Below, piece after piece: positions 1-64,000 of a DNA stretch of 64,000 nt. The stretch is taken from contig NC_065542.1 of NCBI RefSeq assembly GCF_932294415.1, positions 389,501 to 453,500 of the forward strand, in the 5' to 3' direction. The position numbers and the translations under genes were made by a program. Positions within the stretch are counted from its first letter, which is position 1. Every line of letters starts with the position of its first letter. The notes beneath the pieces are model-generated. The model had not been told where the DNA came from and did no database searches. It saw nothing but the letters and a program-made list of their open reading frames with translations. The DNA is from Quercus robur (taxonomy: Eukaryota; Streptophyta; Magnoliopsida; Fagales; Fagaceae).

Positions 1-69
1 GCCTATAATGCACACCCATCCATTCCAACCTCCCATTAAACTAGGCTTACTATATATCAAGCATGCTCA

Positions 70-101
<32 letters not shown>

Positions 102-413
102 CATACATCCACGTGTCCACTAATACATTTTGTTACCATGTTAATGGTCCCTCTTTCTCTCTCTCACTCTCTCACACGTAGAGAAGAGAACACATGCAGG
201 TGTATGTGTAGGCAGTATTAATGTTATGTAAATCATTTTAAGCATGCACACCACCAAGCACGCTGTTCCGTAATGCTCATGCGCTTTTCTCTCTCTTTTA
301 AAATTAAATTTTGAACTGATTTGTTTGGAATTTTGAGTTCCTTACTTATATCACAAGCTTCAAATTATATTCTAACTTTTTCCCTTTTTTCATTTCTTTG
401 ATCACTATTTCAG
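1..413 (+). other. Intron sequence of the RNA-binding protein gene
   Basis: No exon is recognisable here. The stretch holds CT- and AT-rich simple repeats (CT tract near 71-90, AT tract near 91-101) and ends in a pyrimidine-rich run and CAG at 411-413, the acceptor of the first visible exon. It is therefore most simply the 3' part of an intron; the upstream exons encoding the RRM domain would lie outside the window. Confidence 0.6.
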
Positions 414-2516
414 GTACTCTCCATACTCGCCAGACTACACTTACCCTACGGTTTGTACAAATTTCACCTTTTTTTTTCTTTTTTTTTCTTTCTTTTGCTT
501 TTTATTCACACTATATTTAATCTTGCTTCTTAGGATGCATCTCGAAGCATACTTTTCAGTAGACCATGACCTTTTAACTTCCAATGATTTTACATATTTT
601 TACACACCACAAAAGAATCTCCTCTTTATATATAATATTAATATGCCAAATCGTTAATTTTTATTTTTTATTTCATATCTCATTATTTCATACATCCGAA
701 TGTACAACAAATTTTTTTCCACCTAAATGTGGATCCAATGTAAAGGAGCTACATATGGAAACGAAACTTCTTTTCTTTTCTTTTATTCAGAAAAAAAGTT
801 CTAGTTCAATCTGAAAAATTTCTGTGACCCAATTGTAGAAGTATCATCGGTTATATATGTCATGAGTTACTTAATTAAACCTTGAAATCAATGAAATATG
901 AAAACTGTCTTTGTTCAAAAGGCTAAGATGGCTCAAAATAAAAGAAACATTTTATTCTATGAGATCTTAAGATCCAATTAACTATATCTGCCTAGCTAGT
1001 CAGTAAGTGGGGACATTTTTGCCTTCGACCAAGCTGGCCAAGATGGTAAAGGCAGTTTTATTTATTTATTTCAAAATCTTTTGTCATTTTTTCTTTGGAG
1101 TCATTCAATATATAACAACCACCAAAATTGACCCAAGATTTCTATCTTCCAACCACCACTTCGTAGCAACCACAGATACTTAATTTAATTTAAACTATTA
1201 CTATTGCAACCTATCGAGATGACGGGGCAGCCTTTAAAATTTCTTGTTTTATTTATATCTCTAAATTCAATTCGTAGTGTTCAATATTAATGGGCTTACC
1301 AAATCAAACACCAACCACAATACGGCACTGTACTTTATTAAGTTTTTCTTCCTTTTTTTTTTTTTTTTTTTTTTTTTAAGAATTGATCTCACATATAAGC
1401 AAGGAAGAATGAAAGAGATGTGAGAAAATGATTGAGGCTGCACTGCACTGCACTAGCTTAGCTCTTAGCTAGTAGCAGTAGGGGACATGAACCTGGTAAC
1501 CTGAATGCCACGTAGTGGTAATTAACAAAGAAAGAATGAAGTTGAGAGGTCAAAGCAGTCTTCTGTCTTCACCAATAATATTTGAATAACAGACTTCTTC
1601 TTGTGGTCCACTGACACACTCTCTCTCTCTCTCTCTCTCTCAGAGTTACACTTTCACGGTCTTCTAAGAGTCCACACTCACTCACTGAGCAGTGAGAAAT
1701 GAGAACCAGAATGTTTCCCACGCACAATGCCATGTTATGATTTGACCCACGAGAAAACAAAGCAAACATTTGGATTTTTTCTACTTAAATTCCTACGTAG
1801 CCGCCATATTTTAATAATACTATCAATAGGAATTCCGATTAAATAAATAAACCCTAGATTCACATTTGAAATTTTAGTTGTCTGCGGATCCACTTCCATT
1901 CCATGCATATATAGTTCATTTGACAAGCAAATTATCAAACCATTAATTTCCATCATGAATAGGTTATACATATGTGCCCAAATGCATATGACTTTCATAT
2001 ATATACTTTGAAATAATGAATGAATGAATGTATTTTATAATTCACATATTCAATAATAATATAAATCTAAAATGATATATAGTGTCACATTATTAAAATA
2101 TTTAAATGACCTGACACTACATATATGTTGTTGTGGCACATACAGAGCTACTACAGCGTGTATGGTGGAACAACCGCCCAATATCCCATGTATGGAACGG
2201 GGCCAGCTGGGGGGATGATTACTGGTGCGGCGGCAGCAGCTGCAGCATTCTACCCATATCTCCAGTTCGGAGAAGGGAGCGGTGGAGCAGCTGCCACTGG
2301 CTATACTTCTGGACAGACCGGTTATGGTGTCAATTACCCACACCACCTCTTTCAGTATTCAGCCCTCAACTCAGCAACTGGGGGGTACCCACAGCATTAT
2401 GGTGCATCCATGTCTCTTGCACCTACACCTGCCTTGCAATCAGGTTTGTACTTCATAAACAGATACACCTTAATTTCTTTTTTCTCATGATCTCTTCTGC
2501 TTATTCATTCTTTTCA

Positions 2517-2550
<34 letters not shown>

Positions 2551-3213
2551 CGCATCATTATTTTGGGTGTTTTGATTTCTCTCTTTCTCTTGGTAGCATA
2601 TGAAAAGTAATTTGGAAAATGTATCTTATATGCACTTATATATACTCTCTCTCTCCCAATGCGTAAGTCACGGTAAAATATATAGTACATATATCCAAGC
2701 CAATGCATGATGATATAATTATGCACATAGGCATTATATATATGGGAATAAAAGAGATACCTATATTCATCAACACATTATAAAACAAATAAGTATCACC
2801 TTACTATTAATTTTAAACATGCCATTATATGTCCATGACTTTAGAATATTATAATGTTTTTGAATAAAATTTTTGTGTAAAATGGCTTTTCAAAACTACT
2901 TTTTGAGTAAATGCATGTGTTTGTCACTGGGAAGTGGGAACTAATACAATGTTAGATCCACTAGTTTTCAAGGCATGATGTCTCCAATGTCACCTCTTGA
3001 TTAGTTGATTGTTAATAGAAAATAATTTGTAAAACATACTCTTTGTTTGTATATTATGTATAGCAAAACCAAGCTAGCTAGATAATTCCCCAACATGCAT
3101 GATAAATATTTTATAAATCAGTTCTTAATTTCAAGGTTGATTTTGTATATGTCATTTTAATTCAAGAGTTACTAATATCTTTGACAGTGTGTTTTGCTGT
3201 GCCACAGGCGTGA
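414..3213 (+). CDS. RRM RNA-binding protein, RBP24/RBP38-like (3' part of gene)
   Basis: Three terminal exons are visible: 414-450, 2146-2443 and 3188-3213, all with GT-AG borders and consistent phase. They encode the last ~119 residues: YSPYSPDYTYPT, then a Tyr/Gly/Ala-rich stretch (SYYSVYGG, GGMITGAAAAAAAFYPYLQF, GYGVNYPHHLFQYSA, SLAPTPALQS) and the ending VCFAVPQA. This low-complexity tail is, from memory, the signature of the plant RNA-binding proteins with one N-terminal RRM typified by Arabidopsis At1g78260/At1g20880. The RRM itself is upstream of the window, so RNA binding is inferred from the family. A second AG at 3206-3207 would give a different tail (see findings). The CT-rich 3' UTR begins at 3214. 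Function within the plant is not established from the sequence. Confidence 0.8.
2521..2549. repeat. (AT)n microsatellite
   Basis: An uninterrupted AT dinucleotide tract lies in the last intron of the RNA-binding protein gene, 77 bases past the donor site of the preceding exon. Confidence 0.9.
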
Positions 3214-6168
<2,955 letters not shown>

Positions 6169-6326
6169 CCTGAAATTCTGGGGGTAATTTGTTTTTCCCT
6201 TGGATGAAAACTTTTTTCACTAAAAATAGACGGAACTCTGGAAAGCGCAACGAAAGTTACGTGACTATTCATTTTTATCTTTTTGTGTCGACTGGTACTT
6301 TTTTTTTCTTCTTGTGTCGACTCATG

Positions 6327-6330
<4 letters not shown>

Positions 6331-6367
<37 letters not shown>
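6331..6367. repeat. (AT)n microsatellite
   Basis: A perfect AT dinucleotide tract of about 36 bp. No gene overlaps it. Confidence 0.9.
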
Positions 6368-6368
<1 letters not shown>

Positions 6369-6542
6369 ATTGCATTATGCCTTCACATATTTTCAAAACT
6401 AATTGTAAGTTACCAATCAAGATAATAGGACCATCACTTTTTACTACCATGATTTTACACATGCTTGAACTTAAATGTAACTTGTAATAGAATATACATG
6501 TAATACAAATAGTTTGGGCGGAGACACGAATAATTCATTTTT

Positions 6543-7068
6543 AGAGATACAGCTTATTTTGCTGAAAACTGAAAACACTGTAATAAAATAATTTTTTTTT
6601 GGTAGAAAGGAAACTTCATTTTAAAGCTAAACAGCAGGGCAAAACCTGTTAGTACACAGATTGTGGCTATCAGCCTCAAAAACACTTAAAACATTCCCAG
6701 ACGGACTGGAATACAAAATAAAATCCATAGATTACGAATAACCAATATTAGCTAGACTATCTACACACCCATTAGCTTCACGGAAAATGTGCTTAATCCG
6801 ACAGTGGGGGATTTGGGACATCAACTGTCTGACTCATTTTAAATATGTGAATAGTGCCGTGTGTCTCATTTTTAATGAAAAAATTGCTAAAAGTGAGGTT
6901 TGTGGGTCCCGTGAACAGTGCACGGAACCCACTAGTGTGCACTGTCCACCGCTTATTTTGCTGGGTGAACAGTGCTGTGACAGAAAAGTCAAAAATCACG
7001 GCTCAAAAAAAAAAAGGAAACGCAGACGCAAAACGTGCTGCTTTTCAGCTATCCAAACCACACCTTAG
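6543..7068. mobile_element. MITE of the GGGTCCGTTTGG family, split by a LINE
   Basis: The two flanks (about 6543-6591 and 6835-7068) match in order the MITE at 58865-59163: the CTGAAAACTGAAAACACTGTA segment, TGTGAATAGT, CCATTTTTAATGAAAAA, GTGAACAGT and the terminal TCCAAAC...CTTAG. The right end is complete; the left terminus looks worn. The copy is interrupted by a 240-bp LINE fragment described separately. It has no coding capacity. The superfamily is uncertain (hAT-like is my guess). Confidence 0.7.
6592..6834 (-). mobile_element. 5'-truncated LINE (L1-type) 3' end
   Basis: Read on the minus strand, this begins with an open frame containing QIPHCRIKHIFREANGCVDS and ends ...LCTNRFCPAV followed by a stop, a short 3' tail and a poly(A) (the T run at 6592-6600). 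The REAN-C-DxLA block is the C-terminal end of the RNase H domain found at the end of plant L1-type ORF2 proteins. A stop codon after NIGYS shows decay. The fragment sits inside a MITE, so it arrived later than the MITE. Confidence 0.75.
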
Positions 7069-8095
7069 TTTATACTCACTTAAAAAAAAAAAATAAAAAA
7101 ATAAATAAAAATCATATTCCACCACTTTATTCATATCAGTATGCTAATGTAGTATTCAATACCAAGTCGAAGGATCTAGTTTCGCTCCTACTTTAAGAAT
7201 CATATGTCATTTTCATCAACTTCAAGAGATAGAGATAATAATTAATAAACGACCTACATGTATTCATTGCTAGACAATGCCCTTCAATATATTGTAGATT
7301 GATTCCTTATTTCTACCATTAGTTTAAGTAGATTTAGACAATCCAAACATAATGTAATTAATGATGTGCTATCCAAGCAATCTAAGCATCCATCCACTGA
7401 TTTAACCTATGATGAATCTTGCATTTGTTAGCATTTCAAATAAGTACGTGAATTTTGATGAATTAGCAATTCTATAAAGATATCCTTTAGGAAGAAGACT
7501 GCAGGAACATAATGTGTATGTGATTGTGAACATAAGTTGTACCGAAAAACTTACATGCAATCCTGCCACACATATAGCAATGAAAGGAACATAATAAATA
7601 GAATAAATTATTGAATACAATACTACAACCATCCAATAATTATTGTCAAAAGAGGGAGGAAAATACTAATAGTTCTTCCATTGAGGATGCCACACAGGAT
7701 GTGATCAGTTGCTTAGAATTATAGCAACTCATTGATAAATCCCTACAGCACAGAGCCCATTACAAAATAAATAATAGTTCTTCCATTGAGGAACAAGCCA
7801 TTGATAAATTCCTAAACTTGTCTATCTGTTATGTTTATGTTTCTATGTCCAATCTATAGAGGTCATTAAATCTATAACTATAAGTCACATACTATATTGA
7901 AGGTTGTCTCACATCAAGATTCAAGAAAAGAAGCCAAATTATCATATAGTGACATTTAAACTTCAATGTATAGCTATTTTGGATAGTTTAGCTAGTATGT
8001 TTCTATTATGGATATAAGCATAATAACATCTAACATGCTACATTTCACATTAAAAACAATAATCAAATTTCACTACTAATAAGCAAATAAGCTAG

Positions 8096-8132
<37 letters not shown>

Positions 8133-8145
8133 ATATACTCTAACA

Positions 8146-8183
<38 letters not shown>

Positions 8184-9415
8184 GTTGTAAGGATTAGGGA
8201 AATGTCAAATAGAGATGGAAGAAGATATCCGGAAACGAACCTTGATGATTCTTCAAGGGGAGATTACTGTTGTTAGCCATGAGAGCAAGAATAAAGATCT
8301 CTTCTTATCCAGCTAAGCCTACCTATGTCTCTGCTTGTTTGAGTAGACCTCTTTCGTCAGACTTTTTTTTTTTTTTTTTTTTTTTGTAAAATCTCTCTTT
8401 TTCTTTCTCTATCTCCGTTCTTTTTGCCTTTGTCTTTCACCGTTGTGCATCTATCAGTATTCACTATTCACTATTCAGTGACCAGATAAGCCCTACATGT
8501 GTTCAAAGCCCAAACCCAAACCGTAGTTTTGGCTCGATAAAAAAATTATCCCCAAATCAATGTAGTTACAAACTTAATATAAGGGGGGATTTGAAATTTT
8601 GAACTATGAAACTTCATTAAAAAAATTCAAATATTCAATTAATAAAATTCAGACTTTTATTTCTTTAATTTTTGATGAATTTCAAAGAATAAATTATACA
8701 TTATACCATATTTCAAAATAATTATATATTCACATGTATCGCATAAGTCTACAACTAGTTAATAATAACAATCAAATCTTGGTCTCAAATTGTTTTGTTG
8801 AACTATAGATTCATAAAGGTCCTACCACATATATGACCTTACATTTATTAAGAGAGAACCTGCCCTTCCTTTTTCCAATTGAATGTTTTTTATATGTATT
8901 AAAATTTTAAAACATTTGGCTTCCTAGTTTTCTACTATTTAGAAAAAAGTGGCCTTGATAGTGATTGTGTAAAATTCTTGGTCTTTACCACAATAGTGTT
9001 TAAAGTGGCCCGATCTCTTGGCACACCAGGTTATAATTTTTGCTTACGGGGTCAATGCAAGTAGTCCTTTGCTTTCTTGATGCTATGATCTAATGCATTA
9101 ATCCTGGTTAAAGACACGGATGCCCCGAGTTCAAAGCCAAAAAGACAGAACAAAGTTTGCATTTGCTTCTATTCTGGGCACTATGCTACCTGTGCGCGTG
9201 CGCATGCATGTGTGTCTAGAGAGAAGGGAGTTACCAATTCAAATCAATATGCTATTAAGGCCTTCAAAGACTATCGAACACTTTCAGATTGTAAGGCCTT
9301 CCAATGATATATTTGAAGCAGAGAATAAATTTTAACCCATGCATTTCGAATTCAAATATTTTGAATCCACAAAATTCAAATCTTGGTTATCAAAGCATGA
9401 CCTCAATTCAATGAC
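7069..9415. other. Intergenic DNA between RNA-binding protein gene and VPS52
   Basis: No supported gene is present. It holds a (TAA)n tract at about 8098-8131, a GA tract at 8150-8177 and a T run at 8361-8385. A short direct duplication shares TAGTTCTTCCATTGAGGA at 7668 and 7772. A possible short minus-strand leader exon near 8240-8281 was considered and rejected. The bases next to 9415 are the likely 3' UTR of VPS52. Confidence 0.55.
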
Positions 9416-12400
9416 TTAGAAGGTCCTCGAGTATTTCCTTATCTCATACATGATTGAAGATATTGACACAAGATCCTTGTTGAGTGCAGACCCACCAACA
9501 ATCCTTTTTATGCAATCTGAGAGCCTGGTATAATATAGCAGTAGTTGAGTCAATGCAGCCCTCAAAATTTCCATACCACACAGTAAGCTACTGAAAGAAG
9601 TTATAACATCTTTGTGCATCAGCTCTATTGCAGCTTTCCATCTACTTGCAAAGTCCTTCACAAGTGGGTCAACTTCGGCAACAGTTATGGGCTTCTCAGA
9701 ACTAGAACCTGGATCCTCCGCTGATAAACAACTTGCAAATAAGCCTATTTCCTTAAATAACGTAACAAAATACTTAGATGTTGTAACAATATTTGTCAAA
9801 ATACTTACAGGCTCGGGTCTTTACAAACTTTATTAAGTCGCTAAAATGCACCAGTAGCAGTTCTTCCTGCAAGGAGAAATGGATAGACAAACTAAAACAA
9901 ACTGCAAACAAAATCAAAAAAGGCAGAAAAGGCAAAAATTCCTATACAAAATAGAGCATTAAAAATAAAGAAATTTCAGCTTCAGATGAATCAGATCTAT
10001 AGGCATTTGATTGTTTTCAAGCTCTATGTAACATATTATCAACATTTTCCCATCAAAAATCTTTCTGAGAGGATTCGTAAGGGAAGCAGTTCTTGCCACT
10101 TGTACAGAATATAATTTCTGTTCCAGTACTTAAGGCATATAGGAGTAACATCAATATTCTGCAAAAAACAGGAATCAAGACAGGTTGCAAGGAGATAGGT
10201 TTACTCCCCTCAGTCTAAAATTACAAACAACAAAAAGATATTCATCATCATATAAAAGAAAAAAATTATTATTATTTACTTTCTAGACAAATTTCTATAA
10301 CCCTTAAAAAAAGATATTTTGCTAGTAAACTTATCTGCAATCATTTAGTTTCAAAATCAATAAGGCATTTTTCCTTAAAAACGAGGTCTAAAAGCTATTG
10401 ATTGAGAGTTACCACAAATAATGCTGTGTTGCTCTTCAGCAATTCCTCAAAGTGCACTTGAATTTTCCCTTCTGGAGCAGCTTCCTGAAATCCAACTAAA
10501 AAATTAAAAACCACAGTGGCTGAAGGCCAGAGGACATTGCAAATTTTGTGCTCGACATATATGAGCAAAAATATGCTATCCATCTAAATGGCATTATAAC
10601 TAAAGCAATCTTGTCCAAGAAATTCTTTTGGATAACAATGAACTTGTCCTAGAAATTTTTTTTCCTGACACCCCTAAGTTCCCACCTTTACACAAAAAAA
10701 GTAGATCTCATTTTCCAGAAATGAAGATACTAATCCTTACCTTCAGAATAGAAATAGTCATGTCATAGTTGTTTATCAGAAACACAATTTGTAGTTTTGT
10801 TTTTGGGAACATTTTTGCAAGCTTGATTAGCAAGTCATCAACAGCCATTCTAAGTCGTTCCAAATTCAAATCAAGCTGCAACATTGAGGAACTAGATGTT
10901 TTGAGAGACTCATTCCATTATGAAAGCAAAGTTAAAACATTTTATGACTTTCATTCTGTGTCTAACCTGCCCATCTCCATATTCAACATTAAGGCGGATC
11001 AGTGAAGCTGTGAATTCAGCATAACGTCTCATGACATAGTGAGGATGAACATCATCTTCCCACAATGTCCTCACATTTGCACTGCGTAGGCTGTTGAGGT
11101 GCATATCAAATACCATCTTAAAACGAGGCCATAGGGAGATATTGATCTGCTCCAATTTAGTTAAGAATTAGTCAGAAGTTTAATTGGTGATAAAAAAATC
11201 TAAGACACAACTACAGAAGAATTAATAATTAACTATTCCCTCCATCTCCTATCATTGGTCCTCCCCTTTTTGGATGTTCCAATATCATTGTCCATTTTAA
11301 ACTTCATATGACAAAAATTTTAAAATTTACTAGAATGCCCACCTAGATATTAGAGAGGAGTATCAATATGCAAAAGAATGAGAAGAAATTCTGTAAGTCA
11401 TAAGTAATAGAGTAACAGTAAAATTCTTTCAAAAACTGGGAAGCCCTGTAGAGGACCCAACAAATTGGAATGCACCGACTATTTTGCAAAATGAAAGTAA
11501 TTTCATTAGTTAGAAAGTGCTTCTGGAAGCAAAAGTCTACTTCATTTTGAAGCACAGTAAAGACGAAATAGAGTTAGACAAGAGGAGGCAAATAAATTGT
11601 TAATTCTTTGGGTCTTGAACCCACAACTTTAACCTCCAGGACAATCCTATGGAGGAGGAGGTGCTATTTGAGATGAAGCTAATTGTCAAGGAAGATGTTA
11701 GTTCAAGAACAACATTATCTTCCTCCAGTTTCATATATTGTAAGCCCTCATCCCATGTTCATAGGAAAATCATAAATGCTAGGACAAATCCATCTAAAAA
11801 CCACAACAATGGATAAATTAACTGTTGAACGAAAAAGAAAATTTTAATGTTTTGGTGTTTACTCCTTTTCCTAGTCATATTGCTTAATTTCTAATATCAG
11901 AGATATCTCTCTTTGCAAGAGCCATAACTATCCACTCAACTTTGTTCAGCCAAGACTAAAAAACCATGTAAATAAAAAGCGTGGTTTCTAAAGAACAAAG
12001 GAGATTTGATAGTATAAATCTTGTGCCAATAATACTATATGTCCGAAATTTGTATCATCACCAAACAGCTCAATGATAAACATAATAACTATATCTAAAA
12101 TTACAGACCTTGTCTAAAAACGAATCCAAGCATGGAATCCGCCGCCGAGACATTATGAGCTGAAATGGAGAGCAATGAAACAGATTAATCACAATCAAAC
12201 TCATTACTCAACAGTATTCACAATCCTTTTTTACATTTAGCTTTCTGTCATGCCTCAATATGTTTGAAAAATATAATATATGCGAGGGTTTTCTTTCTTT
12301 TTTTTTGAAAATCAATCTAAAAATATATTTGCCCTGAGTATTTGATTTTCCAGTTTGAGATCAACCAGAGTCAAATCCTATTTCAAGCATTCTTTTCAAT

Positions 12401-15400
12401 TAGAAAACATAAGTTTGGAAATCTTTGGAAAAAAGAATAATAATTTGAATTAGGACAAGGAATTCAATTCTCTTAGTAATCCACGCATCAGAATCAGAGG
12501 GATGCTAAAGAAGATTTTTCTTTTCTTGAATAGAAGCATTAATAAAGATGTATGTGCACATTTCTCAAACATGTCCTGATGTTATACATAATTTGAAAAC
12601 TTTCAGATTGTGCAGCACATATTCCAACTACTACACAAGCAAATAAATATGGGGTAATTCCTGACTCAAACAGATGAACAGCAATTTCAACACCTAGATA
12701 ATTGACATCCATGCAACTGAAACATCAGATAAAAAAGAAACAGTGTATTATACAAGGAATACTGAATTCTGAGTCAATTGTCAGACAAGGAAATTAACTT
12801 TAGTCAACTACTGAGAATACAATAGCACACTATCCAGAATGCACATACAGTAGCTTTTCACCATCTACAGTACAAAATGGCAAATTCTTTACAATGACAC
12901 GGCACAAATAAAAGAACAAGGAGAACGGACATCAAAGTATCCATCAATCGTGAAATTTTATTATATGTTCACTTTGGATTATCGTTATAGCTCATGAAGT
13001 TTTGAGCAGAAAACACAACAGCAAGTATTGACGACTCATGTACTAGATTCGAGGACTCATGACTCAATTACAATATAACTCTAAACAACAGAGAACTCAG
13101 ATAGAAAACATTAGCTTTAGAAGCTCAGAAAAATACCTGGTGCTGATGTATTATCCGAATCATGAGCATTAGGCCAATAGCATCATAACAATTTGGAAGT
13201 ATTGAATTGAAGTGTTCATCAATAACAGCAAATGGACCTGATAATATCAAAGTAAGATCATATGACAAATCACAGGTCTACCTTTTTCTAATATTCATCA
13301 CAGTTTCCACTGCCCATGAATTGTCTCATATTCATATAAAGCTTCAAATACAGATAAATCAACTCCCATGTAAATGACAAGATTGTTTATTCAAAGGAAT
13401 GTGTACAATATAATCCTACTGGCAAGAGTGCCAATCTGAATCATACAAAAGTCATCTGATAGAATGCCAAATAATATTTGCCACAGGAATGCTTGTATGT
13501 AACATTATTAGTATGTAGAAACATTTTATGCAAACGATTCTGGAATATCCAGGAAAATTACCTGCAAAAATTTCATAAAATATGGACTCCTCGCCAAAGA
13601 AGTCATCACAGAAATGATACCTGCGGATGACAGGAAAATGTCAACATGTTAATCACTATAGGATTGCCATTCATTAGCAATTAGAAGACAAGAGAGGAGT
13701 AGAGCAAACTCCAAGGTACTCAGAAGTAGCAGTATCCATAAGCAGCTTGTGCAAACTCCTGAAGAGGACCTCGTACGGGTACTTGCTGGAGCTGGCTTCA
13801 GCAATATGAGGAATTAATGCAGGTTCATCAATTTCCTGATAATTACAAACCATGGCATCTGTAAGTAATGAAGTCATAGTTTCTACAAAAACTACTCTAG
13901 ATATGGTTTTATAATTAGAAATAACAATCAAAAGAGGAAGTTATTATTCTGCAAGTTCTGCACCTAGTCATCATCTTTTCAGATATGAACCTATGAGCAT
14001 GGCTGGAATAACATAATTAAAAGAAAGCAATGCAAAATTCAGCTTATATGAATAAAACATGCATAGATGACATGCATAACAAAAAGAAATCAATTGATTA
14101 AATTTTAAGTTACAGAATAAGCTTTTTAATAAGGAGACAAAGATAAAAGAAACAAAGGTTAATGCCCAAATAGTTGCGATTGAAATCTAATCGACTGAGT
14201 GGATCCAAGAGAAACAGCATGCTTTTCTTCCACATTAACTAACAAACCAAACCATATGTCATTCCTAGCAAGTAAAATATTATATAAAACTTTTTAAGAA
14301 AGAAGTAGAAAAACCTTAAGAATTTTTATCCTCTCCCCCAGAGCAAAAACAGCAGAGCGGTTCTTCAGCGGTTCCCTTCCTCTTAAAAAAAGGCCAGTGC
14401 TTCTTGTCTCAACCCCAATCAAATCACTAGATGTTGCTATATCCAACTGTAGTTTCTCAAGGGCCAGAATATAAGCCCGGAAATGTGCACTTAGGACCTG
14501 CAAAACATGCAGCTGCACTTCAATACTCTTTAAGATGCACAAAACTAGATAGTTGTTACAATGTAATGTGAAAGAAACAAATTGACCTGGCTATTAGCAC
14601 AGCTCAAGTGTAAGACATCTTAAACGACATATGAGAAGTTGAATCTTCCAAAACAGATTCACCATTAAGAATGTCCATAGTAGCAAAAGGATACTAGGTG
14701 TAGCATTACCCCCAATATTTCATATTCTTTTTCTTTTCTTTTTTGATAACTCAAGAGTTACAATGAGAGAGCAGGAATTTGAACCTAGAAGCCTCTTGGC
14801 CAATTGACTAATTGAGCTACAAGCCTCTTGGCCAATATTTCATATTCTAACTATTCATAATTTCTAATGTTTCATAATGTTTTAAGAACTAGCTCTGTTC
14901 CATAGGATAGTGAATATTTTCTAATATTTGTTAGTTCATCATTTTTTGAGAAATTTTCTTTGTAGTATGAAGTATCAGAACTTTAATATACCTATCAAAA
15001 ATTAACTGTTACAATGTACTAATTTTATCTCTTTGGCATTATACGAACAGAAATTGCCAAATATAATACTAATGACCCACACCTTTTTTTGAGTTTTTTT
15101 TTTTTTTTTATAAGTACTAGTGGCAATGACCCACACTTTTTTTTTTTCAGTTTGATAAGTACTAATGAGTAATGACCCACACTTAGCTTATGGTATAGCA
15201 TGCACACCATAATAAATATGAATATATTTTTTTGGGATCTGAATTGGTATCTGCTTATAAATAAGACTCCTTAATAATTAAATCATGTTCCACCATGGAT
15301 ATAAACTATTGCAGGCCTAACTACTACCAATACCAAATACAGAAATGTGATGCATTCACTGTCAAGGAAAGCATAAAAGAGAGAAAATTTTAATTATCTA

Positions 15401-18400
15401 GTAAGAAATTTGGGATTTCTGGGACAAGAGTTCAAGAAACTAATATCTGGTGCAAGCTTGCAAGCTTAATGGATAAAAAAAGATTTCATCTATCGCTATA
15501 ATGCAGATATGAAGAAGGGGTTTAATCACTAATTTCTGAGTAAATTTAAGTTTCAGCAACTTGGGTTTTCTCATTTTTGTGGTTCATATGCTACGTTCAA
15601 TGTGAGCTAGGTCTCCATGGCTTTTAAGATAATGTCACAAAGATTCTAGGGTTAAAATAAAAAAAATTCTTTTTTGTTTGTTAGCCTAAATTTTTTAGGT
15701 CTTAAGAAGGCTTCCTTGCATCTTAAGATAGTTGGGTTATCAGGTAATTTTCATTTTGGCAAAATTGTCTGATTTTCTATTGTCAAGTTTACGAGTCCTC
15801 GAGTATAAGGCAACAAACTTGAACAGAACTGGGGCTATGTTGATGGTAGTCAAATGCTTTGAAAATATAGCAAGGACGTGCAGTTTTCTCTTCTGTCTCT
15901 TTCCTGTCATCTTCCTCTTGATCTTTACCTTTCTACAAAACAACCAACCCCCACCCCCCGCCCTCTCCCAAAAAAACCTGCCCCCCAACCTCTACTTCTG
16001 AACAGGTGCTCTTGATTTATCTAGGGTGCATTCCTTCAAACTATAATTAGAAATAACCAAAAGATACAACAATAGATTATCTAAAGAACCAAAACAAAGG
16101 AAGAAAAGCAGGGAATGAAATTGATGCTAATGGTTTAAAGATCAAGTGACCATTCCCAAGTCCTCATAAAAATATAAACATACTGGTGAACACTTCAGTC
16201 CTGCTACCAAAACTAAGTTCTGCAATAGATAATTGATTCGTCAGTATTTACCTTGTTCATTGTGTCGATGTACGCTGCACGGACCTCAATATATACCTCA
16301 TTGCCATGTTCTTTGAGGAAGGAAATAACATACCTACATGTTCATGTTACCATATACTATATTATAATAAGCCCACACTTGACCAGGGAAACAAGAACCA
16401 GAACTATTATATGATATATCGCTACTTCTCATTTTTTATGAATTAAAAAAATTCTTATTCACAAAGAATTAAGATATGAGTTTACACATGATGGCAACAT
16501 AAAAATATCAAAAACAAGTCATGTAAAACCAAAAACACAGTCCTACTTGGATCAGTTGCTCTCTTTACAAATATAGATGCTGCTGTCTTAGCTAGTATCA
16601 TATACAGACACCTGAATAAATGCTAGGGATGTACAAAAGATTGGGTAACCATCAAAAACTTTTTCAGAACAGTTCAACAACAATGACTCAATAATAATGG
16701 CATTTGATCAGCTCTCCGACTCATGATCAAGGGAAAATGATAAACGCATAAAATTGGGACACATACAAGTGAAGTTATCCAATCAACAACTCATAAAAAA
16801 CAATCAGGATACTGCGCAGTTCCCCCCAAAGAACAAACAAGGTTCAAAAGGGAAAACCATACAGATGTGTGAGAGAAGAATTCATACCTCCATCCCATAT
16901 TGTTGGTCCTTTATTCCATTTTGAGATGTCCCAAAATATAATCATCTTTGAAAAATCTATGGACACTATTGATAACTTTCCTCACTTGACCTTACTTTAT
17001 TTAAAAAGTCAATATCCCTCTTTCGCTAGAGTTTAAATTAAGGGGGTAGTTGGAAACATGCACTTTTTATTTGAAAGGCAATGCATTAAATTAGGTTCCT
17101 TTAAAAAGTTGGAGTTTCCAGACAAGGCCAATAATATGAAATGGAGAGAGTATTGTTTTGAATTGACAACAATCAATGGAAAAGGATGTATCACAAGAAG
17201 CACCTTAGTATAATATTAAACAAAATAAGAAACTTTAAGTAATAAAAAGATGTTCCAGTCATAAATCAAACAAAATAAAAAATATAACCATTTGATTATG
17301 GCGAACACACAAGCTAGATACTAATCAGACCATGGAAAGATCAAATCAACCCATCACCATCTCCTTTAGAAAGAAAGGAAAAATCAAGCAGCTCTCACAT
17401 CAATTAACAAATCATCCATATAAATAGCAACACAGGGAGGAAGAACACAAACCCAAAAAAAAAAAAAAAAGATGAAAGTAAATATGATTTTTTTTTTTTT
17501 TTTGATAAGTGCTGAAAGTAAATATGATAAAACCATATAAAATTCTAATGTCCCATTAGACCTATTAAGCACTGTATTTAGATTCTACTCACTTGTACTT
17601 TAAAAGAACACTTTGTTGAAGGATCTGGATATTTGTTTTGGGTTTTCTCAATGCATAAAGCTTCTGAACAATGAAGTCAAACACCTGCAAAAAGATAATA
17701 TAGTTGGAAAGAGCCTATTTGTACTCATTAATCGACAGGTAAAGCAGTAGAAAAACAATTAGAAAGAGCCTACATGTACTAATAAATTAACAGGTAATGT
17801 GGTAGAAAAATAATTAGAAAGAGCTTATTTTTACTAATTAATCAACATGTAAAGCAGCAGAAAAACACTTAGAAAGAGCTTATATGTACTCATTAATCAA
17901 CAGGTAAAGCAGTAAAACAAGTTCAAAAGTGTGATATCATTACATGAGCAATAGATATTATTCAATATCCAAATCAAAACATTTTTGAAGTTTATATTCA
18001 CCATATTTTCTGTCCAAACTATGAGACAAAACATGGAATATCATTATTGTCCTCAAGAGCTTCTGACTCAATTAAATCCACAGAGGTTGGGGAGAAGGCA
18101 TAGGTGATATTAAGTTAAAATGTATTGACTTCCAGAAGGTTCTCAGTACAAAATGGTCACTGTTCAAATTTTGATTAATAAGACATTCTAGCCTCAATAC
18201 TATACAATGTACATGTTGAATCCTTATCAAATGAATGAAATTTGGATTGGCTACCTTCTGTTGAAGCTAACTAAGAAAAGAATTGTTGAAAAAAAGCTTT
18301 TATCCCTACCCTTGGCCTTGAGGAAATCTTTGACCTTAGCAATTACCTCAAAACTCTAACTTCAGTTGAAGAAGCAAACTAAAAACATCTGATTATCAGT

Positions 18401-21400
18401 AAATATAGATTAAAATGTTGACCAAAACTAATATTCAGTCAACAAAATTATGTTAAAGTATCAAACCTAAGTACTAATAACCAACTCTATTCAAGTTACA
18501 GATGTCAAATTGTAGTCCTTTCTAACATATACGATTGAAATGGTCACAAGAGTGTTAACTCATCAAGTCACAAGCTTGGGATTCTTCTTGTGCACAATAA
18601 GGACTGCTATTACTAATTGATAATTAAACAGTCCATACAAACAATATTGTATCCAAATATGTACATGGGCAGATTAGTGTATATGATATGCATGACATTG
18701 TAGAGGGGCTCTCACATTAATATTTTGGTAGGTTTAAAACATACAATAACACAAGAAATTGAATAATCATCATCAACCAAAGCATCCAGTAATTCTAGTC
18801 AATAACCTTTGAAACTGCTTTCTGCCTAACTTTTTCAAGCTCAGGTTGAACGTCTTTCAGAGCTTTTGAAGCTTTGACCATAGGATCCACTTCTACAAAC
18901 TTCAGCTTCTTGCTCAGAATCTCAAGAGTTCTCATGTATTCATCATTGACCTGGACAAATTCCACTGCAAGTATGTTAACAGCAATAAAAGAAACGGAAC
19001 ACAAAAATCTCCCAAATCACTATGTTAACCAGGAAGCAACATGGACCATACACCATGCACATTCAAGGACGTATGTTGTAGCTCAATTGTGTTATAGATA
19101 CGTCCCGCATATTAACAAATCAACTTTAACCTATAATGTGAATATCAGAAGAGCCTAAATCATGTATATAAGCATAAAACATCTAGAAAGTGCTACTCTA
19201 AGTTGCAATTTGAATCAAAAAAAGATGGGCAGCAAATGAAGCAGATGACCAGATCTTTCCACAATCAATCCACAATAACCCCATCATGCAATGATTTTTT
19301 TTTTTTTTTTTTGTATAAGTAACCCATCATGCAATGATTGAATCACTAATACAATAAGGGAGGGGCGAGAGAGAACATGAGCAACAGTTAATCATTTCAA
19401 GTAAACACATTTTCCCACACATTAAGTTCTCCCTCAAACCAACCTAGCAAGCCTTACAAGGACATAACAATGATATAGATCAAGCATAAAAGAGCATAAG
19501 TAAATCCCATCCTGCCATCCAAGGCTTGATGTGATTGGTATCAAGGCAAAAGGGTAAAGCTTGTAGCAAAATATTAAAAAAGGAGCCTTCTTAATTAAGG
19601 CAACTGTAAACCAAAATAAATGAAGCACAAATAGACCTCTCTCAGATTAATGTATCAATGCTTTTCTCATAATTCAATTCCCAAACATTAAAGAATAACC
19701 AAAGTCCTGATAATCTCATTGGATGGGTAAATCACTGAAAATCTTCTTCTTCTTTTTAAGTAACGGACATGTAAACGAAGGCTAAACAAAAACAACTTTT
19801 TGGATGAGGACATCAATGAGCAAGTTTGTAAGTCAAGACCATCTGTGAGCAAGTTTGAAAGCTACGACAAACATGTAATAATAGCAATTATGACAGTAAC
19901 AGTAAAAAAGCAGGCTCTACAAAAATTAGAAATACCTCTCCGTCAACGACTATGTCAACCATTCTTGGAGGGACTATAATGTCTTCGACAAACTTTGCCA
20001 ATTTTGATTCTGCCGACTGTTTATAGAACATAGAACAATCATATATTGTATAGAACATAAGAAAAACGGAAAGGTTTATAAACAATAATTTAGAGATGTC
20101 ACTTTGGCATTACTCAAATGGCCCACTTCCAGGAAAATTGTTCAGACAGAAAAACTTCCAAAAAGTTTGTCCCCACATTTTCACACTTTTTTCGGTTGTG
20201 TTCTTTTAACTCCAAAAAGAAGTAAAATGTTATCACAGCACAAAAACAAACAGCTCAATAATAATTCAAAAATGGACCCAGAGTCCGAACCCCCACCCTC
20301 TACCCTTTCTTTTTTGATAAGTAATAAGATTATATAAATCAGAAAAAAGAGTCACCCAAGTATACAGGAGATATACTGGTGTAGACAATCAATTACAAAA
20401 ACTGCATAAATCTAAAAGAGAAAGAAACTTGTCATTGAAAAAGACAAGGAATGCAATCCAACGAGGTCATATCACAAATCACCAATTGAAGAATCATTAC
20501 TCAGCTAGCTTTATCCCCTGCTGAGAAATTGTTGCCACAAAATATCATTGAAAAAACACATATAGCCCCTAAGAGGAACTTCAAACAAATACAATTTTTC
20601 TTATGTTTTTGTTGTACTAACTAGTGGTCATTAACATCTAATAGATATACAATACAAGCATGTTTCTGTGGTTCTCAAAATTTAAACTCCAAACAAACAA
20701 TGAAGCGGAGCTACTCATACAAACAATGATACCTTACGATTCTTAAGCTTCAGGCCCATATCCATAGACTTCTCTTGGAGGACTTTTATGTCTGAACTTA
20801 TGGAACCAATTTCAACCTGGGACAAAAAGAGGTAAGGAGAAAACCTTCATTGAAAAGTAGAATTCAAACCCTGGGGTTTTACTAAAAGAAGAGGATAAAA
20901 AACAAAACAACACAACAACAAATAATTTTGCAAGAATCAATGTAAAAAGAAAGTTAAACAAATCGAGCCTTTATACCATTAAATGCATCTAAAGTTTGTG
21001 ATTTATATTCTCCTTAGTTACATATAACAGTTGAATTAAAAACACTATCAATTTTGACAAATGGATGTATAGGAGAGGGAAAAATGACTGCACTAGTTAT
21101 GACATCCTTAAAGCAGCAGTGATATAAAGCTAATTCCTACAATCTTTTTCAGCTTATAAATAGTGTACTTGCAAAAAGTAACCAGCATTGGGAAAAAGGG
21201 AAATTTTACTACCATAGACTAATGGAAAACATGTATAACTTATGGTATTTATGTGAGGTAGTGGTTTATATCCAGGAACTGCTACTAAAATCAAGAATGC
21301 ATATAATCTTGTCCCTGAGCAAAAACAATGTATATAATTTTGTCAACATATACAAGAATTTTTTTAAAAAAAAATTATGATCATTGCAAAGTGACAGTTA

Positions 21401-24400
21401 TTATAAAGATATATGCAACTACATTTTCAGCCAATATGTTTTATTAGAGGGTGATCAATTGTGTATATCCATCAAAATATATTTTATCAGTATAAAACAA
21501 ATGAGAAACAGTCTCAATGAAGCTGCAAGCAAGTAAATAATTGCTTATTGCAAAGTAAGGGACAACATACTTGAAATCCACTGAGGAGAGTTTCCATCTG
21601 TGACAAGATTCTGTCACATTCACGAATTTGATCATGAAGCGACACTAAATTATCGCTTTCTTTTATGTAATCCTGCAACGTTGAAGAAGAAGTTTTAATG
21701 CAATAAAAAACATTTAATCTTTATAAAATATATAATAAAAGAGTACTCAAAAAGGATTCTGAAGAGTATCTCTGCTACACAAATCTTTACCAATGAATTA
21801 CCTATCAAAAAAACAAATCTTTACCAATGAATGAAAAAAAAAATCAAAATAAAAAATAATCCAAACACACATTTTCTATTTAAATTCTTACCAAATAAAT
21901 CTTGTTTCTATAATCTAATATAGTGCCACATAAGAGCAATACAACAAAAAGGATGAGCAATCTAACAAGTCAAAAAAGTCTTATTCTTAGTTGATGTGCA
22001 TACACATGCTCTCAAGCGCACCTTCCCCATACACATAAATTGAGACAGCCTGCAACATCTGATGCTTCTCCAACTATTCACTTAGGAGAAATGATCATGC
22101 ACATGCCATGGCCGAAGCGACACTTAAGGTAACTAAAGTTGGAAACTAACAATTTTAGGGCAAGTTGGGCCAGTTGTAAAACCCATAATGGCACACAACC
22201 TAACAGTAACAAATTGAACTATTTTAAATTGGTCAAACTCAAAACCTAAGGAGAACAAATTAAAATGTCCAACGCAATTAGAACAACCATTTTAAAGAAT
22301 TGTAAATACCTAATTAATAATAATGACCGAAAAATAACCATAAACCAAAGCTCATCACGAAGGGGTGTTTAGTTCGCTATGATGTACCATTGATGTGATG
22401 CATATTACGATGATGTGACATTAAATTATTTGGTTTATTTTATTTTTTCTAACATTACTATAATTTAAAATTACAAAATATATCACATCATCTTAATCTC
22501 ATCACCTTCCTAAACAATGTAATGTTGTATTCTTGTATTGAGATTACATTAATGTAAGATTATAATAACGTAATATTATGGCGTAATTGAACATCACGGC
22601 GAACCAAATGCCCCCAAAGTGTATGTCACTAAAGCTGTCCTCCTTCATGGCCCATTAGCTGCAAGTGCTACACCTAATTATTATAACCTTAAATGCAGGC
22701 TACCTAGACAAGCAAGCCTAACTAGATGAGGTAGGGCTTACTTTGCCAACTCTAAGAGAATGAGAATGTGTCTGGAGTACAAGGATAAAAATGATAACAG
22801 AGCCATGCAGTTAATTGACAAAGGGTGGGACAGAAAAAGATAATATTTGGTCCAAAATCTAACCAGTCAAAGAAAGTTGGCACAAGGAAACAATGACAGT
22901 AGCATGAAACTTGGGCAATATGAAAGTACTAGAATATAGGGCAGATACGGTAATATAAACTTCCAGATCTGATATCAAAGCTTCTCAAAACTTCACACAA
23001 ATAAATCACACTCCAATAACTGCATGGTCTATTTGTTAATCACCACTAGTTTTAACTTGGATAACTATACTAACAAACCATTCAGCAAAAAGTGTCTCAT
23101 GAGACACTAAAACCAACTTTCCATAATTCATTATGAAAAAACAGTGATTGTGAGTCGACACCAAAATCACCAACTAAATGATCTCATGACAACAAGCTTT
23201 CCAAAAGGAAGCAATGCTCCACAAAGTTTTTGCACAATATGGCTAATGGGCTCTAGCTAACACGGCACCTCCTCCTCAATAAGAAAGGGTGGAGGGTAAG
23301 GTTTTGTGTTCCAAAACTCACTAATTGCATGTAAACTTACGAATCAAAGAAGAAGAAAAAGTTTTGCACAATATAATATGATGTAGAAGTGGAGAACCAA
23401 GCTATTACGAAGAAGACTTCCTGACATAGAAGAGAAGCCTCTTTACACTATTTTTTTTTTATATGGATAATTATAGGATTTCTGGCAACAAAGCATCAAA
23501 CACTTTTATGTTGTGAACTTCATAGAACTATGAGCTACGTGAGACAATTTTGCGGTTAAAATAAAGCAAAGCCTAGTAAGAAAGTTTACAAAAATAAATC
23601 ATGTCTCTATGAATTATAAAACTATTGATTGGCAAAAAAGGATTTCGTTAAGTAAGCACAAACCTGAATCGAGTCCAATTCAACTTTCCGTAAATTGTTC
23701 TCAACCCCCTTTGTATACTCCCTTAATTTTGTACCTTCAGATAGTATGTTTGCAACTACCTACATTATTAAAGAGACGGGGGTCATTAATATATAAACCT
23801 CTAAAAATAAACATGAAAGCATTTTTTTGGTAAGCAACTAAAAACAATTTACATAATAAAACACGATTAAAATGTACAAGGAAAATGCAAAAGAAATAAA
23901 ATAAACAAAGAATTGCAGCTTAAAGGACCGTTGATAAAAAAAATATATATATATATATATATATCTAAAGGAATGAATTTTCAAAGGAAATGATATGGAA
24001 TTACTTACATCGTCATTTTTGCATTCTTCCAGTTCTTGCTCTAGTCCATCCAAAGATATATCATCACTGTCAAACATGAAAACCAAATGTATTTTCAAGA
24101 TGCCATATTCAAACTGGAGGCTGATGAACCGGGTAATGTCATCATATAACAGGAATGAGAATATAATGTATTCGTAAATGAATCAAGACGCAGAAACATA
24201 AGGATGAATCATACCTGCTGCCATCCTCCTCCACAGACAAGTCCCCAACAAACGCTCCAAAATCAAATACTACATTTTTCTGCGCACCATTTATCTCAAC
24301 ATATGACTGACCCGGCAAACAATTTTTTGTTATAATTAATAAATAAATAAATAAAGGTTATCAAAAGAAAGGAATGCTACGCTACGATACACAAATTTTT

Positions 24401-25089
24401 TTCGCATGGACCCACCACTAACACCACTTTATTATGTACCAACCACAACACGCTACCTTAGCTATTGTGGGAAAAAATTGAGTGACTAGACTTATTGAAA
24501 CGCAAAAGATAGAGGCTCGTGAACTACAATCACAAAATTAAGAGATACATGAATGAATTTTATTGAAGAGTAACTAACAAGATATCCCCCAGTCCCAATC
24601 ATAGTACAAAAAATGCAAGAAAGTAGAGTCGATCTCAACAACAACAGATCTCTCTCAATTTTCGACATAATAAGACTACACGACTGCGGAGTGACATTCC
24701 AAATGATACTCTATTTGCCATAAACCAAAGAATGAGCAATGTAGAAAGCAACAGATGATGATCCACAAATTCACAGCTACTCTAAAATTAGATAATCCAA
24801 AGTCAAAAATTCAAGGCAAAGCAGTTGTCCACATTCCTAACAAAACTGCCTAAAAAATTAAGAACGATAGAATGTGTAGCAATCGTGAAGCATGAAGATG
24901 ATGATGATGATGGCTACTACTTCAAAGAGAAGATCCACTGGGTCTAGTCTAGTGGTGAAATAATAATGAAACAAATAACAGCTTAAAAGCTCTTGCGAAT
25001 TGAAAAGGGCATCGTCTCACAATAACAAGAAGTATAAATTAATCAATCAGTATTGGAAATTTGAAGCTTACCAAATCGGTGGTGGCCAT
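9416..25089 (-). CDS. VPS52: Vacuolar protein sorting-associated protein 52 (GARP/EARP subunit)
   Basis: Twenty exons join into a 702-residue protein, close to the ~707 aa I recall for Arabidopsis VPS52 (POKY POLLEN TUBE). Exons, 5' to 3': 25072-25089, 24215-24306, 24009-24066, 23664-23759, 21571-21672, 20733-20816, 19936-20016, 18807-18950, 17593-17684, 16252-16333, 14315-14497, 13720-13835, 13562-13620, 13137-13237, 12109-12159, 10967-11146, 10741-10875, 10413-10484, 9809-9866, 9416-9720. All have GT/AG borders, and phases match. Diagnostic blocks are DDISLDGLEQELEECKNDD, AKFVEDIIVPPRMVD, SRRRIPCLDS, DDVHPHYVMRRYAEF and the end SIMYEIRKYS. The family acts with VPS51, VPS53 and VPS54 in the GARP complex, tethering endosome-derived vesicles at the trans-Golgi. 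The N-terminal third is coiled-coil-like. Introns carry many retroposon insertions, but no coding lesion is seen, so the gene looks functional. Confidence 0.97.
11232..11342. mobile_element. Stowaway-like MITE end fragment
   Basis: One end of the type CTCCATC..ATCATTGGTCC is present within a VPS52 intron and resembles the left end of the element at 16887-17150. No matching opposite end or TA duplication is found, so this is a truncated copy. Confidence 0.4.
14712..14848 (-). mobile_element. tRNA-derived SINE with 17-bp target duplication
   Basis: The body is 14729-14831 on the minus strand, flanked by perfect direct repeats CCAATATTTCATATTCT at 14712-14728 and 14832-14848. Read on the minus strand it holds a Pol III A-box-like TAGCTCAATTAGT and a B-box-like GGTTCAAATTCC about 35 bases apart, then a short body and an A-rich tail (T/C-rich at 14729-14742). 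This is the layout of a tRNA-derived SINE. It lies in a VPS52 intron, antisense to nothing and in the same sense as the gene. The perfect duplication suggests a fairly recent insertion. Confidence 0.85.
15071..15182 (-). mobile_element. Two ultra-short retroposon tails with triplicated target site
   Basis: The 12-mer AATGACCCACAC occurs three times, at 15071, 15125 and 15171. Between the copies lie a 42-bp and a 34-bp segment. Each is T-rich and ends in (minus strand) AGTACTTAT followed by A-rich sequence. This fits two successive 5'-truncated retroposon insertions into the same site, or one insertion followed by a tandem duplication. Confidence 0.6.
16885..17152. mobile_element. Stowaway-type MITE in a VPS52 intron
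   Basis: Element 16887-17150 is flanked by TA dinucleotides at 16885-16886 and 17151-17152. Its ends are inverted: CTCCATCCCATATTGTTGG at the left, and the right end read in reverse gives CTCTCTCCATTTCATATTATTGG-like sequence. TA duplication plus CTCCCTCC-type ends are the hallmarks of Tc1/mariner-derived Stowaway MITEs. It is non-coding and about 264 bp long. Confidence 0.75.
17473..17528 (-). mobile_element. Ultra-short retroposon tail, 24 bp, with 16-bp duplication
   Basis: The 16-mer TGAAAGTAAATATGAT at 17473-17488 is repeated exactly at 17513-17528. The 24 bases between (17489-17512) read on the minus strand GCACTTATC followed by 15 A. This is a retroposon 3' end with nothing upstream. 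It lies in the VPS52 intron after the exon at 17593-17684. Confidence 0.8.
17707..17922. repeat. Minisatellite, ~55 bp unit x 4
   Basis: Four diverged tandem copies each begin GAAAGAGCYTA and contain ACAGGTAA(AG)C(A)G, with a period of about 55 bases. They lie in a VPS52 intron just upstream (in gene orientation) of the exon at 17593-17684. The copies differ by several substitutions, so the array is not newly expanded. Confidence 0.85.
19280..19338 (-). mobile_element. Ultra-short retroposon tail, 27 bp, with 16-bp duplication
   Basis: CCCATCATGCAATGAT at 19280-19295 is repeated exactly at 19323-19338. The 27-bp insert reads on the minus strand TTACTTATAC followed by 17 A. It has the same tail type as the insert at 17489-17512 and lies in a VPS52 intron. 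Confidence 0.8.
20304..20400 (-). mobile_element. Longer LINE/SINE 3' end with the CTTATCA tail
   Basis: On the minus strand this reads CTCCTGTATACTTGGGTGAC, then a T-rich stretch, then TTACTTATCAAAAAAG. The GTACTTGGG...TTACTTATCAAAA pattern is one I associate with plant LINE 3' ends. It carries more of the element than the micro-insertions nearby and shows the likely parent of their tails. The 5' boundary and target duplication were not resolved. Confidence 0.5.
21779..21832 (+). mobile_element. Ultra-short retroposon tail, 14 bp, with 20-bp duplication
   Basis: ACAAATCTTTACCAATGAAT at 21779-21798 is repeated exactly at 21813-21832. The insert is just TACCTATCAAAAAA, in plus orientation. 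It is the shortest of the series: a target duplication longer than the insert itself. It lies in a VPS52 intron. Confidence 0.75.
22362..22615. mobile_element. MITE with GGGG(T/C)(G/A)TTT(A/G)GTTCGC ends
   Basis: The left end GGGGTGTTTAGTTCGC and the right end, read in reverse, GGGGGCATTTGGTTCGC, are inverted repeats that continue with TATGATG/CGTGATG. It is about 254 bp, AT-rich and non-coding. No clean target duplication was seen, so the superfamily is left open (hAT or PIF/Harbinger are both possible). It lies in the VPS52 intron between the exons at 21571-21672 and 23664-23759. Confidence 0.65.
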
Positions 25090-25429
25090 TTTATTAACGA
25101 AATGGCTCAAACTTATTCGAAGATCTCCAGATTTCAGATTTCAGATTTCAGATCACAAAAGAAAAGAAGTTGGTTCACGCGCGTGCTGGATCGGGTCAGT
25201 CGTTGCTCGCTCTCTCTGTGTTTAATAACACCCCTAAAAAAAAAATCGATTTTTTTTTAATATTGGATAGTTAGGGGTGGGCTTGGGAATCTGGGCTAGT
25301 CTGGGCGTCCTATCAGTTGTGGTGGAATGGGCTTAATGTTTAATTATAGAGGCCCAGTGCTCTATCTGTCTCTCTCTGTTTGAGAGCTGATGGGGTGAGT
25401 TATTAGCCCAAAAAAAATAATAAGAAAAG
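25090..25429 (-). promoter_or_regulatory. VPS52 upstream region
   Basis: This 340-bp stretch lies directly 5' of the VPS52 start codon. It holds a short direct repeat TTTCAGATTTCAGATTTCAG near 25132-25150 and a CT tract around 25210, which may be 5' UTR. It also has TGGGCC-like motifs (GGGCTTGG, TGGGCTTAAT, AGGCCCAGT) of the site-II type common in plant housekeeping promoters. No TATA box is obvious. The assignment rests on position only. Confidence 0.45.
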
Positions 25430-25752
25430 GTAAAATATTATTTTGGTTCATAAACTTTATCAAAAGTTTGTTTTTATTCTTAAACTTTAATAAATTCATT
25501 TTTCATCCTTAAATTATTAAAAAGTTCACATTTCATACTTAAACCATTGAAAATATTTTATTTATGTCCTTAAACTATCCTAGAAATTTGTTTTTCATCC
25601 CTAAACTATTAAAAAAAAATTCATCCTTATTTTTGTCTCTATAATATTCAAAAAACTCTTTAGAAAGTTTAGGGATGAAAAAATAACTTTTTAAAGTTTA
25701 AGAATAAAAAACAAACTTGTAATAAAGTTTAAGGACCAAAATAATATTTTAC
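25430..25752. mobile_element. MITE with long (~90 bp) inverted ends
   Basis: It starts GTAAAATATTATTTTGGTTC and ends with the reverse complement GGACCAAAATAATATTTTAC. The inverted similarity continues inwards through TAAACTTTA..AAGTTTGTTTTTATTC..TAAACTTTA. It is about 323 bp, non-coding and located within 350 bp of the VPS52 start. No clear target duplication was found. The ends resemble widespread plant MITEs of uncertain superfamily. Confidence 0.75.
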
Positions 25753-26517
25753 TCAAAAATAAATAAATGTGTGGTAAAGATAATGACCCTATGCGTTTTG
25801 TTTTATTTTGTTTTTTTAATGGTAAGAAAAATTAGATAGTAGTAAAGATAAAGATAAGTTTTTTTTTGGGTGAATGAAAGGGGTAAAGATGAGTTAATTA
25901 ATAATAATTTAAAATCACAAAGAAATAAAAGAATAATAATAATAATAATCCAAAAAAACCCCACCCTAAAAATTAATGAATAAATTCATTCCAAATTGTA
26001 TACATAGATAAATTTCAAAACTAACATAGATTTTTTAATATCGTTGTTGCAAGTGCCCCCACAAGATCCGATTAAATGATCCTACGACAATTTGAAAAAT
26101 ATAACCGTTAATAAGAAAAAAAGTGAATGTTGGAAGAATAAAAAAATTAATAGAAAAATGATAGAGTGTCTATTGAAAAAGACACTCTATAGCTAAGAGG
26201 TAAAAGTAATTATTTGCTCTTCAAATGGAATAAAAATATAGCTAAGGTACTGAAGATGCTTCAGTAGAGTGAATCATAGTAAAATATAATATAAATATGA
26301 TGAGTTGTGTTTAGGCTTACTAATGCAATGAATTGTGTTTAGGCTAAAAACTTGTTTGAAATAAAAGTTTTATATGAGTTAGTTATTAGGTTCACTCTTG
26401 ATATTAAGCCACATGCTCTTGCTACATAAAAGTTAGGCCAAATTGCCTAAGGTTTCTCTATAATAAAATCCATCACAAAACAAGCTTTACCCTTCCTTTT
26501 CTAACTAATAACAATTA
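25753..26517. other. AT-rich intergenic DNA
   Basis: I see no gene, RNA or repeat termini here. It holds only short AAT/TAA runs near 25930-25950. It runs up to the 9-bp target duplication of the first Mutator-like element. Confidence 0.6.
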
Positions 26518-29449
26518 AAAATTTTAGGGAAAAATACTCAAATACCCCCTAAACTTTCAAATAGTGGCCGTAACACCCCCTGAACTTTAATTTTGGCCAA
26601 TTTACTTCTTAAACTCTAAACACCTGCCAAATCAATACATCTGTTACTCTTCTGTTAATAAACTAATGGTAAAACTCACGTGAGAGGCACGTGGGAATAA
26701 AAGCTAAAGCTAAACAGCCTGAACCGTTGAGAGGGAGGGAGAAAGTTTGAGCTTAGTTTAGAGAGAGGGGAGATGATCCAACCAGAAGTCCATAATCACC
26801 TCAGTATCCTCTCTCCGGTGCCGGAGTTCCACCGTCATCTCACTGGCTGTTCACCTCTGGTGTATTTTTCTCTTTCCCCTATTATATTTTTTTGCTGCTC
26901 TTTGTTTTTCCAATTCTCCTTGTGTGATTTTTTTTTCTTGGTTTGATAGCTGGTTGTGGTGGATTGGGTAGGCTTGGTTGTGGTAAAATGCCCATAGTTG
27001 TTTGTTTTTCCAATTCACTGTTCTTTGTATGTAAAATGCAATGCTTTTTGAGTATGCTACATAGTTGTTTGATAAAATGCCTGGGAGGGATATGGCCATT
27101 AGAGGGGTTGGTTGGTTGTTTGGCAGGATTTTAGATGGGTTTGAAATTTCTTGATAATAATTCTAGTTTATTTTGATGCATTTCTAATAACTTAATATTT
27201 TTGAGTATATTATTACGATGAATCCGTTGATGAGAATTTACTTTGGCACCATATGTTTGTGAGCTAATTGGTGGGAGAACAAGCTGGGCTACTATTATTA
27301 ACTATTTACTTGGCTTTTCTATAGTGAATGTGGTATATGTAGTGTAGTTAGATGATTAATAAGTGAGCCTGATTGTTTCATATAAGCTAATGGAAATTAA
27401 AAATGAAACAAACATTAAATTTGGGACTTCAAATTAGTGTACATATCAAGTGAGGTGATTTTGTTCTCTAGTATAATATCATGCCATTCTTTTAATGATT
27501 TGCGAAAGAAAATTTGAAAAAACAGTGGCTGTATTACATTTGGTGGTTCAATAGGTTACACTGGTTTTTTAATTTTTCTTCTTCTAAATGGTTCAAGTGA
27601 GGTGATTGATGATTTCATTAGTTTAATTCCCAGAGAAAAAGAAGAAAAGGATCATTTTAACTGTCCTTAAATTTGTTGGTGGGGTTTAAGTATGTAACAA
27701 ATATTTGATGTTATGAGCTTATGACTCATCCAGTTGAGGTTGATGAAATGTAGAAAACTATTATTTCATTACTTATTTCTTCTATATGCAAATTATTTAT
27801 CAAAAAAAAAAAATTCTTCTATATGCAAATCCTTTTCATTGATTCAATTATATATTTTTGTTCTTTAGAACTTCTTTGCTTACATTATCAGAGTCCTGTT
27901 AATTGCAACTCAATTTTGGAAAGGAAAAATTCGACAATACCCAAACATAATGAATTCATGATTATGGTTTTATTAGATTTAGTAATATGAACTAATATCA
28001 ACTGCAGTTTACGTCTTGATCTAACAAGCTAAGAATAGAGCAATTAATTTTCATGACATGTGACACAAAGTTATACTTTTTTGAATCATGTGGTGAAAGT
28101 ACCTGGTTTAGGGGGTGTTCATTTGTTTCTTTTTGGTTTCATTTACTTGTGTTTGGTTTCTAAGTTGTGCATAGTCTAATAAATTTATTTTTCTTTTTAT
28201 TTAATTTTTTGTTGTTGCGTAGAATCATAATGTATACTGTTGGAGAAGAACAAAGTTGCAATGCACATAGAGGATCCCTAAGTGGCATGGAGTACATATC
28301 AATATATTTTACCAAAATGTCAAACTCGTTTGTCATATGGAGAAAATCAATCAACATGAAGGAGATGTTTTCAGTGGCTTTTGTAAATCTGGACTCTAGT
28401 GCCAGCTTACTATATATACATTGCAGTGACTATCTATGTAGGAGCCCCAAAAAAAGAGCTTGTGATGTAATATACCTACCTATTTAGATTAGATGTAATA
28501 TAATATAAAAATATTCACAACTATGTAATGTTCAACTTGTGAAATTAATGGAATTCCACCAATGTATGAGTTATTGAAAAAGCTTCTAGCTTGAAGTGCA
28601 GTGGAAATTTAAAGAAAATTTCTCCTTTCATGAAATAGTAGAAATTTCCTGAGCTTATTACTGAGAAAGCTAAAAAAAAATCATCAAGAAAATAGTGAAA
28701 TTTATCCTACCAGGAAGAGGCCAATATATGGCTTGCATAAAATCATTCTTCTCAACTAACATTGACACTATCACTTTATTTGATTGCTTTGATATACATT
28801 AAGCAATGAAATATCAAACCAAAAGGTTTACAAATAGTAAATTGTTCTCCTCAACCACCATGAATTAAAATAACAATGAGCGTTTACAAATAGTAAATTG
28901 TTTCAAAAAAATAACACCCAATGAATCAATAATTATACAAAAAATAACACCCCTTTGTGTTTGGGATGCCTCTTATCTTCCAACCACTTATTTATTTATT
29001 TATTTATAATTTTTTTACATCTAGTTGTTACTCTCCACTTATTGCCCAATCATGATTTTCTCTAATACACCACTCCTTTAATGCCTCCTTGAAGACTACA
29101 TGTGATACAAATTTGAGTCCATTTGTTGGCTATACATTCTTCATGTCAGTGTGTTGGTTAAACTCATGGAATCTAGGCCTGGAATTCCCTTCCTCATCAG
29201 ATGAATTTGTAGGAAGTGACAGTAGACATTCATACATAGCTGCAATACAAAATTAACAAGAAGATTAATAGAAAGAGATGGAAAGAAAGAACAATATAGA
29301 GAGTAGAAAGAAAAAAAAAATACTAACTTCCCCATCCATAAGCTAAACTGTTTCCTTAAAGCTAGAGATTTTTACCCGTTTTATTCCCCCCAAAAAATAG
29401 AAAAGAAAAAAAAAAACTAGTTTTGTCCATATTCTTGCCACTTATTAAA

Positions 29450-29522
<73 letters not shown>

Positions 29523-30814
29523 ATAATTCATTGCAAGTTCTGTGACACACACACAATATCCCAAATGCAAAAAAGTTCCCTTTTTTCAAAAGGAATTGAA
29601 TGCAAAATCTTAACATGATCATTTGGTGTACATATTACAGTACCAATAACTATTAACTAATTGAGGTTTGAAAGCCAAGTGCTAAAATATACACACCAAG
29701 TGCTAAAATACCACCTCTTTGCAAGCATTGAAAATCAAAATGAAGTTCTTAACCCACAAAAGTTTGTAGAAATGCATCAAAATAAACTTGAATTATTGTC
29801 GAAAAATTGCAAACCCAACTAAAATCCTACCAATCAACCAAACCCCATTAGAGAACCCTGGAATATGATTACCTAACTGCCCTGATTATATCATTTGTCC
29901 AGCTTATTATTACTAATATATGTAATGTTGTTTTAGTATTAAAGAAGTAGTTCTCATGATGAACTACCTTAATTTGTAGCAAGTAAACAATGCATATCGT
30001 TCTATGTAGGAGAAAACAAAATGGAGCCAAAGTAGCAGAGCTTGTTCTCCCACCAATTAGCTCACAAACAAATGGTGCCAAAATAAATTCTCATCAACGG
30101 ATTCATCGTAATAATATACTCAAAAATATTAAGTTATTAGAAATGCATCAAAATAAACTAGAATTATTATCAAGAAATTTCAAACCCATCTAAAATCCTG
30201 CCAAACAACCAACCAACCCCTCTAATGGCCATATCCCTCTCAGGCATTTTATCAAACAACTATGTAGCATACTCAAAAAGCATTGCATTTTACATACAAA
30301 GAACAGTGAATTGGAAAAAATAACAACTATGGGCATTTTACCACAACCAAGCCTACCCAATCCACCACAACCAGCTATCAAACCAAGAAAAAAAAATCGC
30401 ACAAGGAGAATTGGAAAAACAGAGAGCAGCAAAAAAATAAAATAAGGGAAAGAGAAAAATACACCAGCGGTGAACAGCCAGTGAGATGACGGTGGAACTC
30501 CGGCACCGGAGAGAGGCTACCGAGGTTGTTATGGACTTCTGGTTGGATCATCTCCCCTCTCTCTAAATTGAGCTCAAACTTTCTCTCTCTCTCTCTCTCA
30601 ACAGTTCAGGCTGTTCAGCTTTAGTTTTTATTCCCACACATGCCTCTCACGTGAGTTTTACCGTTAGTTTATTAACAGAAGAGTAACAGAGATATTGATT
30701 TGGCAGGTGTTTAAAGTTTAAGGAGTAAATTGACCAAAATTAAAGTTTAGGGGGGTGTTATGGCCACTATTTGAAAGTTCAAGGGGGTGTTTGAGCATTT
30801 TTCCCAAAATTTTA
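26518..30814. mobile_element. Non-autonomous Mutator-like element with ~760-bp inverted arms
   Basis: The element 26527-30805 (4279 bp) is flanked by identical 9-mers AAAATTTTA at 26518-26526 and 30806-30814. It starts GGGAAAAATACTCAAA and ends in the inverted counterpart TTTGAGCATTTTTCCC. Left arm 26527 to about 27290 is the inverted repeat of about 30040 to 30805. Long inverted ends plus a 9-bp duplication define Mutator-like elements (MULEs). Only short unrecognised ORFs lie between the arms (for example 28167-28487), so it cannot supply its own transposase. An AT/AG microsatellite sits at 29459-29520. The right half carries an extra, diverged partial copy of the arm (29761-29850 versus 30131-30230). 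The arms differ by scattered substitutions and small indels, suggesting moderate age. Confidence 0.93.
27777..27830 (+). mobile_element. Ultra-short retroposon tail, 20 bp, with 17-bp duplication
   Basis: TTCTTCTATATGCAAAT at 27777-27793 recurs exactly at 27814-27830. The 20-bp insert is TATTTATC followed by 12 A, in plus orientation. It lies inside the non-autonomous MULE, outside any host gene. Confidence 0.8.
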
Positions 30815-31473
30815 ATTTTAGGCATGTTTCACATAATAAGTTTCATTTTGTTCAAATAATTAAAAGGGTTTTTTTTTATCAGAAATTTATTTTATTACTT
30901 CTACATATTTTTAATTTCATCATTTTCATCATGTCATTTTATTATTCTCATGATTTTGAATTACACCACCATGCCATCAAATTTACTACTTGTTTAAGTC
31001 ATTATAATAACTTCGAATAATAATCTTGTATTCATTAAAAATCAAATACCTCTTACTCACTTGGTAGAGACCGGTACATGTAGTTGAAGCTTCAATTTAT
31101 AAAGACTATATTACAAAATTTGTAATATCCTTGTCAATCGAGATTTCACCTTCACACAAAAATCAACTCCACTAAACCAATGGGATAACTAGCATAAACC
31201 ATTAATGATCGCACCACCACCCCCTTGCTTTCAATCCTCAAATTGGTAAGTTAAGAATCACCTCACATTTTCATACACAAAAATTTATACTTGAAAATCC
31301 TAAGACCTTCCAACATGGTTCCACTCATTCAACTTAATTCTATTCACAAAAACTCAACTTACCAACTTTACAAATCAAAATTTAGACCACAATTATGCAA
31401 ACAAAGCTGGGGAAACCATCGATGTAATCTATAAACAGGCAAACACATGGAATGTATTTTCCTTACTGGAAAA
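30815..31473. other. Spacer between the two Mutator-like elements
   Basis: About 660 bp of AT-rich sequence with no recognisable gene or repeat end. Short ORFs here are low-complexity Phe/Ile/His strings. The region holds no visible promoter or RNA gene. Confidence 0.55.
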
Positions 31474-31898
31474 TATTATTTTGGGATAATTACAATAAAC
31501 CTACCATGGTATGGCCTGTTTTCATTTCGCCTACCTGTGTTTCAATCATTTATACTTTACCCCCCTAAACTTCAATCTGTTACCCATCTGTTACCAACCT
31601 CACCATCAGACGTTAGAAAAACATTTTTTTATTCAAAATCATAACATAACACGGATCAAAAACACGAACCCACTCTTCTTTTCCTCACGAGCCCTAGAAA
31701 CACGAAAATCTCTTGTATTGAGTTGGGGTTTTGATTTTTCTAATCGTGCTTTCATGTGAGAGTGAGGTTCTAACTTTGGATTGTCTTGAGGCATTGAATA
31801 TTTGAAGATAGATCATCACCAGGTACGACATTTCTTTATGTGGGTTTTGGGGTTTAAAGTTTTGATGATAGCTTTAATTCGCAAGAAGTTGATAGTCG

Positions 31899-32422
31899 AT
31901 GTCTTCTTCGAGTGGAAATTACTCGGGTTCAAGTGGGCATATGTGTACATATGAGACTTGTGTGCTAAGAACAAGTCCGACAGTAGATAATTTTGGGAGA
32001 AGGTTTCTAGGTTGTAACCGATATAAGGTAAATATACTTTTTACTTAATCTAGTTGATTCACGTGAGATTGGAATGTGATATGTTCAATTCAATTTATGA
32101 ACAGGTTGGTCCCAAGTGCTCTTTCTTTAAATGGCTTGATAATCTCACTTGTATGCGTGGGAATGAAGCTACCTATTTGGTGCAACAAAAGCTAAATTTA
32201 CTACGAAGTGAGCTGCAACTTGCACATGAAAGGGAAAGAGTAGCTACTCAGATAGCAGCAAAAGCTACCCAAATGACAGAAATTGCTCAAGACAGGGCAG
32301 CAAAAGCCACTGAGAAGGAGAGAAAATTTCGAACTTCCTTTGTTCAAGCCAAGGAGATAGCAGTGAGAGTTTTAGAGCAAGAGAGAAAGTGCAGAATTGC
32401 ACTAATTTTGTCTTTTTTTTAA
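31899..32422 (+). CDS. GRF-type zinc finger/coiled-coil protein carried by the MULE
   Basis: Exon 1 (31899-32027) and exon 2 (32105-32422) are joined by a GT-AG intron of 77 bp and give a 148-residue protein. The N-terminal serine-rich start is followed by a GRF-like zinc finger: Cys16, Cys21, the signature NFGRRFLGC (Cys39), then KCSFFKWLD (Cys48). In the usual GRF finger the first pair is CxC or CxxC; here the spacing is wider, so metal binding may be altered. Residues about 60-140 are an Arg/Glu/Ala-rich helix, likely coiled coil. The chain ends in a short hydrophobic IALILSFF, perhaps a clipped version of the C-terminal membrane segment found in At4g04775-like plant proteins. The gene reads inward from the left terminal repeat, opposite the transposase. 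It is free of stops, unlike the transposase. Role unknown; an accessory role in transposition is inference. Confidence 0.75.
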
Positions 32423-33238
32423 AAAAAATTATTTTGGTTATGTTGTTTTTATGTTTTGGCTCAAGTGAGAATGTTGGAATGATGAGATTGAGTCTGCCTT
32501 GTGGGTTGTAATATAAGCTGGTCCTTAATTATATTGTAATAGAACTATGTAAGGTTTTTTTTAGAATGAGAACTATGTAAGATGGTAGATGCTGTTGCCT
32601 TTAAACCACTGAATAATATAAGCCTTTTTAAGAGAAAGTGTTATTTATGTTAGATGTTGTTGGTATTTTTGTTTTGTTTAAAGTGAATTGGCTACTTGTG
32701 AGTTGTGAGCTGTTGGTGTTAGTGTTTTGTTGGATGTTGTGAGCTGTGTTGGGTTATGCATAAAGTGCATTGTGTAAAGATAAATGTGTTGAAAGTGAAT
32801 TAATTTAAGTTTAAAGTACATGACAACTGATGTCAACTTGCAAGAAAAGACAACAAATGCACACACAAACTTGCTATTCAACACATACACCTGCTATTCA
32901 ACACATACACCTACACATATAAACAAACTCATTTATGGGCAACTGCAATAATCAGAATAATAATTTTGAACACCTATTATTAAGTTGGGAAATTGTATAC
33001 ATATGTAAGGTGGCATTGAATAGTCTTTCATCAACCACCAATAAATTTAAGGCATTTGGTACAACAACAACCAAAACAGTTGCACCTGCCCATTGTTTAC
33101 AAAAATACAAAAAGTGTTTGAACAACCATACATAAAAGTGTCTTGTCATTGTCTGTCATGTCATTGTCTACAAATAACATATAACCCTAACGCTACATAA
33201 CCCTAATACATAGCAACAAAAGTGTCTTGACTTAGTCT

Positions 33239-36200
33239 TCATTTACTGCCTCTATCCCTGCTCCTGCCTCTCCCACCACTGCTGACCTTTCCACCTCTTG
33301 TTCTACATTTATGAGTCCTAGCTGCATCACTCTTTCCTCTCAAAGCAGCTTCTCTGGTAGCAGGTGGTCTTGTAGGCTACGAAGTACAAGAATTCACATG
33401 TTAGCTACCAATATCACAGTTTTATGAATAAAACATCAAACCTAACATAACAGTACCTGTGATGATGGTGCTCTACTGTCCCATGTTTTTGCAATGATGT
33501 ATGGTGCTGACTGGCTTGAAGAGAACCAAGGAGCTCCTTTAACTGAAAAGTATCATTGACTTGGGTTTTGTGACCATAGAGTTGATGGCTATGTCTATGG
33601 AGCTTGTGGTTGTGGAGCTGGTGGCTGTGACCCTGCTGCCTGGTTGGATGAGGATGAGACCATAGTGTAAGGCTGATGTGTTGGTAGGGGCTGAGATGAT
33701 GCTGGGGCCTAGGATCCTTGTCTGCATGCAAAAGGTCTTCCACTTCCCTGCAACCATATATTAGCATGTTTTTATAGTATTAGTTATTGGCATTTTGCTT
33801 TTGAATAAAAAAAATTTGTAAAAACTTATCGATTTTCCTTTCTGCAATCTCTGCCTCCTTTCCCATGGTGTCTCACCAGTGACATTGGCCTTGCATCCCC
33901 TTGTATTGTGTCCTTCCTTTTGACACCTTCCACACCTCACTAACTTGTTTACTCTAGACACCTTATAGGAGTTCCTTGGCTCATCAGCATCTCTCTTCCT
34001 CTTCATGGGTGGCCTACCTGGTGGCTTATAGTTAATAGGCGCAACAAGCTTGGGTTGGTCACTTGACATCCACTTAGACTGGCCAAGCATTGGAGGTATA
34101 GGTATCTTGTATGTCTCCACATAAGAGCATTCTCATCAGGTGTGCCAAATGCCAAATATTTGGCATTTGGCACACCAAATCACAAAATATGAGCCACATG
34201 AGATGTTTCAAATACCAAAAATTTTGGCACACAGCTACAGTACCGTCTCAAATATGAGACGATACGGACACCCATGTCAAAATTTTTTATTATTTGTTTA
34301 TTCACTCAGACTTTCTCTCTCATATATTCACTCAAACTTTCTCTCTCTCATTTCTCTCATCTTCGTTCTTTTCTCTCATTTGTGTTCATTCTTTTCTCTC
34401 TGCATCTTCGTTCTTCTCTCTTGCCGATCTCACCGAAGCCGCCAATCTCACCGCCGATCTCGCCGAAGCCATCGATCTCGCTAGAGCCATAGTCGTCCTC
34501 CACAACTCCCTCTTCACTCTCATTCTCTTCCTCTCTCATCCTCAAGCCGCATGAAGCCAATCTCGACTAAAGCCACCTCAAGCCGCTGAAACCGATCTCG
34601 CCTGAAGCCGATCTCGCGGCTAATGTCTCCCGCCTGAAGCCGACCTCACCGCCTGAGCTGTGGGTTTGTTTGATTTGGGATGGGTTTTGAGGTTTGTGAA
34701 TGTGGTGAGTTGTGGGTTAGTTATGGCAATGGTACTGTGGTTGTGGCGGCAATTTGGTGGTTGTGGTGGTGATTATTGCTGTGGTGGCTATTTTTTGGGT
34801 TGTTGTGGATTTCTTTTTTCTTGGTTGTGTTTTTTTTTTTTTTTTTTTTAAGATGTCGTTAGTGGATGTGGGTTTATGCCAGTGGTGGCTGTCGATGTTG
34901 TTGCGGTAGTGGTTGTTGGTGGCCATTGTTGCGGTAGTGGTGAAGGAATTGTTGTTGTTGTTGTTGGAGGAGGAGTTTAATATATTATTTTAATGTGGTG
35001 TAAATATTATTTTAATATATAGAATGGAAAAGTAAAACATCTGATAAATGGTGTATTGTAAAATGATGTGGTAAAATAGTAAAGTAGGTTTTTAGTGTGT
35101 CAAAGTGACATTTTTTATGAGAGAGCTGATGAGAATGCTCTAAGCATCATTGTAGTAGCATGAATGAGTGTAGTCTTCTGGTTTCTCACAATTCACAAAA
35201 ACGGCTACAACTCCATGTTTGCAGGGGATTCTTGTCAAGTCTAATGCTCTACAATTGCATGTCTTCCTTACCAAGTTCACCACATGTCTTTCCCTTTCAT
35301 TGTCAATCTCATATATAAACCTCCCAAATGGCATTGCATAGAAGCCCTTATACTCTAATTTTAACTTTTCCAACTTGTCTTGTTTGCTTGGACACAACTT
35401 GCCACGATACTTTTCTATGTCAATCTTCTTTGTATACAGCTTGGTCATGAGCCTAACTCTGATCCACTTCAGCATTTATAAAATAGGCTTGTCTCTAGCC
35501 TTCACAATCATAGAGTTAAAACTCTCACTCAGATTGTTTACCAGACAATCTGTTAAAGCTCTTGTAGAGAAGTGGGATCTGGTCCACTGTGCAGACTCTA
35601 TATTAGCTAGGTACTTCCAAGCTTCTTTATCCAAACTCTTAAGATGGTCCATCCCCCTCTCAAATTCCTTGGCTGATGTTTTGCCAGCACACATCCATAG
35701 TACACTCTTCAACTCCATGCCCTTGTGGTTAACCTTGAAGTTGTTTTATATGTGCTCCACAGTTGGGAATAGAGTCTCTATTGTAGGTAGAAGGCCCTGC
35801 AATCAAGTAAGCAAGCATTCAATGTCAGTAAAAAGGTAAACATGTAAGCATTCAAGTAAGGTAAGCAAACAAGCATGATAATATCTTCTGCTTGTCACTA
35901 ATGAATACTAGATTGAGCTCCTATGGCCTGCCAATGTCATTTGCAAATTGCTCTAAGAACTAGATCCAGCTGTTTTTGTTCTCTTGCTCAACCACAACCA
36001 TTGCCACTGGGAATATATTTTGATATTGTCATTTCCATCATTGGCAGTGGTAGACAATAATTGCCCACAAACCTACCCTTCAAGTGACATTCATCCAGCC
36101 CAACAAAGGGTTTACAACCACCTAGAAAGCCAACCTTCTGAGCATTGTACCTAAAGTAAATCATTTTAAACTTGGGTTCTGCATCCTCATTTTCCATCTC

Positions 36201-37451
36201 TATTTGCAGAATCACCTTGCTTCCTACATTTGTCCTCCTTATCATTTCTGCATAATCTCTAAGTAAGCCATACTGAGCCTCTTCATTCCCAGTAATCAGT
36301 CCCTTAGCTACCTTCCTTGATCTATACACTTAACTAATACTTAAATCAACTGAAATCTTCTGCATCACATGGTGCTTAACACCTGAGACCTCTCAATTAG
36401 GATTCTTACCAAAATCCTCAAAATACTTGTTTGCTACATAGACTGATGTAACTTGCTCATTTTAGAATGTTAGGGGGCAGGTACACTTAGGATAAAGTGT
36501 CTTGATCTCAAATGTGCACTTTCCAGTCACCATTGAGGCATAACGCCTCCATCCACAATTGTTCTTACAATGTACAGAAATCTTCTTCTTCTCATTCAAC
36601 TTTCACTTAATATCAATGTGATGTTGAATCATATACTCCCTCAAAACCTTCCTAAATACTTTGAAGTTTGGGAACTTATTCCCTTTTACCAACCTAGCAT
36701 TTTCCATATCAGTCCTCTCATTGAACTCCAAATTGCCAGGCCTCTGCTCATCATCAGAACCATCCACACTTACAATATCATCCTCTAAAACTGGTTCAAC
36801 CCACTCTTCATCTAAATCTATGTTTGGAGGAGGAACATTACTTGGGCCAGGTGTATTTGTGTTTGGCTGAGGTGTATCAGTGGTTGGAACAGTATTAGGC
36901 TCAGATGGCACTGTGTGAGGTGGAGAAGACTCACCAAAAATGTCATCAGCAAAGTCTTCTCCTTCCAAACCTTTATTCAACCAATCAAACTCCTCCTCTA
37001 GACCATCACCCCTTGTAACAACTCCTGCACCACTCCCTATTTCAGCCCCTGCACCTCCTATAGCAGCCCCTGCAACAGCCCCTACACCAACTCCTGCACC
37101 AACCCCTGCACCATCAGGAACTTCAACTGCAAGTGAAGCATTACCACTCTCCACATATAGTATGATGGTGTCTCTTGGCCCTCCCTTATTAGGCTTGCAC
37201 ATGGGCACCACATCTTGATCATCTTGTATAAGCCTCAAGTCTTGCTCCAAGTTGCCCCCATGACCTAAATAATGAACCCTACACGGTTCATCAATTCCCA
37301 ATTCCTCACATATACCTTGTATTTCAAAATAACTAAGCCTATTAGGATCCTTATACACTGTTTCAACTTTCCCACCAAAGTATTTTAAATTAGGGTTCCA
37401 CAGAAAAGCACCCCCATAATGTACCTCCAATTTCACTTTCTCATCATCCAT
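33239..37451 (-). pseudogene. mudrA-like Mutator transposase, decayed
   Basis: Domains in order on the minus strand: a PB1-like N-terminus starting MDDEKVKLEVHYGGAFLWNP (ATG at 37451, directly after a TTATTGCAG acceptor); an acidic and Gly/Ala/Pro linker; the Mutator DNA-binding region to about 36603; the catalytic MULE domain with FLGGCKPFVGLDECHLKGRF near 36100; a helical part (about 35476-35718); a SWIM zinc finger CNCRALDLTRIPCKHG near 35240; a CCHC zinc knuckle CGRCQKEGHNTRGC near 33900; and a basic tail ending at the stop at 33239. Several in-frame stops occur (for example four between 36603 and 36310), a frameshift lies near 35980, and a 1-kb element is inserted between the SWIM finger and the knuckle. 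It cannot make an active enzyme. Confidence 0.93.
34122..35143. mobile_element. PIF/Harbinger-type non-autonomous element with TAA duplication
   Basis: Element 34125-35140 (1016 bp) is flanked by TAA at 34122-34124 and 35141-35143. It has 15-bp perfect inverted ends GAGCATTCTCATCAG/CTGATGAGAATGCTC. A 3-bp TWA duplication with short inverted ends is typical of PIF/Harbinger elements. Just inside the left end is a perfect 34-bp palindrome at 34141-34174 built on TGCCAAAT. The interior is CT-rich, then repeats of GCCGATCTC-like units, then GGTGGTTGTGG-type low complexity. There is no transposase. It interrupts the Mutator transposase, so it is younger than that element's insertion. Confidence 0.88.
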
Positions 37452-38199
37452 CTGCAATAACAAATTACCATTTTACACATATACAATTAATAATTAAAGA
37501 ATTGTAAACAACAAAAAAGTAAATACTTGCATGTTTCTATTTTACTTTTAGGATGCAACACACATAAAGAGACCATATTTTCTGCTTTGCTTTTGATTCT
37601 GTTTTACTAAATCTCACATGCAAACATTAAAATTTAAACCCAATAGAAACTTGAGTCCACTGTGAGACACAATGACCACAACAGACAAAATGCCCATAAA
37701 CAAACACAAATCCAAAGAACAGGTGGTCACATTTTTCATAAACATCAACAAACACAACCAATATTCTCATTCCATTACAAGTAACATTGACCATTGATTG
37801 ATTACTCAAAAAACAATAAAATAACCACAAGCCCAAAGTAAAAACCCAAACAATGACTAATTTCTTACCAGGATTTTAGTCCTTCGAACAACTTGTTGCT
37901 CGTTTAGGTTCACACTTGCAGCAATATTACAATATTAGATGTAGAATGTGGTGTCTACAGGGACTTTTGTGTTTCTAGGGCTCGCGAGGAAAAGAAGAGT
38001 GGGTTCGTGTTTTTTATCCGTGTTATGTTTTGATTTTGAATAAAAAAATATTTTTCTAACGTCTGATGGTGAGGTGAGTAACGGATGGGTAACAGATTGA
38101 AATTCAGATGGACAAAATGTAAATGATTGAAACACATGTAGGCAAAGTAAAAACAGGTCATACCATAGGTGGATTTACTGTACTTAGCCCTATTATTTT

Positions 38200-38458
38200 A
38201 CGCTCGAAAATCCATTTACATAGAACCAAACACAGCCTAAATTGCAATAGTATTTTATTTATTTATTTATTTATTTATTTTATTTAGAGTGAAATTGCAA
38301 TAGTAACTAGCAAGTAACAAAATGAATTATTGAAAAAAAAAAGAAAACTAATAACGTACCGCTCAAATAGTAAATACAGTCCCAAAATAAAAATCAGAGT
38401 GTCAGAGTTTATCCTTCGAAAGAAAATCGGTCTGAGACTGAGAGTAAAGTGTTTGAAA
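38200..38458 (+). promoter_or_regulatory. WHY2 upstream region, abutting the MULE end
   Basis: Only 259 bp separate the MULE target duplication from the WHY2 start codon. It holds a (TTTA)n tract at about 38254-38284 and an A run at 38333-38343. No TATA box or named element is clear. The core promoter must lie here, in the MULE end, or both. Confidence 0.5.
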
Positions 38459-39548
38459 ATGATGAAGCTAGCGCGCCTTTTACCTTCCAGGTATCAATTT
38501 CTTCAAGACTACTAAATCTTACTTTCAATCCAAACCTTTGTTTCTTTGTTTTCCAAACTCACACTCATTTCTACTTGTAGTTGTACTACCCTCTTTGTCT
38601 TTTCGTTCTTGTTTGCCCACCGCACCGATTATCTAAACAACATTCAAAAATTCAAGCTTTCGGTGTCCCGGAATTGGGATTTTCGTTCGCCAAAATCATC
38701 CACTCCGATTACCCCTAATAGTAATATAAACAAAATTTTGTTCATTTTTTGGGTGGTCAAGATTGTAACTTCTGATGCCTGTGCTTTCTCTATTGTGAAC
38801 TTTTATGATGCTATAGCCATTACTAGCTATACATGGTCACTGTTTCTATTTGGGTAATATGAATTCTAAAGTTTTGTAATGCTGTATGGCTATTTAGCTA
38901 TACATGGTCTAGATTGTAACTTCATTTATTTTCATTCCACACCTCGAAACTGAGTGAATGGTTAATTTTAGGTACTAATTGTTGTGTTCTTTCTAGTAGC
39001 AAGAGGCTTGCACGTTGTGGTTTCTCACATTTTTAGTTGAAATGAGGAAGAATAATAAGGGGGGTAAATAATTTTTATTGCACCTTGATTTTGATTTTGC
39101 TAGTGTAAAATTTAATCACTTTATTATGATTGAATCCATTCCACTAAAGATACATGTTGGGGCATCGCCTACTAGCAATGCTGCATAGAATGGTGTAAAT
39201 GTGGTCTATCCTGGTTAGTCCATTGAAAATCCATAACAGACCTCAAAATTTTGGGACCAAGACTTGGTTGTTATTATTGTTGATGTAGATCCCTAATCTT
39301 GGGTATTCAAATTTTCTTTGTACCATGTTAAATTGTTCTTATGGTTGGTAGGCTATAATTGCTTTCCATTACATATACGCCTTAAGTAATAGGTACCTTG
39401 CATTGTGTGAATGCTGTGTCTTTTGCATGAAAACGCTCTTTTTCATGGGTAATAGTTGTTCATTTATTTATTTTTTTTTTGTGGGACTTAAAATGGCTTT
39501 ATTGATAGTTTGTTACAAGAATTTGATTTTGTTTTGAACCACAACCCC

Positions 39549-39579
<31 letters not shown>

Positions 39580-42514
39580 AAAAAAAAACTATTGCAATAA
39601 AATTAGTTATCTTTTTAATTTAGCTGCCATTATATCTTAGTAATTTCACTAACTTTGACACATGTAAGCTGCAGTCTTGAGTTAAACGCATAAATCTTCC
39701 ATAAATACTCTTTCCATTTATTAACCACAGGAGCCAGTTGTCTGAAAAACTGTTATATGGGAAAGCTGGTGATGTTAAAGATGCTTCACGGTTGTATGCT
39801 TTTACATCTCGGGCTGGGATATCAAATGCTAGAGAGAATTCTGCTGCTAAAGGTTCTAATTCATTTATGTGGAATACTTTCAAGATTTTGTTCATTTATT
39901 TATTTTATTTTTTGTTGTTGTTTTTTTTTTTTTTTTTTTTTGGTTTTTTAAATCAAATGATTGATTATGGTCTGATCATCCTTGTTCATTGGGAACTAAA
40001 CCTGCAGGATATATTGCAGATCGAATATTTGCTCCATATTCGGTTTATAAGGGCAAAGCTGCACTCTCTGTGACTCCTGTTCTCCCAACTTTCACCAAGT
40101 TGGATGTATGATTGTTTTTTTGGTTGCTTTTACAATTATTCAAGTCCTATTTCTGTGGAGTTGAATTATGCCTCTCCTCATTTATATATTTTCTGTTGCA
40201 TAGTCTGGTAGTCTTGTAGTTGATCGCCGCGGTGTCATGATGATGAAGTTCTTACCTGCTATTGGTGAGCGCAAGTATGATAATGAGAAGAGACAGGTAA
40301 CTTTTCTTAGCTTCCCCCCCCTCCCCTTCTTTTTGGTAATTACCCCCTATTTGTTTTGTTGACCTTGGTCAAAGATGAAAATATTTTACAATGACACAAA
40401 TGCAGTGACAACACTCCCAATAACCTCAGTCTCAACCTTTTTCTTATAAGAATAGGAGATGCAATTTAAGATAGAGGTTATTGGCAACTTTTCTTAGTTT
40501 CTTTGTCATTACTTTCTTAATCTACTTATAATTTAGATCCCCAGGTCATTGCACCTTTCACATGGACAAGCAGTAACCAGAATGTCTAATTGTTTAATTG
40601 CCATAATGATTGACACATGGCTAATTTTATGCACCTTTTAGCTGATACATGCTGTTTCTCCATACGGCTTAACTGACCAATTTAGTGGATGTTTTGTAGG
40701 TGTTTGCTTTGTCTCCAACAGAGGTAGGGTCTATGATAAGCTTGGGTCCAAAAGATTCTTGTGAATTCTTTCATGATCCATCAATGCTATCAAGGTTGAC
40801 TTTTTTTCCTCGACATACTACTCTCATGGAAATATTTGTAATCTGTAGACCTAATTTGTGATGGCCAAGAATTATATTGTGATTAAACAAAGTTGTTCAG
40901 ATGGCATCATCTTATTGTTTTGTTGTGCAAGCATCCTTTTTTCTATCTTAATGCCATATGATAAAAAGTACGTGCTTAGTCTTGATGAGCAATTTATGCT
41001 GCAGTAATGCGGGTCAAGTCAGGAAGAGCTTAACAATTAAGGCGCATGCAGATGGTACTGGCTATCTTATTTCTTTGAGTAAGTACTCTTTCTGCTTATA
41101 TTTGCACAGACTTGCTCAAATTCACTTACTCTTTCTGCTTATATTTGATTCCTGAGTTTGTTTTATTTTCTGTTCTTGTTGAAGTGGTGCTAAATCAGTT
41201 TTTGTATCAAAGCTCGTTCTTATACATAATTCTATCTAGATTTGTTAGACTTGATGTTTGTTTATTTATGATTGGAGCTCTGGAGAGCTGCCTCTTATTA
41301 ATATTACCTCTCTAGTGATATTTTGGATTGTATGTTAGAGCAGAAATATGTACATTTTGAAAATAAATTATGTTAGTTTGTGGGATTGGAGAGTGTGTTT
41401 CTGGTAGTTGTTCTAATGGCCATTGATTATGAATCATATCCCTAGAACAACTTTGAAAACTAGGATTCTTTGGGACATTGTTGCAATGTCTAGGGAGGTT
41501 AGGAGTGAGTGAAGCTGATGTGCTGTGATAGACATACTAGGTTCATGCTTTCATATTGAGATTTGATTTGGCTACAAATGATAAGTGGATTTATACTCAA
41601 CTACAGAAGTTTTGAGATATATTTTTTTGACATATTGTTTGCCTGAGTTTATTAGTTCCACAGTTTCCTTTTGAATTATTAACCTTTTTTATTTTTTCCC
41701 AATTATTTATGTGCTTCTTTTTTGGCAGATGTTGTCAACAATATTCTTAAAACCAAAGAGTTCTTCACTGTTCCTGTCACAACTGCCGAATTTGCAGTGA
41801 TGAAGACAGCTTGCAGCGTATGACCAAATAAAAACTTTATCCACTTTACCCTTTCCTTCAGTTTGTATTTTTATTCAGTTAATTGAAATCATGGCAATAG
41901 GAAAATCTTTTATAGGATAATAGTGATCATCGAATTCATGACAGCTGGTGTGACGTTCACTGCATTGAAATAAATTTATCACCATCTTTAGTGAAATAGA
42001 CAAAGTTACCTATTGGTTACTACATGCGCACATGAAGAAATGGTTTGTGAAGTTTGGCAACTAGTGAAACTCAGTACTTGTGAAGCATTGTGCAACCATT
42101 GGTTCTCATAATTCATAATATGGATTAAGTGGGAGAAATGTAGGAAAAGGTTGTATCATAATGATGAAAACACTCTGAAGATAGTAATTCCAATCCTCAA
42201 TGGTGGGATTAATTCCTTAGATCTGGACATAAGTACATTATTTATTGATATAGGTCAAACTCACTTACTCATCAATAGGTATTAATTTTTATTTTTAAAT
42301 GCTGAGTGAGGTTTTAAATCATTTAGAAGCATTTCTTCCCATGTAATTAACCTCTTGAGGTCAACATTCACTTTGATTTGTTTTGCAGTTTGCTTTGCCC
42401 CACATCTTGGGTTGGGACCGGTTAACTAATAATCCTTCAAGAGACTCAAGACGCACAGTGGGGCTCCCATCAAAGGTGGATCCACAATTTTTGGATTCGG
42501 AGTGGGACAAATGA
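38459..42514 (+). CDS. WHY2: WHIRLY2, mitochondrial ssDNA-binding protein
   Basis: Eight exons (38459-38490, 39731-39852, 40008-40105, 40204-40296, 40700-40794, 41005-41078, 41729-41817, 42389-42514) join in phase into 242 residues. The Whirly domain is clear: [17 protein letters not shown] with the family ssDNA-binding KGKAAL motif at residues 66-71, then [60 protein letters not shown] and a C-terminal LDSEWDK acidic-aromatic tail. The first ~50 residues ([11 protein letters not shown]...) are rich in Arg, Ser, Ala and Leu and fit a mitochondrial targeting peptide. This favours WHY2 over the plastid WHY1/WHY3, as does overall similarity to Arabidopsis WHY2. The family binds single-stranded organelle DNA as tetramers and limits microhomology-mediated rearrangement. 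Two adjacent ATGs start the frame; the first is used. All splice sites are canonical. Confidence 0.95.
39545..39588. repeat. Poly(C)/poly(A) junction
   Basis: About 25 C followed directly by about 19 A, in intron 1 of WHY2. Such junctions are hard to sequence, so the exact lengths may be unreliable. Confidence 0.85.
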
Positions 42515-43259
42515 AGTCATGACTGCTGGATCAACAACTTTTGGATTTAGAATGATGTTCCAATTGCCATTTGTAATGTTGTCCCTGTGCATCGGTCATC
42601 AATTCGGAAAAGATTGTTTTGTGGGCTTTGCCAAAACTGTGTGCCTTTATTATGTAGACTTCTTGTATTCTATAACTAAAGACTTCCTTTTCTGTCTTTC
42701 CGAATGAAATTCGTAGTAGTAAAGAAAAAGAGGATTGGCATGAAAAGAGACGCTATTATGTTAAATTTTAAATTTTAAGTGTGTTAAATTCCTAGTGCTG
42801 CCACCTGCTAATCCTATACATGGCCAACAAATATTTGCTGTATTCCACTTATGTGTATGTGCCTTGAGAGGAACTTGTACAATATTTGCTTGAATGCGTG
42901 AATAACTTTCTGTATGCAATATACATAGTAAAAACTAAAAAGTAATCTAAGCCCAGAATCTGGCTTTTTTTTGGGTACTGAACGAAACTTGCTAGAAGAT
43001 TAGAAGTAGGAACAAAATAGGGTGTTTTTTGATCACCGGATGCGGGGCTGCTCTACCCAATCAAATGGTAGTGCATTAGTATTTGTTTTCCTTACCCGAC
43101 CCAATTCATTGGTGCCCTACCATACCCAGTTCCCTTTACGGATACTGGGCCACCAAGTTAGAAAGGTCCATATAGACCAATTCACACTGGCCCAACACCC
43201 ACCCCGCCGGCCCGGCATATAGTCCAAAAGCCACACTCTCTTTCAAACGAAACGCAGCT
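42515..43259. other. WHY2 3' UTR and WHY2-TAD3 spacer
   Basis: The first ~190 bases are presumably the WHY2 3' UTR (AATGAAAT near 42704). The rest contains no gene. From about 43080 the sequence becomes GC-richer, with CTGGGCCAC and TGGCCCAACA motifs. These are site-II-like elements typical of plant housekeeping promoters, and they probably belong to TAD3. Confidence 0.55.
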
Positions 43260-43469
43260 ACCCTCAACTGTCACTGCCTTCTCTCCCATATAGCTTTCCA
43301 CCATTGCCCGTCAGTCTACTTTTGTTTTCCAGTGTGGTGTTTTCTGAAGTTAGGGTTTGAAAGAGCCTAACCCGCTCTCTCTTCCATTTGTTTTTTCTCT
43401 CGCCTCTTCCAATCTCCCAAATGTTCAGTTGTTGCCTTGCCGCTAGCTTCTAAGACAGACCCAAGCAAG
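43260..43469 (+). other. Probable 5' UTR exon of TAD3 with a short upstream ORF
   Basis: The stretch ends at CAAG before a strong donor GTGAGT at 43470, and a good acceptor (TTGTGCAG) lies at 44165-44172 just ahead of the coding start. This suggests a 5' UTR intron of about 700 bp. Within the putative leader is a 10-codon upstream ORF (43421-43453, MFSCCLAASF). The transcription start is not determined. Confidence 0.45.
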
Positions 43470-44195
43470 GTGAGTGTTTCTTCTTCTTTATTTTAACTGT
43501 TTCAATTGCTTTTGTGAGTTCGTTTGGTTGTCTTTTTTTTTCAAAGAGCAGTAAATGGAATAATACACTAAACCAGAAGAAAAAGAAATAGAAGGAAAGA
43601 GAAATTGAGATTGATCAACTTCTCTATTATTCTATCTTCATCTATTTATAATACTCTTTATCAATACAACTCATATAACAGTAGCTAAAACTAACTCTGA
43701 GATTTTCAACATTTGCTTTATCATTTTTTGAACAAATATTTCTCTCTCTCTTTTCCCCTTTTCTATTGATATCAGTTTCTGTTTAATATATTTGTAGAAA
43801 AGGCTTGGTTATGAAACAATGCTATGAGGTGATGTTAACAATTATAACATACTGTATGAATTGAACTCTATTACAGCTACGCCTCCATAGAAACTTTTGT
43901 TAATAGTAAAAGAACGAAGAAACATAATGGAAAACTTTCATTTATTATATATTTCGTTCTTCTGCCATTTTTGCAATAGTTGATAATGATATTGTTCAAT
44001 TTCCTTTAATCAAACATCATTCCAGTTTTTGAGTATGCTGTTGCTGAGCCATATTATGAGTTAGAAGGTTAGCCTATTCATTTTGAAGTGCTAAAATTCC
44101 TAAATTTAAATTTTATTATTTTGATTTATCCTTCTTCTAGTTCTAGTTCAAATTCTAGTTGGTATTGTGCAGAAGAGCTCCCAACAATTTGGGAA

Positions 44196-47100
44196 ATGAA
44201 GAAGAATGACACAAATAGAGATAGAGATAGAGATAGGTGGCAAATCCTCTACATTCCAGACAAGCCCCCCATACCGCCCAACCAACAACAACCCACTGGT
44301 TACTTTACTTTGCCAATCCCCCCATTCATACATACTACTCTGTCTCTATCTCTGCTTTTATTATTCAATATGATACATACATTCAATCTTTATCTTCCAT
44401 AAACTTATATTTCGTGTTTCTTTGTATGCATGTATAGTGAATGTTTTTGCTTCAATCATTGACCCAAAGCTTGCTAACACTCTTATAAGGTTAGTTACTT
44501 TCTAATTTGCGCTGTTTTGTTCTTTGTAATCCAAATGTTACATTCTAGAATATGGACAACATGGGCTGATACAAAAATAAACACCATTCTTATACCATAA
44601 TATATAGTTGTGAATTGTATTTAATAAAATTTTGTGTGGAATTTTTGCTAGGCGATTAAATCAGATAGCACCACTAGAAAATCTCCGCCATGTGAAGCGG
44701 ATCCGCAAAAAGCAGCTCGAAGGAGGTATTTATTTATGCAATGCTTATATATATATATATATATATTTATTTATTTACTTCAATGTCTTCAGAATATAAT
44801 GGTGAAATGTAACTGACTTGATAGGGAAAACTGAGTTATTAGTCATCTTATGTCTAGCATCTGAAAATGACAGTCACTTGGACACCATGCAACATGATGT
44901 TCGAGAGCTTGTCAATTCCTACCAGTTGAGTGCTTTTATTACAAAAGTGGGTCTTCTTTTTCTGTTTTATCAATTTCTATATCAATGCTCGTTTACAATT
45001 ATTTTTACTGAAAAATAACTTTATATATATATATATATATAGTACTCAAGTCTAGTTAAGACTAATATGTTTTAATCTTCAATTTAATCTTTTAGGTTTG
45101 CAAATTTCCCGCATCATCAAAAGAAGAGTGGGAAGAACAATGCAAGCTTTGGCCAACGTCATATCATCCACCAACCTAGTAAGCCCTTTGCTATAATATT
45201 AACATTTTTGTTCAAAGGTATTTGGTCATGCATTTTAGTTATCCTAGTATGGTGCTTGATGACATAGGTGAATGTTACATGAAATTAATAATTATTTTCT
45301 AGTTTAGCATTTGGCATAGGCTTCATTGATAATTTTTTTATCTTCTTTTTAGGTATAATCTTGGGATATCTCTATCGATATATGCATATATAACACACAC
45401 ACACACACATTCAAGTAACATCCTGATTTGCTTCTGCTATTGGTTTTTTCTTTCAAGTACAGCAATATTGATGGCATTACTGGATTTAATGAAGAGGACT
45501 CACAATCAGTTTTCAGCTTCATGAGATTTGCTGTTGAGTTGGCAAAATCTGGTGATGGCTTGGTATATTACTCATCTTTTCTTAAATATATGTGTCTTAG
45601 GGATGATTTGACTTTAATAGATTGGGTTATTCAACTGAATCCATTCCCATTAGTTGAGTAAGTTACCTGTTCCACTACTTGACTAAGCATAAGCTCATAG
45701 CGTTCAAGTTAAGACTAATTTCTCATTTGGTTTTCTCTAGCCAAGTTAAACTGGGGTAGGATTGTTTATTATACTTGGTTTTATTATTAAAAAAAAAAAA
45801 TTTTGGGGTAGCATAATTTGTTTTAATTGGGGCTATATTGGTCATGTAATCTAGTATAGGAGTTCAATGCCTACATCTTTGTCAGCTGAGAAGCAAAACT
45901 TTTTAAATTATAAAACTTGTACTCAAGACAGTCGTAATGTCTTACCTTCTTTAAGTGGTGCGGACTGATGGGTTGGGAGTATATTAGACAATAACTCTGT
46001 ATTACATGGAAATGGGTTTATGTCCATAAAAAGGTTGTTTAAGTATATAAAATGGGAGTATATAGACAATAAATAGATACAAAATTTGAGTTGGGTTGGG
46101 TTGCTCGAGCTCTTAACCTATGTCTCACTCAGTAAATCTTATATTTAATGGTTTGTAATATGCTTATCATGGATCTTGAGTTTATTCAATTGATGCATCA
46201 GATTAGTTTGATGAGGTGGAGAATTTCCAAGTTGAGCAGTCTCCTCCTAGGTAGAGAGTGAGAATGTGAGATGAGCTTATTTCTTTTTGGTTGGGTTCTT
46301 AATGTAGTTAGTCTAGTCTAAAAATGGCAAAAGTGGGGCATCACATATCCTGGTGGGTAAGAGATGTGGTTAACACAATGGGGATTTGAAAATAGGTAAC
46401 TGTACTTAAAAAGAGAGATAAAGCAGACTGTATTTGAAGATGTATGACACCTTAGGAATTAATCCCAGTCAATCTTTACAGTGCTTCAAAATCATCAAGA
46501 GTACAAATCATCATAGCCTCACCACTGGCTGAGGCTATGATCAATTTTTTATATATTTATCTTCCTGTTTTGCTCTGCTTTGCAGGTAACTAATGCTGCG
46601 GTGATAGTGGATCCTTCAGTTAAGAAAGTGATTGCAAGTGCATGTGATGAAATTTGCTCTTGGAATATTCCCACTAACAATCAAACCAGCTCCTTTAAAG
46701 TGCCAGATACCTGCATTTCTCATTCCAATTCCAATAGAATAATAACCCATGACACTATACCTTCAAATGGTTCCACCAGCGAACTCAAACAATTATGTAC
46801 CGGTGCCTCTTGTTTATACCCTTGGCGGTGGTCTGAGCAAGAATTATATATGCCAAATTCTTCTTGTTGGCACCCTCTACGACATGCTGCTATTGTAGCG
46901 ATTGAATGCTCTGCTGCTAGAGATAGGCAACTTTTCCCTGATTTGGGTGACAATGAAGATAAGTCTTTTGAATTGGATCATATGCATTCTTCCACCAGCT
47001 CTCCAGCAAAAAGACAAAAAGTCAATCTTGAAAATGTGAGTTACCTTTATCTCTGTTTGGACTGTAGAACTTTCTATTGGGCCAATTTTAGGATCCACTA

Positions 47101-48941
47101 AATAGGGCTGCTCCAGGCAAAACATATACAGAGTGCACTTAGTATTTGTTGCTGTGCCTTATATACTTATAATACATATCTATTGTGGTTTTAAAAAGAG
47201 GGTTTTTAAACAAAAAGAAATCTTCTGAATTGTATTGGGTTTGAAATACCATGTTTATGGATTTTTTTTGAAAACAAAGAGAAAGCTATCATCTTCCGTA
47301 TGGAACAATTCATGCTATTTTATAAGTTTTTTATTTTATTTTTCTCTTGGGTGGATTTTGTAGTTTCCTGAAAGGTCCTCCAATACCTTTGCATTTATAA
47401 GATATTTTAAACTATTACTGTATGAGGGGCCTGTCATTGTTAGAACTGTGTTATCTGCTTCCACAGCAGGTAGAACTGTGGAAACAGAACTTCTGAGGCA
47501 CTAGGGAGCATCATTTCCGTTGAATAAATTTTTTATATGTTTCTTTTGAAGATTCATAGTGTTAAATGCTATATGTCAGCAAATATTACACTATTTCAGG
47601 TTGAGGACACTGAGAAACTGGATACTCTTACTGAAGGTTGTCATCCTGTAGCAGCCAGACCTTATCTATGTACTGGGTATGACATCTACCTTGTTTGGGA
47701 GCCATGTACAATGTAAGTTTGCTAGACACAAGAAACCTTCCCTCTTTTTTTGGTCATATTTTATTTTCTCAAAAGTAAGATAGCTTTTTGTAGCTTTTAA
47801 GACTTTACAACTCCACTAAGAGTAGTATGGTTTGTTCTAAGGGTTATATAAGATAGCTCTTGGTTGTTTTGTTATCAAGTATCAGCTGCTTGGATATGGA
47901 TTAATGTGAGTGCATTACCTACTGTTTGGTATCTTTTGTTGGTAAAATGAATATTTGTCTCTATTACTTGTGCAATCTATCTATGCTGTCAGCAAAGGAC
48001 GTGGCACTGCTCTCAATCAATTGCTTTATGCTGCTCAATGGGTTGGAAATTAAATTTAGTTGATAGATATGGATACAACTAATCATAAGTACTTGAGTGT
48101 CTTAGGCTGTTATCCATTTTTTTGATTTCTCACTTTTGGTTGAGTCTTGTGATACTTTGTGAAAGCAGCCTAAGCATAATTCATTTTGGCCTGCTTGACA
48201 TCTGAATGTTGTGAGTATTATTCATCATCTTCTAGCCTTATTGGCTCAAACAGAAGTTTGCAAGTATTAAACATCATCTTTTAGCCTTTTTGGTTCAAGC
48301 AGAAGGTTGCAATTGAGATAAGTTGGTTATAAGTTGCTCAGGCTCAGGTCATTCTGGCTGATGAAACAAGTTTTTCTTCTTTTGAGTTCTCTTGATATCA
48401 TTTCTTGACTCTATCCCCCACCTTAAAAAAAGACAATAATTCTCGCAGCATTGTTACAAAATCTCTTCTACATTTTGTTCTCTGGACTCTAACAAAAGTG
48501 ATGGAAAGAATCTACACCAAATTTTTTGAAAGAAGACTTTGTTTACATTAATGCTGGACATTATGTGATTTAAAGGTCTCCAATGAAAGTTCCGACTGAT
48601 AATATGTACGCATTAAGATTTCAGTTCTAATCATATCATCATTGTCAGAAAATGATTATTGATTCACTCTACCAAAGTCTTTGTATAGTTTTATGTATTG
48701 CTTGATTTTTTTTTTCTTCTTTCAAAGATATCCAATTTCTGATACCTTGCCTCTTATCTGTAATAGGTGTGCAATGGCACTTGTCCATCAACGAATTAGG
48801 CGCATTTTTTATGCTTTCCCAAATCCTAATGCTGGTGCCTTGGGCAGTGTTCACAGATTGCAGGGAGAAAAAAGCTTAAATCATCACTACGCCGTTTTCA
48901 GGGTCTTGTTGCCTGAAGAGGTGTTAAGTGTGGAATTATAA
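44196..48941 (+). CDS. TAD3: tRNA-specific adenosine deaminase subunit TAD3
   Basis: Nine coding exons (44196-44298, 44438-44489, 44652-44725, 44825-44946, 45096-45178, 45463-45562, 46586-47035, 47600-47712, 48767-48941) join in phase into 423 residues. Recognition blocks are YIPDKPPIPPN, KEEWEEQCKLWPTSYHPPTY, YNIDGITGFNEEDSQSV, VTNAAVIVDPSVKKVIASAC, WWEP-type zinc site LVWEPCTMCAMALVHQR and GALGSVHRLQGEKSLNHHYA. The deaminase zinc motif reads HAAIVA (HPLRHAAIVAIE) where the catalytic subunit has HAE. The proton-shuttling glutamate is therefore replaced, as is normal for TAD3/ADAT3. With TAD2 the family converts adenosine 34 to inosine at the wobble position of tRNAs. The large 450-nt exon holds a variable linker and a possible basic stretch (AKRQKV). 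The start ATG at 44196 follows the acceptor at 44172; an Arg/Asp repeat (RDRDRDR) follows it. Confidence 0.95.
48209..48311. repeat. Short tandem duplication in TAD3 intron
   Basis: Two adjacent copies share CATCATCTT(C/T)TAGCCTT(A/T)TTGG(C/T)TCAA(A/G)CAGAAG. They differ at several positions and lie in the last intron of TAD3. No target duplication or transposon end was seen. Confidence 0.6.
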
Positions 48942-50689
48942 CAAAATTTTATCTCTTGTTAGTTAACAAGTATGTGGAGGTCCTGATGATGCTAGGGACG
49001 CACCAGCATTGAGGTTCCTCATACCTGCCCAATGAGATGAATGTGATTTATTGCCTCATTTTTAGTATTTTATTTTTGTGCTAAGTTAAAAGAAGGCCCT
49101 TGGATACTGATATGCATCTTTTCTTTATATGCAGTCAGTTTTGTTTTACATGTAAACCAATTTTTATTCTTCTCAGTTTTGTTTAGCATGTAGACCATAA
49201 AATCTTAGAACATATAATGAAGAATGTCAGGCAGAATACAATCATGGCAGAGTTTCTTTTAAGCAATCACCAGAATGATGAAGATATAACTATAAGCAGG
49301 CCGTAAGGCTTTGCATGAGTCAGGCTTCATTGTGTTTTACGGTTGTAATTAACGAAAAACAGTCATTAAAAATTTGGAAAATCAAACACTGTACAAACAG
49401 TGAAAATTTCTAATGCATTGTTTTATGACTAGAGAGTAAACGTTACTTGTTAGCTGTTAATTTAGAGAAATCTTTAGAGGCAATATATTTAATACTTGTG
49501 AAATTGGTTCTTGTGCGGAGAAAACATCTAATGAATAACTTGTCATGCCTGCCAATTAGTTAGCACAAAATAGAACCATGCAAAGCTTTTCTATAAGGTG
49601 GTATTATATGTATCTAATGAGAGAGTGGATACATGTTTCGGATATAATGCAGGATAGATTTTCTCGCTCTCTAATACTTGTTTCTATTTATACTTGTAAA
49701 TACTTGTAAGCTGTAATATTAGGAGTCCACAACACTTTATGTGGATTTCTTTCTTCTTTTGAATATGGATTTTCTCTTTTGAATAAAACAAGGTGAAGGA
49801 GAAATATATTGCACGTACAACTTGGGCAAGAAAAACCCAAAATAACATGGAGGGATTACCTCCATCTAAAAAAGACAAGATTTAGCCATTTGGCAATAAA
49901 TGCCAATCTAAATTGAACTTTATGACAAAAGACGTGAGTTAAAAAAAATTATTAGTTTTATTATTAGCTCAATGAAATGAATAGCAAAATTTGGACCGCT
50001 AAAGTATGAAGTCGATGGCGTGCCTCCTTTCTAGGAAATACGAAGTCTTACAAATTTGGTATATTGTTTTGGTCCAACTTAGCTGAAAACCTTTATAATC
50101 TTATATGACATGAATTTATATAAGGACACCTATAATTCTTTGATGTATGTTTTTGCAGATGATATAATTTTAGTAGATAAAATCAGATTTGGATAAATGC
50201 GTGCGTGTCAACTCAAAATCACAATCCCAATAGTAAGATGGTACGATTCCTAGAGATATTTATTAAAAAAAAAAAAAATTCGCATAAATAAGCTCACTGT
50301 AAATAGGAACAATGGACGAAGTGGTTAGCAGGCACACACAAACGCAATACTATTTAATGATTTTATAATACCACCCCGGCCTTAGTTTATGATTTTATAA
50401 CAAATCAATGAAAGTCAGAAAGTGGTGCAAAAAATAAACTGCATGATTATTAAGCAAACAGATGCTGCCACTGAAATTTACGTAATTCAATTTATATATA
50501 TACACACACTTTCTGACACATAAAATTTATATATATAAATTTGTGTGTCATACTGAAATTATATGTGTGTGACACATATAATTTCAATTCATATAAAATA
50601 AAACCAGCACATATAGCTACGTATAAAACACGGTTAACAAATTAACAATTTCCAAACTCCAAAGTGGTGCAATATATGTGTGTAAGGGG
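48942..50689. other. TAD3 3' UTR and intergenic DNA
   Basis: No gene is visible after the TAD3 stop. Near 50500-50600 there are overlapping inverted repeats built on ATATATAAATT and TGTGTGTGACACATA. The remainder is AT-rich with no recognisable element ends. Confidence 0.55.
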
Positions 50690-52600
50690 GTGGGCTGTGC
50701 TAGTGGTGTTGGGCTACTTCCTACTGCACTAAGCCCAAGTTTTCTGGATAAGAGAGTCGGGACCGGTCCAGTTTCAGTTTAAGTTGGTTCGACTTGTGCG
50801 CAAACTAGGCCAAGTCTGCCAGGGATGTGTTCACGGCAGGCGAAACTGTTTCAGACAAATCGTGGCAGGCAGACATAATAATAATAAAATAAATAGAAAA
50901 TATCTAGCCACTTAATGGGGAATTGACCAAATAGCCCCTAAAATCAATTACAGCAACAATACTAATTGTTTTCTTTTTTACGGAAGAGAAAAAAGAAAAA
51001 AAAAGAAAGCATAACAGAGGACATCAAATGTTAGTCGGAATATTAGAGGAAATCGACCGGAAATCTAATCCGCAGGAGCAAAACCACAAAGGGAAGAACA
51101 TCCCTCCTCAAAGTAGTTCATCTCTCAGAAAAGAGTCCTGCTGTAGAGGTTAACCGCCCTGAGGGAAACGGGTCTGAGTGGTTTTCTACGTAGATACTCT
51201 TGAGTTTTCTTACAGAGGGCCGGATTTCATGAGGGAGAAAAGGGACCAATCTACCGGTGCATGCCCACCTTTCTAATTCTCACTATTTCTTTCTTTCTTC
51301 TCACTTCGTTTTTCTTTGTTATTTCATTTAAGTTTTTCTATTTCTTAGTCAAAGTTCCGTTGTTTCTCCCCCCTCTATTCACGGCAAGACCCTCCTTTTA
51401 TAGTGCTTGCTGTGACCAGATTTTACTGTTTTAGCCCTTAACTCTCTTTATCTAGTCTGGGTGTACTGGTCGACCATCACTGTTCCGTCTGTGTGTCACC
51501 CTCTCATCGCTAGACAAGGAAGAGTATTTTGTTTGCTAGTCTGCCGTGGCATTATTTTCCTGCTACGGTTTGGGTTATTTCTCTCTCCCTATCCCTCATG
51601 GCATGCACCTAATGGTTTCAACTCAGCTTGCCTCTTTTGGGTAGTAAGCCATCCCAGCAAGACACCTCCCCGAAAGAGCCTGAGCTGAAACTTTCAAAAT
51701 AGATTTTTCCCCTCTCCCCACCACCAAACCATGCCCTCTGATTCTCTGACCCCCCGACCTCACCATGCTCTGTATTGGCTAGATACAGGCTAGTGGTGCC
51801 TGGGCCTTGCGTGTGCCTTGCGCGTGCCTTCATTCCATATGTGTCCAAAACTTGCCTGTTGCCCATCCGTCTGCCGTGGTCTGGAGGCTCGTCGTCCGTA
51901 TTTTTTGACCTTTTATGTGGGCTGCTTTTTGTTTTCCCGCTCCTTTCAGGAGCTGGGTTTTATTTGATGATGGGTCTTACATTTCTTTGGCCCATTCCTT
52001 GGTTTCTTTTATTTCTTGCAATGTCGTTCTGTTATTTCTGCTATAATAACTTAATCCTGCTGAGCCTCTTTTAGGCAGCCGTTTATTCCTTCTCTCAGTG
52101 GCTTGGCATGGCCATTGGTCTGCTTTTATCTATGGGCTCCTATGTCCCTTTTGGCTTTCCCTTGGGCATCCTCAGCCCGTTTGCTTTCTTTGGGCTTCCT
52201 CGGCCCTTTTACTAATTCTACATTCTCATGAGTTTTTTACTAACTTCATTGAGCTTCCCTGACCTAATAACCTTATTCTTATCCTTGGGGTTTATGGGCC
52301 TGCCATAAACCCCTTACTTTCTTAGTTTGCATTACTTTAGGCCTACGGTGGCCCTTTCTCGCTTTTCTACCTCATACACTGCCCATGGGATGTTATTTCT
52401 CTCTTTCCTGGCTTCTTCAAGCCCACTTGCCTCTTCAAGACCCATTTGTTTATTTCTTGAACCTATGATCCATTATTCTTGCCGCTTGAGCCTAATGGGT
52501 TTTGCTGTCTGCTTTGTCAATTCTTTGTTGCCCTTGTTATTGGGCTTTCTTTCTTTCCACCTAGATTCTCACAAATGGCCCTCAACAATGTGAAAGCAAA
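50690..52600. mobile_element. Possible LTR-type fossil (non-coding, boundaries unresolved)
   Basis: Base composition changes abruptly to a GC-richer, pyrimidine-rich sequence full of TGGGCTT/GGCCC words, with no long open frame. This looks like a long terminal repeat or a non-coding LTR-derived element, possibly of the Gypsy group. I could not find a convincing TG...CA pair with a 5-bp duplication, and no internal coding domain is present. Both the class and the ends are uncertain. Confidence 0.3.
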
Positions 52601-52705
52601 GCAGGGAAAAATAATAATAATAATAATCAAGAGAAAGGCATTAAAAATATACTATATAACCAATACTTAATATTAATCTCTAAATAGTATCCAAAAACCC
52701 ATTCT

Positions 52706-52910
52706 TAGGGTCAATTTGAGATCCGCTTATTTTGCTGAAATTGAAAACTTTTTGTTAAAATACTGTAGAAAAGGTAAAAGTTAGCTGAAATAGTACAGCG
52801 GGACCCACGAATAGTAGCAACAAATGCAGTAAAATCCATAAATAGTAGCAAAAATAAGCTGAATAGTAAAATAAGTTGAAAAAATTAATCCAAACAGATA
52901 GGGTCTGTTT
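52706..52910. mobile_element. MITE, first of a head-to-tail pair
   Basis: It starts GGGTCAATTTGAGATCCGC and ends ATTAATCCAAACAGATA. The body CTGAAA..GAAAACTTTTTG..ACTGTAGAAAAGGTAAAA..GAAATAGTAC..AATAGTAGCAAAAATAA matches the neighbouring copy at about 80% by eye. It is non-coding. It is distantly similar in layout to the GGGTCCGTTTGG family. Confidence 0.7.
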
Positions 52911-53102
52911 GAGATCCACTTATTTTGTAGAAACTAAAAACTTTTTGCTAAAAGTACTGTAGAAAAGGTAAAAATTAGTTGAAATAGTACAATGAGACCT
53001 ATAAATAGTACCAAAAAATGCAGTGGAGCTCATAAATAGTAGTAAAAATAAACTGAATAGTAAAATAACTTGGCAAAAAATAAACTATCCAAATGCAACC
53101 TA
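52911..53102. mobile_element. MITE, second of a head-to-tail pair
   Basis: It starts GGGTCTGTTTGAGATCCAC directly after the previous copy and ends TATCCAAATGCAACCTAAT, the inverted counterpart of its start. Its internal order is the same as the first copy. The exact abutment suggests one inserted at the edge of the other or a tandem duplication. Confidence 0.7.
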
Positions 53103-53255
53103 ATTAGTAACACTTGAAAGATGAACTAAAGACCATGGAAAAACACTCCACAAATACCACAAAAGAAAAGAAGCATGAGAAACCTTAAATTCTCATGATG
53201 TAAGTAGATAAGAAATCTAACAATAACAATAAAGCTGATTATCATAATTATAAAT

Positions 53256-53603
53256 CTAAGCAGCAGAAGCACAAGTATGGGGAAACTCTTGGTCAAATTC
53301 TTGCATGGGAGGGGTACGAAGATACCATATCTGAAGTACAACACCATTTTCATCAAACACCTCGTCAGGAGGATTCTCAATCATCCCAGACTGTTCCCTT
53401 AAGAACATGTCCAAGTAAAAGTCACGAACCCCATGAACATCCTCAAAACTATTTTCACCCTCTACTTGTGAGGAAACGCAATGCAACATTGATTGAAGTT
53501 TTGATTTAATAAAGAGTTTCCCTTCCTTCATAGGCTTTGAAAGCTTTTTCCCAACACTTTTGAAACCAGCCTGTAGCTTTTTCCTTAGGCTTAAGCCAGA
53601 CAT
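53256..53603 (-). CDS. Unrecognised 115-aa ORF
   Basis: A single open frame starts at ATG 53603 (MSGLSLRKKLQAGFKSVG) and stops at 53256. The first 50 residues are strongly basic (many Lys). The second half is acidic (GENSFEDVHGVRDFYLDMF, NPPDEVFDENG). I do not recognise the family. An in-frame ATG lies 16 codons upstream (53651), but the sequence between looks less protein-like. No signal peptide or membrane segment is seen. The balanced amino-acid composition and absence of repeats make it more gene-like than other short ORFs here. It could be a real small gene, a retrocopy or a remnant. Confidence 0.4.
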   Translation of the reverse strand: MSGLSLRKKLQAGFKSVGKKLSKPMKEGKLFIKSKLQSMLHCVSSQVEGENSFEDVHGVRDFYLDMFLREQSGMIENPPDEVFDENGVVLQIWYLRTPPMQEFDQEFPHTCASAA

Positions 53604-54097
53604 GGCTGTGTTGTGTATTCTTTTTTTCTTTGTCCGAAAGGAAGTGCACAATTCGTATTAGGGTTTTCCTTTTAAATAGTCCACCCCTACCCTACAATAT
53701 AGGGTTTAACTTTTAAGGCTTTGAGTAATTATTGAGTATTCTTGGAATACCATAAACGCGAACTCTCCTCTCTCATATAATTGTGGGTCCCACTAATTAA
53801 ATTTATGGTGGGACCCACTCATTTCTCTTTATGATATTTCCGGAGTATTCAATGATTTTCCTAAATCTTTAAATTGTAATTTATCCCAGATATCATAATA
53901 TTCTCTAATTAATATTATAGTTAATGTAATCTCCTATACAAATTATGGTATTCTTTGAGATTAATTTTCTTAACTTTTTGACAATTTTTTTTCCTTTTTG
54001 AAAAATTATTCTTAGGTTATATGTAGTTATGTACACGTAGTTTTATCACAAAAGTTGACCTAAGATAAAAGGCACACTTAATTGTGATGTCACACTG
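53604..54097. other. Upstream of the 115-aa ORF, AT-rich
   Basis: Possible promoter region of the minus-strand ORF (CTACAATATAGGG near 53690). It includes a repeat of GGGTCCCAC/GGGACCCAC at about 53786 and 53812 in inverted sense. No gene is seen. Confidence 0.4.
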
Positions 54098-54283
54098 ATA
54101 AATAAGAAGGATGCTACGTCTACAATATTTTTACAACAAATCATAGGTGGTTAGTTGTTATTGGTTCAAATTTCAAACTAACACTAAGATTACTTTTTTG
54201 CCCTAATAATAACAACTAGTAACAACTTGCCACTTAAAATTTGTTGTAAAAATGTTGTAGATATATCATTTCTCAATAAATAA
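54098..54283. mobile_element. 170-bp MITE with 8-bp duplication
   Basis: Element 54106-54275 lies between direct repeats ATAAATAA (54098-54105 and 54276-54283). Inverted ends: ATGCTACGTCTACAATATTTTTAC.. at left and, reversed, TGATATATCTACAACATTTTTAC.. at right. It is the same family as 57360-57527 and is non-coding. Confidence 0.8.
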
Positions 54284-54588
54284 TCCAAACCTATCCCTCT
54301 CTATATTCTCCTATACCTAGGCTGGGATTTGTGCGCTCTTCCTTCAATTATACCTTGTTTTTTAATTTAAAAAAAAAAACCCAATTGCATTAAACTACAT
54401 TATTAGAGATAGGAAATTTAATAAATATATTAGATAAAGGGCTATTTATCTCTAATATTAAAATTAAATTTCCTACACGTGTTTGACGTATACGATCCAT
54501 AATAAATATCACAAAAATACAAATTTATCAATTTTTTACGTCAATATCATTTATATGTAGATGATTTGAAGAATTCTTTTTATATTTT

Positions 54589-54627
54589 TACTTTGAATTT
54601 TTTTTTTTTGACATCTACTTTGAATTT
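54589..54627 (-). mobile_element. Ultra-short retroposon tail, ~15 bp, with 12-bp duplication
   Basis: TACTTTGAATTT at 54589-54600 recurs at 54616-54627. The insert is a T run plus GACATC, i.e. GATGTC followed by poly(A) on the minus strand. The tail differs from the CTTATCA series, so another retroposon family may be the source. The T-rich context makes exact borders ambiguous. Confidence 0.5.
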
Positions 54628-55001
54628 TTTTAGATGTAAAAGAATATTATATAAGTGAATCATGTGCTCACATTAAATTCAAATGTCTTATGTTGCTTAA
54701 TGATTTATAAGCCACATAAATATTATATGAAACACTTTCTATAATGATTTGTTGACAATATATTGGACTAAGATTGTGATTAAATCAATTATAAATCATA
54801 AGCATGTGATTAAAACAATTAAAAATTAAATGATATTATAAAATAATAATATAAGAATCAAGATAGGAGAGATATAATTGCATTTTACGCAAAAAGGAAA
54901 CATTATTTTATACTATTTCTATAATTAATTATATATTATATCATCACCATCATCATTATCATTAATTTAACATATATTTTAGGGGCCAAAGTTTGACACT
55001 A

Positions 55002-55207
55002 AACATGTTCCAGGGCCTTGGACTCTCATCACTGATAGAAAGATGACATTAGTCTTTATCATGTGCAATACACATAACTCACTTAAGTCAACCAACCAAA
55101 TGAATCACATTTAAAAAAAAAAAAAAACTAAATAAGTCACATGCATTGCACATGATGAACACATGTCATCTTTCTACTGGTAGTCCAAGGCTTCAAACAT
55201 ATTACCT
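55002..55207. repeat. Fold-back repeat, ~75-bp arms
   Basis: The left arm (GCCTTGGACT, AGAAAGATGACAT, ATCATGTGCAAT) is repeated in inverted orientation at 55128-55207, with a spacer of about 45 bp containing an A run. It probably is a small fold-back MITE. No clear target duplication was found. Confidence 0.75.
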
Positions 55208-55422
55208 TTTCCTATTTTGAGAGGATAATGACTTAATTTTTTGGATATTCTCTATAAATATTGGCTAACAAAAATATAAACATTTAAAAAATTTTAGGGG
55301 CAAGTGTTATTTTTCGGTTTGTTTACTTGGTGGCTGGTTCTTTATTTTCAATAGTTCCTCACAATTTTAACAAATTTAAATTGGAGTCATGATACCTGAA
55401 TTTATACCATTTTGTTCATCAG

Positions 55423-56574
55423 GATGGAAAATACATTTTCCCAGATAATGCTCTTATGTCAGTGTTATCGAGTGTAAGAAGCTTGATCTCAAATATGCTT
55501 TAAAAAACTCAGTAAAGTAATCACCATTTCTCGGATTTGCCAGCACCAATGGTTCCAAGTGTCATCTTCCTCGTTACATAGTTTAACCCCAATTGATATA
55601 AATCAACAAGTTAAAAAGGTTCGTTCATTTTTAATTACTTATTGTTGATATAAGTTGTCAAAAATGCACTGATATTGGTCTTATATATATTTTGTATATA
55701 TTATTTTTGCTTAGGAATGTGGTTTCAACTTTCAACTGCATGTATCAAAGTGAGGTTGCTGCTTCAGCTGTTAGGCATCATCTTCCGGATTACCAAGGAA
55801 AGGATCTTATATTTTCATTCACTGTTGAGAGCAAATGGGTTCCTGAACTAGAGGCTCCTGTAAGCTTTCATGTGGAAATAGAGCACAGAATGCAACTTGA
55901 TATATATGCTTAACATGTTTTCTTGCTAAGTTCTATGTGATACACAAAATTTTCCTATATTCCATTTCTGATTGAGAGTCAATGATATGTTTCAGTTATT
56001 GGGATTACATAGATGGATCCACATTACTGGTTTCAAATGTATAAGAAATCAAATGGAGCCAAAAGATCTTAACATTCAACATTAAATCTTCAGTGCTTGC
56101 TTATTGTTGGTCACACCTATCTACCTTAATTCTTGGCAGTGCCTAATATTGAACAGAACATTGGCAAGTTTGAAATACAGGTAACTTCCTCTGTTATCTC
56201 ACCATATTGGTATTTTATTGAAATTCATAAACACTGAGCTTCGGTTAGGTTAGGTGTTACATCTTTTATTGATATACAACCAACATACCGTGATATGAAC
56301 AAAGTTTATTGAAGGAACAATTTTAGGCTTAGTATTTAGAAGGACCATCTCTGGCTATATTTCAAAATTCTTTTCTGATTTTATCACAGTTTTGAGTTTT
56401 CTTTTCTCCTAAACTGAAAAAAGCTAATGTATCTGTTATTTTCTGCTGTGGTCTTGACAGATTTACAGAACTTGTGAGGGGAAGCATTTGGTTTATCTCC
56501 TAGGAGTCCACGGCCCACAGTTGCTGTACATGGAAATTTGTCTAGCTTTCCTAGAAAAATTCCAGGATGTTTAG
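55423..56574 (+). pseudogene. Exon-like remnant of an unrecognised gene
   Basis: Three segments have splice-like borders: 55423-55471 (frame DGKYIFPDNALMSVLS), 55715-55859 (frame NVVSTFNCMYQSEVAASAVR, then HHLPDYQGKDLIFSFTVESK) and 56461-56574 (frame EGKHLVYLLGVHGPQLLYME to a stop at 56574). Each is open and protein-like over its length. However, the phases do not obviously join into one frame and no start exon is visible. I do not recognise the family. The best reading is the 3' end of a gene or, more likely, a partial duplicated remnant. Confidence 0.35.
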
Positions 56575-57350
56575 AGCAAGAAGGCTAGCCTGATAAGAAT
56601 ACATCGCCACTGAATCTCTAGTGATGCTTGTGAATTAGTAACCTACAAAGATTCAGTCTTTCAGTTTGGCACTGTATTCTTTGTTTTAGAAATTTCCTAA
56701 TTGTTTAGAACCTTGTTGGGAACTTTTCTCCTCTTAAAAGTTATAGCTCTGTAAGAAAAAACTGCAATTTGGATTTTTTTTTTTTTAAAGCTCTACAACT
56801 AGAAATTCCACCATTCATGTGAGAAGAGAGAGTATGCATTTATGATACTTCGGAAGTATCTAATAATTTACCCTCTTTATGTACTAGTAATATTTTTACT
56901 GAAGACAGGCTGTCACTATTGTTAAGAAATAATGTCACTGAAATAATTTTGTCATATTTTAAATGTACTCTTGGGGTTCTTTTTAGGCTGTCACTATTAT
57001 TTCTTGTTTCTTTTTTAATATTGTAGGAAGGCCATTGAAAATTACATAAGAGTTTCTTTTTCCCAATTTAATGAGATGCTTTCATACATTATTCCTGAAG
57101 TGATTTATTTTATATAATTCTTTTTAATGGGTTATAGATACATTCAACAAACATGCTGTAAGGACTTTACAAATTTTGATTACATTTAAACTAATGCATT
57201 TATAGTTTCAACCATTTTATATTCCCTACGAAGATTATAATTAAATAACAGACTTATAATTGATGGGATTTACAATAGATAATTACTTTGTAATTTTGAT
57301 ATAAGTATAATTTGTTCTTCTAAATTTGTTGAAAATAATTTGCTCTGCTA

Positions 57351-57536
57351 AAAAATTAAGAGAAATATTATGTTGACAATAATTTCACAATAAATCATAT
57401 GTAGCAGGTTATTATTGGTTGTTATTAGTTGGCAAAAAAGTAATTTTAATGATAGATTTAAATTAGAACCGATAACAACTTACCAACTATGACTTGTTGT
57501 GTAAACGTTGTAGATATAGCACTTCTCAAAAATTAA
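57351..57536. mobile_element. 168-bp MITE with 9-bp duplication
   Basis: Element 57360-57527 is flanked by AAAAATTAA at 57351-57359 and 57528-57536. It begins GAGAAATATTATGTTGACAA and ends with the inverted counterpart ..GTAGATATAGCACTTCTC. It is the same family as 54106-54275. A 9-bp duplication would fit a Mutator-derived MITE; 8 bp would fit hAT. Confidence 0.82.
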
Positions 57537-58864
57537 GCAATTTCTAAAATTATTTTTTTATCTCAAAATCTTTACAAATACAAATCTATCATTCTATCAA
57601 TTTTGGGTGTATTTGATTGATATTTATCCATTTTTTAGGTGGTTCATATTCCTCTAAATTATGTTATAATGAGTTATGTTTTCCTAATTTGGGTTTTAAT
57701 TTTAGATTTTAGATTATGCTATTTTTTTCAAAAACTTTATTTTTTTTAACTAAGTAGTATTAGCTCAAACAAAAATTAAATCAAAACAAGAAGAAGGAGA
57801 GAGAGGGCTTGTAATAGAAAACTCAATTCAATTCAATTGGTCTTCTTCATATTTTATCCAAATTCAATTTCTTCATATAGCTAAGCATACATCTTCGTGG
57901 AATTTCTCACATCCAATTGGTCTTAGTGGATTTTGAGGCTTTGTCCAAACTTGGATAATCTTTCACCCTTATCTCTTATTTTTTTTAATTTTTTAATTTT
58001 TATTTTTATTTTTTGTTGTTGTTGTTTATTGCTGCCTTATATAGTTTTATACATGTCCCTTGATTTAATTTTCTTTCCATTGACATCAAATTCTACAATT
58101 TTGGCAAAAGTCTTAGAACAAAGGCATCCCATAATAATATCTAAATTTGTTACAATGCCAAGAAAAAAAAAAGGTAACTTATCTTGTACTAAGTTATACA
58201 TCTACATTCATGTCACAACTATAAAACTGATTTATGTTATGCATATGCAAAGAGAATTATTCATCCATGATGGTGAATGTATCACACAAATGCACATAAG
58301 AGGTATCCCATCAGTGGAAAAAAACTCATCCATGATTAATGACCACATAAACTATAGTAGTAAGACCTTAATGTGATTGTTTTAATGTATTCTTCACCAT
58401 GGCTTTGAGATTTTTTTGGTTGGTTTATGGGAAACAATGTTGTTAGCACTTGAAATCACCGATGGCACATCACTAACAAAAATAATTTAGAAAACTTAAA
58501 GAATATGTGGGAGAACAGAAAGAAGAAGAAAAAAATATTTACTTTGGGGAGACTTTCCAAATTTGCAGGAGTGAGGTAGAGCAATTGCAAATATATATAA
58601 ACAAAAAATCAGTAGGCTTATTTTTAGAATTCTAATAGTGGCAATTGAATAGTTTTCATAACTGCTTGATTGGGGAGAGAGTCATAGGGTTGAAAGAAGT
58701 TTAAATTATTATTAGATTGGGTTTGATGGAATGATAAATGGAAAGTTGAAAAGTTAGAAAACTTTAATTAAGAGATGGAGTTTTTTTATTATTATTATTT
58801 TTTATGTGATTGGGAAAATGTTAATTTGCAAAAGGAAAGAAAAGAAAAAGAAAAAAAGAAAGTT
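57537..58864. other. AT-rich intergenic DNA
   Basis: No gene or element end is recognised. A 147-codon open stretch at 57933-58376 is composed of Phe/Leu/Ile low-complexity followed by unrelated sequence; I do not consider it a gene. Confidence 0.55.
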
Positions 58865-59163
58865 AGGGTCCGTTTGGATACAGCTAAAAACTGAAAACTG
58901 AAAAACACTGTAGCAAAATAATTTTTAAATGTGTGAATAGTACCATGAGACCCATTTTTAATGAAAAAGTTACTGAAAAGTGAAATTTGTGGGTTCGTGA
59001 ACAGTACACGATGTACTCTGATTGGCTAAAAAAAGTTTGAAAAGTCAAAATTTGTAATTACTGTTCATTAAACAGTAACCGCACGTCTGAAAAACGCGTA
59101 AAAAAAAAAAAAGGGGAAAAACGCAAACGTGCTGATTTTCAGCGCAATCCAAACGCAGCTTTA
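58865..59163. mobile_element. MITE of the GGGTCCGTTTGG family
   Basis: It starts TTAGGGTCCGTTTGGATACAG and ends with the inverted counterpart ATCCAAACGCAGCTTTAG. Typical internal words are CTGAAAACTGAAAAACACTG, TGTGAATAGTACCATGAGAC, GTGAACAGTACACGA and AAAACGCAAACGTGC. It is uninterrupted, about 299 bp, and so serves as the reference copy for the split element at 6543-7068. No clear target duplication was seen. Confidence 0.8.
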
Positions 59164-59777
59164 GTGGGATTAATGAGCTGGCCGCTAATATGACTCAACA
59201 GCAGCATAGTAACAATAAATGTTACACTTCAACTTTTAGATATATATATATATATCTATATATAGATTTATATGCATTTAACCATTCTTTTTCATTCAAG
59301 CACAATGTAAAAGATGGCAAAAAGAGTGTTCTACATAACTAATGACACTTTTTTTCATCCAATCTAAATAAGTCTCTACGAGGCTTTTTGGACACACAAA
59401 GAACAAATACTAATAGCTCACTGATCCACAGCAACCGGAAATTAACCATAACCAACAGTCCAATACTCTCTGAAAAGTGGAAACACCCCCAAACCCCATT
59501 TTACACTTACTAGCATGAATTTTCTGGTGTCCCTGATACAACAATATAGAATCTCTAATGCCAAGAACTAGATAATCTTATGAATATTTCATATACATAT
59601 GCAAAAGCTATTAAACTATACACTTAAGATATACAATTTAATCTCTTCGATAAGGTTGGGATGTGGCTTTCACTACACTGCAGAAGGTATCTTTCAAGGA
59701 ATTTGGATTGCAATGCAAATTTCCATAAGATTTGGAACCATTATTGTGTTTAAAGTCCAACAGAAATGACAAATCTT
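59164..59777. other. 3' UTR of the phytolongin gene and spacer
   Basis: Holds an AT tract at about 59240-59263. The ~500 bases nearest 59777 are the likely 3' UTR of the minus-strand gene. No other gene is seen. Confidence 0.5.
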
Positions 59778-60599
59778 TCAACTGATACATGAAATACCAT
59801 GACAGATGCATAACCAGATCACAAAAAGTAACAAACAAACAGCCGCGTCAATGGCAAGAATAATTCGTACTTGGCGCCACCATTTCTTTCGGACAATTTG
59901 AGAGCTTGATCTGAACCTCATTGAACCCAAATCCTTCTGTAATGAGGCCGAGGAACCAACTCCAACTTGATTATTAGAATCTGGAGTTTCCAAATCAGCT
60001 TTGACTCCTCTATCTGTAGATCTTCGATGCCCCTCCGACTCGATGTCTCTCATTGCAATCACATGATCCTTTGCCTTCTTCTCTTGCTTGCTAGATTTTC
60101 CCAACAAGGGGGCTTTTGTAGAACTAGTGGCTTCAATTTGGCCATTTGCATCACTTGGGGATGGAGACAAACCTGTTTCAGCTATCCAGTCATTGCCATT
60201 TTGAGAAACATTGTCCAACGAGTTGATCAAGCGGCGGATGATAGGCACTAATTGTTCTTGTAGACCAATTGAGTTCATACTTGAAAAACTTCCTCTTGAA
60301 CCTTTTCTAGCTATCTTCTTGAATTCTTCTCTCACATGCTCTAGAAATTGAAGAATGCTGGAGTTACCCACACCCTCATCGACAATTGCAAAATAAACAT
60401 AGCCATCTTCCATAAAAAATCCAAAAGTCCTTTTGCGTGCTGTCTCGAAATACCAACGGTGGAATGGGGGAGCCCTTTCCAAGCACAAAGCAGCCAAATT
60501 TTCAATTTCACGGTCTCCACTGCTATGAGTGTACAAAATCCTGCTACCCCTTGAAACACAACAATAGTGAACCGTATTCTGAATCGTATCCATGACCAT
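59778..60599 (-). CDS. Phytolongin (PHYL1-type longin-domain membrane protein)
   Basis: A single coding exon of 273 codons from ATG 60599, or 271 from the second ATG at 60593 (MDTIQNTVHYCCVS). The second matches the family start best. The N-terminal ~110 residues are a longin domain: NTVHYCCVSRGSRILYTHS, LERAPPFHRWYFETARKRTF, DGYVYFAIVDEGVG. A variable linker contains SSTKAPLLGKSSKQEKK and IESEGHRRSTDRG. The C-terminus is a membrane anchor (IILAIDAAVCLLLFVIWLCI). From memory this matches Arabidopsis Phytolongin PHYL1.1. Phytolongins look like R-SNAREs of the VAMP7 type but have the SNARE helix replaced by another sequence (PhyL domain), and act in the secretory pathway at the ER, Golgi and post-Golgi membranes. 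The coding region has no intron, and an intron probably lies in the 5' UTR. Confidence 0.93.
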   Translation of the reverse strand: MVMDTIQNTVHYCCVSRGSRILYTHSSGDREIENLAALCLERAPPFHRWYFETARKRTFGFFMEDGYVYFAIVDEGVGNSSILQFLEHVREEFKKIARKGSRGSFSSMNSIGLQEQLVPIIRRLINSLDNVSQNGNDWIAETGLSPSPSDANGQIEATSSTKAPLLGKSSKQEKKAKDHVIAMRDIESEGHRRSTDRGVKADLETPDSNNQVGVGSSASLQKDLGSMRFRSSSQIVRKKWWRQVRIILAIDAAVCLLLFVIWLCICHGISCIS

Positions 60600-60624
60600 G
60601 GTGATAAAACTCCAACTTAGGAAA

Positions 60625-61740
60625 GCTGCCAATTCTAGTTAAACACCAACACTTATAATGATCAAAGACACTCTCAATTATCCTTCTTTTCTTTCGATCA
60701 CTCTCAATTATCCTTCTTTTCTTTCCGGATCAGATCTTTAACACCCACTTGACTTTACCACACATTAAGCATTCTCATCAAAAATTAAACTTTGAACATA
60801 GGACTCTGCTAAACCTTTCTTTTGCCTCTATTGAATGTAGGATTCTGAACAATCTAAGCAATCAAGATTTGGCAAAATAAGAACCCAATAAACTCCTCAG
60901 CTAAAGAGGCAAAAGCCAAACAAAATGCAAGTAATTCCTCCACTACAAGGTCAAAAGTGTCCACTAAATACCAACATAGTCCCTCAGCAAAGTATTCAAA
61001 ATCCAGAAAGAAGTCCCTCATTCCTGCCTAGGCTTTTTCAGAAATCAGAAATACCCCCATATGAACAACCAACAAACTACTCTGCCATGGCATATACTCT
61101 GTTAAGAAACAGAACAAAAAATAACATATAATCAGAGGTAAAACTTACCATAAATTTTCAAACAATCCCAATTGAATAGAATCCAATACAATTCTCAATA
61201 ACCAATCTGAAAAATTTTAGTAAATACCACAGCTATGGGTTTCAAAATTCCAACAGTGACCACAAGTGTGTAATCTATGAAAAAAACTGAAGAGAAATAA
61301 ACACAGATCATTACCCTAAAAGCATAAAAAAGATCAAATTTTGAGAGAAGCCCAATGATCAAAGATCTAAAGCAATAAAGTCAAAGACTATACATATATT
61401 CACATCTGTTTAGTTGCAGTGAAATAGGAAGCAAAAACAAAAACAAGAAACAAAAAGAAAAACAACAACCACAACAACTGAACTGTTATTAGTCGTGTGC
61501 AGCTATATTAATTTTTTCAAAAATCAAAATTTGAAGCAATCTAAACAGCAGAATAGATCAGGTTTCTCAAATCATTTACCTGTAAACTTTAATTCTTAAA
61601 AAAGCAGAAGCTCCTGAAAATTTATGAATGGTAGGAGATGATAGAAAGAAAGAAAGAAAGAAGAGATACATTGATTGAGGAGGCAGAGAGAGAGAGAGAG
61701 AGAGAGAGAGTTAGAATGTAAAAAGTGTTTATAAAGGATG
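60625..61740 (-). other. Phytolongin 5' UTR exon and leader intron (inferred)
   Basis: A donor-like ACAG/GTAAAT at 61580/61579 and an acceptor GGCAG at 60626 would define a 954-bp leader intron. The upstream non-coding exon contains an AAAG tract (61645-61661) and a GA tract (61685-61710), CT-rich in the sense direction as in many plant leaders. There is no coding sequence in the interval. Splice borders and transcription start are predicted only. Confidence 0.45.
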
Positions 61741-62976
61741 AGAGATAAATAATCATAGACATAGCAGTGGTGGACTGGTCGTGTTTGACCTTTTCACTAC
61801 ACGTTGTTTTTTTTTTTTTTTTTTGGGAAATTCCAATCTATTCTCTTCTCTTTATTTCACTTTGAATAAACCAATTTTTTGAAAAATTCCATATTTTTAA
61901 ATATCGTGTTTATCTCACTTTATCACATAATTTTTTTTTTTATATGTAATTTTTTAAAGGTAACAATAATGACTTTTTTTTTCCCTTTAATTAGTCTTGC
62001 AAGCTTCTATTTCGGAGGATCTCTCTTGACTTTTTTTTTTTTTTTTTGGAAGAGAGATCTCTCTTGACTTTTGTGTTCTCTTTTAAGCATTTGGATTCTA
62101 ACATCCAAACCTGAAAGGTATTCAACTAGATTTTTTTTTTTTTTTTTGGGATATATTTTTCAACTATAATTTAAAATATCAAATTGGGTTATTACTTATT
62201 AGTGAGAAAATTATTAGGCGTAGACAAAAGATATGGAGTGAAAGCACAAAACAATATATATCATGTGTGAAAATAATGAAGTTCTACCATATGTACATTC
62301 CTTGAAATTTTCTTTATTTAGGTTTTTAACTTAACAAAGTTTTCATTTATATCAAAATATTAATTCATTGAATTAGTCAATGGAGTAAATGCATATATTA
62401 ATTATTTATAGTTGTGCATTGATTATTGGAGGAATTTATATAATTACTTTTATAAATTTTAAGAAACTAATTTTATTTGGAATAATAATAATAATAATAA
62501 TGTAATTTTCATATTCATAAATACATAATGAAATTTTGATGTCATTTTTCTAAGATTTATATGAGAAACAATTAATTTGAAATATAATATTCTTACTCAA
62601 ATTTAGTTACTTTTGCAAGAGTTAAAACAAGGTCCAACCAAAACAAAAAAAAAAAAAAAAGAAAAAAGAAAAAAATTAATAACACACAATTAAGAATGTA
62701 AAAAAAATTATTGAAGGATATTTGCATTTTTATTTATCAAAATGATATTTGCATTTTTTATTAGGCATATCATGCAATTTTCATATTTGTAAATACATAT
62801 AGTATGATCAATAACTACATTATGCTTATTATCTTTCTATTTTGTCTATAAAACAAGATACTAAACATTAAAATTTTTTACAAAAAAAATTTATTGAAAT
62901 ATTAGAAGAAACTATCAACAAAATGCATCACATGACTTGCCTAATTAAAATTATATATATGTTTTTTTTGTGGGGA
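61741..62976. other. AT-rich intergenic DNA upstream of the phytolongin gene
   Basis: No gene is present. Long T runs lie at 61807-61824, 62031-62047 and 62132-62147, and an AAT tract at 62482-62500. One micro-insertion with duplication is listed separately. Confidence 0.55.
62018..62068 (-). mobile_element. Ultra-short retroposon tail, 25 bp, with 13-bp duplication
   Basis: GATCTCTCTTGAC at 62018-62030 recurs exactly at 62056-62068, and the match runs a few T further. The insert reads on the minus strand TCTCTTCC followed by 17 A. The tail differs from the CTTATCA type but has the same architecture. Confidence 0.7.
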
Positions 62977-62997
62977 GGGGGGGGGGGGGGGGGGGGG
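62977..62997. repeat. Poly(G) tract
   Basis: About 21 consecutive G, right beside a GC-richer segment. Exact length is unreliable in such homopolymers. Confidence 0.85.
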
Positions 62998-63560
62998 CTC
63001 GAGGATCGAGGAAGGGATTGCTGAGCTGTTAGTCTTGTTATTGAGACATCACATGCCTGAGGAGGGAATTCACCCGAGGAGAGGAGGAGAAGAGACAAAA
63101 GTCTCTTGGGAGCTCCAGGTGAGAAGGATAGGTAGAGGAGAGAGATTCATGGAAAGAAGGAGAAATTTCCAGCAAGAAGTAGCCCGTTGCCTCCGTATTA
63201 AATGGTGGACAACAGTTTTATCATCTGTATTAATGAGGAAGTGACCTGAACAATGTAATTGACAGCTAAGTAGTTTCTTCTACCACCTTCAGTAGATGTG
63301 TGTCATGATAAGAATTTGGTTTGGTAAAGATGGGGGGTTAAGATGTAAAGAGGAAGGGAGTATATAAGGGAAAGGAAATTTCCAGAAAAGGGAATGGAAG
63401 GATAATTCTTAGAGAAATAAGAGTTAGAATAAGAACTTTGAGGGAAGAGCGTGAACGGTATTTCAATTCGAGTATTATTTGCCTCCTTAGGCAAGTTTGT
63501 AATAAGCCTATTTCATATATTAATTCATGACCTTTAGTTTTTCATCCCTGTTTTTGTTCT
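62998..63560. mobile_element. Possible LTR-derived fragment
   Basis: A GC-richer island includes GTTGCCTCCGTATTAAATGG, a TATA-like AGTATATAAGGGAAAG at about 63359 and TTTGCCTCCTTAGGCAAG at about 63478. This resembles the promoter-bearing part of a Gypsy-type LTR, from memory of similar plant repeats. It has no coding domains, no second LTR and unresolved ends. It would be a fossil fragment. Confidence 0.35.
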
Positions 63561-64000
63561 TGGACTGAGCCCTCCCTTTTTGTTTGATCCACTCTCTAAC
63601 AAATACATTGATTTGGGCTTGGTTGAACTGTGCAAATCTCACTGTTCTAAGTGGGCTTAAGCTATTTGATCTCTGTATCCTTAAAATATATATAAACCTA
63701 ATTGAGAATCATTTTTTTTTTAATTGTAATTTTTCAAAAGTTGCAAAAATCAATATTTGAAATATTCAACAAATACAAATGCCATTTTAAAAAAACACAA
63801 AACAAAAAAATACTAAAAAATCACTCAATCTAATCCAAGTCGTCCACTAGAAAAAACAGTCAATTGCCTTTACGAATTGAATAAGTTGGATATGATTATA
63901 GGACCAATCCATTGCCTTCCTATTGGATTGTGTTAGTTGGATGGGATTAATGGCTTTTGCGCACACCCTAATTGAAAAGCAATAACTAGGTTGATATTCT
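63561..64000. other. Unassigned right edge
   Basis: Contains TGGGCTTGG and GTGGGCTTAAG words and A/T runs. No gene or element end is recognised before the window ends. Confidence 0.5.

Follow-up and report, generated by a model that had tools for sequence, protein, structure and literature searches.

The genome of Quercus robur carries tiny insertions that are apparently products of LINE copy-and-paste in which reverse transcription halted almost immediately. What lies between the two target copies of such a stub is the copied poly(A) tail plus about 4 to 10 extra letters. Our proposed explanation (probability roughly 0.85) is that L1-type LINE machinery produced the stubs by target-primed reverse transcription of A-tailed RNAs. 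Observed directly are the repeats, the polarity of the tail, the A-richness of the side nicked first, a LINE copy sharing the end, an empty site for one stub and a genome-wide excess of the end.

Stubs in a 64-kb window

An earlier note on this DNA had described six stubs in the window, as we call the whole 64-kb stretch analyzed here. All six were found to be exact direct repeats of 12 to 20 bp enclosing 14 to 42 bp, with ends within 2 bp of those it gave. The features of the window are as follows.

10913..20109, (-) strand: VPS52 exon span; recognized by Pfam in 5 of the 10 translated pieces tested
14712..14848, (-) strand: SINE-like insertion of about 100 bp; 17-bp duplication AGAATATGAAATATTGG; end GAGTTATCA-A5
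15071..15136, (-) strand: stub; 12-bp duplication GTGTGGGTCATT; insert of 42, GCCACTAGTACTTATA-A15-CTC-A7-G or so; body about 15 nt
15125..15184, (-) strand: stub; 14-bp duplication AAGTGTGGGTCATT; insert of 32, ACTCATTAGTACTTATC-AAACTG-A9; body about 17 nt
17473..17528, (-) strand: stub; 16-bp duplication ATCATATTTACTTTCA; insert of 24; body GCACTTATC; A15
19280..19339, (-) strand: stub; 17-bp duplication AATCATTGCATGATGGG; insert of 26; body TTACTTATAC; A16
20301..20415, (-) strand: LINE 3' end of about 100 bp; end TTACTTATCA-A5; matches LINE copies L004-L008
21779..21832, (+) strand: stub; 20-bp duplication ACAAATCTTTACCAATGAAT; insert of 14; body TACCTATC; A6-7
27777..27830, (+) strand: stub; 17-bp duplication TTCTTCTATATGCAAAT; insert of 20; body TATTTATC; A12
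32541..32581, (-) strand: probable stub with another 3' end; 13-bp duplication CTTACATAGTTCT; body CATTCT; A8
54589..54631, (-) strand: probable stub; 16-bp A-rich duplication; body GATGTC; A tail
62018..62072, (-) strand: stub with another 3' end; 17-bp duplication AAAAGTCAAGAGAGATC; body TCTCTTCC; A tail
62717..62758, (+) strand: stub; 15-bp duplication GATATTTGCATTTTT; insert ATTTATCAAAAT

Stubs 15071 and 15125 have the middle target copy in common, and the latter arose either when another insertion hit that site or through tandem duplication of the former. The stub at 62717-62758 and those with other 3' ends at 62018, 32541 and 54589 had been overlooked previously.

Across the window, exact repeats of at least 11 bp around an insert of 6 to 70 bp numbered 48, compared to a mean of 2.02 (maximum, 5) in 50 shuffles within 2-kb blocks. 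Many of these short-spaced pairs lack an A/T run and are not retroposon-like. A scan that required an A run at the 3' copy gave 22 repeats, compared to 0.62 (maximum, 5) in 100 shuffles, and five of these (0.01 in shuffles) matched a strict regular expression for the family: 17473, 19280, 21779, 27777 and 28906-28952. The last is left off the above list, and the expression misses stubs 15071, 15125 and 62717. A motif-free scan, whose null retained the real flanks but mismatched their pairing, gave 10 matches against 0.29 expected in the window. Applied to a 200-kb sample of the genome (20 hand-chosen 10-kb blocks on contigs C1 to C4), the same scan gave 13 where 5.7 were expected, indicating that loose matches outside the window are near half noise. 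Family stubs numbered 7 in the 64-kb window versus 1 in the 200-kb sample, a count that omits two weak matches to the expression (loci L026 and L028). Since the window was picked by the earlier note for its stubs, its stub density cannot be extrapolated, and our estimates of abundance are rough.

The noise of the loose scan is the one point in favor of chance repeats or slippage in AT-rich sequence. We nevertheless regard this explanation as extremely improbable in view of the shuffle and mismatched-pair controls (window and set A, see below) and the reversed-pattern control. On the strength of these three controls, we regard chance as excluded for the six reported stubs when they are considered jointly; tandem slippage and filler from break repair, weighed against the same controls, were rejected.

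Genome-wide excess of the 3' end

The expectation that the end would occur genome-wide more often than by chance was borne out. In the 785.7-Mb assembly, the exact end TACTTATCA-A11 is present in 1149 copies compared to 19 of its reversal, an excess of about 60-fold, and TTATCA-A13 in 3092 compared to 1206. Three sets of places were sampled: set A, 60 among the first 100 TACTTATCA-A11 places listed (contigs C1 and C2); set B, the first 20 TTATCA-A13 places listed without a TAC prefix (start of C1); and set C, 20 among the first 100 A18 runs listed (first 3.6 Mb of C1).

In set A, 16 of 60 places scored at least 12.5 for a target duplication within 63 nt upstream of the tail, compared to 3540 mismatched pairs of which 99.9% scored at most 12.0 (top, 13.5). 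The tail length in these 16 stubs was 12-23. Five of the 20 places in set B were called stubs (p = 0.0002, 0.0002, 0.0005, 0.0011 and 0.0084), against a null with 99.9% at 13.0 and a mismatched-pair maximum of 21.0, higher than every set B score. Finally, one of the 20 plain A18 runs of set C (L126) scored above every null value and four further runs gave p values of 0.016-0.037; the reversed control for A18 is the identical pattern and is uninformative.

Both in the window and in the sampled sets, stub target duplications measured roughly 8-20 bp, above controls, and the A tail at the 3' end of the stub abutted the 3' target copy. Two or more A directly preceded the target core of the 5' copy in 23 of 41 stubs (22 of 40 without the contaminated row 15071) compared to 10.4% of control positions, a test biased upward by the match between the tail and the As that begin the target. 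This A-rich first-nick side, the polarity of body, A tail and then repeat, and the finding that the exact LINE 3' end outnumbers its reversal 60-fold all argue against double-strand-break repair, in which staggered breaks would be filled and a scrap of poly(A)-ended RNA or DNA captured with no LINE endonuclease. Such a process may be active, as many window duplications without an A run may be repair products, but we consider it a very unlikely origin for the stubs.

LINE and SINE-like carriers of the end

A longer element with the same 3' end, as foreseen in the earlier note, was found as a LINE copy encoding part of a reverse transcriptase. Indeed, zf-RVT was detected upstream of the 3' end in copy L006 (E = 1.2e-20), which ends in TTACTTATAG-A(n), and in copy L007 (E = 1.1e-13), which ends in TTACTTATC-A20. 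L007 was the only one of five LINE copies checked with the exact TTACTTATC end, the others reading TTACTTATA or TTGCTTATA. The piece from L004, the third tested, lies downstream of the L004 3' end and belongs to another copy.

Positions 20304-20400, previously taken for a longer copy, do represent a LINE 3' end, but a target duplication was looked for around it and not found. A similarity search with this stretch, which scored the best 40 of 444 candidates, returned 42 rows, five from the window and two paralogues and at least 37 from other places.

The proposal of one LINE or SINE family had to be abandoned: the end is carried by several LINE 3' UTR groups and by a SINE-like element, and stubs with other ends exist. 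A single-family origin was rejected on the evidence of six multi-member 3' UTR groups among 37 set A copies (set A minus the 23 of 60 set aside by eye as stubs or possible stubs), in which the terminal box was demanded by the sampling pattern.

Only 10 of these 37 copies exceeded the null 95% for any 3' hairpin, and folding of single 3' ends was uninformative on its own. An alignment by homologous position comprised 22 hand-picked rows (18 from set A, 3 loci from the 20304-20400 search and 1 from the window), leaving out identical rows, 16-base variants and copies that lack this particular hairpin. In this alignment, 93.2% of the cells were paired and 13 cells showed a double change, values that none of 500 shuffles reached. 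Three pairs had a double change, a number reached by 58 of the 500 shuffles, and there were 6 further pair types, a number reached by 486.

For the SINE-like insertion at 14712-14848, the rest of the genome yielded 10 matches (73-90% identity), and two relatives align along the element. By eye, we take TAGCTCAATTAGT to be box A-like and GGTTCAAATTCC to be box B-like. ARAGORN found no tRNA in this insertion, and Rfam no family. A SINE body was not found in the stubs, whose retained sequence is too short to assign.

Paralogues, empty sites and the VPS52 gene

Stub 17473 is shared with a paralogous copy, L113 (contig C37), and stub 21779 with paralogues L002 and L003. Stub 19280 is shared with L003 (contig C3), where it reads TTACTTATCG compared to TTACTTATAC in the window; because of this, CTTATAC may represent a mutated CTTATCA end. 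For the 15071/15125 pair, a genome search found no paralogue. The empty sites that the earlier note expected were seen for one sampled stub but for none of the window's own, of which 17473, 19280 and 21779 are filled in the paralogues and the 15071 pair is without a paralogue. The sampled stub is L094, with an empty site in two diverged repeat copies, L021 and L015, that are only 72-82% identical and whose single target differs by two letters. Empty-site evidence is weaker for sampled stubs L073 and L047.

Stubs 15071, 15125, 17473 and 19280 sit between Pfam-recognized VPS52 exons, presumably in introns, and stub 21779 lies beyond the last recognized exon, with the closest exon-like stretch some 130 bp away as judged by eye. 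All four inter-exon stubs carry the A tail in gene sense, and the VPS52 pre-mRNA therefore gains A-rich tracts. The T-rich tracts beside splice sites suggested earlier are accordingly unsupported; stub 21779 is T-rich in gene sense but falls outside the recognized exons.

Retained length and a possible preferred stop

The reading of the stubs as extreme 5' truncations of target-primed insertions is supported; however, retained lengths are not evenly spread but cluster a few nucleotides before the A tail. Among the 100 pooled places of sets A, B and C, 27 had a nearby duplication (score of at least 11 within 120 nt of the tail), and the retained length was 0-9 nt in 19 of these and 15-33 nt in 4. 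Furthermore, the five set B stub bodies measured 8-9 nt although only TTATC had been demanded, and 7 of the 10 bodies in the motif-free scan of the window measured 6-10 nt (remainder, 23, 34 and 46). Several body limits were called by eye, and set A hides bodies shorter than 8 nt, except via shared bases, because TACTTATC was demanded.

These lengths speak against ordinary random 5' truncation, in which the stubs would be the shortest part of a broad falling distribution with no preferred stop. Still, longer retained lengths were also seen (15, 20, 25, 33, 42, 77, 84 and 106 nt), many other set A places resemble LINE copies exceeding the aligned stretch, and the 13 bodies of the motif-free scan of the sampled 200 kb, where 5.7 are expected by chance, span 1 to 58 nt. 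We rate random truncation as unlikely, though far from negligible.

In the insertion mechanism proposed at the outset, a nick exposes a T-rich primer that pairs with the poly(A) tail; reverse transcription runs through the tail and into a few further bases before it halts; and the second strand is cut and joined, sometimes via a few shared bases, so that the target is duplicated. Tentatively, we propose that this halt has a preferred place, some 4-10 nt beyond the A-tail edge. It might occur there because the enzyme loses its grip once the poly(A):oligo(dT) hybrid exits the binding channel, which in human ORF2p spans about 8 template positions. Template contacts of human ORF2p reach n+8, with the wrist at n+4 to n+7 (PMC10830420). 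LINE reverse transcription in this oak could then pass an abortive checkpoint roughly one enzyme footprint beyond the end of the poly(A) tail, where a large proportion of the events begun would terminate, possibly leaving near-fixed-size stubs from any A-tailed RNA and a genome-borne record of failure. Most sampled templates end in TTACTTATC-A(n) owing to how the set was drawn, and other A-tailed RNAs probably also serve as templates.

Alternatively, the template itself may be short, LINE or mRNA tails being nuclease-trimmed up to a bound reverse transcriptase or poly(A)-bound protein and then fully copied. This predicts a fixed size from the A-tail edge at any tail length (12-23 in 16 stubs), and the structural paper describes human ORF2p as highly processive and favors host cleavage of the template RNA as the cause of truncation (PMC10830420). 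However, such RNA fragments are hypothetical, and the shared 5'-junction bases in several stubs also fit joining after a halt on a longer template, so that we hold trimming to be improbable but worth retaining.

Discussion

Like 5'-truncated L1-clade LINEs of plants and mammals, the stubs have an A tail, a target duplication, an A/T-rich first-nick side and a retained 3' terminus with the 5' part lost, but they often retain only 4-10 nt of the element. By comparison, the median length of human L1 insertions is given as 394 bp (somatic) and 1240 bp (germline) in PMC12016303. Maize LINE1-1_ZM and ZmSINE2/3 similarly have a LINE-SINE 3' end in common, and their upstream hairpin with a covarying stem has a candidate counterpart in the oak copies. 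The oak copies differ in that the terminal box TTACTTATC immediately adjoins the A tail and in a UUCCU-like loop; in part of a table from the maize source, no LINE partner is named for eudicot A-tailed SINEs (PMC3747384). As in processed pseudogenes, any A-tailed RNA may be the template, and the stubs with other 3' ends fit this. Unlike processed pseudogenes, the stubs hold no recognizable gene sequence by which to name the RNA they came from. In maize annotation, hits to the terminal 30 bases of LINEs needed separating from "severely truncated LINEs" (PMC2774510), and detection by 30-base homology would miss stubs of 4-10 nt. Severely 5'-truncated Alu insertions are mentioned in PMC5402677. 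A search of open-access papers with narrow terms found no description of such stubs, which is weak evidence of novelty.

The stubs are too short for homology-based annotation, and in introns they give rise to poly(A) tracts and short duplications. After a check of their empty sites, they could be used as binary markers in phylogeny. If the size peak holds genome-wide, stubs would provide a tally, unavailable from full copies, of LINE attempts that failed from the outset, and would offer a direct test of whether the enzyme or the host causes 5' truncation. Should the checkpoint prove true, genomes would hold a readable record of failed retroposition that is invisible to repeat masking.

Short A-tailed insertions in the window

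The six tiny insertions named in the earlier note (here called stubs: a short body and an A tail between two copies of the target) were present on direct reading, and scanning the window without guidance recovered them as well. As reported, their exact direct repeats of 12-20 bp enclose 14-42 bp. Read in the sense of the A run, each insert carries that run towards the second repeat copy, preceded by a short body that ends in CTTATC, CTATC, TTATC, CTTATAC or CTTATA. Overall, we found 48 short-spaced exact repeat pairs in the window, where shuffled sequence gave 2.02 on average, and 22 pairs whose 3' copy adjoins an A run, compared to 0.62 in shuffles. Many of the 48 pairs lack an A run and have the appearance of repair-type or tandem duplications, a separate phenomenon. 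Exact 21-bp direct repeats at 28826-28902 and 41084-41147 (35 and 22 bp apart, no A/T run of 6) resemble break-repair duplications.

Further stubs in the window
62717-62758, additional family stub
62018-62072, stub with another end
32541-32581, probable stub with another end
54589-54631, probable stub with another end

A possible extra stub with a CTTATAC-like end lies at 28906-28952, where the two copies of the 14-bp repeat AAAAAATAACACCC enclose AATGAATCAATAATTATAC and an A run follows. The end (T)CATTCT-A(n) is common to the A-tailed stubs at 32541-32581 and, elsewhere in the assembly, L022:8944-8991, which are unrelated places, and perhaps represents a second retroposon 3' end. At locus L114 (contig C38, near 32.24 Mb), a T run lies between the same short target words as in the 17473 stub (AAAGTAAATATGAT ... 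AAGTAAATATG); this locus was located by similarity to that stub, so the shared words may be a product of that choice of locus.

Genome-wide occurrence of the shared 3' end

The genome-wide count proposed earlier gave a clear excess: TACTTATCA followed by 11 more A occurred 1149 times and its reversal 19 times. We read 600 bp around 60 of the first 100 listed places of this pattern (set A) and compared the post-tail sequence by alignment with the 63 nt that precede the tail. Sixteen of the 60 scored at least 12.5, while 99.9% of 3540 mismatched pairings of flanks scored at most 12.0 (maximum 13.5). Six more are likely stubs by eye, with the repeat touching the tail (L048, L051, L034, L041, L046 and L054; p 0.009 to 0.17); similar scores without such a fit (e.g., L056, L053 and L062) were left uncounted. 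Extrapolating 16/60 to the 1149 places, the exact pattern alone would account for about 300 stubs genome-wide.

A 200-kb sample contained around five A-tailed stubs with a repeat of at least 14 bp and a body of at most 12 nt (L010, L011, L014, L017 and L022). Scaled to the genome, this would come to some 20,000, but the error is very wide, the subset had no null of its own and the sample came from only four contigs; our guess is "thousands". Family stubs numbered 7 in the 64-kb window, which was picked for its stubs, versus 1 in the 200 kb sampled.

Once the stubs, the six by-eye stubs and L078 had been removed, the 37 remaining set A places formed six multi-member groups (15, 4, 3, 3, 2 and 2) and eight singletons unjoined at the threshold used. 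The idea that all stubs derive from one family did not hold. As the pattern demanded the terminal box, the result speaks to the many different 3' UTRs that carry it and not to the degree of its conservation.

Retained length

The set A pattern forces 8 nt before the tail. Because of this, we drew set B, 20 places with TTATC but no TAC before the tail. Five of them were called stubs (p 0.0002 to 0.0084), their bodies GGCTTATC, AGATTATC, TTTTTTATC, CGTTTATC and TTCTTATC being 8 or 9 nt long. In the last of these, the alignment extended into the body, giving a reported length of 0; the top mismatched pair of the set B null (21.0) exceeded all five stub scores. Among 20 runs of exactly 18 A (set C), L126 (body TTGTATC) lay beyond every null value and four others had p 0.016 to 0.037. 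Among these four, the repeat is at the tail in L129 (GTAGC) and L133 (GTTTCTC) and begins 7 nt later in L117, and L124 is a low-complexity place.

Across the 100 places of sets A, B and C, 27 had a duplication scoring at least 11 within 120 nt. Nineteen of these keep 0-9 nt and the others 15, 20, 25, 33, 42, 77, 84 and 106, the entry at 42 (L087) having a second target copy at around 7-8 nt that makes an alternative assignment possible. A motif-free scan of the window gave bodies of 6-10 nt in 7 of 10 hits; the rest were 23, 34 and 46, the first two being the pair at 15 kb, measured there to the last A run. The same scan of the 200-kb sample gave 13 hits, compared to 5.7 by chance, with bodies of 1 to 58 nt; in the 7 hits with a repeat of at least 14 bp, the body was at most 12 nt in 5 (L014 by eye) and 32 and 39 in the other 2. 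Sets A and B and the window thus show a clear size peak. It weakens when no motif is required, and the numbers are small throughout.

Source LINE and SINE-like element

The "longer copy" noticed at 20304 is indeed a LINE 3' end. Searching the same assembly (785.7 Mb, 42 contigs) with it, 40 of 444 candidates being scored, yielded at least 42 rows, of which at least 37 came from places other than the window and its two paralogues. Three of five fetched LINE copies (L004, L006 and L007) have about 800 bp in common at 82-87% identity, and in L006 and L007 stop-free pieces containing PF13966 (reverse-transcriptase zinc-binding domain) precede the 3' end. A third piece, from L004, was rejected as part of that copy: it lies downstream of the L004 3' end and belongs to another copy. 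L007 ends in TTACTTATC-A20; because L004, L005 and L006 (TTACTTATA) and L008 (TTGCTTATA) end differently, the exact LINE end is one of several variants. Adjoining the LINE 3' end, 25 bp at 20276-20300 (CCCAGAGTCCGAACCCCCACCCTCT) are missing from both paralogues (C3 and C37), an indel.

SINE-like element in the window
14712-14848, SINE-like element with a 17-bp duplication, box-like motifs by eye and the end TTATCA-A(n)

This element had 10 matches (73-90% identity) and was not recognized by ARAGORN or Rfam.

In 35 of 37 longer copies, the best-scoring hairpin lay 30-61 nt ahead of the tail; the any-hairpin score exceeded the 95% level of shuffled sequence in only 10 of 37. On 22 hand-picked 17-base homologous segments, which are related sequences, a 6-bp stem with a 5-base loop gave 93.2% standard pairs, 13 cells with both sides changed and a covariation score of 0.335; no shuffle of 500 reached any of these three values, and slid versions scored lower. 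Counts of doubly changed pairs (3, equalled or exceeded in 58 of 500 shuffles) and of further pair types (6, likewise in 486 of 500) were not unusual. The hairpin resembles that of the maize and sorghum L1/SINE pairs reported by Ohshima (PMC3747384) and, with the terminal box, points to a candidate LINE/SINE pair.

VPS52 region and its paralogues

On the minus strand between 10.9 and 20.1 kb, Pfam recognized VPS52 in 5 of the 10 translated pieces that were tested. Since stubs 15071, 15125, 17473 and 19280 fall within this span, they are presumably intronic; all four have the tail in the gene sense. Stub 21779 lies past the last recognized exon. Paralogous copies carry stubs 17473 (C37), 19280 (C3) and 21779 (both), and these insertions are therefore older than that duplication.

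Part of the region (16889-21985) also occurs, partly rearranged and at 94-98% identity, in two further places (C37 and C3; loci L002, L003 and L113), either a segmental duplication or retained paralogues. A roughly 55-bp imperfect tandem repeat (GAAAGAGC...AACAGGTAAAGCAG...) spans 17707-17902 within the VPS52 region. The dispersed-element copy at 16893-17110 is 72% identical to L073:233-442, and L073 has a stub that the window copy seems to lack at that place. Long tracts of AT and AG dinucleotides lie at about 2.5, 5.2, 6.0-6.4 and 29.5 kb.

Insertion mechanism

In target-primed reverse transcription, a T-rich primer would anneal to the A tail, leaving an A-rich duplication start as the expected trace. 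At least two A directly preceded the duplication core of the pre-insertion copy in 23 of 41 stubs, compared to 10.4% of control positions; leaving out the 15071 row, in which the tail of the neighbouring stub was read, gives 22 of 40. A caveat is that leading target As match the tail as well and so aid detection. Empty sites had been predicted to hold one target copy. For stub L094, located in an old repeat, two other copies of that repeat, in L021 and L015 (72% and 82% identical to that of L094), hold a single target (AAGTCTTATTGTA, which differs by two letters) and lack the insert. The insert is also missing, less cleanly, in L073 versus the window and L047 versus L016. The A-rich starts and the L094, L073 and L047 comparisons support the view that stubs arise by target-primed reverse transcription.

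The cause of the stop is inferred. Human ORF2p touches its template as far as n+8, the wrist making contact from n+4 to n+7 (PMC10830420). A stop as the last A exits that channel would leave around 8 nt at any tail length. The same study terms human ORF2p processive and prefers cleavage of the template by the host as the explanation. If the RNA template were trimmed back to the bound enzyme, the size would be fixed too, a result indistinguishable here from an enzyme stop. Several set A duplications extend 1-4 nt into the element end (e.g., L030, L055, L082 and L049), as though shared bases had aided the second joining, a pattern that is no more than suggestive. Overall, the stubs are a real insertion class, unexpected in its size regularity, and the mechanism is ordinary.
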